Origin: Phytoseiulus persimilis
Taxonomy: Eukaryota; Arthropoda; Arachnida; Mesostigmata; Phytoseiidae
Length of the DNA stretch: 64,000 nt
Assembly: GCA_037576195.1 (NCBI GenBank)
Contig: CM075101.1
Span: forward strand, 3,410,001 to 3,474,000
Direction: 5' to 3'
Shown here: positions 1-64,000 of the stretch, piece after piece
Position numbering within the stretch: position 1 is the first letter of the stretch
Layout of the letters: the number at the start of each line of letters is the position of its first letter
Position numbers and translations under genes: made by a program
Notes under the pieces: model-generated
Database searches by the model: none
Told to the model about the DNA's origin: nothing
The model's input: only the letters and a program-made list of their open reading frames with translations

Positions 1-1600
1 ATGAATCGCCGGGTTGGCGGTAACGCGGCGTTGGGCAGGGGGGGAGGGAGCTTCCTGACTCGCCGGCTAGGAAGTGCGCTCTCGCCACTGAACACACATC
101 TCATACGAGGCGATACATCTAAGCGTCTGAGCTATCGGCTCCCGATAGTGAAATATTCACGCTGGAAGAGTTTTGTTATTACAACGATTCCCGTCTCTCG
201 CGCCTCAGTTTTCGCGCCCACACGCGCGCATTTTCTTGACGGAGAGATTTTTTTTGTCGCATACTGTTACCACCTTCAGGTAAAACTGTTGCTGTCTCCC
301 AGTCGGGTCAAACACGAGGCGCTCCGGGCGCAATCGAAGAAGATCGCTCGAAGAGGTTCGCAGACAGATAAATCTCGCTCAGTTCAATTCCCGCCAGAGC
401 TTATAAACAGAATGTCGAGATGAACTTAATTCTATCATTTAGCTCCAGGGACTCTGACTTCTTAACGTTCGCTGTTCTTGTCCGTTTCTTTCCGAGATAA
501 ATATCAAGCAGGTTCCCCAACCAGGCGGCCATGCTTCGACTTCCACCCTGACACTCCATCCAGGAGTTCGGACTATAGCGTTCGATCGCTAACAGCGAGC
601 AATCCGAGAGAATGTACCTATTTGCTTGAGTCGGGCGATGCTCTAGCCTCGAGATGTTCTGCTGCCGCCGTTGTACGCCTGCTCCCGTGTGTTGCATCCG
701 CTATTAATATTTAGATGAGAAGTACACGGGGAAATTCCTCCAGGGAGCGCTCCAAAAGAATGCGAGACTACCCATCCGCTGATCGAGATGGAAGAGCGAG
801 CACTTGAACGTTCGCACAACTTCCCCGTTAAGCCAAGAGAGCGGTTCAACTCGACGGTTTCTTGCGGGAGGAGTAACACGAAACGAGGAATCTTCGCGAG
901 ACACGCGCAGCTCCCGGAGGTTCCCTCAAATTCAGCTCTGATTTCGCTGGCGCAGACCGCGCTCATCAAGCTTGTCCCTAGAACCTTGTTCCAACCGCAT
1001 TTGTTGGAATCTCGAGAGAGGAACCCCGAGCCGATGAATGAACGAAATGCGTTCATCCCAATAAGTAGCTGTCCCAGGACGCGGAGATCACACAGCTGTG
1101 ATCGACTCTGTCAGTGGAGATCTGAGGAATCTCCTCCCCATGTTGCCGGAGGATGAGAACCGCGCGACTAATGCTCGAAATGTTCCAAACTAGCGCAGCC
1201 GGGCTTGAGCACCGGCTCGCACCGGTGTTCAGCGACCGAATTTTCAAACGATCTTCTTGGGGTCACCGCAACTGAGTTTCCTCCGCGAGTGTCGGCGATT
1301 TCTTCACGATCTGTTGGTGTGTGGGACTGTTCGAGAAATCTTCCAAAACGCGATGCTACCGATGACTGACGAAACTCGATCCTCTCAATCTCAGTGATAA
1401 GGGCCAGTTTGCAGTTGTTTTAATCGTTCTTTCCCCCACTCGAGGAACAGCGAATGCAGCAGCTGAAAATCGCCGACGCATCTCGCGTCATTGCCGTTCC
1501 GCGTCGTGAAGAAGCATTCAATCCAGCAAGTTGGTTCGTATCTTCGAGCTCTTCAGTACCATTTGGAGTTTAACCGTTGGAGCTGATTTTGGTGGAATAA
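1..1600. other. no gene recognised
   Basis: Open frames on both strands are short and of mixed composition, and none shows a domain, signal peptide or convincing splice pattern. The stretch could hold a 5' untranslated exon of the small gene that starts at 1633, because a pyrimidine-rich AG acceptor lies just before that start. Nothing else stands out. Confidence 0.5.
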
Positions 1601-1632
1601 TGTGAGAATTTTTCCAGGGAAAGTTCCGGAGA

Positions 1633-1953
1633 ATGATCTTCCGCGCTCTACTTTTGGTTGGCGCGCTGTGCATGGTCGGCGGAACTCTGCCAGAGAAATG
1701 TTGCAATTCCAACACCTCGGTGAAGCAGTTCATGTCCGAACCGACTTGCGCGCTCATCCTCGGCGTAGGCGGAACGGCAACGGTGGTCGCCTCTCCGTGG
1801 CTGCTCGGTCCAGCAGTGTTTGGTTTCGGATACCTCATCGGCAGCTGGAAATGCGGCGGATTCCAAAATTCTGAAGCAATTGTTCGGACTCTTTGCTGCA
1901 CAACCGTGTCATGCACCAATGGGACCCACAGTGCGCTGCGGTGGAGGTTCTGA
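1633..1953 (+). CDS. small putative secreted/membrane protein, faintly IFI6/IFI27 (ISG12)-like
   Basis: A 106-residue open frame starting with ATG. Residues 1-18 form a typical signal peptide (basic residue, then a leucine-rich core). The mature part begins with a Cys-Cys pair (23-24) and has further cysteines at 39, 74, 88, 89 and 94. Residues 40-72 are a glycine/alanine-rich hydrophobic segment with the order GGTATVVASPWLLG, which resembles the conserved GG-A-VV-P-LG core of the interferon-induced 6-16 family. The cysteines around it are not typical of that family. An acceptor-like ttttccag ends at 1617, so a 5' non-coding exon is likely, and an AATAAA lies 33 bases after the stop. The signal peptide, ATG and poly(A) site support a real gene; the family assignment is only a resemblance. 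It could instead be an unrelated cysteine-rich secreted protein. Confidence 0.5.
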   Translation: MIFRALLLVGALCMVGGTLPEKCCNSNTSVKQFMSEPTCALILGVGGTATVVASPWLLGPAVFGFGYLIGSWKCGGFQNSEAIVRTLCCTTVSCTNGTHSALRWRF

Positions 1954-1985
1954 GAACTCCGCTGTCTAAGGACTCCTGAGAGCTC

Positions 1986-1991
1986 AATAAA
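1986..1991 (+). terminator. poly(A) signal AATAAA of the 1633-1953 gene
   Basis: Canonical hexamer 33 bases after the TGA stop, implying a very short 3' UTR. The short distance supports the open frame being the true end of a transcript. Confidence 0.5.
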
Positions 1992-4801
1992 TGTTACCCG
2001 TCCTAGCTGATTCCGAAACGTATCAGTCATTGTTATGCATGGTCGGGATCAGGAAGCTCTCAACCTCACATCGGCAGCTGTGGTAGAATTATTTTCACCC
2101 TCTTGTGGCGTATCCAGGGGAGAGCAATGTCAATCGCATCCTCGAATTTACGTTCGATCGAAGGTCTTCCAGTAAGCGCCTACCGTCAGGCGAAGAAACA
2201 GTTCCGAGATCGACTCTCGCACAAGACTTCAACACACAGGGCCCACCGCTGCTCGGGGAGCGGAATCGCCATCAAAGCCGAAAATAGCGGCGGCGGCGAC
2301 TGTGTCGTGGATGTTCCCCTTATCGTTGAAGACGTTCACCATTCTACGCTCGGTTTACGCTAAAAAGACTTTGAAGGTACTTTCTTTGATAAGTCTTCTG
2401 CTTTGAAAGCCCCCTTGATACACTCGTCTGACAGATGCGACTTTATGAGCGTAACAGATTCGTTCCCGGAATCCCCTCACCACCAGAACGCGTTGAGTGC
2501 GCTGAAACCTTCCACCACGGTCGCGACAGCACCCGGTGCTCAGAACTCAACCTTCAACATCGTGCAACTCCTCTTCCGAAAGCCATCTTCCGGTGTCCGT
2601 ACGAACAGAACGCGCCGCGTTACGCCGGACGGGACTCTCTGTTTTAATTTGCAATTTAAATCTTTGCCTGTCTGGCAACTGCGCCGCGCCGAGCTCCCCA
2701 TGCGTCTTCCGAACAGAATCAGCACGCTTCGTCACCCTGAGGGGAAACGGGACAGACGAAAACTTGTCAAGAGCTGTCCCCTACTCTCCTACACGGTGTC
2801 CACCCGCGGGCTCCCGTAATCGTGATTTAGCTGTCATTCTGTTCTCGACGACCTGTCCTCACTGCAGGCACTCGGAACGTTGCTCGATTTGTAATAAGGT
2901 GCCCGAGTGGGTGTTCTAGAGAAAACGGAAGAAACTACACAACTGGGGGACCGAGCGAGGCGGGAGTGTCGACGACGGCAGCGGCGGCGGCGAATTCGAG
3001 AGAGCCACAGTGTAGAGGAGCTCGACGCCGAACAGAAAGGAACGAAATAAGACGCAGCTGTTTTGGGATTCCTCTTGGATCGGAATCTGGCTTTGCCCCT
3101 CGTTCTCTCCCTTGGAATGCCCTCGTTGCACACCTCACCCAGGAGTGCGCCTCGGCTGACTCGGGGTCCGAACCCTGTTTGTGTGACGGAATGCGGACGA
3201 GAGGGGGAGGCGACGCTGGCAATGCGTACAGCAAATAAGTTCCTAATTGTAGCGTCCGTCGGTCGCGTTAATGTGCGATAATGAAAAGCATCATACGGGC
3301 GGACAGACGCACCGGCAGATGGACCCGGGCGTCGCAGCTCGACGTTGCCGTCATCATATAGTGAGGGCTGCCCCACCCGCTCGCGAGGGGACAGACAAAG
3401 TATCCACGATTGGATGATCACCAATCACGAGCGTTGGACACTGACAGCCTCGATCTCCCGGAACAAAGGACTCCTCAATCTACAAAACTGTTACCAGCCC
3501 TCACTGTTCGGACGATGAGGACCATGTCATTCGATTCTCCAAGCGATCTGAAATCTGGCGCGCAGGCTCCCTTGGCATATTGTGAGCTCCGCGTTATGTC
3601 GCATCTTCGTCAAAATTCCACCGAGCAGAGCGGGGAGCCAGAGAAATTTCCAGCAAGGAGCCAATCCCCACGCGAGACCGTGGTCATCTTGTCGATTCGA
3701 GAGATCCTTGAACGTGACTCCAATGAGTGGAAACAAACGAACTCCTATTCAACGGGGCCGTAGCATAAAGGTCAAGATTCATATTACGTCAACCACGCAC
3801 AGAGGTCGGCCCTGGCGGAATTAGTTCGCGGCAATAGACTATCACATGGGTTCGATCCTCGCTGTTGCCAACTCTTGATAATGACGGAAGTCTCGCTCCC
3901 GTCTCGCACGCCGCTTCCAAAGTTTACGTGTGTTCGCGTGGAGAATCAATATGGACTAGCTGCTCAGGCTGTGGACCAAGGTGTGCTCCGGTTTAACGAA
4001 TGATGATAACCGCATTTCTCCAAATCGAACGGAGCGTCGATGAGCAGATGCGTGTTTTGCCAAAATGTATGCCTCGATTCACTCTACCGTCTTCAGCAGT
4101 GAGTGTCAAACAGAATTAACTACGCGCCGCCGAGAAGGCGACTCCATCTCAGCGAACTGGACTCTCGGAACCATGAAGGTCTACGCAATCCTCTCACGGG
4201 TCTTCCAGTTCCAGGTTCAGGATGACTCGGGTCGAATTCGACGAACTCGCCAGAAGGGATTGATAAGTTGATCGAATCGAACGCCCCAGGATTGCGTGCA
4301 GAAGCGTGACGGAGCGCACACGGCATGCTCTCTTTCGTCGAACGAAGAGAGGATCGGGACGGAATTTCAGTTTCCAGTGCTGCTTCCGGTCGCGGAAACT
4401 GATTGAGGGGTTGCACTGTCATCGCTAGCGCGTAGGCAGCTATGTGCTTCCAGAATCTCGATTCGAGCTTCTTCCCGAGTTTTCGCGCTGCTTCCAACAT
4501 GTTGGAAAACTTTGAAAATCGAATATTCACCGCCCCCCGTTGGCAAGAAAGTTGTTCGGCGTGTTCCGTACTCAAAATGCGTTCTTTTTACGCAGAGTCC
4601 ATCCTTTATATTTGGAAGCCGGAAGCCCCGCCCACAGCAGTGAGGAAGGGAACCGCGCTCAGTCCGGGGCCAACTTCAGTTTGGTCCTCAAGCTCGAGGG
4701 AGAGGTAGATTTCGTCAGGGACGGATTCGGTGATTTTTCATTGAGAAGAGAAAAAACTTGTTCTCATAGTGCTTGCAACGGAACGGACACTCCATCAGTG
4801 C
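1992..4801. other. no gene recognised
   Basis: Between the small gene and the candidate promoter of beat-like gene A I see no recognisable domain, RNA gene or repeat. A purine/CG-rich patch near 2940-3000 and several open frames below 200 codons look like chance frames. Confidence 0.45.
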
Positions 4802-4835
4802 TATAAGCCATCCCTTGTGTGCGGGCGTCATTCGT
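4802..4835 (+). promoter_or_regulatory. candidate core promoter (TATA + arthropod Inr) of beat-like gene A
   Basis: TATAAG at 4802-4807 is followed by TCATTC at 4828-4833, a match to the arthropod initiator TCAKTY, with about 28 bases between the TATA start and the A of TCA. Transcription from about 4830 would give a 91-base leader, and no ATG occurs on this strand from about 4580 until the proposed start codon at 4921. This is an inference from motif spacing only; no DPE match was seen. Confidence 0.3.
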
Positions 4836-4920
4836 CAAAGGTCTTTTGACATCGGGAAGCCGGACGCAGTCTCCGATCCGCCTCTGAGTTCCTCGAGGCT
4901 TCGGAACAAGGAGTACGAGG

Positions 4921-4990
4921 ATGCGAATGAAACTCTCAAGGACACTCGTTGTCCTTGCGCACTTGAGCCACTACTGTCTCCACGCTGTCG
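4921..4990 (+). CDS. beat-like: gene A exon 1: signal peptide
   Basis: ATG CGA ATG AAA opens a 23-codon signal peptide: basic start, LVVLAHL core, then a cysteine and HAV. It ends in phase 1 at G|GTGAGT. The first ATG was chosen; the second, two codons on, would serve equally well. Joining to exon 2 is inferred from matching phase and the usual beat layout, across 8.6 kb. Confidence 0.6.
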
Positions 4991-7900
4991 GTGAGTTGAC
5001 AATTGAACACCCCCCCCCCCCCCTCCCTCCCTCCCATCGTGATTGACTAAGGCGTTCACAGCGTGTGACGTGTTGTTAAAAAACGCAAGCGTACATGAGA
5101 CCGTGAGTTCATCGACATAGCTGTCTGCTCGCCTTCCTTCAAAATGAGGTCTGGAACAACACGTTATCAGCACAACTTAGCGGTTCATTCGTCGGTGCAA
5201 GAGAGTGCGGTTCCGAAGTTTGCCCTCGATCTCAGCTGAGATCTGGGATTCTTCCCGCTTATCTTCCGGTTCGTTATCGTATTCATACCAACATATATCG
5301 TGATGTTGTGTCGAGGAAACAACGGACGGCTGAATTCTCAGATTCAAAACCGGGAGAGCGGCTGGGTTGTTGGAGGACATGGAACGTGATAGTTAATATG
5401 TGCATAGTAGATTCACAGCCACCATTAACAAGTTTCCGTGAACCCTGAGTCTCTTCGTTGGCGAATCTTAGCCGGTCGGCTGGCCGTCCGGTCAGCCAGC
5501 TGGATGGGCACGCAGCTTGACTGTCGAGCTCGGAGACTTCACGACGCCGGAGCTCAGTGGTCGAGATCTGAGCCTTGGTCAAGAGCCGATGGGGATTAAG
5601 GCTTAATGTGCTTTTAGCATTTTAAACCCAATGCTCAGATAATTCTAATCTGCTTTACTAGCCGCGGACTTGGGACACAGTGTCGCGATCCGCTTACCGG
5701 CTTGTCCGTAACGACTTCGTCACTACTCGAGATCGTCGGCTATTCACAGACGGCGTTTGAGCAGAACATGGTTTCAGTGTCACCTCCCGATGTGAGGAAA
5801 CCGCGAACGGGGAAGACTTCACGCGAGTTGACCGGACGGATTTTTCGGGAGGTTAACTCCGAGCGGGATGGGCCCGATGCGATGTGAACCGGAACGAGAG
5901 CACGTTGCCCCAACATGTGCGCTTTTCCGGCGACTGGAATATAATCTATCATTCGATCAAAGTGCGTCGACCGATATCAGCTTCCCGAAATCAGAGACCG
6001 GTGTCTGCGGAGTTCGCTCGTGTCTGAAATGAGAGGGCCGCGCACGGAGGACGGAGCGCGCAGAACGTTCATCTTCCGAAACTAAGTCCGTGCACTTGGT
6101 GAAATTCGCCCGGAACTGACCGGAGCCTCACCCTCGGTCAGCGACGACGTCGTATGTGCTGCTGAAGGCAGCTCCGATGTTTATGTGTCACCGTGTGTGG
6201 GAACGTGTTCGCACGTGCAGAGATACTTCTCCCTCAACCACACCCTGGTACGTGAGCGAGCCTTCAATGAAGTTGCCCACATCTCCACTCCTCTGTCTGA
6301 GTCGATCGGCCACCCTGTTGACTGCAGGAAAGTGTCAGCGTTCTGGGCCCGAGGAACGTCCAAAGATGGCCGTGAGTGCCGACTGGGACGTGGATTGTTT
6401 CCCGCGACGATTGAACAATCCGTCCGCTCTGTGTTGGGATGAATATTTCATCAGTTTGGATTTTTTGTTGTCACGGAACAATGGAGACGCGTCTGTGAAA
6501 TGAGCTGTGCGGTCGTCGATTAGTTCGAGATAATTGAATACGGCTCGACTGGTTAATTGATTCGATCATTGGGTTTCAACGTCGTTATGCTAATCGGCGT
6601 CCGGCCGGCCGGACACTGGCGCCAGCTCGAGTCGAGGAAAAGTGTGAGCGGTCGTTTGTCCTCGGGTTCGCGGCAGAAGAGAGGCAGAAACCACCTCCGA
6701 CCCAGTCGACACGACATGGCCGGATAGCGAACTAATGGAGAACGAGACGAAATTCGACGCGAAAAAAAAATCGAATGTGATCGGCTGGCGTGGAGTGGCC
6801 CCGATATGAATGTCGAGTCACTGAAAGCGATTCGCTTACTTGCTGGCATGCGCTGCGTCCAAAGCAAGGCTCCATCATTGATTTTCGGGAAGGAATTCGA
6901 CGCCGGCTTCTGTTGTCGTCTCCGTCGCGGTTGTTGTTGTCGTTGTATGCACGACGCAGCCGTCTCGTCGGTTCTCTCGTTCGTTCTTTCGTATGTATGT
7001 GCTGAGATGAATGGTGAAGGGCTGTCAGGACCAGCTGGTTCTTTATTGCGACCGGGCCCTGCCCCGGATGCGGGACTACTCGCGCGACCAAGATCGGCCG
7101 CCGCCGCCGCCCGTTCGAGAGACCGCGAGGAAAATCTCCATCTCTCTACATTTATGATCCGTGAACAGAGATCTGAGACCCGCAAACGGAGCAAGCGACC
7201 GAGGACAAGGTCAGTGCTCTTCCCGCGGAGCCAAGACACATTGTGCACGCAACCAAGTGTCTCGTCTTAGTTGAAAGCCAACCTTTTTGTTGAGAGTCAA
7301 ACAAGACACGTGAACAATGAACGTGGAGCATCGCGACCATCAACCATATTTTTGACGGTCGCAACAAACTCACATACTGCCCGGGCTCCTCAAGTTTCCG
7401 TCGATCTGGAGGTGAACCCTGATAGCGTAACTCGGGAGTGCTTTATCAAAGTTCTATCGGATCGGAGCTCTTGAACGCCACGGGTTCGGGGTGCCGGCTT
7501 CAAATGGGCCGCTGCACTCCGGGCTCGCCCAGGAACGGGAAGCATCCGATGTTTTCATCGCAAACTCGCCGTCACATGTAAATAAACAAACAAATAAACA
7601 CAGATCCGCACACATAGAAGCGAGCAAGTGAGGTCATTTGTGATGGGATGAACCTAATGACTGCTGCACGGGCGTACACCAGCGGCGAACGGTGGTTACT
7701 AATTGAATGCGAGGAGGGCCGCGGGAAAACGGACTCGCTTCGGGTGAGCAGGTAGTCTGACTCATACCGGGACCGACAACTAACAGCCGGTCAGATAGAC
7801 AGAGAGACTTGAGGATCGGCTTCACGTAAGTCAGTCAGAGCCATATACGGAGTATGAGCATTCGTTCGAGGACGTAACAAAGCCAGCCGTACTGACTGGA

Positions 7901-10900
7901 TGCTCACCTCGTTCGGTCGACCGGCCAACTTCAATTCCGTCAACTCCAATCAACGTGGGCAGACACGTTCCCTCCGCCAGCGGGAGGATCGGGCAGCACA
8001 GTTTCCAGCGCACATGGAAACATACCAATCGAGTTGCCGGCCTTCGTATCATTATGCTAGTCTAGTTCCTCCCGTCTCCCTGTTTATCTATCTAATTTCC
8101 CTGCATACGAGCACCCATGACTCAAGAGTATAAATGAGCCCGATGGCTGTCGCACGAGCCACGGGCCCACCCAACAAGCTTTAATTGTGAGCCCATCGTG
8201 TGTAGTCTGTTCCTTCGGGGCGGGGTACTGCTGGTGGCCACCTCGTCGTCTCGGATCTCGCCTGGGCCCCATCGGACCGAGCCGGCAACCGGTCGGTCGC
8301 GTCTTCCCTACGACATCGACTGTTCGCTCCACTCAGGTCTCGTGGTTGGAGTTTTTCGCTCTTGGAATCCAATCCAGGATTCAGAACGAAAGAAAATTTC
8401 ATTTTGTCTGGAATTCAGGTCTCCTGAGCTCGCACGCGTGCCCTCCCGGTAGCTCCTCGCCCTGCCACGTGACTTCAAGAGGAAAGCAAGGCTTGCAGCC
8501 TGACCACCACTCTCGTTCGTGAGCGTTCACCCCAATCACTGATGAGGCCCAAGTAGTCGGGGAAAAACCGGTTCTACCGGCAGCAATTGTCGAATCGGAA
8601 CCTGAAGATGGAATCCTTCGTCTGTGGAAGTTTGACGGTCAAAAAGCGTTCAAGTCTCCGACCTGAAAGTTGGCTCGATAGGCCTATTTTCATGAGGATT
8701 CGGGTAGGCTCAAACACCCGCTCCAACCTGCGTGGTTCCTGAGTGCGCATGTGGAGGACGTGGGATGGCGGCGTGAACATTCTCCACCAACTCGAATGAC
8801 TCCACCACGGACCATACTCAGGAGAGAACTCCTTCGCACCGGGACAGGAGCCCCACGTGCACGAAGCGTCTGAGAAGAATGTCTTTCCATTGTCGGCCGA
8901 AGAAACAATTTATGATGGGAAGCCGACGCTGATGGTGCCGACGGAGTCGCTTCCACCGTCTTCGGAAACCGTTCAAGACCATTCGAATCAAGCAGGAAGT
9001 CAGCTCGCCTTAATTCTGCGCGCGACCGCCATCGAGAGGAGAGATAGAGCGCGAGCATGAATGCGGCGATGATAGAGAGTCTTTTGACGCGCTTCTGTCA
9101 TTCCGATGGCCCTCGGGCTACGAGAAACTCGTTCGAGATTCGGAGCTAGCTACTACCTCGCCGGCGGTTCCTTGTCGTGCCGTGGGGGACGCCGACGTTG
9201 GAGTTAGCCGCTGTCGCTGGGGGTAAATACGGACTAGCAGCTGGGGAAAACACCGTTAGGCGACAGCGACGACAACGATGTTGATGACGACGACGCCGGC
9301 TTGAATTATTGATGAACGAGCACTCGCGTAAATTGCCGAGGGGTTTTCTTGATCGGGACCCGAGAATCGTCATATCGAAAAAGCACGGGGCACGACAGGC
9401 GGAAGGTGGGACGGCCAGCGTAGTCCATTCGCTCGCTTTCTACGAGGATTGTCAAGAATTCTCCGTTGAGCGGACGGTTTGCATGTGCACGACACTCAGT
9501 CGTGGCGTGCGCGGCCGCCCCTTCCAAGCAATGACCGCATTTCTCATCTGATTGGATTCGTGTAACAGAAGAGCATCGGCAACCTGCCCAGCGTTTCGTG
9601 TAGCATTGTCACTCAGGAGTTCAGTGTTGGCCGATCACATCAAACCGAGTAGATCTCAGAGGCTGTCACAACTGCTGCCAACGGGAAGCGGTTGCCGATG
9701 CTTCCCGCCGTGGTGATGATGTCTGTACCCACGCTGCGGGATTCAGATTTCCAGGAGTGGGCACCGGTTCGAATATCACGACGAGAGAGCTTGGACAGAC
9801 TCGCCCAACTCCTCCTGCTGCTGAGGCGAACGATGTTAGGATCCTGGCCGTTAGGGCCCCGTGAACTCTTTCATGGTCGAGGAACACCTCGGTAACTGAC
9901 CATGGGGATCTTACTTTTGTGTCCTGAGGAGACATTATGCTCCAAACGTGTGGAATCAGCTGTTCAAGATGCGCGAGGAGACAAAGGAGCGAGAAGAGAA
10001 CCGGAATGACATGCACGAGTGAGATGATTGAGCAAGAAGTCGGGGCCGAGCTCGGGGGAGCAAGATAACAGACGGCGGGAGCCTGCTGGAATGGGAGGAG
10101 AAGGGCGCACAATGTCCATGGTTGTGGTCTACTTCGTGCAACGTTTCATGCGTGGTCATCCAGTTACTGCTTCAGTGAAATGTTTGAGGAAGCTTCGGAT
10201 TCCACACAAGAGCCGGCTGTGCATTCAAAACAACGAGGATCACGGAGAGCCGGCCATAAGATAATTGACTACATAAAACAACGGTCATTTTGAGAACTGA
10301 AGAGATCGTCGTGAGGTGGGACGAGCAAAGTGTCGAGGCGAAGAAAGTTACGCTGTACACAGTGGTGGCTGCGGTTGCTCAGGCCCAGGGGAGCATTTCC
10401 AATTCAAACGACTCAACCATCCAAGTTCCCACGCTTCATTCTTCGTTGCTTGGTCCCTCCTGGGGGAGGCGGGGCTGCTCTAAGATTGCTCGGTCCGACT
10501 GTGGGAGTCCCTGGAATCAACGATGGCTCCATTTTTTCAGGATACAATTTCTGTCGTACCTTCACTTGCGTCGGTAGCTAGTGCTTGCAGGAGCGTCGTA
10601 AGTCGAAATTATGGTTTTTCCTTATCATCTGAGAATGGGGGGGGGGGGGGGGGGGGGGGAATCATTCTGTGGGGGTAGTAAATCGGAATTAAATGAGAGA
10701 TGAGAGAACAACAACATTTTTTCTTGGGAGTACCACGGGCTTAATATGGAAAGCTTACCCCACGTGAACGCACCTCCAGGACACCCGATGGTGTCTGAAT
10801 GCACTGATCAGTATCTGTTACGCTCGGAACTGATCCAGGGTGGTCGAAAGAACGCGGAAATGAGAAGATTGCCTGAGGGAAACACCGACGTGAGTCTTGC

Positions 10901-13900
10901 GTGGTCCATCGACTCGGTACGCCGTGAACCTCTCGGAAAGATAGCCTCCCAAGAAAACCAGTCTCATGGATGAGGCCCACGCAGTTCTGTAACACATACA
11001 TGCTCGGATCGTCCCGCACCCTGTGCTGCCCTCGATTTTTGTAGCTGAGTTGATATTGATCGGCAAGCCCATGGGATTTTGCGATAGAAATGATTCCCCC
11101 TGGAGCTCGAAGTTTCCAAGGTACTCGTCCCAGAGAATGATGATTCTCCTCACTCATAGTCAACGGAGAGTCTGTCAGGGATGATCGCCTCAGTCTCGAG
11201 CTATTCCCCTACAGACCAGAGGCGCCATCATCATTGTCCGGAAAGGGTCTCGGCACTTCCTCGGCATTCTTGGCCTTCGGTCGGGGATTCGAATGAGATA
11301 TATTGTGGCGGATACCCCATCCCAAGAGATGACTTTCTGTCCAGTCGGCGGGCTCCTAGCTGCCTTGGTTTTTTTTTTATAGCATGAAACATCTTCTGGA
11401 TCGATGAAAACCGAGCGAGATTCGGAAACTTAAAATGCTCATATCTCCGTTATCTGAAAGAGTTCAAAGCTCGTAAAGTGCGTTTTGAAAAGCTCGTGAA
11501 TCCAGCTTTCCGATGCTCCACAGTTTCTCAACGATCAATCCGGATACCTTCAAAATGACCATTTTCAAAGCGAATGTTTCTGACCCACTTCCTGGAGGTT
11601 GACCACTTTCTAGCTTGTGTCATATTATGCCCTCCTTCAGTGCGAGCACAATGCGATAAACAGATCGAAAAAATATTTGGGGGACCAAGGTTAAAAAACT
11701 AAATAACTGTCGTTGGTCAGCCTGAATTTATCGAATTTCATGCTCAAACTTCAGAATCAGAATATTTGTTGGTGGAAGGCCCCGAGCCAGGGAAAGTTAT
11801 CTTCTGAGCCGTGGAACACACGCAATCAGCCGCCCAGACCCCCGAAAGTATGATCAGACTGGCCCCGGAATCACCCCTCCAGCTTTGAAAAAGTATGGTC
11901 AGATTGTTCCCGGAACCACCCCTCTAGACTTGGAAAGTGATGGTCAGATCGGTCCCGGAATCACCCCTCCAGGTTTTAAGAAGTATGTTCAGATTGGTCC
12001 CGGACGATGATGCCCGGATTTCATGATGCTCTATTTTCATGCACGCATGTGGCGCGAACTGCAGCATTCGAAGATACGTGGCAACGTGCATCTTCTACCT
12101 GTCTTTCGCCAGGCATGAGCCATGAATTCGGCTGCCGGCATCAGAGCTGACTGACCTCTTCATGTCACCTGGAGACGATACAGAGTCAGAAGACCATGGA
12201 ACCAACACTTGAGGAGCGAGAATAAACGAAACCGCTCCAGACCACCGAACGTGTTCTATTTTTTTGCTCGAGGTCGATTTCTCCGAGAGTGTCTCGGCTC
12301 ATAACATGATTCTTCCTTGCTTTGGGCCTGACACGGTCAGATCATTTTGGAGTTTGTACGGGATCGACCAATCTGACCATACTTTCCGAATCTAGAGGGA
12401 TGATTCCGGGGCCAGTCTGATCATACTTTTGGGGGTCTGGGCGGGTGATTGCGGGCTCGATCTGACCAAACCTTTGAGTGTCTGGGCGGCTGATTCCGTG
12501 TGTTCCACGGCTCAGAATATAATTTTTCCTGGCTCGGGGACTTCCACCATCAAAATTCTGGAGTTTAAGCATGAAATTCGATGAATTCAGGGTGAACAAC
12601 GACAGTTTTCTAACCTCGGTCCCCCAAATATTTTTTCGATCTGTTTATCGACTTGTGCTCGCACTGAAGGGGGGCATAATATGACACAAACTAGAAAGTG
12701 GTCAACCTCCAGGAAGTGGGTTAGAAACATTCACTTTGAAGATGGTCATTTTGAAGGTATTCGAATTGATCGTTGAAAACTCTGAAGGAAGCTTCGGAAA
12801 GCTGCATTCACGAGCTTTCCAAAACCCACTTTATGAGCTCTGAACTCCTTCAGATTACGGAGATATGAGCATTTTGAGTTTCCTAATCTCGCTCGGTTTT
12901 CATCGGTCCAGAAGATGTTTCATGCTATAAAAAAAACCAAGGCAGCTAGGAGCCCGCCGACTGGACAGAAAGTGTTCTCTTGGGATGGGGTATCCGCCAC
13001 AATATATCTCATTCGAATCCCCGACCCAAGGCCAAAAGTGCCGAGACCCTTTCTTGTTGGGGGATTTTTCTCCTACTGGTTATCGATGTTGTTTCGGTCG
13101 AAATGCTTACGAGGGCAGCCAAGCGAGGAGTTGTCGTGTCGACGCGCCTTCTTGATACCTGTGCAGGACCAAGACTATCACGTGTTTTTCCTAATTCGCG
13201 CAGAAGTCATTCATACGAGTTTTCCCTATCGTTATCCGTAAAACTCAATAACAGACTACTTTTGCCAACCTGTATACATGGAGCGGGCCAGTATCACTGG
13301 TAGAGGGAGCGTTCTCAGAGCGACATTGAATTAGGCGTGGGGCTGCCCAAGTCCTTTCGACGTCCTCCTGAATGGACTCAGAGGACTTAAGAGAAATTGA
13401 GGATCGGTGTCAGAATCCTTCCGATCGAGCTATCTGGGGAAATCTTCTCACAATCAATGGATATCATATCTGGATATGAATTCTCGCACGAGCCTCGGAA
13501 AACGTTTCGGTGCATGAAGTCTGCTGTCTGAGGACTCCTTACCATTCACCGTGTCGCGCTCAGAACTAGACTCCCAAGTCGATCGACGCGCGCGATCAAA
13601 GAGTTTATGATAATCCTCTGGTCGTTGCAGGAGGCCTGCGGATCACGTCGCTCGAGGTTCCGTCACTGCTGCGGCTGGGACAACCTACACAGCTGAACTG
13701 CTCATACATTCTTGAGAAAAATGAGCGTGTCTACTCGATCAAGTGGTACAAGGTGGGTGACGATCTTTTTGAGTCTGACGTACTCGCTGAGGAACATGGT
13801 GATTGGGGAGCAGTCCAATGAACTTTGAACTCCACAGTGCAACTTTATTTTCAGGACAAGACGGAGATTTACGCGTATCTCCCCGACGCGAATCCCCCCG

Positions 13901-16900
13901 CGAGGGTGTTCAAAGAGCGAGGGGTGGATATAGATGAAGAAGCCGCTCTCAGTTGGAAGGTATGTATGAGAATGACGACGGAGTCGACGGTGTGGAATTC
14001 GTCCGGGTACGATCGCGGAACCGATTCTTCTTCAGCCACTTCAAACCAATCGGAGTGACCTGATTCTGCGCATGACCGACGCCAATTCCGAAGGTCGTTA
14101 TCGGTGCGAAGTTTCCCTCGAAAGACCTTTCACGACCGAGAAGGCCGAGAAAGTCATGATTGTCTACGGTAAGTTGTCTTCGCCTCGAACAAGCCGCCGC
14201 AAACGAAGAGAGGCCCCGAGTCTGCGGCCAGCCTGAAAATTCGCGAGAGGAGACGAGATTCCATCCACGTGCATTACGTCCCGCCGCTCGTCCCGGAGCC
14301 CGTTCCTCGAGGGCCGGCAGCTGCCGTTGTCGTCAAGACTGTCCTCCCGACCCGTCTCCGCGCCTCCCTCCCTCCCTCCTGTAATTCCCCTCCGATGACT
14401 GACAGACTGGTTGAGTGAAGGAAAGCGAGCAGAGCGAAGTAGACGAAAAGGCAAAAGCATGTGAAAATCGCGCGGAACAACTCTCCCCTCTGGCCAGTCG
14501 GTCGGTCGGTGGGTTCCCGTCCTCCAGGCTGCGTCTCCATAAACACAGCGGTCGTAAACTTCATCTCGACGCTCACTCTCCTCCTTCAGTTCGTTCCCTG
14601 ACACTCGGTCGACGTCGCCTCCTCCTGCTCGGAGCAGCTTTTGCTTCTTGCGATTCCATTCCGTATTCCCTGGCCGTGTTCTACTTGTTTAGTACACAGT
14701 TGCTCGTCTCCGGGCCTCCAGACCCCACTTCCCCTACTCCTGGCTCTTTTTTCCCTCTTCCATGCAGCTCCTCCGTTCACCCGTCGTCGTCGTCGACGTC
14801 GTTCTCAACAACAAAAAGAGTTTTAGCCTGAAGGGTAGTCCTGGACGAAAAACGTGCCCTCCGTCACAAGCCAAGGATCGGGGTTCCGTGAGCGCGGGCT
14901 CGCTTTCAACGGGGCAACCGCGCGAACGAACTACCGGCGAAACTTTAAGTGACTTCCCTCGCGGTTTTCACTCCACACGGCCGTTCTCGATCAGGCGCTC
15001 GTTCCGAGTCTGTAACGCTGGTTCCGACTTTCGTTGCGACGATTCCGTTCTGGCTTCCGTTCTTGTCCTGCTCGCGGCCTGGAGGGAGGGGGGCGTCGGA
15101 AGCTAAATACTGAGTGACAAAGCGAGTGGATATATTCCGAACCTCGGATCCTCCAGCGCTCGACGGTATCTCATTGGGAATCCCCAGTCAACCGAGGGAC
15201 TGTTGTGAGCAGAGTCCTCCGAGATCAATACTCTGCGGATATTGCGAACAAATGTTTCAAAAACGATATCGCCAGTGACAGGTCGTTCTGGCACTTGAAT
15301 AGGCAGCGACGGCGTGAGGTCTTTGTTGAAGACGCTCAGACGATCGTAATGGCCGAAATGTGGGTACAAAGCTCTAAGTAAAGCAAGAGGTCTGGGTGTC
15401 CTTATTTGGGGAGCAATTTCAATATCTTGATGGAGCTTTTGAGAGAGTCGATATGGCCCATGAGAAGACGACGAGGATAAGGCGGCTTCGTGGACAAATA
15501 GATGTTGGACTCTTTCTTTTATTCCGCTGCTTCCTCTCATCTTTCCCGCAGCTTGTGCTCGGAGTCGAGCCTCGCCGACAGCCCATGCAGACGGCGGTTC
15601 CAAACGCATGTCCTATCCCTCAACGACTCAAAACCATCGGCCCGCGCCTTCTGTCCGACCCGCGGTTCGAGAAATACCGGAGTGTGGGTTCGCCGTTTAT
15701 TTCGTTTCTCCTGGTCGTGAATGTTGCCGCTCAAAGAGCGCATGAGCGAGTCTTCCGAAGGACTCCGCAGGTACGCTTTTGACCTCCGCACTTCGGGCTA
15801 AGTATTTTTGTAAGATCGGTCATCAAGTTCTCTCTGGCTGAGGAGGAGTCATCGAACGACTGCTTCAAAGTTCCCTCCCATGTTCGAGCCTCCGGTCGCC
15901 GATGGCGTCTCCAACCTCTCTTCCGCGATATTCTGACGTTGTGGCCATCGAATTATCTCCTAAGATAGTCGGACGCTCCGTTTGCTGCGTGGTTTCCTCC
16001 CTTCCCTCTTCGACAACGACAGACGGTCGGAGATCCAAACACAGAGCTCGGTGTTTTATCAACTTTTTTTTCTGCTCATTTTCAAGTGGAGCGAGCTTTG
16101 CTTCCATTTATCTTCGAATCGATGGAGCGCGGGAACTGGTTGTTCTGAGCGAGCTGGTGGACTGGCATTTCCTTCTCATGGAAGATGTGTTCGCAATGTC
16201 TGCGGCGACTCCACTGTGGCCATGAGACCCTTCCGAGCGAGCGACGGAAGCTGAGAAGAGGAACCGCGACTGGCGTATTCCTCCGAAACAGGAGGCGCCT
16301 CCGAATTGTCGTGGGCTCGATGGAGGAATTCATGGATCCACTGTCGGAATACATTCCCGATCGACGGGTACTGTCTGTCTCCGAGGGCAATCACAGTGTT
16401 GAACCCTCTTCGACGGACCTTCATGCGCCGAAACGGCGCTGCGCGCATGTCGAGACACTGGCCCCGAATTCAATGCAACTCTCGACCGATTGGAGACCTT
16501 TCGAGATATACTAAGGGTGAGCTAGATGGCATATAGAGAGTTTTTCCCGAGCGCTTCCAAGTTTCACTTCGAGCAGCGTCCTTGTTGGAACTTTTCTTGA
16601 GATCGTCGTCGCTCGGATTGACAACTGAGAGCGGAGCGGGAAACAGAAAGGTTTCGAGGATCTCGGAGAGAAGTCAATGGAGCGAGCCACTCGGCTAGAC
16701 ACTGAAACGAACGGGAGGAGAAAACCGTCGGGCGGTGTTCCTCGACGATGTCCATCACGAAACTTCACAAGCCCTGCGAACAATCGATTGAGATCTCTTG
16801 GAAAAGACGCGACTTTTCTTCTTTGTGGGCGCGGCGGAAGCGTCAAACACATCCTGGAAGCGGAATGCGCACCTGGAGTCGGTGCTCGCCGCTGGTTGTT

Positions 16901-19739
16901 CCTGTCATTGGAAAGATAACGGTATGTCGCGAGTGGATGAGTTCCGAGCTTTCGCGCTCTGTCACCCAGGCCCTTGGTCCGACTTGGGCCTAGATCAACA
17001 ACAGCGGAAAAACTGCGCGGCGGACTGCAAGCGGCCAGTGGGTCCTAGAGCCAAACGATTGACAGAGTGAGACGTGGGAGACATCCAACGTGAGGGATAG
17101 CGTGAGAGTGAAAGATAGTAGTTCCCAAAAACGGAAAAGACACTTTTTGATAAATGAACATCCACCGCCACCGCCGTCGCTGCTATACTGTTGTTTTTCG
17201 TCCTCCTTCATCCGGACGGACCGACTGAGGCAACTCTCCGGCCAACGAACGACCAGCACTCGTATCAGATGGGAGCCGGCGAGGGAAAACCTCCCAGTTC
17301 GCTCCCCGAGCACCTTGTCCTCGATCTCATCCGCTACGTCAGACTGTCCACCCGTGTCATTCAGCGGTCTTTGTCTCCTCAGTTCCATCGTCGTCTTCGT
17401 TGTTGTTGACGTCGTTCAACTGCGGAGGAACTTATATATAGCGAGCTGCGTTCAACACAGGAGAACGAACACTTTATCCCATTAGATTAGGTGACGGACG
17501 CGGGGAGGGGCAACGCGCACTGGATCTATCATCTATCAGAAACTGCCGCCGTGCCGCTGGATCGTTGGGCTTAGGAGGGGGCTGGGGAAAGGGGGACGTT
17601 GTTTCGGCGTTTTGAGCGATGGACCGTTCGCTCGCTGAGATCGTCTGTTTCTCATCGTAAGCTCCGGCACGGCTGCCTGTCGATTGAAACTTCTCCATCG
17701 CGGCGGAGTCAGTATTCTATTTGGAGTCAGGATCTCGCGAAATCCGGCTTCGAATCGCTCAGGAGAAAAAATCTCAGTGACTGCACACAGGAGCACCTAC
17801 GATACGGCGCGAAACTGATCAGCCGTTCCGACTTCGAGTGATTCGTGAAACGTAAATGCACTTCGTTGTGCCGCGTTCCCTCTTCCGGCTGATTCGGAGG
17901 CCGAGCGCTGGAACACTGGTCAGCTGCGACGCAGGTGCCAGTCCTCAGATGCCACAGGTGGTCGCTTCGGAGTTCGAAACCCCGTGTGTCTCGCCGCTGC
18001 TGAGCTCTGAACGTTTATACTGAATCGAGAACGGATCTGCACGCGGAAGAGAGTAACTCTGTCCCAAAATATTTTATCATTGTCCTGACACGCGGAGATT
18101 CGGACTTTTCACTCGCGACCCCCTCGGACGATGAGCCTGGTGGCGTGATAGCGCGTCTGGCTTGGAGCGGCGTGTTCGATGGAGCGGAGCCGCGGAAATG
18201 TTTCAAACGTCCTGATAGATGGATAGGTACGTACACACGATGGCTAAGAGGTGTTACGTGTTGTGTTCTAACTCGTTCGCTTCATGTTGTGTAGATGTTC
18301 CCCCCGACGGACCGACCATATCAAACTTGAAGTCTGGCTACGGATCTCGAGACCTTGTGCGCGCAACCTGTTCGTATGGACCCTCCCGGCCTGACGCCAC
18401 CCTTGAGTGGCACATCAACCATATGGCGGTAAGTCACGCAGCAGTGGCTCTCAACTAACTCTTAGCTATCGTTCTCCTCTTTCGGCGGAAGCCACAGCTC
18501 CATTCCACTGAATTGTTGTACAGCAGGCGGCGGTCTCAGCCGGGTCACTCTGAGGCGTCTCCTGACAAATTGGCAGATTTCGAAATGCACTCCAAGCTCT
18601 CAAACGATGATCAGAGGATGATTCGTCTTGGGCGAGGTCACGGCATTCCGGCTCATGATCTTTTTGTCTGTTCCTCTCATGAAACATGCAGGTGATTCCC
18701 GGCGAGAAGGGGCGTCGACTCGAGGAGAACACCGAAATGTTTTCCGATGGGCGTTCGAAAGTCCAGGCCGAACTGAGCTTCAACACATCGCAAACAGACT
18801 TCATCGGAACGAACAACTCTCTGAAGCTGTCCTGTATCTCTCGCCTCAATATCGCCTACAACATCTCGAGCGAGGAAATCGTTGTCCGAAGGAGGTGGGT
18901 GTCCGTTCCTGGATCGAACTGTGGATTCGAGACCCCGGTCGCATTCCGAGTTCTCACGCCCGTAAACCCGTTCCAGGTTCAATGGGCACAACTCCTCGTT
19001 TGACGTCCACAGAGCGGGGCCCTGGAAAACGACGTCGTCGATAGGTCCCAAGGTGGAGTCGAAACCTAACAAGGGAAATCTGAACGGAAACAACAAGCTC
19101 ACTCTCACCTGCTGGTCGGAGGGTGGTGCTGTGCAGAGTCTCAAGTGGTACCGCAACGACAAAGAGGTTCGTGTTTCAGATGCTCGCGTTGGCATCTATC
19201 GATGCCTATCGGGAACTAACAGGTCGTAATAGCAGCTTCGCCCCATGTGCCTGCTCACGTGCCCCATGCCGATCCTCCAGGTGGAACCGAAGTACATCTT
19301 GGATTTGAGCAACACAGAGAAACCGCACGCCGAGACTGTCATGAACATCCGGATGACGGAAGAGATCATCCAGACCAAAACCGAAACTCGCTTCAAATGC
19401 ATCGCAACATATCTGTCCCAACAGGAGAACACCAGGACAGTCGAGCTCCCTCTGATCAGCAGCCTCTACTGTGAGTTTCCCGAGAGTTCGCTTGAAGTCG
19501 AATCGGATTCGCCTCAGCTCCCAGACGTTGCGAATTTGCCGGATCGTGTCTCGAGGCGAAGGGGACAGAACGCTATCACGACTGTCATTTCTAAACGCTT
19601 AACGGCTGAAACTATTCCAGCGCGAGGCTTCCACGTGTTCTCATCCTCGATCGCAGTCTGTGGCCCGAGCACATCTGTTCTCTCGTGCGGGCTTCTGCTG
19701 CTCATCGCCCAACTGCTATGGGATGCGTTTCCGAATTAA
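4921..19739 (+). CDS. beat-like: beat-like gene A: three-Ig beaten path family protein, GPI-type tail (nine exons)
   Basis: Predicted exons: 4921-4990, 13631-13752, 13855-13959, 14036-14168, 18295-18428, 18692-18894, 19013-19166, 19281-19470, 19621-19739. They join in frame to 410 codons including TAA. Order: signal peptide (about 1-23), V-type Ig1 with the beat hallmarks LNCSY, YSIKWYKD, a proline-rich P-ARVF...GVDID strand and EGRYRCEVS; Ig2 with RATCSY, LEWHIN and LKLSC; an Ig3-like domain with LTLTCW, LKWYRND and FKC; then a hydrophobic C-terminus (CGLLLLIAQLLW) typical of GPI signals. Known beats are neuronal surface or secreted proteins that bind Sidestep-family ligands in axon guidance. 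Most have two Ig domains, so the third is unusual. Intron 1 is 8640 bases and carries a foldback element; intron 4 is 4126 bases; the others are 76-263. The exon 6/7 junction (phase 2) is the least certain. Family call is strong; exact orthology is unknown. Confidence 0.82.
5010..5035 (+). repeat. poly(C) tract followed by (TCCC)n
   Basis: Fourteen C residues (5010-5023) run into three TCCC-like units, 19 bases downstream of the exon 1 donor. Confidence 0.8.
10383..10581 (+). other. possible coding exon, secreted-peptide-like, unconfirmed
   Basis: A frame running from a plausible acceptor (ttgctcag at 10382) to TAG at 10579-10581 is rich in Gly, Pro and hydrophobic residues, with three cysteines (RCLVPP, NFCRTFTC). 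An ATTAAA lies about 110 bases downstream. No upstream exon or family was found, and it sits inside gene A intron 1 on the same strand. It may be chance. Confidence 0.15.
10637..10659 (+). repeat. poly(G) tract, 23 G
   Basis: Uninterrupted run of 23 G, the longest homopolymer in the window, inside gene A intron 1. Able in principle to form a G-quadruplex on the sense RNA. Confidence 0.9.
11241..12003 (+). repeat. left arm of foldback element
   Basis: Inverted copy of 12362-13053. The outer end is set where similarity to the opposite arm stops; a short insertion (about 11259-11270) is absent from the right arm. Confidence 0.8.
11847..12002 (+). repeat. 45-base tandem repeats, left inner end
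   Basis: About three and a half copies of a unit near 45 bases, each with agtatgRtcaga, a tcccgga core and accacccctc/atcacccctc. The same units recur inverted in the right arm. Confidence 0.75.
12362..12480 (-). repeat. 45-base tandem repeats, right inner end
   Basis: Reverse-strand copies of the same unit (agtatggtcagattgg and agtatgatcagactgg landmarks), fewer and more diverged than on the left. Confidence 0.65.
12362..13053 (-). repeat. right arm of foldback element
   Basis: Reverse complement of 11241-12003. Similarity stops at ccctttc (13053) on the outside. Confidence 0.8.
13054..13630. other. end of gene A intron 1
   Basis: No feature recognised apart from the acceptor gtcgttgcag ending at 13630. 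Confidence 0.5.
13631..13752 (+). CDS. beat-like: gene A exon 2: first half of Ig1
   Basis: Starts in phase 1 (G|GA GGC CTG). Encodes the B strand with its cysteine in an NCS sequon and the C-strand tryptophan in YSIKWYK. Ends in phase 0 at AAG|GTGGGT. In gene B this exon and the next are one. Confidence 0.8.
13855..13959 (+). CDS. beat-like: gene A exon 3: middle of Ig1
   Basis: After acceptor ttttcag. Encodes DKTEIYAYLPDANPPARVF and GVDID, the C'-C'' region diagnostic of beat Ig1, then about eight extra residues (EEAALSWK) not seen in gene B. Ends in phase 0 at AAG|GTATGT. Confidence 0.8.
14036..14168 (+). CDS. beat-like: gene A exon 4: end of Ig1
   Basis: After acceptor ttcttcttcag. Encodes SDLILRMTD and EGRYRCEVS with the second Ig cysteine, ending TACG|GTAAGT in phase 1. 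It is 133 bases, exactly the length of the matching exon in gene B. Confidence 0.85.
14169..18294. other. intron 4 of gene A (between Ig1 and Ig2)
   Basis: 4126 bases. Contains pyrimidine-rich stretches (14340-14400, 14700-14800) but no gene or element I recognise. Gene B has a similarly long intron (4560 bases) at the same place and phase. Confidence 0.6.
18295..18428 (+). CDS. beat-like: gene A exon 5: first half of Ig2
   Basis: Acceptor gtgtag, phase 1. Encodes DVPPDGPTISNLKSGY, RATCSY and LEWHINHMA, matching the beat Ig2 start, and ends in phase 0 at GCG|GTAAGT. Confidence 0.85.
18692..18894 (+). CDS. beat-like: gene A exon 6: second half of Ig2
   Basis: Acceptor catgcag. Encodes an acidic linker, VQAELSFNTSQTDF and LKLSCISRLN with the Ig2 C-terminal cysteine, then SSEEIVVRR. 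The proposed donor AG|GTGGGT leaves phase 2; the gene B counterpart ends in phase 1, so this end may be off by a few bases. Confidence 0.75.
19013..19166 (+). CDS. beat-like: gene A exon 7: first half of Ig3-like domain
   Basis: Acceptor cgtccacag matches the phase 2 donor and keeps the frame open into LTLTCW and LKWYRNDKE. Ends in phase 0 at GAG|GTTCGT, splitting the Ig just after its tryptophan strand as in Ig2. Confidence 0.7.
19281..19470 (+). CDS. beat-like: gene A exon 8: second half of Ig3-like domain
   Basis: Acceptor gatcctccag. Encodes VEPKYILDLSNTEK, the TRFKCIATYL strand with the closing cysteine and ENTRTVELPLISSLY. Ends in phase 1 at T|GTGAGT. Confidence 0.8.
19621..19739 (+). 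CDS. beat-like: gene A exon 9: hydrophobic GPI-type tail and stop
   Basis: Acceptor actattccag, phase 1. Encodes a serine-rich stretch, then CGLLLLIAQLLW and a short polar end before TAA. The short tail after the hydrophobic run favours GPI attachment over a transmembrane protein with a cytoplasmic domain. Confidence 0.75.
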
Positions 19740-20733
19740 CGTTCAATTCCAGATCATGCACGCAGATCAGCTGGCTAACATCGGTGAAATGTAGCTCGGC
19801 GTCAGCGTCAGACCTACATATATCAAGCGAATTTCCCTCTAGGTCAATGTACAGCCAGGCCTAAACGCCCCATCGGTGAGCGTAAGAATGCGAAGGAGCT
19901 CGAGGGAGTCTCGAGCGTCCATAGGATTCGAGGACGTATTTTAACTCCGAACAAACTTTTTGATCAATGCCGGTGGATGCCAGGGATCTCCGTATCGAAT
20001 GCGGAGTGTTTATCATCGTCAGAAACCTCTGAGCTCGAAGGCAGCGGGAGCAGCAGCGAGACGAGAATTGCCATTGTCTGTTATGTACGATTCAAACCGC
20101 GAGCTACAATGCGCACAGGTTTACACGATGGTCGATCAGACAGGGTCGACAAGAATATTTTCCTTTGTGTTCGCGATGTTTCCGAGCACGTCGGCGCCAT
20201 AGGATTCTTGTGCCAGCGTTCGGCGTTCCCGACTTTGAGGGAGGTTAGTCGGGAAATGTCATCGGTGTTTTTGAGTACGAGAACGCTTCGGCATCAGTTT
20301 GGACTAATTAGGTGTTTCTGCCAAATCAGAGCTTCTTCTCGGCAGTCGGAGGGTGTCTGTTTTGATGCATTTGTTATAAAGCCAAGCTTGACTGAATCTC
20401 ATATCTCACCAATAGAGAGAGAAATCATTGAGGAAGGAGTCGAGAAAATCCTGAGTTTTTTCGAAAGCCCAACCTGTCGGGGAAAATCCATTCCCCCTCG
20501 AACGGGTCCTCAAGGATGTCGTTCAAGTTTCTCTGATGCGTGACGCGAATCGTGTAAATATGGTGTATAATGATACCTCTGAATGTTCCATCGTAACCGA
20601 GCAGCGCTTCGAAATATGAATCCACGTTCCTGCAATGAGTTCTGACCCGATTCTCCGCTCTGCTCAAAGGGCCCGGCATGCTGTTCAGCGTCAAGATACG
20701 GTATCAGTAAATGTCACGCCAAGGCAGTTCAAG
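19740..20733 (+). other. probable 3' UTR of gene A
   Basis: No coding signal recognised. The first AATAAA on this strand after the stop is at 20734, which would give a 3' UTR near 1 kb. Inferred only. Confidence 0.35.
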
Positions 20734-20739
20734 AATAAA
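20734..20739 (+). terminator. candidate poly(A) signal of gene A
   Basis: AATAAA 995 bases after the gene A stop, the nearest hexamer found by eye. Confidence 0.35.
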
Positions 20740-23700
20740 AGTGCGGAGCGATTCGTTTCGACTATACGCGAGGTTTCGTCCTTCCTTCGATTCAGTGGGC
20801 ATGTCCTCTTACTCAGGGAGTTCTCAAATCACACGTCGCACGTAGGAAAGCAGCTCTGCGAACTATGCGTGCGGAAGCGGTCGACGAAAAATCGCCGAGA
20901 TCATTGGATCTATTCGGACTCTACGATAAGAGTTGCGTCTTCTCCAACGGAATTGTTTTTCGCAACGATAAGGCACAGGAACAAGACGCGAGAGAATCAG
21001 CCACCTTCGCCGAAACAAGTGAAAACGGTCCTTGGGGCGCGAGCCTCAGTGGGCCGCCCCGGGGTGTCGAGGCTGACATCCCTCACGAGAGCTTAGGGAT
21101 GCTAAAGTGGGGTAGACACGGGGATTACCTGCGATGGGAGACCGACTCGGAAACCTGGGGGTCTTGAGCTCGACGAGAGCCGGAGTTGACCTGAAGCCCT
21201 ACACCTGGTGTGGAAATTAACAGTTTCACGCGACATCCGCTCTTCGATGTCCGCTCCTTATCTCCGAACGTTCCAGACGCAGCTGGTGCTCGATTGGTAC
21301 AGTCGTTCCCGAGTTCCTCAGGAAACGCGTTGATCGTCCTGGATGTTCAGCCTCTCGGGAACGAAGTTTCTATACGGGCCAAGCTCAAGGGAGAGAGAAC
21401 TCCCCATCCCTACCATAATCGAAGACGGATACCCGGATGCTTTCGCGTTTATTCCATAGATCCGTCCCATCATACGTTGGAGGGAACGTTGGAGGAGCAT
21501 TACACGTGCCCGACGTCCAACGTCTGCCGGCGCGGCGCTGTCGTTGCGTCGGCGAGCAAGAAGAAAACGTTTAGGCCTAATTGTTTGAAGCGATTTATTT
21601 CAATGGAGGTGATTGCTCTCATTTGACTTCATGAAGAGCCAAAGTGAAGACTCGACGTTACTCCTCGGGGTCCTTGGCGCGGCGCAAGTGGGGAGACGAG
21701 CAGGGAGTCGACCCCATTCAAGTAAGCGGCAGCGGCGGCCAAGCAGCGAAAGTCGACGACGGGAGAGATGTTGGTCGAACAACACGAACATTACACTGGG
21801 GAACCGACGCCTAAACTCGCTTACTGCAGGGCCCCTCGGCTCCCCGACAACTCTGAGAGTCTATAGCGAACCCACGACAACAGACTCTCAACACAAACAC
21901 AGATGGGTTTGCGGGCGCCCGAACAAGCTCAGACTCCGCGGGCGGCGAGCCCTCCGCCTTTCTTCCGACGGGCCTGCTATTACGGATGATACTGAGGAAG
22001 TCCCCAACGAAATCTTTTTCCCCTTTGGGCTTTGAGAGAGTTGACTCCATTCAAAACGTCTCACTCAGTTACTTACAAATGGAGAACACGGTGTCGGCGC
22101 CATCTTCCACGGCCGCCACTCGGTCGAAGACATGCATTGCGTTCTCGACGAGAATGGAAGAAAGGGAGGCAGCATCAAACACGACTGCGGACTGCCAAAC
22201 AACGTTTCGGAGGCAGCCTCACAACGCGGATCGAATGAGGCCAGTCATCGATTCGACCACTAAGTCGTTTGGCTCCGATGGAATTTTCAGAGCTCTTCCT
22301 CTCGACGATATCCCCCGTTCGCCAACGGGAGGGGATTTTCCCAGTGATTTCCTGCCCTCCCCTGGTGATCCCCGCCCCCAGCTCAGCTGGATTTCTGTTC
22401 CCGCACAGGTAATCGCCACGGGCATTTGGAGCGACGACATATTCAGAGACGCCATTCGCGACGATTTGCTGTTTTGAGGCCGTCTTCTGTCCAAGACGCG
22501 AAATATACGCTCCAATCTCGGTGAGACAGGGAGCGTGAAATGATTGTTAGCGGCCCTTCCGTCTTCCCTCCTCCGCTCTCATATTTTATCCCCGCTGAAA
22601 TCGAAAGAATTCGCCAAAACGGAAATAAAGCGTTCCACCGTCGAGTGTTTTCGCTCCACTCCCACTTCTCCGATGCTCAACTCTTTTTCGATCAGGAGCG
22701 TTCGTTGTTCTGTAAGAAGAGAGGAATCTTCGGCCACCTCAAGTTCCTTTTTGCTCCTGCTTCTCCGATTTCGTCGACTACTGTTCGTTCGACAAGCGAG
22801 CGGCTCTCAGTGAGAGAGTTAGCAAGTGAACGCCAGACCAAGAGTTCAAGGAAAAAGAGCGCAAAGCTACGAGGCGAATCAACATTGGAAATCGACCTCG
22901 CCAACGTTGAAAACCTTCTCCCGATCCGCTCGGCGGTGCTGGCCGAACCCGTTGCGGGATTTGCTCGGGACCGCAAGCGGTAGGCCGGATCGCCGAATAG
23001 GTACATCTCGCCGCGGTAGCGAGAGGGGGACGCTAGGTTTGATTCACCGCGGAGACGATGTCGTGAGCTCAGAGGTCGAACACGTCCCCGGCGCGTTCAG
23101 TGTTTCGTGCCGGAGGAACCGCTTGTTCACACCGAGTCCACCCCACTTGGACGCATCAGAGGCCAGCAAGGACTCGAAGGAGGGAAGTCGAAGATCATTT
23201 GGAGCAAATCGCGATACAGCTTCAAATTCAACTAAACTCGACGCTTGGAAGCTCTGCCGGACGGAACTGCGAGATCAGACGAGGTGATAGAGGTGACCGC
23301 GCAGCATACCACGCGACTGTGCTCGAGAGCTCCAACGGTGAAAACTGAGAGATTTTTGTGAGCAGCGATTGTAAATCAAAGTGGACGTTGTCGGCTCGCC
23401 TCGCCGTCAGAGATGGCGGTGGTGGGGTGGCCGTGAGAGAGTTTTTCGGTTTTATCGATAAGCTCCGTTCACCATTTCTGCGCTCAAACCCCTCATTACT
23501 CCTCAGATATCCTTTGCGTTTCATTCTCCACCGCTCTACTTCAGAACCCCTGAGCGGTGCGGGACCAGGACATTAGTCCGCGGGTGTGCGGGGCGAGTAT
23601 TCGAGCAGAGTCGAGTCCGCTGCGGGGGGAGTTCGCCATCGAACATCTCCCCCGGCCGGAATCGACTTCTCGGGCGCCGATCGGCGAACTGATCAGACAA

Positions 23701-24119
23701 ACAAGTCGACCTCCCCTGAAACAAACAATATTTTTGTCCACGTGCTCGCGGAGGGTTCATCGTAAATTGAATTCCCCTCCGGCACGCCTGAGTTGAACGT
23801 GACTCCAGACCGCGTGAAACGAGGGCCTTTCAAGCCGAATTAAACTTCAAATTTCGTAACCAAATTCAAAGTTAAGTGGGTTGTCCCGGAGGGAAAAAAA
23901 AGATGAGCGCTCTGTGGCTTGCTTGACACCCTGACAATACCTGACCAGGGGAAGGACGAAGGAAAGAGAGGTGAGTCCGAGCAGAGCCGTCAACTGAGTG
24001 GGATGATGCCTTTGTTCTTATTCCGGGATGAGAAAGGACTCATCAATATCCGACCGACTTCTCGGGGCTTCCCCTCCGCTCATCGTCTACAACTGCTCTA
24101 GCAAATCGTGAGGCGCCCA

Positions 24120-24132
24120 CCCCCCCCCCCCC
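24120..24132 (+). repeat. poly(C) tract, 13 C
   Basis: Uninterrupted C run read directly. Confidence 0.85.
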
Positions 24133-25094
24133 AACTCCATTTTTTCTGATCGAGCTCAACAGAATGTTTGGTTAGGCAATCAGAGGAAGTCTGAGCGTGA
24201 GCTGCGAGCGGGCTTTTCCCTTCGACCGAGTTGTGTGCGGCGTCCAGGGCTGCCGGTCGACGTGGCGCGCGGAAGGCGGAACCAGTTCATGAAACGACGA
24301 AGGAGTTCTCCGTCGTATTGGAATCAGAAAGAAATCGGCAAACGCGGCGCCCGAGAAACTCGTTTGTATTGATCTTTGCGTTAGAAGGTCTTTCGTTGTT
24401 CCTCCGGCCAGCGTGTGTGGGTTTTCCTCGGTCGACGTCGCTCGCTGCCTGCTCGGTCGGTCGCTCCAGTCCGCCAGCTATCCAGCGCCCATCTAGCTTG
24501 CGTGGTCCGTCCGATCGGAGGGAGCAAGGGTCCACTTGGTAGGAATCGATGGAAATCGTCGAGGTCGACGAGGCCAGGCAGCCGATCGGGCGAGCATTCA
24601 ATTCATACACACACAGCGCAACTTCCTCCGTCGGACACCGCGTGGATTCGATTTCTCGCTCTACCCGACGATGCCGACGCCTCTAGCAAGTCAGGAGAAC
24701 TGATTGAAATCATCACACAAATCTCAAAGTAGGAGGTTTCCGGGTTTTGTTCACTCGCTGAGACCGCTCGCCTGTCCGGTCGGCGGGTTGCCTGCATCCG
24801 ACAGCTTCGTCTTGCTCCTCCTACAACTCTTCGGCGAGCGTGTGAAGGAACTTCCGGCGTTTCGTAGTCATCCTCCGCTTCTCTTCAGGAGGAAATCCAA
24901 TTTGACGACGTTTTCCTCGGGCCGGCTCGTGTGCGAGTTGACTCAGAGACGGAGGCATTGGATCCGCGTCTCTCGAACTTTGCTGGTTTTCGTCGCTACT
25001 CGATCTGAATGGCCAAAGACTTTGCGCACCGTTACAATACGCTTCATTTGGGCCTCACCCGACTTATTCCTTCCGTGCCCGGCACGGGACTGAA

Positions 25095-25108
25095 CCCCCC
25101 CCCCCCCC
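25095..25108 (+). repeat. poly(C) tract, 14 C
   Basis: Uninterrupted C run read directly. Confidence 0.85.
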
Positions 25109-27373
25109 ACAGCGAGCTCATCTCCTATTCTCAGGCATTTCCCATGTTTGGTCTTGTTCATCGGTCCAGGAACATTATTGAGTTTGACCGTTGGATCTGA
25201 CGATCTCACGATCGGTTCGGACAGAAAATTCCAATGGCATGACAACAAAGCTGATTGCCTCGTCATCGCAGCGACGGAAGCGTTCAGAGACGATCGAGAT
25301 TTGCCCCGTAAAGAATAGATCGAAATCCCCCCAAATCTCGGAGCATCGAGTGAAGAGAAATCCCTGAATGTCGCACCGTGCAACAGATGTGACCCTGTAT
25401 AGGAGGAGGAGGAAACAAACAAAACGACACTGATAGCTAGCCAAGCCAACAGCCAAGTGGGGTCGCTTGCTGTTGGTAGGGGCCTTCTCTCGACGGTCGT
25501 TTTTTTTCCATTGCGATACGTCTCCGTCAAGTCCACCTGACAGCGACGAACCCGCTCGCCACCGGGCGAGTGCCAGACATCAGGTACTGATCCCAGAGGA
25601 TGCTCTGACTCTACGTCTGTGCTCGCAACGACTTTGTGAAGCGGAAAGCACAAAAGTTCGATGGCCAAATCAATGAGCTAGCTAGCTGTCGTCATCAATT
25701 GATAAAACTCGCTAGTACTGACATCGTACATAGCTGACCAACGCCTCCCGGATATCCAGGATGTCGAAGAATCCCATGAAGCTCACTGGAGGACGTTCAG
25801 AGCCGTAACTAGCGGACGACATCGAAACCAGAATAACCGATCTTACATCTCATCGTGTGTGTTACTCCCCGCGAGGCGCAAGTCACACAGCGAGTTTCAA
25901 TGACAAATGGAAGTTCCGCGCCTCAGCGGCTCATGCTCCAACGTGCTTGTTGATCATGCGGCCGTTGGGGTGCCCAGGGCAGCGGTTTTCGTGGAGGATG
26001 AAGGCACTGCATCGGAAAGGCCCCGAAGGCGACTGGACCATCCAGAAAGATTCACAGAGAAAATCGAGCCATGTTCTCCGAGACGGAACAGCTGGTGAGA
26101 GTTTCCGTTTCAGCCGATCGATGCGGATCTTTGCTCGACGAGAGCCTCTGACCTCGACCGACACAGCTAAAACTGCACACAGCGGGATTACACGACGGAT
26201 CAGCTTCGGATGAGGACGCGCTGGGATAAGGCGCGTTGCACGGTCAAGCTGAAGTGACTTGAGCCGACAGCGGTGCTTCGCCAAGTCCTCAATGTTCGAT
26301 GCGGACTCTTTTTCGAACAGATTCTCCGGAACCGACCTCATTTCCTTCGACTTCCCGCGTCGGCCCGGTCGACGGTCTCGCAAAGACGCGGTCAGGTTGG
26401 GGAAAAAGGCACAAACTCGAGCCTGGAGCCAACCGAATTGAACGGCTTCCAGGACATGTGTGGGATAGATGCAACGCGAATTAGGCTGGACAGCAGGAGA
26501 ACATCTAATACAAGGTTGGCGAAACATTATCCCACGCGAAGGGAAGCACGCGAGTAATTGATTGCATCTGACGTCGATACACACCGCGATCCCTTTGTCT
26601 TTTTTGCTCAGTTGCCGGCTGCCAGCGACCCTTTAAAGGGCTGTGTGTGAATTCATTCGAGCCCTCGCAACCGTCTCAATGAGCTCAACGCTCGAGTGAT
26701 TTTAAAACGGAATTTCCATGCGGAGCCCGAGCTCCGATGACCGCCGTTGTTCTACGTTTGCAGCACCGGAGCCGACTCGGCTCGTGAGTGTTTGCCTCGA
26801 GAGGAGCACCGTCGAGTGTCCGGGATGGGCTTGGTTTTGCGTGCTCGTGAACGGAATCCCTCCTCGTCGGGGTCGGGCGTTACCCTCGGACGAGGGTAAC
26901 GAGCCTCAACGAGCAAGGGCTCGAGCTCGAAACCGGGTACACTCTCACTGATCTTCAGGAATGACGCGTTCCGAATCGAGTCCTGAGAACTCTCCACGAG
27001 CTCGAAAATATCTGGAATCCCTGATAACGATCAAGATTTTGGGCGTTCCTTGGAAACTCCGAATGGCGATCTGAGAGAATCACCCCTCCAGCTTTTTCGG
27101 TAACTTTTTTGCTCGGCCGAATCCAGTTCCTCCGGCACATGGGGAGTCGTGCCATAGCGGCTAAAAGAAGAACTCGAAGGCGAAGGGACCTATACAAGAA
27201 AGGTTGCGGTTTCGACGAGCGAAGCGGACAGTGAGTTCGGGATCTCGGTGTGTTAGTGGGGAACGGGGGCGGGGCGGATAGAGATAGGGGTTTGTTTAAG
27301 ATGGGTTCCCTTCGCGCGTCATTGAGTCGGCTCCTGTTACCGCAAACAGATGGGTCTTTCCCCGAGGTCTCAG

Positions 27374-27402
27374 ACACACACACACACACACACACACACA
27401 CA
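27374..27402 (+). repeat. (AC)n microsatellite
   Basis: About 14 AC units followed by three AAGC units. A likely polymorphic locus. Confidence 0.95.
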
Positions 27403-30400
27403 AGCAAGCAAGCGACCCGATGGCCGCCTCGTTGGCTAGTCGGTTAACCCACGGAAAGTGGAGACCGACGGACGAACGAAGGAAAACGGGAGGTGGGTCC
27501 TGCCGCGAACAAACTCCTGTGGTATCGAGATTCGTCTCAGATCGCCGTAACGGCGAACTCGACCGACGAGCAAGTCTCATTACCCAACATCGCTCCGACG
27601 ATATGGATGTCGTTGTGCATGGAGGATCGAATTAAAAGCGCCCTGAGATAGCCCCAACAGTTCACCGAATCCGCCGTCCGGTCGCAATCTGAGGCGGGGT
27701 GGCTGCTCCTGTCAACTACTTTTGAATTTCATTAAATTTCATGGTGTGGGTCGGATGTTTTCGTGAGTCACCGCCAACGGTCTCAAGCTTGACTGCACGC
27801 TCCACAGTTCCGATCGCTACACACTAGAGTCGCACCAAGCGAATTGTGCCCTCGGCGTTTTGACTCGCGCTCAGCGTGATTTCACCCAAACTCCGCAGAC
27901 TTCGTTATCTCTGACGGGACATCAGGTGGCTCCGCTGTGAGCGAGAGTCCGGCTTCTTTCAGAACTTCGCCATGGAGACAATGCGAAACCAGGAAAATCG
28001 CGTGTCTCCCCGCGAGCACCGGTTCCTTTGGCAGGAACGGTTGAAGAGATCACCGAGAACAATTTCTGTTCTCAGCCTCGCCTCATCCGAGGCTAAAAGC
28101 ATTCTGGTTTCGAGAGTGGGGAAGGAGAGCTTCGAGCCAAGAGTTCACTTCGAAGGCCTAGTCGACCCCGAGGGTGCGCTGCATCGTGGTACTCCATATT
28201 AGGATTTATTTGTTGCCCCTTTCTCCCCTCACACAAACGCGAAAACACACAACAAAGACACAGAGCGACTTCTCGAGGGACAGTTTGGGCGATGCGAGCT
28301 CCAGCTCCAACCGGATCTTGATTCCGCTGCATCCGCTGATACCGGTCAGGCTTTCGTGCCTAATAGTCGAGTTAGCATAAAGATAGCATGAGGCCGAACA
28401 TGCGTGCCTACTCGACCATCGAGCGAATCGTGAAGTGGGCAGCCTTACCGCCCGCCTGCCCGCTCGCTCGCCCTCGAACGCCGGCTCTGGAATCCTTGTT
28501 CGAGCAACACTGAGCGGTGCCGGGCAACGCTCCATTGCTCCTCTTCTAGCCTTTTAGTCAGCGACACATTCGTTTGAGTCGATGTAACCCCTCCGCGCGA
28601 AATTCAGGAAGCTCGGAGAACCCATCGAGAACACGGAGTGGCGGCTTGTGTTCGTTGGGTTTTTGCTTAGATTCCCGTAACGTGCGCAGCATCCCCTCCT
28701 TCGCCGAAGGCTCGTTTTCGTCGGCCGCATCAATGTCGCAAAGTCGCTCACAAATCATTGCCTCGCCCCTCCGTCATTCGGAAGCTTTTAAAACAATCCG
28801 AACAGCTCACCGTCGAATCGAGAAGCGTCTAGCACTCTGCTCTCGTGCCACGCCAATAGCCTACTCGCCGGGGACCGACTACGGGCGAAGCCTGGATCGC
28901 GATTCCCGCGACCGGTTCGGAGCGTTACCATGATTTTTGAGATCGGGAAAAGGAGAAATGATGCGCTCGTGTCGAGCATCGGGGAGATTTCTTCGGGTAC
29001 CCCCCTACCGGGCTCCGCATTGATTCTTCAGCGGCCACGGCAACGTGAACATGAACGACTTGAGAATAATTTGCGAATATTTTCTGCAAGCACTAACTTT
29101 TTCATTACTCGCCCTCCCGCGATGAAGGGCACTCACATGTCGCCCAGAGCGAGTGTCGCTAACTGGTCGACTCTTCTGCTGCCAGCCTTCCGTAATACTT
29201 CTCTCGTCTATGTAGACGATTCGTCCGACCGTCAACCGAAGAGCAGAGATGCGGGCGGGCGCGAGACCGAAGTATCCTGGTTCTTCTTTCGCAAGCGAAA
29301 GGAACGAGTGTGTCGTAATACCTCAAAGTAGTCAACTTCAAAGAAGTTCACGGTCCTTATTAAAATGGCGGAGTGCGGCCATTTTTGAATAAGTCGCTCC
29401 TTCGTTCCCCCAGATCATCATTAGAACAGAGCCCCGCGCTCAGAGGAAATACAAGTATTCGAGCCGAAGTTACCTGCCGAAGGTTCCGAGCTCGAGTCCT
29501 CTCCGTCGACCTCCGGTTCAGACTCTTCAATCATTCCAAATTTGCCGATTTCCCACGGAACGCACCGTGAATGGGTACCAGGAGACAAGCCGACAGGAGC
29601 GAACCGAGGAGAAGTGGGAGGCAACTCAGGTCGAAGGACACGCGAGAAAAGAGAGGCAGGGATGGGGGGGATGATATCAGGATCCGTGTTCTCTCCTTAA
29701 CTCGCGCAGATGGCACAAGAAATACAATAAGTAACAAAACCGGAAGTTTGCCTTCCGAGTCCGCCGTCCTCGGGCATCTGCACTCCTGCTCCTTCGCTCT
29801 CTCCTGGAGCGCATTGTCCTGTTTCCGGCTGTGACGACCGACCAATACGAACGCCCTGGAGCGGCAGGAGCGATAAAAACGACACAATATCGTTTGATTC
29901 AATTGTACGTAGTCGCCCCGTATTCTCCCCTCCCCTCTGTGCTCCCCCGCCCCATCAACCCGCGCGCCTCCACTAACTTCTATCAATTCGGCTGTTCTCC
30001 CTTTGTTCGCTCCTGACCCCTGACCCGCAGTCCTCGCAGCGGCGGAGCCTTTTCTCACTCGGTCGCTCGCTCTCACACTGACTCGTCGACGTGGTGTTCG
30101 AGGGTCGCCGTCGTCCGCGCTGGACATTCCCACCACACACAGCGCGCAAGCCACAACAAGAGGAAGCAACGAAAGAGAGAAAGAAAGAAACAGGAACAGC
30201 TCATTTTTATGGTTGCTGCTGGAGGGCACCCACCTTTGCTCGTCGGTCATGGAGAGAAGAAGGGGGCAAGATCGAGCAAGAGTCAGGGAGAGGAAGACGG
30301 AAAAAGCGAGGAAATCATCACCACATCGACAAGAACACACAACAGCGACAACGATGTCAGACGATGCCAAGGACTTTTGAGAGTATTTTTTTGACGTCTA

Positions 30401-33400
30401 GCATATTGCGGCGGGCTTCAAGACGTCTGGCCGAGTTTCGGGACCTTTTGAGAGTTGATTCCCTTCAGTTCCGCCGGGGACAGCCTCAGAAAGGAAATAT
30501 TCTTCCTTTTGAGCACGCGAAAGTCTCAGATTTAGTTCCCACCAGCACAGTGATCTCCGAAGTTGGTGTCGATCATCTTACTCGGCCTTGTCGGTTTGAC
30601 GAGAAGAGATCCGAGTTTTACGCATCGCACGTGATTTCGTCGAAAGTTCGGTTCCGTGGCGATTCGTTTCGAGGCGAGGCCTCCCGCGACCCGAACGAAG
30701 ATGATCTCGGAGGCTCGATGGAGTAACCTGTTGCCGGGGGCTTCCGACAAGAAACAAGCCATCCACGAACGACTAGGCCCAAAGTAGGTCCTCTAATTCT
30801 CGGAGCCAATTTCACTAAGCCTGCCTGTAGTCGCTTGCAGATTGGCCTGCAGCCGCCTACATTACCCGAGCTGCTCCTCCGCGCATTGTCTATCAGTGTT
30901 CGGGTTGTGTGTTTCTCCGCCTCGGTCGTCATGCTTAACAGCTCGGGTCTGTTTGCGGGTCGGTTTTTGTCCTCATCGAGGCTTTTTCCCCCTCGTATCA
31001 TCCGACGGCCGCAGCAATGAACGCCCGCCCCGCATCGGAGGCCTCGTGCAAGCTCCGGACACCCTGTTGCCGGTAGTTTCTGAGGCGAAATCATCCGTCT
31101 CCAGATCAGGCGTTGTGGAAGATGCTACAGCCGACCATCTCGGCGACCACGTCGACGAGAACGGCTCCGCTGTTATAAAGTTGTTCTCCTCCCGCAGGTT
31201 TGCTGGCTGGCGGAGTTGGAAAATCAGTGAAAGTTCGGCGAACACCTCGAGGTGTCCTGGGGTTTGTGTGCTCGGAATCTCAAAGACCTATTAGGCCGCT
31301 TGGCCTCCCTCTGTAGTCGGTCGCGAGTACAGACCAAAACAGGGCAAACTACGTGGGACCACTGAGAAGCGCCGACTGGCTTCCTGTTCACTTCGACAAG
31401 TGTCTCGGAGAGCCACCTCAAAACTCTCCTCGAAATTCTGAAGCGTTGCGGAACCATGGCAGGCCCACCATAATCGATCGTCACCGATGACGCTCGCCGG
31501 ACCTGCGTGGAGCTGGCGGCGTTCGGGGTGGCTCGAGCTGTGCACGTAGGAGCCGGATCCAGGCTGAAGGGAGACGTCGCTCGGTGTGAATCCCATTCAG
31601 CATCCATCGCGCGCCCAAATCAAATCATCGGAACGGGAGTGAAATCCATGCCGGATCACGCAAAGACAGGTGGGAAGCTCCGTCTGAAAATTCTCTGCGA
31701 CGAGCAGGTATGCTCAAAGCCGGACCTCCTCAAACCAGCCGCGTTGGGCACGCGCACAAGCGGAGCGGTGACTAAAAATCGCAGCCAGAGTCGGAAACCA
31801 CGCACTCCGACCTTCAAAGAGAATAGCTCCCCGCCGATGAGGCGGCTACATATAAGAGTGCAGCCATCGTTTTCTCCTAAATCTCCTCTCGAACTTACTC
31901 AGTGACTCGGGATGTGCGTTCGAGGGCAGGGCGCGAGTTCCCTTTTAGCGACTTCTACCCCCCACCACAGCTGAAAGAAGCCTCCCGAGAATTCCGTCCG
32001 TCCGTCCGTCGGAGTGCGTTGAAGGAATCAGATACCCACCTAGCGAGCTGAACCTCCACTCCCGGAATTTCCTGGTCCTCCCCTTTTCGCCACCCCGTTC
32101 TCCCCTGAGCGTTCCGAGTTTCTTGTAAGCGGCGGTTAAAATTTCTCCGACGACGTGGATTCCATAAGCGAGATGTGCGCTGCGGATTCGCTCCACTTTG
32201 CGAAGTTCGTGAGATTCGATTGACTCACTCTCCTCATCTTCGAAACTCCTCGCAGCCGTGCTCTGTCGCGCCGAGAGGATGAATCCATTCGGCTCGCAAT
32301 TAATCGCGATGATCAGATCCCGCGCGTACCTCGTTCCGAACTCCTTATCTGTGTTCGGACAAGGGAATGGGATTCACTGGGGGTATGCCTCCGTCAGTTA
32401 CTGGGGTTCCAACCCCGCTAGTTTGCCCCCTGGGTTTTGCGTCACCCGACAAGCTCGATTGCTTTCGAATGAACCCGAAACGCGGACAGGTGGGAGTCCT
32501 TGTTGCGGGAATTCTCTCAACTCCAACACATCACCAGTCGATAGATTTCTTCCCCCAGATTTTTACGCCCCTCCCCCCATCCTGCCCTGCCCCGCGTGTG
32601 TAGCTCTACCGCTTAGATTGGGCGGCGGCGGCGGCTGCTCGTGATGTCGATATCACGCAATGAAAGTAGAGAGCCAGGCAGTTGGGGTGAAACATCACGG
32701 TGTTTAACCCTTCGTTCATTCATTATCTGTTTTCGATATTATTTCTTTGTTGCCAACAACGATGAAGCCTCCCTGTCTTCGTCCCGCACAACCTCCCGCC
32801 AGCCCGCTCGCTACCCCTCTCGCGCTTGCCGCACCAATGATGACTCGCGAGAGCGACATTTCGCGATGCTCACGCAAACGTTCCGCGCTCGCGGGAAAGC
32901 TGTGACGCTTTTCCTGCGACTATTGATTCCATTCACTCCTGGAACTGAACGACCGGAGTCGTGGAATGTTCAGCAGCCGTCGATACCCCGTCGCCGACGA
33001 AGACAGGGTAAATAACGCGAATCTCAACCCGTTCAGAAGAGTTTTTGGTCTGGACGACGCGCGTCGCCCAGTCGAGAGTCACACGCGCTGCGCCCTGGCT
33101 CGAAAAGTTTAATTATAGATCGACTCTGGAACCTATCCACTGGTGGATTAGTCAACTCCATCTGAATGACTGATCTGACCCGACCCTGGCGTGGGAGCTC
33201 GATATTCTCGAGATCATGTTTTCCCCAATCGGTTACGACGACTCCACGGACAAGCATTCGTTCTCTCAGTTGGCAATCAAGTTCAGAGCTCGCGGGGAGG
33301 TTGTGGAACCGATCTCGATGCGAAAAAGATTCATGCGGCGGCCGCGACAGCTTTCGGGAAGTCAACACAAGCGACGCTGAATGCTCATTGGTACCCCAGT

Positions 33401-35472
33401 GCCAGGGCTCCGGCGGCGTTTTCCGGTTGGGTGGTGATCAATCTCTTCAGAAACGAACAACACAACATGCTCGCAGCGATGCGAGAGCAACGGGAGTAAG
33501 TGAGGTATTTGCCTCGCTCGCCCACTCCCCCCTGTCGGTTGCGCCGCGGCCGCCGTCCTTTCTTTTGCTTGATGTAGTGAGCTCATGAAGACGAATGGCT
33601 TAGTTCGTGGTTGTCTGGCTTATGAAGAGCTCTGATGGATCGTGCCACAGATCAGCGAAGGTCTTCTTCGCAATCCAGTCGCAGCAAATTGCGGTTCGGT
33701 CCTCGCATCTCACTTGGCGTTCAGCCCGCTTGCTGGCTCGTTCCCGACCGACGCAGAGATCGTCTCGAGCAGCGATTCGAACTTTTCCAGGAAGAACTGG
33801 GCGTGAAATTTCCAAGTGACATTCGTTCGGGAATGCCCTTCTCATTCAGAACCGACTTACCGAGGACGGTATCCGACAACGGAGGGGATCCCGCTGGTCT
33901 CGAAAACTGGGCTCGCGTGGACTGCAGATTGAGCTCCACGCGGATGCAGTTGAGAGAAGCCGACGAAACAGGATGAAGTTTCGGAGGAAAGTAAGAAGCG
34001 GCTGGTGGATTCGCCGGGGCTTGATCCATCCGCGTGGTGACGCGTCAGGATCGCAGAGTGGCCGTGGATCTCTAAGAGCGGATTCGTGTCGGAGGCGAAT
34101 CTCCCTCAGGGTTTGGTTCGGTTCCGCATATCATATGGCATGGCTCCACGAGTTCCACCGGCAGCAACCGACGACGACTCTGCCTCCCCGCATTTTCCGC
34201 TGCTGGAATTCGCCTCCCGAGCCGGAGATCCCGATTGCGCTGGATCACATCAGCAACACGTCAACACCTCTCACGCGAGGGTAGCGTCGTGGGTGCTTTA
34301 TTCACTGCGACAACAAATGCCGGTTCGTAATAGTTCATTCGTCTCGGAAGTCATCCGAGTACATCTCGATGCCATAGCTCCGAGAGCTCGCTCCTCCGGT
34401 CGGCACACTACGATCGGGAGAAATTTTGTATTTTGTTCTGCCTCAAGGCGGATGAGGCACTTCGAAGTTGTACATTATTGTCGCCAGAAGACGACGTGCA
34501 GAACATCACCCGTTGCCTCCCGCCTGCATTGTTTTGTTTCCCGAACCCAATCCCGAGCATCCGGGATCGATGCTCTCCGTGCGTCGCAGTTTCTTCTGCA
34601 TAATGATACGCTTTGTATTCTCTGTCTACGTTCTCCGCATCTTGAGTCTATTTGTGAGTCTATTCCTCTGCTCGTCAGTTCGGCCTGCCGAGCACGGTCG
34701 TCGTCGACTAGGACGGACCTGGGTCGGGTGTTCTCCTCAATCTGCTCAGTTATGCTTCGATGGAATCAGTGCATTCGGCTTTTAATCCGATACGCCGGCG
34801 CAAGCGAGTTTCCGATGCAGACGCAGAGATATCGAGCCGCGCTCGATGGCGATGTCAGACGGGGGCTCCGCATGCAGCGCTCGCGTACGCTTTTCCCCGC
34901 TGCTCGGAGCTCTCACCTTCCTGTATCGCGTCCCTCGCACACTTTTCTCCGACGATCGTCGACGGGTTTCCACCGCTGCTCTGGCAGCAGGACAGCGACG
35001 AAATAGCTGTCGTATTGTCGACAGGCCGTATCGTCTTCATGAAACATGAGTCGGTCCGTGTGTGCGCTACTCCGTAAGGCCGGAAATTATGTGCGTGTAA
35101 TCACGGTCATCAGGGTTCTTGGGAGCTTCCGTCGTCGGATTCTTCCTGAGAGTGTCTTCGGCTGCGCAGGGAGAGCTCTGGCGACAGCCATTGAAGTGTC
35201 TGTCGCCTTTGTTTTCCTTTATTGACAATGTTGCGCCGACAAGCTGATTCATTCAAACGCGCTGCGGGTCTTGTCAGAACCAGCAATCGCGCGAAATTCG
35301 AACACTCGTCCGCGTGACCGGATCTATCACGAACGACAGTCGCCTCAACCGATGCGAAAAACTCAGAACCAGTCGCAGGGATGAAGCGTTGCGTCGACGG
35401 CGACAAATGTATCAATGATTCTGTCAGCGATAACGATTGCTGTTCCGCGGTAGTGCCAGAGGTAGGGGGAGA

Positions 35473-35484
35473 GGGGGGGGGGGG
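35473..35484 (+). repeat. poly(G) tract, 12 G
   Basis: Uninterrupted G run read directly. Confidence 0.85.
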
Positions 35485-38400
35485 AGTATGGCTATTCTGA
35501 CTTTTTCACGTTCGCCGGGATAGACGATCATTCCCAAAACCGGAGAGGAGGTCTCCGTGTTGCCTCCAACACCGAAAGCCTCCGAAGCCTTGGTGACTTC
35601 GAGTGTGTGTTGGTGTTCCCTTCAACGTTCTCTATTTCCCCTCCCCGAATCATCTACTCAAGTCGACAGCTCAATATCGCTCCCCTCCGCAGCCGACCCG
35701 CATTGCTCGAGTTATTCCCAGTACACCGAATAACAGAGGGGAAAAGGAGCCCAACAGATGCCGGCAGTGGAGAAACGGAGGAATTCGGCTTCTTGGCAAA
35801 ACCGACCGGGGGCATCCGATTTCCGATCTCAAAAAGTTTCACCCGTTTGATTAGTGGAGCTCCTCTTCTTTTCCGGGATATAGATTCCATTCGAAGTTTT
35901 CTTCCCAATAGGGCGGTTTCTCGATTTTTCGATCGAACCTCAGCGTGTCGACTGCACGGATTCTCAAATATATATTCAGGCCAGTGCCGACTTCCCTCAA
36001 GTGAAGGCGAGAACGACGGAAGCAATTTCTGACGCATCGAGGATCCCCGAATCGCAACTCGCGAGTTGACTGGGAACGCGAGCTGGAATCCTGTCCAGAT
36101 CTGACCTATCCGGCACAAACTCAGAATTCGTCGCTCACAGTTTCCGAGCGCAACCATCAACTCCTTCTGTGAACGGGAGTCGGAGACTTCGATGAAGTCG
36201 AAGGTCTTTGGCGTTTCGTTTCCCTGTTTTGGAGGGCAATCTAACATAGGCGGTGCGGACTTTACTTCGGGAACTGACAAACGGTACGCATTCAAGATTT
36301 GAGAACGGAAAACGCGAGAGAGGGGAAGAGAGAAATAAATTAAATATGTTATCATTGGTATGACCAGCCGGGAATTTTTCCCCAAGGAACGCGAAGCAAC
36401 GAATACTCTTCTGCGTCCTCCTCCTGGGTGCCTCCGGCGTCGTCCATCAAAATCAAATTTCGACGCCCCGCCCCACTTTCGTCAATCCTTGAGGAGAGGT
36501 CGGTGAGGGTGGGAGCGGGGGCGCTTGGGGGGCGGGGGAGGCTCGCAGGAGGAGAAAATATATTTTTGAGGGAGTCGTTGCGCTGTCGTCGAAGCATCTT
36601 CTCTTCATTTCGGACTCCCCATGGGCCCGGCACTCGCGTCTTCCCTGCGTGGCTTGCTGATCTTTTTCGATCTGTGTCACTCTCTATACACTCGGCCGCC
36701 CCGGACCGTCTCTCCCGCCGCGCCATATCGTTTAGAGTAGCTCTCATATGGACATCACGCGCCTCCCCTAGCCAATGCGCAAGATGACATTTGCGCCGAA
36801 AATCGCTCTTCGAGGGAGAGCAAGTGTTTGCCGGTCGGACACGGGTTCTCGGGCTCGCGGAGAGCAGATCACTTCCGATTCAAGTGAACCTCAGTCGAGG
36901 TGCGAAAAGGAAGCTCAGAGAAACCGTTGAGGGGCTCGCCAGCTTTGCGGAAACAAGACCCTTTCAAGGACTTGCTGACCGAAGGACAACATATCGCTTT
37001 GATTCGCACCGGGGTTCGAGGCGAAATGTCGAGAACGGGGAGCGAGCTTCGCGGCTGAAAACATACTCTTCGGTTCTTTGCTACACATGTGGCGATGCAT
37101 ACGTGTTTGTCCGCAGAACGTCGTTATCAGGATAGCAGGCCCGAGCCGGCGAGCACCTTGCTCGCTCCGAACCATCGGTTGACTGACTGGGAGATGCGGA
37201 CAGCTGGGCTTTTCTCAATTACCCGTTTTTGATGAGCAACCATGGACCATCACGACGACCACGCAGATGAGAGGAGCAGGATGCCTGAGAGGAAGGAACA
37301 GCTGAGCGAGGCGGAAGAACGGGCACAGGGACTCAAGCAAAAAGCGGAAGACCCTGCATGGACACCACACCATCCATCCATCAGACCCTCGCTTGGGGAC
37401 AAACAAGATCAATCCTCGATGAGGCATGGCTTCCTCGAGAAAAGATGCCACCACACGGTCGCTCGGCTGCACACACTTGCTAACCACGTTTTACTCCTTC
37501 TCCCCCCCTGGCACCCTCGCCCCTTATCCCCAGATGCCCTCGCCTTGCGACAGAGTCGGAGGGCGAGACGTGGATACTCGCCCGGAGTATAACGCTCTCA
37601 CGAGCAATCGTCCTCGATAGGGTCATGGATCTCCCTGTTCAATGCGCCGGAGGGGCGGGATATATCCCCTCTCCCCTTCCCCATCGGATATCCTGTTGAT
37701 GAAGCTCCAAAGGTCGGGAAACTCATGATGAGTTGTCATGGCTGTCCGAGTGAACGCTCCTGACATGGAATCGCTCACCTGGAGGTGGGATTTGAGCCGT
37801 GCGAGTCGCCCCCCGTCTTGGAAAAGTTCTCGACCGCGGGACAAACGCTTCGTGCACCCGAGCCGGAGGATTCCACCGTGCGAAGCCAGTCTTCCGCCGC
37901 TTCGTCCGCTGAACGTGTTCGGCGCCGACGTGGTCTCTCGCCCGCAGATAATCGTACATTCAATTTGGTGGGTCTTCGTGCTGATACGTGCTCACATTGA
38001 GATGGCTGACCGGTACCTGTTTGAAGCGCGACACGGTGACGAACGAATCGAGTTCCTCGCACCGAGTTCCTCCCTTCTGACGCGGACAACACGGCTCTAT
38101 TTCAGTCCGGGCGAGCTCCACAGAACGGGTCCGAAAACGCGCAACGGCATCGACGTCCACGGCTGCGGGACAACGAGTGGAAGAAAATCAAAAGTCACTC
38201 GGCACACGCCCCCTGATTATTCACAGTAGTCAGTGAAGCAGATTTTGGCTCGTTACGTTCCGCTGCATTCACAACGCGCGGCTCTTGTTCGTGGTGGGAG
38301 CTCCCCAAGCTCGTGATTGCTCACATATTGAAACAGCCGGGGGCATTCAGCCGTAAAAGTGTCACGGCTTGAGTCACGAATCTGTCGCACGCGGCGAGAG

Positions 38401-41005
38401 ATACAAAACCAGGCTCGGTTATGAATCGGCGAGTTCAATCGACTCGCGGAATCCCGGAGATAGCCCGAGGGATCGTTCGCGACCATGAAGCTCGATTACG
38501 ATCATTCTCCGCACATCGAAATTCAAAACGGCTGTTCGACCGACAGGTCTGAACGAGGTTTGTGCGCAAGCGTCGTGTAAGATTCATTCATCCTAGCCAT
38601 CCGCTAAATATTTGCAAGGTTCAGAGAAAACTGAGCGTCAAAGCTTCCAGACCGACTCCAGACACACCAAAGTCCGTTCCAGGGCTATTTTCGACGGCGA
38701 AAACTCCGCGAGCGAAATTTCCCTCCGTGTTTTGCTCAACCAAGGGGAAAAAGAATAAATGAGAAAGAACGGAGACCACAACGGAATCGCTCTGTTCGTT
38801 TCAAAATTTGGAACGGTGAAAATGCTCATCCGGATCAAGCCCGAGGTGGAATTCGCTTGACAGCACAGCGCCTATCACCGACAACACACGCTCCTCGTCT
38901 TCTACGCAACTCGGAAAGCGGCAGAATTTTGTCATTGATTCAAATTGGCAATCGGGTTACGAAACTCGATGGTGTCGTAAGTCTCATCATCATCGTCACC
39001 GTCGAAGTTATGGTCGACGTCGTGTTGAGACGACTCGAAGCTCCGTTCCGGATCTCGCTTCCCCAGCCTTCGCCGCTCCTGTTCATATCACAATGCCTTA
39101 CGAAACAATCAAACTGCAATGTCTCAGAGTCCACAGAGGCGTCCAACGGAGAGCTTGCCAGGGGCCGTCTACCTCCTGTCGGTCGGCGTCTCCCAGCCGT
39201 CTCCAGCCTCATACATTATTAACAGAGACTCGCTGCGTGCATTCACAAACTGCAAATCTCTCTCGATATCCTCGGATCGGAATCTCGCCGACTCCATCCG
39301 TGAAATCTTCCATCCAGCGAGTATAGAGCCGCATCTCTCCGGAGGAATCGCTTTTTCAGAACGGCTGCTCTCGGAGAAGTTCCCTCGGAAACGGTGCTTT
39401 TCGACGTAACGATCATATGCCGCCCCTCGGTGCTGTCCCGCGTCCTGTCTCACTTTGGAACGAAAATGATTCTCTCAATCGATTCTTGAATGAACGGATT
39501 CCCACCGCACGCGAGGTGAATGAGTAGCAGATGGAAACTCTCCCTAGTCGGTTGGCCGCCCCACCGAGTTGAAGCATGACGCTCTTTGCATTCTGATGCG
39601 CTCTGTAGTCCTTCGTGCAACCTTTTATAGGACCAGCCCATAATTAATTCGGTCCGCTTGAGTCATTTGCATAAGATCGTGCGCGCAGAGCGTAACGAAA
39701 TATACCCTGATTCAGTTCGCCATCCACTTGACTCGTGCGAACGGATAGTTTGACGGCGCCTGTCGGTCTGAGTGACTCCGGCTCACCGCCTGATTAACTC
39801 CGGTCCAGAGACATGGTACGTATCTTTTGAGAGAACAATGCCGACCCGGAGTTGGAAACCAAATAACCGGGACGGGCTTGCGCTGCACCGCTTTCTTGGA
39901 TTTTGATCTCCTCTATTCGAGCACGATGCCATTGATTACCGGAATCGAACGCCGCTTGGCGCTTCTTCCTCGAGCTTCACCAGCTCCGTCCGAGCTCGTC
40001 CATCCGACCGTTCGTTCGTCCTCTCCGGCTCTGAATTGCGGAGCCAGCTTAACCATCATGCTGAATAATTTGTCGGAAAAGTTTTCTAATAGTGTGTGCG
40101 CGCGGTGACGCAGTGGGTTTTGCCTCCTCTCCTCTTTCTTATCATCTCTTTCTTGAAATTAATATTTTCCCTGCTCTCTGCGGTTTACCTTCAAAAACGC
40201 TGAAACCGGGGTTAGAGCGACTGAGATGACGGCCGCGGTGTCTGTACCTCAGTTGCCCAAGCGGCGCTTTGAATATGATCGTGAATTAGTAACCAAGTGG
40301 GACTTTGACTAGCTCGTCGGCTGGTTTGCTTTTTTGCTAGCGTGAGAGACCTCCCGCCTGGGGAGCTCCAAGAACTATCTCTCTGAAGGGAAGCCTCGTC
40401 AGCGGAGGGAGTCGCCGTGACGAAATGAACCGCGTATCCTGTCCCGGCTTACTGGAGAAGCAGAATGTTTTCACCATTCCCCGTGTTGCCCTCTGAGTCT
40501 CGCTCGAGGGACTCGCAGACAGAGAGGGAGAGAGATTGGGGGCTCACGGGGAGCTCACGAGCATGTGCGCGGCATCCCTTCGCGGGAGCTTCACAGTCTA
40601 TTGAAGGTCCCTCCCACAGGTGGTTCTCTCTAGCAGGTAGACCGCGGTTCGGGAATTGGTGGGATGCACATCCGCGGAAACCCTGTCCGCTTGCTGTGCA
40701 GCCGCTCCTATTGATTGCTTGGGTTTCGATTGGCTCGGTCGTTTGTTACTCGTTAAGTAACATATACTCACCCGCACACGGACGCCATACTACGTCGGTA
40801 CATCCTATCGATCGTTTATAGATACCCGGCAAATGGGCGCAACCTGTCCACGGTGTTGAGTGGCGCATTCAGACCCAGTGTCGAGCAGGGGAAGAAAATC
40901 GGACGACTCACGCACGTCTCGTGATAACTTGGAATCCCGCTGGCAGCTCCACGCAGCCCTCGTGGCGACAGCGGCGGCTGGCGAGAGATCGAAGGGGGGA
41001 AGGGA

Positions 41006-41016
41006 GGGGGGGGGGG
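41006..41016 (+). repeat. poly(G) tract, 11 G
   Basis: Uninterrupted G run read directly, within a purine-rich stretch. Confidence 0.8.
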
Positions 41017-44000
41017 ACTCGGGGAGTAAACCAATCTCCAACGCGGTTATGAGCACAGTCCGTCAGCTGAGAGGGGCATCTGCTGAGAGGACCTGATGAT
41101 ACAGCGGACGAATACGACCAATGCCCAGGAAAGGAACAATTGTAGAGGAATAGGAGATACCTTTCGGAAAAATGAAGTGTTCGCGCCTGGAAAACGCGGG
41201 ACGGGAGACGAGGCCATGAACAAGGAGAGAATCCACGAGAGGGACAAGGACTCCCCTCGATGAGAATAGCGGGCCCCCAACAGGAGAACGAAATCGCTCA
41301 ACGAGAGAAGAGGGGATGCCCGCCAAGAGGGGCGTGTGTATCCCGCCCGAACCTCCGCAGCCGCCGCAAAGCGCGCTGAGGGATCAAACGGAATTTAATT
41401 TTTCGTTTCCAAGACGAATTGAATTTCCAATGCGGACACGGACAGATGTTCAATTCCGTTACGCGCACTCCAAGCTCTCTGAGCGGCGTTTTCGTCGCTG
41501 ATTCCTCGAATTGAATTTCCTTCGTGGTCCCAGTGCCGCGCCTCATCAGCTCCGCGCCCGGGTCGAGCGCCGCCTCTGATCTGAACATGATTTCAACTTG
41601 AGAACGATTCCAAGCAGAGAGACTCCATTCAGAGAAGGTCCGGGCCGGCTCGTGGCGGCGAGGCGATTCGAGGCAGCGTTGTCGTTCCGCGCGTCTCGAA
41701 TCTCCTCTACTGAGGCAAAAGAGGACTCCGAATCGTTGACGGAGGAGAAACAGAGACACGGGCAGAGTCGCCGATGAAATCGAACTGAGGGCAATGTGTG
41801 CTGTCTAATGGACACGTTATTGGCCCCGTCTCGAGCGAAACTGGTCCCCACCCATCCACCCTCAGATATAGACAGACGGAGCCAGCGAGGAGCTGGCCGA
41901 GCCAGATCCACCTCAATCCATCGGACCCCATCCCCCTTGAGTGCCTACCAGCCGATGCCTACCCCTCATCTTTTCGTGAAGCTCCCCTAGTAGTTACTGT
42001 CCAAACTCCCGGGAAGCAACAGCGTCGCTCCTCAAAGCCCTGCTCGACAATCTTCCGGACGGCTGCGATTGATTGTGGATCTCCTTCGAGCTGACGAAAG
42101 CCGATATTCATGGCCGAGTACCCGTCTTCTGTTTGAGATCGGGATCTGTGAAACTCGGGAACTCGTTCTTAATCCATACTCAACATTGCGGGCGGAAGCA
42201 TGCTCTTTTCGAGAACCGAGTCGTCCATTGGCGGGTGTATTCATTCAAAACCAGGAGAGGCGATGGTTTCTCGAGAATGGGCCGCATCGCCGGGGGCTGG
42301 AAGGACTGTCCACAACAGTCTAGTGCGCAAGTGTACAATCAGGGAACAAAGGATTCCAATGCAGCCGCTGCCGCGCCACTGCTCATAGAATTTCTGGGTC
42401 AGGAATTTAGCAAGTTTGATCGGGGGTGGGCGAATTTTATTCATCGAGAGAATAGGGGCGGAAAGTGACCAGAGTCGCTGGGTGGGTTCCGTTGTTCTCA
42501 GCTGATTAGGAGCTCAAATAAAAACCCCATCGGTCGTCGTCCTCTTCCCGGCGGCCTACTTAAGACTTTGGCCAAAATAGCTTGACTTCCTTCGTCTCGA
42601 ACCATGCCTGACCCCGGGCCGAGTCATACTCTCCGCCATCGCCCGTACTCAACTTAACTGTCTGCTCTTTCTGACTCTCTCACTTTTCTTTCGGTCAGCC
42701 GGCTATTATGGAGCTCGGAAAAGAGATTTTTTAGATATGGCCGCGTAGATGCGTCCGCTGAGCGACTGACGGGCTGTTCAGCCGGTTCGAAGCCGAGCGA
42801 TGGTCGTTCCGCCATAACGATTCGGATGGTCTTCGAAGTTATTCGAGATCGTTTCCACAAGCCGTTCGAGCTGGACCGGTTCTCAATCTGAATATCGTGG
42901 CGTTATACGTATGCGTTCTGGAGTGCGCTGGCTCGGTCTCTGTCCGGAAACGTCTTCATTCTGGCTGAAACATTCTGGGCCTTCCGAGGCCGTACAATGC
43001 CCTGAAGAGGCCTGAGAACGGACAGATTTCCTAATATGCAGATAACGTGGCAGCATACGATTACCTGAGCGCGAGGCGGAAACAATGAAGGTAAGTGTTC
43101 TCGACTTGGAGGCGATAAGTTGATTTCTGTGATCCGCTCTGTTCCCGAGCCGTTCGCCATCAAGTTAACTATGGATCGTCGCTCTCGGAAATTCCTTCTC
43201 GAGGCGCTGCGCAATCAGATCCGTTTCAAATCGCTCCCACCGCCGATTTACATCCACGCCACGATAGCTCGGATCACGAATGGCTTCAGACGAACCCCTC
43301 CTGTCCGTGGAGCGGGTTGGTCGGCAGTTTTGTTGTCATTCCGCGCTGAGGCCGAAGGAGGCATTTGTGCGTTGCCCAACATGCCCTCAGCGGTGTCTTT
43401 GGACACAGTGTCGACCTGGTTCACATCGACGAAGTCACCAAAATAAAAATATCTCGAGGGATACGGTCGATTCGAGTCTGAACGGCACTGTGATTATGTA
43501 ACACTGTTTTCCAGCCTCGTACATGGCGTGCCGCCGGGATCTTCGGCCGCCGCCGTTTTGATGAACAGCGGCTCATCGTTTTGAGTGTTCCTGTTGCAAC
43601 GGTGTTATGAACGCAGATAAGCCACCGACCCGTCTGCTTTGTTGGCGAAACGCGAAAGTTGGTGCCGAGGCTGGTTCCACTGGTTTCGGCAATAGTAGGA
43701 GTTGTAGTGGTGGTGGCGGTGGTGCTGCTGCTGCTGCGAGGGGAGACTGCTATTTGAAATCGATGTCAGAGGAAGATGGAAGACTCAGCGTGTTGGAACC
43801 CGTAACTGCGAGAAGCCCACCGCAGGAATCGACTGTTTCCTCTTCCTTCGGGGAGGCTCGTTTTTTCCACAACCACTAGCCACTTGTAACGATGCTGTAT
43901 TTCGACGTTGCGAGGAAGCTCACTAAGAGCCTTGCATGGTGCTTCAGCTTCCTCGAGCGCCGAGCTCGGTGCGAATGTGTGACTCGACTGCCTCGAAGAC

Positions 44001-44652
44001 TCCGTGTTAACATCGGTTGGTCCTCCAGGCGGCTTCGAGTAGATCCCGTCCCGCCAATGTAGCTCTCCACTATACATCAAAAGATGCGAGTTCCTTCATT
44101 CGGCTTGAACGATATCCAAAGCGATCTGGAAGTATCCCGTCCCGAAGTTGGTGGAACGGACTCCGTAGACATGTTCGTTGAACTCGGGTGTCTGTTCTCA
44201 CCCCGGAAGAAAGTGAGCGTTTTCAATTATCGCCGTTTCGAGGGACTCGATCGCTTCCTCCCGACCAGTGCGTACTTAAGGAATCTGCCAGTTCCGGTCC
44301 CCATTGGTCGTTTATTAGTTTTTGTCATTCAGATTCGGTTGGTTGTCTTCTAATTTGCGAAAGCCCTGCCCGTCGGACAGGGCTGGTCATCAGGTACTCG
44401 GCCCGATGTCGACTCCCTCTGTCGGCCCCGTCGGTCTGTTCCCGTGTCTGTCCGCGCCAGTGGGGTCAATTTGCAGCGCTTTGTCGAGGCCATCAGCCTG
44501 CTGGACCAGGAGGAGGAAAGCACTGGTTACGCGTCATTAAAGTGTATCTTATTATATTGCGCAGGCCGTGAGGCTTGCAGGCCTTCCAGCGTTGAATCGG
44601 CCTGAGTGCTGTGAGACGCTTGGTTGGACATCACTGCGGCCCGCGTTGAAAT

Positions 44653-45534
44653 TCACCTACAGCTGAAAAACCTCTCTCGACGGTCGGTGTCTTCCGATGC
44701 CCCTTTCTCTCCTGAATGTTTCCTGATTGAATGGCGCTGGCTACCTGGACGGCTGGCTACGCGATTGCCAACCCATGGATCTCCCTCCAGAGGCACTCGG
44801 CTGTCAGAACAAGAATATTGTTCGCGCGATCGGCCGCTCTGCCACCGCGGATGCCGCCCCGGATGGACGGGCTCGCGCGGAGCGGGACAGTTTAGTCCGG
44901 CGATCAGCAGTGAAACGTTTCTCGCCTTCGGGTGCATTCCTGAGTCTGTGAACACGTACTCAGACCTCTTTCTTGATCGGGTATCGTTCATCCATACAAG
45001 AGAGACCAACTGCGACTCGTGGGCTGCGGTACAGGGGCGGCAGACTGATCCTTCTGGGCGACCCGATGAGAGAAACCATCGACAGCCCATCGAACGTGGC
45101 CGGCTCGCAGCATCCGTGTAATTTTTCAATCCTGGCGGCAACCTCGGGCAACTCGGGGATTTTGTTCGCGAGCAGGGCTGGTTCGAGGCCGCCTCGCGTA
45201 GAAATGCGGCTCTGACTGCTTCGCTTGCCAACGGAGCGGAAGAGTTTGCCTCCGAAATTATTCCCGATGGGCTCGATATGCCGGCCACCTGTGCTGCGTT
45301 CAACATCATCCCTTGAATCCACCAGCGGGTCCGCAGATCGAGTTTGCTCCCATCCAAACGCTTCTCGCTCATCTCGAGCAACTGGGCGTTTGGTAGCCGG
45401 GGAAAAACAATCGCGATTGGGGACCTCCTCCCGAGGACTTCTCCGTCTCTAACACTCGCTCTTCCAATAGTGCCATGCGCCAAGGACCCAGGAGCGGCTC
45501 CCGCAGACGAGGAAGTTGGTGGCGATGCATTCAT
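44653..45534 (-). other. 293-codon open frame, ATG start, no family recognised
   Basis: A long minus-strand frame beginning with ATG. It is rich in Ser, Arg, Pro and Gly, without a signal peptide, membrane segment or known motif. Overlapping frames on the other strand are also long, which points to locally few stop codons. I do not assign it as a gene. Confidence 0.15.
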
Positions 45535-48500
45535 CCCGGTTCACTTGCCGTGAAAACACATACACACACAAACACCTCTTGGCAAACGCTGTTTCCCGTT
45601 GCGAAGCCTGACGAACTTCTTCATCAAAGCGATCTTGATAGCGGCACAGATGGGTTCCGGCCTCGTGGGATCGCATCGTTTCGAATCCACATCGTCGACG
45701 TTGACATAACTCTATTTCAAGCTGTTGACAAACGAAGCCTCTGACCGCGCCGCGCTGAAACATTCATCCGGCTCTGTATTTTGCGCACGTCGCTCTGAGC
45801 TCGAGGAATCAGGGTTGAGCTTCTGTGGCACCAAATAGTTTTTCTCACGATTCGACGAAAAACTCGTCTTACACGTTCTCTGGTAACGTTTAATCAATTT
45901 ATCATAACGACTGGTAACGGGACCGAAGGTGAGCAGGCGATTCTTACCCAATCCTTCTCTCAGGGATCCATGGCCACGACGAGCGAGAAAACAGTTTCAC
46001 CTAGCCCAGGAACTTTCGAATTCTATTCCGTCGTTTCGAGTTCCGAAAATTTCGCTGAGACATCGCCTGAGAGATGTTCCACAACGGCATCGTGTGAAGT
46101 TGCCGCAGGAGCTCTCGGGCCGCTTGGTGGGACGGTTCGAGTTGAGGAGCTAGCTGCTCCGAGGCCTCCTAGCCGCTTGTAAAATTTCATTTAAAACTCG
46201 TCAGAAACCCGGGCCACGTCCCGCCGTCGGCAACCAGTCAATGTGGAGTGGTTTCGACCCCTTCGGGGACGCCTATCGCGCATCGAGTTTAACCTCGTAT
46301 GTTTTTCCTCTCGTTCGAAACTTCCTATTTTGTGCGGCGTGAATTTCCCGCCGGACTTCGGGGAGAGCGCTGCTCAACTCTGTAGTCTGTTCAGGAGAGC
46401 TTGCGACGCACAATGAGCGGTCAGGGCGTTCAGGAAATTTCATTCCTTTCCGATGTAAATAAGATATCTATTTATTTTCTCTTCGGTTCGCTCGCTTTTG
46501 GCTTGGCGCTCCCACCCGAAATGCTGCGCAGAATAGATCGAAGTATCGGATATTGCGACGAGCTTCTACTGGGAAGAGCCGCTAGGCCAGGACTTCGACT
46601 GGAGTGAGGCTCAGATCATTCCCAGCGAACGAAATGAGTACCCGCGGAGGATCTGGGGAATATTGCGACTGATCGCGGAAGGACTGCCGATGATGAGTGT
46701 AGGTGGGAGAGGTTCGTGAGCTCCGATGCGCACATGAATTGTGTTGTCGTTCGTTCGTCCGTCCGTCAGCGAGAGCGCAGAGTCTCAAGATGTGTTGAGT
46801 TCCTGCAGGGTTGGAGGACACATCCTGAAAATCGACCAAACATCTGCTGCCACGGCCGATGTTGTTGCACTTGCGTTCCGCGCTGAGCTAAGTGATTCTG
46901 AACAACAAGCGGGGAACTCACTAGTTCGGATGACGACAGAGCAGCGGACAAAGCCCCACAACTCCTCATTCAACATGATCCCTGTTGTTTCGGAAGCGGC
47001 CGCATCGTGGGGTTTCACGTCTGGCCTTGAATCCCTGACGTCGACTCCGTTCGGCTCCCAACTCAAGTCGACGAATTCATCGTGAGCTCCCTGATGTCGA
47101 GCTGGAGAGAGGACACTCAATTCCATCCATCTCTGATCGATCGCTTGAATGAGGATTAGCAGCGTTTCCGCTCTGATGCGGGAGCTTGCCTCGACGAGAA
47201 TCGCCTCCGAGGCGCGCAGGTTGCGAGCGACCCATTTTCGTTGCAAGAGCTCCTTCGTCGTTTTCGACGCCTCATTAACCGTCAGGATGGAGGGTATGAC
47301 CCGCTGCGACGGGCGTGCGGGGCGAGTACGGGGCGGCTGCTGGCAGACGGCCGGGATGCTGCGGGAATGTCCCGGACAGGACGGATTTAAACTCACGGTT
47401 GTTTGGGTCTGATCCACTCGCTCCTTCTTCAGTTTGTTCTTGGCCAACGCAGCGCCCCCCTTCTGCCGACTCTTCTTTTCGGGAGGAACGCAACTTGCAT
47501 TTGATTGCGGCCGTAAAAAGTTGGAGCCACTGTTTTTAGTGCTACTTCCTGCGTTCGGTCGGAGCCGGCGTGAAAAATTGATGCAGTAAAACGGTCAGCA
47601 GCCGATCACCACCTCTTCTCGCTCTCGAATGGGTCTTCAAAGCCTGACTCGGCAAATTTACAAATGAGCTGATCTTCTTCGTTGGAGAGGCGCTCCAGAG
47701 CTCGACGTCGGTTCCTCCCCGTCGGCTCGAGTGAGTCCGCGGTGAGTTCGCCTGGAGCTCTCCAAAAATACGGCTGGCCCCGGTTTCCGGTCGTCTCGGC
47801 ATTAAAAGATCGTGGTGAGAAGGAATCCCAACGGCTCAACGGTTTTTGCTTGAAGATCTCGCAGCCGCCGCGAGCTCAGCCTCCTCCCTCGACGATGGAT
47901 ACTCGGGTATTGTCGTCGTGGGTTCATCCCGAACCATCGCCCGCTGCTCCCAGTTCTCCTGGCCGCCCATTAGTGATAGGTTATCCGACTGATCGTGTCG
48001 CTGCTCGAGAGCTATCGGTCGGAGACTAAAAGAGCTCCCGCGGGCCGACAATTGTTCATCATGGAGACGTTATTCATACCGCTGCTGAAACTCCTTCGTG
48101 CGGTGAGACTCGACAGTGTGACTGGCTTCGGGGGGCTGGGGAGGAAGCGTTCTTTTGCTTGCCGGGACCCGTCGCGCGAATGGATCGTCAACGATCTGAT
48201 TGTGGGCGCTGAACGAGGAGAGACAGAATCGTTGGATTTTCGATTTATTCACTCGACCTGTCGAAGAACGGTTCAAAGGAGAACGAACCAACCGCCCCGA
48301 ACACCGCTCCGGGAAAGCGATCCACTAATCACTTAGCGGTGATTGCGACACTTCAACTGGCGATCGAAAATCGCGATCCCTTTTGCCGGGATCACGAGAA
48401 CGCTCCTGTTCTTTTAGGAACCCGAAACGGATCTCTGAGGAACTCCGGCGTCACAACGGACGATCTTCACAGCTCCTTCGGTTGCTGCTCGCTGAGACTC

Positions 48501-51500
48501 ATATGTATATTGTCTCCTCCCGATGGCCCGAAAGTTCCTCCTTTCTGGCTTCTCGGTGCTTCCGGAGTGAAGCTGCGCGAACTGTTCCCAATCTGGGATC
48601 GAGACCACTGTTGACGGGAGGTCGTGCACGCTGAATGACTCTGGACTCCCATCGGCGTTTACGGTGAGTTCAGCTGGGTGAAAATTGGATGATTACTGCG
48701 GAAGGGCGTGGCGAGGCAACTAACACGAGTGCCTGTTTCTGTTTTTGAAGCCTCAGGAGTGGTTTCTCGAAGTTACCCACGCGCAAAGCCCGCACAACGC
48801 CACCGGCTGCGGAATTCCCAAGTTCGCGAGCCGGGTGGCAATTATTCTTCCCTCGTTCTCCTGTGGAGCTTTCCGGTTCCTTGAAATCTCAAAGCAACAC
48901 CAACTCGACAGCCGAACACATCCACAGGTGGCACTGAACATGGCTTCCTGGATTCCAAGGATTTACTCCCTGAATCGAGGAACTCGGTGCTCCTCGTCAC
49001 AGGAGCGGCAGCGAAACATTTCCTGCGAAAGCGAGGAAGAAGAAGGACCCCTGGGCGGGACTCCCGATTGGTTCCGACTTCCGCAAAGATGACGAGTGGA
49101 GGTCGCAGTGTTAAAGGACGAAAATGAGAAAAAGCTCGGAGCAGGTCGTGCACAAATGAATTTGCAGCGATTTGCCTATTGATGAGGAGCGAGTTTTCTT
49201 TCAGCGAAGAGTTTCGATGGCTCCAAAGGGTACGAGGCTTATTCCTTGGAGGATTTCCCTTGTTAGTTGCGTCTGCTCCAGGTTTCCCTTTCGTCTCGCT
49301 TCTCGAAGTTCTCTGCGTTGCTCTTCGCCATGCTGAGAATCTTTCTCGTCGGCCGAGTCGGTGTTGAGAATCTTGGATACGCTCGACAGGGACGTATTTG
49401 TTCGGAGCCCCGAGGAAATATAGAGACTCGGGCGGTCTTGAACATTGCTCAACGTCTTCCGAATGCCAATCAATCAATGTTCAAAACCACGTGTCAAGTC
49501 AAGCAGTGATGTCAAGCAGCTTGCGCCCATCCAACGAGTTCCTAACGATTCGATCACGCACTCTCGGGAGGAGGCGGAAGGAGAAGCTAGCACATTGGAA
49601 CGGAGTAGATCTCAACGAGGGACGAATCAAAGATTTTCCTTGGAGGCTTCCATCTTGTTAGCTAATCGCACTGCGATACCTGCTCGGATAGAAGGACTCG
49701 AGACGCGTGAGGGAAAATGAGCCAGCCGCGATCGCTGGCGGCGTTGGATTCATGGCTCGTCTGATTCTTGTCGGTTGACCCGTTGTCCTCAACATGAAAT
49801 CGAGTAGAACAGGCGCCAGGGAAATGAATATGAGGGGAAACAAATGAAAATCGTTCGTCCGGACGCCTCTGTGCACTGCGAACTCTAAATGCCCAGTCTA
49901 GAAGTTTTTTTTTTGGTCTAAAGTGCTCATGCTCGTTTATCACGTGGACGCTGTCAAGAAAGCCAAGACGACAAGAAGCTCGTCGACGACGTCTGGCCAA
50001 GGCTGCCGGCGGTGAGGTCTTGACCAGGGGTTTTGCCAAAGCCCCACCGAACACCAGCGCGGTCTCTGCCACTGAGCTGCTAAGGAGTTTTTTCCTAACG
50101 GCTTCCCCGGAAGCTTCCTCACCTATTCCTGTTCTTCTCACCTCGAACGCAGCGGACAGCTTAGCGGTGGGCCATCAGCTCACTCGGCGAGCGTATCTTG
50201 TCTTTCCGTCGCAGCTCTTCACTAAAGAGGTGACTGGTCTAATTTGACAGACCCTACTCCGAACCCCCTCTCGAGCTCCCTCGTCATTCCTCTTGGCGGG
50301 ACTTTTTTTCCTCCAGTCTAGAGGGGGATCACGGGCAGGAGGATTCAAGCTCGACGAAACTCAGGAAGTTCGTGCCCTTAAGCCAAAAGATACACAAATC
50401 CGGCCAGAGGGCCTCCAGGGTTACACCCGCTGTGCTCCTCGGCTGTCTCCTCGCTGGCCTCTGCTGGTGTTCGCTGTCTCGCCTTCAGTTTTTCTCACAA
50501 AACGACAATTTGATAGACCCCGAGAGGATGTCAACCATCATCTACCGATCTTGCGCAGTTTTGCTCCTTTTCGCAACACGGTATCCTCAGAGGCGAGCCC
50601 CTCGGAGAGCAAACTGCACGCCGGACTATCTGGCTTCGAAAAGGAGCTAGACAGAGATCGTGACCTCGAGCTCTGCATTCATTCCGCGTCGAGGGTCGTC
50701 CGTCGAGAAGAATCAATGTCCCACATCTGCTTCTCAAACTCGAAACACTGAGGATTTTCTGGGCAGCGAGTCTATCCTGTTTCATCGCGGGTTGGTCCCG
50801 ATTCGGAGCTGCCCGCTGAGCCCGCCGAGGACAACTCGTGGGAGAGCCGAACTCGCGATACGACCAAGCGAGGCAAGCCAGACCTCAAGCACTTCGCCGC
50901 AAACAAGCGTCGTTTTGCTAATTAGTGTCTCTCGCCGGTCGCTCTGTTCGTTATCCCTCCGCCGTGATCTGCGTCAAAGTGACTTTTCAAACGTCGAAGA
51001 AACAAGTTAGCTGCACGATCCCAGAAGACATTGTGGGAGAAGATGAGGAGGAAGAGTAGGATGCATTCGCACACTTCAAAGGGAGTCGAAGTGAGGCCCT
51101 CGCTGTTTGCCGCCATCTCAACTTCTTAGTTCCTCTCGTTTGCCTGCGTTCTTGGCAAACCCAGTGGATCCCACCTGAAAAACTTTCCGTTTGTCGAGAT
51201 CGTGCGCGACCTTCCCGTCTCTCCTCGGGATCCCGCCCTCCGCGCATCGGGAAGGTTGTGTGTTCTGAACTTTCTTTGTTTCGCTCCCGCGCTGATCCTC
51301 CGTGAATTCAGCGTGTCAGTGTGAGTGGTTTTGTTGTTTTTTTCGACGTCGGGTCGGGGTTGTTCCAGTATCATCTTCCGAGCTTTATTTGGCACAGCTG
51401 GTTGAATTATTGCCGCGGCTGCTCCTCAGCCAAGTTCCCCGAATGGTCGACGTCGACGCCATCTCCGAGCTGATGTTAATATGACTAAGTCTGTTTAGTT

Positions 51501-54500
51501 CCGACGCGACGAGGTAAGAAACGTTCGCATCTCAAAATTGAATTAAACTCGGAGCTAGACCCGCGGCTCCCGGGCATGAGGAGCAGAAAGCTCGCGGACG
51601 GCAATCGCACTGACACCTTGTTCTCCGAGGAGTTTGAAGAGGAGACGAGGAGGCAGGAGTGGAAAATGTTTCAATGAGTGATCACAAACTTCAAATTTGA
51701 GGACATCGTGCTATCGTTCTTCCAACCGATCCAGGAGGAGTCGACCGCCACTCCGAGATACGTTGCTCATCATCCTGTACCGCTGAAACACTGAATCCAG
51801 GGCTCCTCGTGCGTTCAAGTTCTCTTCCGCGGAAGAGGATGTGAGTGCTTGGGGAAGGCCTGAATGTGTATTCCGTTCAACGGGAACGATGCAGCGCACA
51901 GCGACGAGGGGGAATCAGCAAATCATTGAACGCCTTTTCAAAAAACGAGCTGGGAATAGTTGTGTCGATTCGCTGCCCTCGGGGAAACGGCGCCTCCAAT
52001 GAATGCATGACAGCGGAAGAAAATCCCCCAACTCGGAGCTTCTGCCCTCGTGCCATCAGTGTCGTAGCCCGCGAGTGTTATGCTAAATGGCGAGACGGTG
52101 CAAGACAGGACACCTCCTGACAGCGATGTATTTTCGTCGCACCTCGCAGTCGAGCGGGCGGGCCGGCAATAGAGTCGATGATGAAAAATACAATCGCGCA
52201 CCTCCTGTACCCGTCCCGAGATGGGCCAGCCTAGAGAGTGAAGTCGCTCCAACCCGTCACTGGCCATATAAGCGACGCCTGGTTTGTAGCCTGTGATTTC
52301 GGAGAAGTTGGATCAGTGGATGTCGAGATGTCTCTGGGACCCGAGTTTCTGTTCCGTCCTCCTTGGCGTGGCAAACGGGGCCTCCTTTCCGTCTGCACTC
52401 AAATTTTATGAAGAATGCCAACGAGCTCAGGGAAGAACTCGAGCGCATTCTCAAGTTTCCCAGCGGAGGCCACACGAAACCTCGAATTCCTGTGAATCAC
52501 GAACGAACTCCTGGAAGTCCGTTTCCCGATCGGGGTCATGTCGCATCTCCTCCACCATCCGTTTGGAGGTTCTCGAACGAGGCCCCGCAATTTTCCCGCA
52601 CAGAGTTCCGTTCATCCGGCACCCTTCGGCAAGAGCTTCTCCCGCTGTCAGCGAGCGGCGGCGGCGGCGTCAGCAACAGGCTCGTTCCAACAATATCGTC
52701 ACTTCAAACGCAAGCGGATACAGACCAACAAGGCCACAGTAAGCAATATGCACTCTTCATATGCGGGTTACTTCCGATGCTTCACGGCCCGCTGAGCACT
52801 TCCTCCTCAGTTAAGTCATAGTTGTGCACGGATCCTTTCACTTACAGTTCACTGGGAATTCTCGCGATTCTCACACTGCCCCCAACAGTTTTTGCTCTCA
52901 TTCATTGCGCACGCAGCGACAGGGAGAGAACGCGCTCATCTCGCACTCACTAAAAAACGAGCAGGACAAGAAAAACGTGCGGATTCGGAGTGCTGCCTCC
53001 AAGAACTCGACGTCGAGATAGACCTGAAGGATGACGGCCGCGAGCAGCCCCAACCTGTAACCGTTTTGGCCTGACGTCTCCATAGCTCAAGGGCCTGTTT
53101 CCGGCACTCAGTCAGTCATAGTAGTAGGCAAGCGGAGGAAACACATTTCTGCCTCGCGTAGCTTTAATGACTCCAATTTTCCCCTGGCTCGATGCAGCCG
53201 CTGGTGCAACTCGGGAGCGAACAAGTAAACAAAGGAAATATGCAAATCGAAACTTTAGGGAATTATGCAAATCGTTCAAGATGCCACGTTTCGGTCAGCT
53301 TGTTAAGAGCTGCCGCGGACAAACAGCAAAACAGGAAAAAACCGTGAATCAGAGGGGGAGCATCGCGATAACATCACATCGTTGACGCAGACTTGGGTGA
53401 TTCCGAGACCAATCCGGCCATTCCAAGGGAGAGAAATTCGTAGCGCAAAGTTTGAAACTTCTCGAATCAGCTGAGGAAGAAGTGCAGTTATCCTCGAGCA
53501 ACGTGGAGCCTGGATATCATCGTGGATAGAGATGATCCCCGCGCACCGGAGTTGGAGGAATCGGGGGTTACCGAAGGCCCCGCACAAAATCGGTGTGCGC
53601 GCACGAGATCATGGACGACTAATTAAGCTCCCGCAGTCGCATAATTCACTGTTGAAGAAAAACGCCCACCAACTGAAATGAGGTTATTGTCGCCATTACC
53701 CTCCCGCCGCCGATCGTGGCCACAGGAGCTGGAACGAAATCTAAACCTAGCTTGGAATGCGGACACGGAACTGAATGCAGCGATGTCCATTGCGCCAAAA
53801 GCCGTGGATGCACGTGCCAGCAGGCTCAAAGGCCAAGTTTGTGGGTCAGCGGCGGAGGAGACCAATCTCTTTGAAAGACCGACATTCATAGCAGAATCAT
53901 GTGTCAAAAGTACACATTGCCTCAGGGTTTCTTTGAAACGGAGCCTCCCGGATCGACTCGTCGCCGTCTCGTCCAAGGCTCACGAGGCCGCTAGGGGGGC
54001 TGCAAGAGTTCGCGTGGAAGGTATCCGTTCGATTGATTCCGATATACAGTCGAATCCGCGTATGAGAGACTCATACAAGAGAAACTCCTTTTCACGAACG
54101 GATATCAATTCTCAGATTTCGACACGAAAAACTGCTCTCATGACACACTTCCATATCATATGGAGCTGACGGACTTTGCGGAAGCGAAATCTCCAGCGTG
54201 AAAGTGTAGCTTCCTTCAACTGGGCTTGGATGACGCCATGGGTTCTCGTCTCACGAAAGCTCGAAACAGTGGGTGAAGCTCCGGAATTCGAACGTTTCGG
54301 GCGCTGACCAGCCTTCCTGCCCCGGAATTAACCAGGAGCCATATGACTCTCAATGTCATACCGTGCTTAGTGTATGACTCTCTGATATGATTGTAGAGAC
54401 ACTGATGTTTACCTTGAGAGGTGAATGGTCTATGCCATGGCAAGAGAGTTCTCGGAGCACCGATACACCGTCGGGGCTCCGGGTCCGGTGCTCAGCTTCC

Positions 54501-56104
54501 GTTTTGATCAAAAAAAAAAACAGGGTTGAAGACAGGGTTTGATCCCGCGAGACATCATTGGAGCTGTGAAGTTTTCCCCAGGAGCTCTGTTCAACAGAGG
54601 ATGAGACTTCGCGCAACCTTGTGTTCAACCATATTCAGAGAGGAGATGGATACAAAAATGGTCGAGCGCAATCATCGGGTAACGTACTCCCCATATACAA
54701 TATGTATGGAATCGTCTCAGGTCCTAAATCAATTCTCAGTGGATGCAGGCTTCTGGACTGAGGTCCGACGAGCCCGGGTGCAAAAAGAGATGTATTCGCG
54801 ATCCAGTGTGAAGAATCCTGCGCAGGTTCGCCAACAACGATTGACTGAATTTTGATCTCGCGGATTATTCTCGAGCGATGCGGAAAGTTCAACAATCTGG
54901 GAGATGATCAGCGCGTCACGCTGCTAATGAGCTTGGTGACCCCCTGAGAGAACCTGATGCGTCGATGAAGCGATTACGGGACGCCCTCTCGTTGGGCCCA
55001 CGCAGCGGTCACTATTTCGCGGGATCGATCTGAGGTCCGCGGCTTAGTTTATTGTGAGAATGCCACTTTGTTGATTCATTCGAAACATTCCTGAATATGC
55101 TGGTCACCGTCGAACTTGTGGGACCCGTTCCGACTTTGTATTGATCCAGGGCGCTAGATCGCTCGGTTTCGATAGGCAGTGTTTTGAGTTATTTTTCTCG
55201 GTGCGCAAAGCTGCCTCTAGATTAAATATATGGTGCCGGAAGAGACGCGGGGCTAGATCCTGATCTCATTGACCGCTTTGAATGAAGGATCTGGCAAAAC
55301 CGACGTGTGGATGTTTTTTTTTTTCCACCGCGAGGAAGATTGTACTCTCCCTCGACAATAGTGAGAGTTTTCTAGACTCTTCAGAGCTGTGTCTGCGCGT
55401 AACTCTGTCGGACCGGATGATGGTTCACGACGCGATGCGGTGACCCTGCCTTCGTTGGAGCTGTCCCTTCCCAAATTTGGTCCTTCGACTCTGTGGATGC
55501 GCCGTTGGAAGCCACTGAACTGCAGAGCTTCGAGCACAATACTCGGATCGCCTCACACGGGATTCTGAGAGACTGGTCATCGCCGCGGTCCACGGACGGT
55601 ACATTCCCTCGTGTGGCAATATCGCAGCCACAGTGGAGCGGGAACCTTCTGGTGTACTGCGTTCACCTCGTGAGTCAACGATTTTTTTCTCGAAGACAGG
55701 GAAAAAGGTATACGTGAACGCTCTCTAATCTTTTAGGCTTCTCCACTAGTTTCGAATCCCTATTTGATTTTCGCAAATTGAAGACCGCTTTTGAAGGAGG
55801 CAATAAAGTTCATCTGATGCTAGGAAATATCCCGACCGATCATCTCTTCATAGCTCTACTACGCTATGACCGAATCCTGCTTCGCCGGAATTCCACTGAG
55901 ATGGACCGAGCCCCGAGAGTACTCGGAGTACATCTCAATACCTCCGGTCAGGGAACGTCTTGGTCGTGAGGGTTCCGTCCCTCATTTAGTCGTGCACGGA
56001 GCTGGTTTCTCTCATCATAAGTTAGGGCGATGTGAAGAAAAATGACGCCAAAACTCTGAATCCGTTGAAGTTCTGTCAGGGCTCTGATGTGTCCCGGGCA
56101 GAAT
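45535..56104. other. intergenic, no gene recognised
   Basis: Only short frames of mixed composition. METLFIPLLKLLRA followed by GTGAGA at 48061-48102 looks like a signal-peptide exon, but no partner was found. A-rich and T-rich short tracts occur at 54510 and 55315. Confidence 0.4.
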
Positions 56105-56110
56105 TTTATT
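56105..56110 (-). terminator. poly(A) signal on the minus strand
   Basis: AATAAA on the minus strand, 87 bases after the stop of the 56197-56553 frame and about 1.04 kb after the stop of gene B. It could end either transcript. Confidence 0.4.
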
Positions 56111-56196
56111 GAAAATCGTTTCATGTTGACACACAAGGGTCGGCAATGGTCGCTCCGTATGCAGGGCTCCCCTGTTCCAACTTACATATTGTATCT

Positions 56197-56553
56197 CTAC
56201 TTCATCGCTCTAATTGAAGTCAGTAATAGCATCGGAACAGTATTTACACAGCGGAACCTCTGCCCCGCATTCAAACAGTTCATTTTCATCGTTTCAGCTT
56301 TCACATCGTCGATCATTGTATCTAGTCTCGTACTGATATCCATTTTGAACACGATTCGAGAAAATTCACCGAAAGTTTGTTTGTCGACTTTCTTCGAAAC
56401 GTCTGCCACACCGGCAGTAATGTTCTTCATACGGCTCGAAAATTCACAAAGCGTTTCTTCTTGTATTTTATCTCCCTCCCGATGCTTGGAAAGTCTTTTG
56501 GCAAGCTTGCAGCCTTCTCTCAAACTCTTTCCGGGGGTAAACCGACTCTAACA
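56197..56553 (-). CDS. unassigned open frame, possible terminal exon
   Basis: From a possible acceptor (gtctgatgttag) the frame runs about 118 codons to TAG. The peptide is lysine-rich and looks helical, with four cysteines in REGCKL, TLCEF, KMNC and FRCVN and a sequon at KNITAG. Composition is unlike most chance frames here and the sequence is more AT-rich than its surroundings. No ATG opens it in frame; a nearby MRMFVGGLGLM start lies in another frame. AATAAA follows 87 bases downstream. It could be the last exon of a separate small gene, or a chance frame within the 3' UTR of gene B. No family recognised. Confidence 0.3.
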
Positions 56554-57145
56554 TCAGACCAAGGCCCCCGACAAACATCCGCATCGTCGTTGATCTCTTC
56601 CTCTCATGCCGAATGAAACTCCCACCGCCAAGCTCTCAGGAGGTTGCACCTTGAGCATAAAGTTCGTTTGTGGAGATCATGAGATGGAAAAATCAACATA
56701 GGCTACAAGAATTCATGGAATATCTCTCGAATCGCCGGAGCGATTCATGACTGTGCGTGTTAGAGAATCCAAAACTCGACGCGACAACATCGGCGCGTAT
56801 GTCCCATAGATGCCGATTCGTAGGAACAACCGATCACCAACAGTGACAGTTGAGCAGCGCCCCCACCATGTGGTTTCGGGGAAATTCCGAGGGCTACGAG
56901 TCTCAGATGCCTGATCTCACGAATCAGATAAGATTTTTCGCTGTTCCATCTGACACTTCGATTTTGAGCTTTCCATCTTTTCCTGTTCCTCCGCGGAGTG
57001 GAGGGTGATCTCATGGAAGCCTCCGGTCGCGGTTCGAATCATGGGTGGAATTCCAACTTTTCCGGGTCGCGTTTCATGTATCACGACGAACATCTCTCCT
57101 AACCGGTGTGCGGACTCTTTCCGGACGCTCTGTGGTCGACACTTC

Positions 57146-57231
57146 CTAAACGTGATATTGAAGAAGTGTTACGAGAGCCACGGCCGCGATCGGCAGGGTG
57201 GAGCATAAACTCGCAGACCGGGAACTTTGTG
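57146..57231 (-). CDS. beat-like: gene B last exon: GPI-type tail and stop
   Basis: Acceptor gaatttcag, phase 1. Encodes QSSRSASLC, then TLPIAAVALVTLLQYHV and TAG. It matches the tail of gene A in position, phase and character. Confidence 0.75.
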
Positions 57232-60200
57232 CTGAAATTCGAACGATGGCTGATAGGGAATCACTCGAAGAATGTGGGCGAACAGCGCCGACTGGACAAC
57301 CGGCGGACTCACCCGAAAAACGGTGATACAGCACGTGCGCCGACGCCTCGGCTTTCCGAACGATCCGCTCACTCCGGAGCATCGAGCACCGCAGCCTCAG
57401 CTCGCTCCTCTGGAAGTTGTCCTGAGTGAGAGGCACCCGGAGCTGGAGCTCGGTCTCTTTCACGGAGTTCGAGGTATCGATTTCCACAATCGGGTACGAC
57501 GAGGTCCATTCGGACGCCTGAATCCAAAATCACAGCCGTTGAGCGCATCGGCTTGAACATTCATCGTGACAAGTATGCGACTGATACTCACGTTCCGATC
57601 GTTGACAAACCACGTGAGATTGTCGCGATGTCCGAGAGCGTCCCGCGTTTTGCACGAGACGACGAGGCTCTCCTGCTTACGATAGTTGCTGTACAGGCCC
57701 GCGATTTGCGGTCCGCCCATTTCAGTCCCTGCGGGAGCGCAGGAATATTTCTGATGAGCGAATCGAGAAACAGGACTCGGAAATCACGGGATGGTCTCCT
57801 GTGTTTCCGATCCATCGATAGCTTACCTCGGATCACCTGGAGGCGGCTGCTGTTCGCTCGGCTCTTCACCCGCACCTCTTCGCTGTTGAGTTGGAACGTC
57901 ATTGCGACTTTTCCTCGACATTGAAGTTTGAGTTTTCCCTTCGAGTCTACGTGCTTGGGTTGAACGCGGAACAAGAGGACCTTGACCATGGTAACACGAC
58001 CGTCGTCGTGGACGATGTCGTTATGAATTTCCATGTCTTTCCGCACCTAATCTCAGAGGCAGATAATTCTCCATGAGCATGGCACAGGATCAGGACGCTG
58101 TTAGTAATCGCTTGATCGGAATTCGTCGCGGGTTTCTCGCGGATCCCCTCACCCTAGTATCGTTGATCAGCCAAGTGAGCCACCGAGTAGTTCCTTTGAC
58201 AGGACCGAACCGACATGTGACGTTGAGGAGCTCGTTCATATGGTATGGAGTGCTTTTCAGATTGATGAGGGTTGGATCGCCATCCGGAACATCTGGAAGG
58301 AGATTTGTGTTGAGGATTGTTGCCACTACTATTCCGGAAACGTCTTCTTGAGTAGAATCGGCGAAAGCACCGCCTCCCAATCCGCAAAATTGAGCGTTGA
58401 ACGTTTCCCACCCGTTCGCGCCCCCTCACAATCAGTCAAGCTCTCTCTCTCTGGTGAGATCGCAAGGAATAGAGATTCCGCGGTCCGTTTACTCTTGCCC
58501 CATCCGATGCCCTCCTTGTGAGCAGCAGCTCGTTCGGAGTTCCCCTTGAGCGCAGACCGGTCCGCCCCTCCCCGTCCTTCGGCAACCGTACCCCCCCCCC
58601 TTTCCCCTCTCGTGTCTTTAGTCCAGACCGCCTCGCTCCCCTCGATGCTTCTGTCAGCAGCTAGGATGATGCGTCTTGGGTAAAAAGCCGAATTGTGCCG
58701 CGGCAGCGGCGCAGAAGAGACCGACGACAAGATGGGTTTGGGTGGGCAGGCGGGGCAGGGGGGCATAGAAGCTAAATACGGCCCACGGACCATGACGCCG
58801 CGCCGCTCAGAACTAAAAAGCTCAGATATAATCCATTAGTCGGGTGGTCGAGCTGGCGGATCCTTTTTCGTTTGTTCTCTCCTTGCGTTCCTGCCTCAGT
58901 GCTTACTTGCTTGCTTGCCTGTCCTTGCACCCTACCTCCTTCTTTGGCACCCGGTTCTTCGGGGGCTGAGGGGGGGGGGGGCGACAAGCCCACGCGAAGA
59001 ATTGCGCCTTCCCCCTCCTGTCCCCCAGACACTCTCGGCCTTCCTGCTGACGTCGCAGAGCTCTCATCAGCTCACCACGGCGGAGCCGATCTACCAAGTC
59101 ATGAAGCGTTAAGGAGGACACCGAAACGAGGAAAAATACGAGACGATTCTTCCCCTCCTCTCTGCGCTATCCAGACCTCGATTCTCGCTCCGTCTGAGGG
59201 CAGATCCACTTTTCCAGGCCGTCTCTACACTCCGCGCCGCCATCGGGCGCTCTGTTCTCGTTTGTTCCTCTGCGCTCAGCATCAAGCGGAAGGTTTTCTT
59301 GCTTTTTCATCTCTGCCGGCGGTCGGATTGCGCTCGGAGCTCGTCTGGAGAAGAGTGGCTAGATCGAGCTCAACCAATGCCCTTCATCGTTCGCTGACTC
59401 GGCGCAATTAAACAGGAGGTTCTGAGGTGGATTTCGAGCCATTGCCTCATTCCGATCCTTCAATCTGTCGCGGATAACTTCAAGCTGCGGGGAAACCGAT
59501 GTGACTGAGCTAACCGGAGCCCGCTCGTGTTCCAACTCCTCCAGCATCCCGGAATCGCTCATCGCCAGAAATCCAGAACTCATGATTGTCATACCAAGAC
59601 TAGATTGTATGATCGGCGCTATCAGGTGGAGATTTTTGGAATGTGCGAGAGAAGAAATACTCTAACATAGCCGATGACCCAATTTTAATGGGGAGAGACT
59701 TCTCAGAAATGGTAAGACTGCTAGAAATCACCTCGCAGTTTGGCGATGACGCGAAACTAACATTCAATCCATCAGAAGGTGCGATTGTGGTATTCGAACG
59801 GATGATCTTCGCGAGACTTCCCGGCGCATAAGGAAAGAATAAGGAAAGCCAAGATGATCACGAAAAAATCACTCGGCAAATCATCCCCGTGGATCCTAGA
59901 ACTCTCGTTGAGACATAGAATGAACTCATGCGGAAACCTCGTCATATGAAAAGTCTTGTGACCGTGCTCATGCCTCCCAGTCATCTGTTTGTGTTTCGAG
60001 TTTCTGTGGAATGCTCAAGTTTTGAAGAGCCTTGCCCCGTTGGACTACGTCGATCAAACGCATGATTGCGGAGGCATCTCTCCTGGGACTGTCAGTGCCT
60101 CCCGAGGTGGAGAATTGCGGAAAATTCCCGGATCGGAAGTCAGCCGAAGATTCTGGGATTCGACACCTCGCTCATGGTCTTTGAGTGGATCCGACAACAA

Positions 60201-63200
60201 GAACCAGAGATGCGACCAAGAGTCGAGAGATATGTCTCACGCGAACAGGGCAATATCGATGCCGAATCACGCAATCGATCGACCGCGAAGGAGCCGTAAG
60301 AGTGCGACGTCTACGTCATACCGAGCTTTTCTACCAGTCCTGTTCTTCGCCGATCCCGTCCGTTTCACCTGGACGAATTAGGCAGGGTGGGAGTGCCAGC
60401 GATGGCACTAGATGAAAGCGACCCGAGACCGCTGAATGCGAGTTCCCGATTCTCAGGGCAGAGTCAGCGACAGTTCGGACCTCGTTCGGAACCTGTTTCG
60501 ACGTGAGATCTCGTCTAGGAGAGACTGAAAAGAAACCATGTCCGAGCGACGTTTTCAGTTAGCCTTTTAGCGAGTTAGTCAGTCAGGGGGAGGAGTCGGG
60601 GACAGTGAAAACAGACCGGACGATGTCGAACGAGTGTCGTGCTCCCCGCACCGGGCAGTTGGCCCACGCCGAACAGCCACTAAGCTGTGGGCCCTAATTT
60701 CCCTTGAGGTCGGTCGGTCGGTCGCTCTCTCTCTCTCTCGGTAAAACGGTCCTCTGTGGCCTTCAAAAGCGAATTAAAGAAGCTCCCCGTCCTCCCCGCG
60801 AGATCGGGGCTTCCACGTCGCGAGGTGGACTGTCATTTAACTAAAGCTCAGTTCACGACATCCTGCCAGATTCCCTAATGGATGAATTATTTTTCGTCTC
60901 GAGTTCCGGAACACCCACAGGCAAATCCAATCGCGAGGCTCAAGTCATCGGGGATTTCCAAGGCGAGCTCTGAGGTCAGACAGAAGCGGGTTGCGGGAAA
61001 TCGCCCTCAATGTTTGAGGGTTCCCCTGAAACATCTCTCTCTCTCTGTTCCGTTTCCTGAACGTCTGAGACTGTGAGGAATGAATGCAGTGAACGATCTC
61101 CATCCAAACCGCGAGATTCTGCGTGCACTCGCTCTGGAGCAGGGGCGTACCCATCTCTTTTTTTTGGAGGGAAGGGGCGAGGATGTGATAATCATCATCG
61201 CAATCAACATGGTTTCAAAACCTGTGAGGATTTCCCTGATAAGACTGATTCTTAGCGGAACTATTTCGTCCATCGAAGTAGAATATGATATCCACCCTTC
61301 CCCATATCTTCGGAGAGTTTTTTTTTTGGGGGGGGGGGGGGGGTATGGCCCCCTTACGCGCCCCTTCCCCCCTGGGTACGCCCTTGCTCTATAGTTGGAC
61401 TCTCTAGTTCGGCTGACTGAGCTCGCAATCCTGAAGCAGCAATTGCATGCACCTCGACCCTCAACGCTGGCGGAGCGCGCGAAGATGCACGAGGTCAACT
61501 CGTGAGATCTGCAGGCTAGCGCAGTGCGGCGCAGAATGGAATGCGTTCGACTGCAGTAGAACCTCAATCATTCCAACCTTCCGTATGCTCACCTCGACTA
61601 TTCCAATTCCAATCATGGTACAACCCGATTATTTCAACCTCGAATATTCCAAGCTTCAATTATTTCAAGCTCTCTCCGTATCGATCACTTGATATTATCG
61701 AGGTTGAACTGTATTTACAAATCGGATGTCTCCCGGTGGGCAGAATCTGCGTTCACCCCTGATCATACCCAGTTCCTGACAACGAAACACAGGAAGCCGC
61801 CCTTGGTCTGGGTCCGAGAACTTGAAACCCATGAGCCCCACTGAGTTCAACCCTAATGGGTGATGAACGTTGTGTTCCTCGAGAAGTACAGAGGCACTAG
61901 TGTCAAGTGATGCTTCGAAAGATCTCGAGTCCGAGAATCGGCTCTCGGACTCACTTTACGCCTGAATCGTCCCGTTGTGACCATGAGGAGTACCCTTATG
62001 AACGAGCGTAGGTTGGACTCAAAGCCCACCAACGGAGCGTCCTGGTTTCGGATGTTGTGGAGCTACGGGGAAGACACGGATAGCATTCAGGAACTCCCCA
62101 CCAGCGCCGACAATACTCGCCCCCTCGTTTTTCTCAGACTTTCGCGCAAAGCATCGATCCTTGCCGATCGCTGGGTACAATCCTCGCGTTATCAGCCGAC
62201 TCCTCGAGATTGGCCTCCGTTCAGATTTCGTTGGAGTCGGCTTTAGAAGCGAATCACGGTCGCGGAAGCGGAGTTATACGATTCACAAGCGGATCTCTCA
62301 GGCTCATAGTCAGATCAATCGCGCGCGCGGTCGGATCGGCACCGGTTCCGGACTCGAGTGGCATCGGGCCCGAGAACTAGAACCCAGTTGCCGCCCCGGT
62401 TTCGGAGCCGGGTGATAGCGACTCCAAGTTGCAAGGAGCTTCACAACGTTTTTCATTTAAGATCGTTTCGGGCCATTTCAGATTGAGTATGAGTTATCGC
62501 GGTAGACGTTCTCGAGAAAACCTCACGGGTTGCTCCTCCAATCTCGCGTAGCCTCGGAGCATAGTTGTGGCTATGAATGCGTTTTCGAGTTCCCCAAATC
62601 GAGCCCCCTCGAGGCCGCCGCGGCCACGTGTTCCCAGATCAGTGAGCGAATCCGATCGCAGTGGGACCTTGATCTTGGATTACTCATTTGCGCGTTATCG
62701 TTACGACCCCGCATCCCAGAGGCCCTTCTCCTGAAACCCCCGATCGGTCCACAGTTTGCGGAAATGCGCGCCTGCAATGAAGCTCCTCCTTCTAGCGGGC
62801 TAACACTGAAACCACAAAAAGATATGAGCAAAGCTGCGAACCTTCCACTCACCGTAGACCAGCAGATCCTTTTTTGCGCGCTCAGTCGTGAAAGAACCTT
62901 CCTGTGAAACCTCGCACCGGTAGCGGCCGTCCGACATGGCATCGGTGGAGCGCAAGAAGAGATCGCTCACAGTCGACTGCCCCAGCTGGAACGGAGTCGG
63001 GAATACTTGACAATCGGAAACAAGGGACCGTTTCCGCATGGACGTGCTTCCAGTTGAGCCTTGGGGCCACGGAGCTCACCACCAACACGGTACGAACGTT
63101 AAATGAACGAATCACGGTCGAGAGTCGCCCCAGAGCCCGGGTCAGAACAGGATCTGTTGGAGGTCGTCGATTACGCTTGGACGATGATTAGCAGACCATT

Positions 63201-63667
63201 TGATTTGGGATAGGCTGTAGAGGCTTTGATGAGCGCTATGAAACCTTACATCGCGGCAGAGATCATTGGGAGGGCTCTCATTGGAATTCGACATTTCGGA
63301 GCGGACCCGGGCACGTTTCATGCAACTCTCATGCGGCTCAGAAACCCTTCGATTCGAGAACGTTGTTCACCATCATCTGCGAGGACCGAGCAGACGATGG
63401 CGCAGTCTTTTGTCCGTCGTTCGCCTGATTCATTCCGAGCGATCTCCGTGCAACTCACGTCAATGTCCACTCCTGGATGCTGGAACACTTTGGTTGCAGG
63501 AACTTCGTCAGGGATGTGGGAGTATATTTCGACGTTGTCCTTGTACCACTTGACCGAGTAGAGTCTCTCGCCCCGATCCAAAGCATACGAACAGTTGAGC
63601 CAGGTCGGCTCCCCAAACCGAACTAGGGAGGGGACTCCGAGTTGAGTCAGACGTAGACTGCTGACAC
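57146..63667 (-). CDS. beat-like: beat-like gene B: three-Ig beaten path family protein, GPI-type tail (5' end outside window)
   Basis: Predicted minus-strand exons: 63667-63459, 62985-62853, 58292-58153, 58046-57827, 57728-57592, 57517-57313, 57231-57146. They join in frame to 376 codons including TAG, entering in phase 1 from a signal exon not present in the last 333 bases. Order: Ig1 with WLNCSYA, LYSVKWYKD, P-ATKVF-HPGVDID and DGRYRCEVS; Ig2 with NVTCRF, LTWLINDT and LKLQC; Ig3 with VVSCKT, LTWFVNDR and LRLRC; then a hydrophobic tail (LPIAAVALVTLL) typical of GPI signals. The YSVKWYK and KVF...G-D strands are beat hallmarks. Beats act at neuronal surfaces with Sidestep-family ligands. Convergent with gene A and alike in structure, but Ig1 has no intron after KWYK. 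Which of the named beats it matches is unknown. Confidence 0.83.
57313..57517 (-). CDS. beat-like: gene B: second half of Ig3
   Basis: Acceptor ttggattcag, phase 0. Encodes EIDTSNSVKETELQLRVPL, the closing LRLRC strand and HVLYHRFS. Ends in phase 1 at G|GTGAGT. Confidence 0.8.
57592..57728 (-). CDS. beat-like: gene B: first half of Ig3
   Basis: Acceptor ctcccgcag, phase 1. Encodes EMGGPQIAGLYSNY, VVSCKT and LTWFVNDRN and ends in phase 0 at AAC|GTGAGT. The residue spacing follows the Ig2 first-half exon closely (G-P-I-L-S-Y, then V-C, then LTW--ND). Confidence 0.82.
57827..58046 (-). CDS. beat-like: gene B: second half of Ig2
   Basis: Acceptor gagattag, phase 0. Encodes the MVKVLLFRVQPKHV strand and KLKLQCRGKVAMTF with the closing cysteine, then LNSEEVRVKS and LQVIR. 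Ends in phase 1 at G|GTAAGC. Confidence 0.8.
58153..58292 (-). CDS. beat-like: gene B: first half of Ig2
   Basis: Acceptor ctccttccag, phase 1. Encodes DVPDGDPTLINLKS, LLNVTCRF and WLTWLINDTR, ending in phase 0 at AGG|GTGAGG. Confidence 0.83.
58591..58600 (+). repeat. poly(C) tract, 10 C
   Basis: Uninterrupted C run inside the gene B intron. Confidence 0.8.
58970..58981 (+). repeat. poly(G) tract, 12 G
   Basis: Uninterrupted G run inside the gene B intron. Confidence 0.85.
59610..60299 (+). mobile_element. possible decayed LTR-retroelement fragments
   Basis: Two open pieces. The frame ending at 59831 has PILMGRDFSEM, like the strand after the retropepsin active site in gypsy/BEL polyproteins (LGRDF). 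The frame ending at 60299 has FDTSLMVFEWIRQQ followed by PRVERYV, loosely like the RNase H segment of BEL/Pao elements (TDS-VL-WI, then F-NRV). No LTRs, no active-site DTG and no continuous pol were found. Weak resemblance only. Confidence 0.22.
60708..60739 (+). repeat. (GGTC)n followed by (CT)n
   Basis: About four GGTC units, then about seven CT units, within the gene B intron. Confidence 0.85.
61132..61394. mobile_element. hAT-type MITE with 8-base target-site duplication
   Basis: A 247-base element at 61140-61386. Its ends are CAGGGGCGTACCCA and, inverted, CAAGGGCGTACCCA (13 of 14 match). The flanks CTCTGGAG (61132-61139) and CTCTATAG (61387-61394) agree at 6 of 8 positions, as expected for an aged hAT duplication. 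Inside both ends lie T-rich then G-rich runs, including 16 G at 61328-61343, a common look of non-autonomous hAT elements. No coding capacity. It lies in the gene B intron. Confidence 0.7.
61328..61343 (+). repeat. poly(G) tract, 16 G, inside the MITE
   Basis: Read directly; preceded by nine or more T. Confidence 0.9.
61554..61711. mobile_element. pogo/Tigger-type MITE
   Basis: A 158-base AT-rich element. One end reads CAGTAGAACCTCAATCATTC and the other, inverted, CAGTTCAACCTCGATAATAT, the CAGT--AACCTCGATTAT form typical of pogo-like elements. The interior repeats short variants of acctcgaatattccaa. The right flank is TA; the left is TG where TA is expected, a single change. No transposase. 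About 170 bases from the hAT MITE in the same intron. Confidence 0.55.
61714..62852. other. remaining part of gene B intron
   Basis: No feature recognised between the pogo-type MITE and the exon at 62853. Confidence 0.5.
62853..62985 (-). CDS. beat-like: gene B: end of Ig1
   Basis: Acceptor ccgttccag, phase 0. Encodes LGQSTVSDLFLRSTD, DGRYRCEVSQE and a TTERAKKDLLVY strand, ending G|GTGAGT in phase 1. At 133 bases it equals gene A exon 4. Confidence 0.85.
63459..63667 (-). CDS. beat-like: gene B: first part of Ig1
   Basis: Acceptor gattcgcag, phase 1, so a signal-peptide exon must lie upstream. Encodes the B-strand cysteine in LNCSYA, LYSVKWYKDNVEIY, IPDEVPATKVF and HPGVDID without interruption. 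Ends in phase 0 at GAC|GTGAGT. Confidence 0.85.
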
Positions 63668-64000
63668 CTGCGAATCGAAGAAAAAATCAGAACCAACGGC
63701 GATGCCCCGACGCTCTCGGAGAATATGATCGGATCCGGCCCGCGTGAGGAGAAGAGGCGGGGGGAAGGGGGGGGGCGGACGCGTACGATTTCGCTCTCTC
63801 GTCTGTTCAACTGGGGCCACTTCACGATTTGCGCAAATGGGGGAAATCGGGTTCGCTGCGTGACATTTGAGATCTTGATTACGTTTTACGTGGGGAAATC
63901 CGTTGCGCGGGCGGAAATGGAAGCCGAAAACGGAGATATTCAGGAGGACGGGAGAGGTTCCAACAAAAGTCGAGGATGAAGAATCGCCTCGCCGGACGGA
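63668..64000. other. gene B intron running to window edge
   Basis: No signal-peptide exon is visible on the minus strand in these 333 bases. A G-rich run lies near 63750-63778. Confidence 0.6.

Follow-up and report, generated by a model that had tools for sequence, protein, structure and literature searches.

A third Ig-like domain, possibly derived from the second, in two Beat-related genes of Phytoseiulus persimilis

Pairs of Beat and Side proteins guide motor axons in the fly. In PMC5578738, the Drosophila Beat family is described with two IgSF domains, and both secreted and membrane-bound isoforms are reported. For fly Beat-Ia, PMC9743010 describes a Gly/Ser linker, a potential transmembrane segment (residues 324-343) and a Cys-rich end past Ig2, and suggests a GPI signal that is unmasked by cleavage. 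The Sidestep family likewise belongs to the IgSF and acts in the same pathway, and Side is described with five Ig domains, one FnIII domain and a transmembrane segment (PMC5578738; PMC9743010), unlike the three-Ig genes reported here.

Two Beat-related genes with three Ig-like domains

We analyzed a window of 64,000 bases (bases 3,410,001-3,474,000 of contig C1 in a 181-Mb assembly of 127 contigs), which harbors two genes, here called A and B. All of their exons were predicted from the DNA sequence. Gene B lies on the minus strand and comprises Ig1, Ig2 and Ig3 with two exons apiece, hereafter a and b. Gene A, which points towards gene B from the plus strand, has the same Ig1-Ig2-Ig3 order, and the two read-through stops lie 37 kb apart. 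The predicted features of gene B are the following.

63459..63667, minus strand: Ig1 first exon; phase 1 in, 0 out
62853..62985, minus strand: Ig1 second exon; phase 0 in, 1 out; GRYRCEVS
58153..58292, minus strand: Ig2 first exon (Ig2a); phase 1 in, 0 out; LTWLINDTR|GTGAGG, split six residues past Trp
57827..58046, minus strand: Ig2 second exon (Ig2b); phase 0 in, 1 out; G|GTAAGC
57592..57728, minus strand: Ig3 first exon (Ig3a); phase 1 in, 0 out; LTWFVNDRN|GTGAGT, split six residues past Trp
57313..57517, minus strand: Ig3 second exon (Ig3b); phase 0 in; phase-1 donor G|GTGAGT at its end
57146..57312, minus strand: Ig3b read-through tail; linker, hydrophobic end and stop codon; coding status uncertain

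Those of gene A are as follows.

13631..13752, plus strand: Ig1 exon 1; ends in KWYK, phase 0
13855..13959, plus strand: Ig1 exon 2
14036..14168, plus strand: Ig1 exon 3; GRYRCEVS; phase 1 out
18295..18428, plus strand: Ig2 first exon; phase 1 in, 0 out; split six residues past Trp
18692..18894, plus strand: Ig2 second exon; entry in phase 0, exit in phase 2 at the top-scoring donor
about 19013..19166, plus strand: Ig3 first exon; entry in phase 2 at the top-scoring acceptor, exit in phase 0; split six residues past Trp; start uncertain
19281..19470, plus strand: Ig3 second exon; ends at a phase-1 GTGAGT donor
19471..19739, plus strand: Ig3 read-through tail; linker, hydrophobic end and stop codon; coding status uncertain

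AG and GT were found at all eight borders of the four Ig2/Ig3 exons of gene B, and the Ig1 exons of this gene are also bordered by AG/GT. As an exon reading, this bears out the initial annotation, which had described Ig2 and Ig3 of gene B as two exons each with the same phases and a split just past the tryptophan strand. The likeness that it had seen between the second-half exons (L-L-C) was likewise recovered, as an L-x-L-x-C motif present in both (LKLQC, LRLRC). The phase-1 exit of Ig3b is a prediction, the frame remaining open beyond the last donor until the stop codon at 57148-57146.

Gene A is 39% identical to gene B across the three domains (with A Ig1 entered without 8 residues) and has an extra phase-0 intron in Ig1, directly after KWYK. 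Past its Ig2, a single donor scored above 0 (AG|GTGGGT, phase 2, score 4.7). Before Ig3, phase-2 acceptors were found at 19013 (score 2.6) or 18977 (1.3), and the phase-1 acceptors near Ig3 scored -3.2 and -5.6. These splice scores were computed with frequency tables. The acceptor of B Ig1a and three donors (B Ig1b, B Ig2b, A Ig1b) are excluded, as their sites had been read with an offset of one to three bases. Because the best-scoring Ig2-Ig3 junction of gene A is of phase 2, the symmetric 1-1 exon pair put forward in the initial annotation is predicted in gene B only, there with the predicted exit phase of Ig3b, and is not conserved in gene A.

To place both genes among known proteins, we searched the PDB with Ig1 and Ig2 of gene B joined. 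The query matched Drosophila Beat-Vb (9np7, E 1.4e-13) and Beat-Vc (9nsf, E 2.1e-13), which were the only two distinct PDB sequences matching at E up to 0.1, in good agreement with the earlier description of gene B as beat-like. Ig1 and the first half of Ig2 align lengthwise with both chains, and the W-Y-K and Y-R-C-E-V-S motifs as well as the P-x-x-x-P at the start of Ig2 are common to them. Homology of Ig1 and Ig2 to Beats was thus found directly for gene B and was judged through gene B for gene A, on the basis of the 39% identity. The two PDB chains, which are the arthropod Beats compared here, have 254 and 240 residues, whereas gene B has a third Ig domain beyond Ig2; similarly, Beat-Ia has its linker directly past Ig2, where genes A and B have a third Ig domain. 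The three-Ig Beat announced for gene B was recovered in that a third Ig-like domain is present there, but it is not peculiar to gene B, as gene A has one too. We filed A and B as Beat-related three-Ig genes, apart from the two-Ig Beats described in flies. Among the matches listed from the open-access literature (titles and abstract starts), we recognized no three-Ig Beat, which lends weak support to novelty.

The third domain was less readily placed by profile and structure searches. A Cys-Trp-Cys pattern (a Cys in either half, with Trp between them) is present in Ig3 of both genes. Ig3 of gene A reached 21.4 bits against Pfam PF08205 (cut-off 21), close to the 22 bits of its Ig2 against the same family, and matched Pfam Ig_3 with an E of 1.9e-5, below the family cut-off. 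With the three-domain protein of gene B as query, Ig1 matched Pfam Ig_2 over the cut-off (E 7.7e-13), Ig2 matched it weakly (0.0018), and Ig3 matched no Ig family in Pfam. At E up to 10, Pfam gave no Ig match for the stretch from B Ig2b to the tail or for A Ig3b with its tail. We nevertheless called B Ig3 an Ig domain because of its Cys-Trp-Cys pattern and its likeness to B Ig2 and A Ig3. When Ig2 and Ig3 of gene B were joined, six PDB sequences matched at E up to 1, the best being SIRP-alpha (0.009), and none was a clear Beat match. Beat-Vb came last (E 0.72), in an alignment of the first half of B Ig3 with Beat-Vb Ig2 that is not significant.

Origin of the third domain

The initial annotation had proposed that Ig3 is a duplicated Ig2. 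We compared the domains (A1 to A3 and B1 to B3) with each other and with eight control Ig loci (L001-L008), taken from the 30 places matched by PF08205 in this genome. The control loci were found as unsplit Ig exons and hence offer no test of intron position, and none contained any of the beat motifs searched for. Four of them (L001, L003, L004 and L007) have SGSRPPAVI-x-W in common and may be Side-like. Of these, L004 and L007 closely resemble each other, and a distance of about 0.31 Mb separates them on contig C3.

The alignment of B2 with B3 scored 65, whereas shuffled sequences averaged 25.7 (z 9.2) and not one of 1000 shuffles scored as high. B1 and B3 gave a z of only 0.3. Against the eight controls, z ranged from -1.3 to 1.5 for B3 and from -1.1 to 1.5 for B2. 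The profile searches point the same way, B3 matching the Ig2 profile with an E of 6.7e-6 and the Ig1 profile with 0.44. Similarly, in profile comparisons Ig2 and Ig3 were the closest pair (P 7.8e-7, compared to 0.041 for Ig1 and Ig3 and 0.33 for Ig1 and Ig2). Since B3 resembles B2 but none of the eight other Ig domains of the genome, a copied Ig2 is, on balance, the best reading of Ig3 in gene B.

This was not the case for gene A. A3 gave z-scores of 1.9 against A2, 1.6 against B2 and 3.7 against both A1 and B1, and its E was 0.029 with the Ig2 profile and 0.00068 with the Ig1 profile, the latter over 19 columns. Its z against the controls ranged from -0.3 to 8.1 (1.3 to 7.1 for A2), with the highest A3 value for L006, a fragment that stops short of the second Cys. 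Judged by these comparisons, A3 taken alone is no closer to Ig2 than to other Ig domains, and the duplication proposed earlier fits the sequence and central intron of B3 and not A3 alone, for which Ig1 or a control is a closer match than Ig2. What links A3 to the Ig3 group is its likeness to B3 (score 57, z 5.9, 0 of 1000 shuffles as high), its place after Ig2 and an intron six residues past the last Trp. Indeed, a central phase-0 intron at this position was found in all four Ig2/Ig3 domains and in neither of the two Ig1 domains, where the distance from the last Trp to the exon end is 2 (A) or 29 (B) residues. Neighboring Ig domains are commonly separated by phase-1 borders, and we hence gave these little weight.

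In a quartet tree of the four Ig2 and Ig3 domains, (A2,B2),(A3,B3) was favored, and the two alternatives had an AU p of 0.034 each. The domain tree suggested as a check in the initial annotation was run with the eight controls and was not decisive, as none of six constraints was rejected (AU p 0.0757 to 0.708). In its best topology, A2 and B2 were joined (bootstrap 93), B3 came next and A3 stood next to the controls (78), the four beat domains being set against the controls at 81. A3 and B3 are not united in this topology, and forcing their union cost 0.65 log units.

Because the third Ig domain of gene A has the same central split, Ig3 is probably older than the duplication that gave rise to A and B. 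A duplication before the A/B split also suits the A2-B2 score (125), which is higher than that of B2 and B3, and the lack of shared repeats, provided that A3 and B3 have one origin: no DNA repeats of at least 24 bases were found within 13000-24000 or within 56000-64000, and the exon pairs share none. We thus favor, with moderate confidence, the reading that A and B are Beat-related paralogues whose Ig3 most likely goes back to an ancient tandem duplication of the Ig2 region that preceded the separation of the two genes; Ig3 of gene A would then be of the same origin as that of gene B.

A rather unlikely alternative, to which we give some weight, is that exon shuffling from Ig1 or a different Ig gene gave rise to Ig3, in gene A at any rate, its likeness to Ig2 being that of the common Ig fold. 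A3 indeed matches L006, Ig_3 (below the cut-off) and the Ig1 profile (over 19 columns) better than Ig2, and the tree with controls leaves room for A3 or B3 outside the beat clade. However, the L006 match is partial, stopping before the second Cys, and A3 also matches B3. Moreover, exon shuffling would have to account for a B3 that matches B2 and none of the eight controls, and for a phase-0 split at the same distance from Trp in all four Ig2/Ig3 domains. We regard it as improbable that A3 arose separately and that B3 is a gene-specific copy of B2. The B2-B3 score is slightly higher than that of A3 and B3 (65 and 57), and with controls in the tree, pairing B2 with B3 remained acceptable (AU p 0.248). 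This pairing nevertheless had an AU p of only 0.034 in the quartet tree, the split lies at the same residue in both genes, and the much higher A2-B2 score implies that B3 left B2 before the A/B split, unless B3 had sped up.

The Ig2 and Ig3 pairs of gene B could also be alternative exons, each protein then having two Ig domains, which would be compatible with a duplication of Ig2. As each pair has a phase-1 entry and a possible phase-1 exit, skipping either one would keep the frame. In gene A, however, Ig1 leaves in phase 1 and the best Ig2-Ig3 junction is of phase 2, so that skipping Ig2 would break the frame. In addition, Ig2 and Ig3 are strongly diverged, more so than most interchangeable exons, and we consider alternative use of the two pairs a poor prospect.

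Possible role of Ig3

The initial annotation had further suggested that Ig3 may extend the ligand-binding arm. As a statement about binding this is unlikely, since the interaction of fly Beat and Side is reported to need the first Ig domains of both (PMC9743010). Because fly Beat binds Side through Ig1, Ig3 is, by analogy, more likely to be part of a stalk than to bind a partner. In the reading that we favor, each protein would be tethered at the cell surface by its hydrophobic C terminus, through a GPI-type anchor or similar, and Ig1 would meet a Side-like partner, as in flies. Ig2 and Ig3 would form the stalk, Ig3 standing at the place of the flexible linker of fly Beat-Ia, and Ig3 could lengthen or stiffen this stalk and thereby set the distance of Ig1 from the membrane. 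If true, the retention of three Ig domains in both paralogues would mean that receptor height has evolved and not the binding face alone, and three-Ig Beats would offer a test of how receptor length affects cell-cell contact.

Ends of the last Ig3 exons

The second Ig3 exons of both genes harbor a phase-1 GTGAGT, located 24 (B) and 23 (A) residues beyond the last Cys. At the rate seen in the window, 13 codon positions would contain a GTRAGT in a given phase with a probability of about 0.4% per gene, as computed post hoc. Past this site the frame stays open for 55 codons in gene B and 89 in gene A, with a hydrophobic stretch before the stop. Among the 847 window ORFs of at least 50 aa (tails included), 1 had an end as hydrophobic as that of A and 11 as that of B. 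In GPI-anchored proteins, a C-terminal hydrophobic stretch follows a small-residue site. The end of Beat-Ia is Cys-rich, while the read-through tails of A and B are not. Finally, every one of the 13 exon pieces had a higher GC3 (0.57-0.81) than the tails (0.44 and 0.56), and the low values of the tails speak for an intron.

The last Ig3 exon of both genes may thus be terminal or have two endings. We hypothesize that a composite exon with two endings would fit both the hydrophobic ends and the low GC3. Tentatively, and with clear doubts, we picture an unspliced form that would be membrane anchored and a form spliced at the phase-1 donor that would receive another C terminus, amounting to a tether-or-release switch in two diverged paralogues. 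Such a switch would be comparable to that of antibody heavy chains.

A C-terminal exon common to A and B was searched for by comparing the ORFs of 19301-36000 (plus strand) with those of 57520-36001 (minus strand). The best candidate (E 0.003 over 23 residues, among many comparisons) was unconvincing, and we rejected it. The nearest AATAAA lies about 1 kb beyond each read-through stop (56110 and 20734), and a TATAAA is found at 20375; these sites were not informative. Upstream, the corresponding ORF comparison (1-13760 with 64000-62801) gave one strong pair, which was Ig1 itself. Two simple repeats were also seen around the genes: an AC dinucleotide run of 14.5 copies between A and B (27374-27402), and, about 1.6 kb upstream of gene A Ig1, a tandem array at 11845-12004 in which a 45-base unit is repeated 3.6 times with 79% matches.
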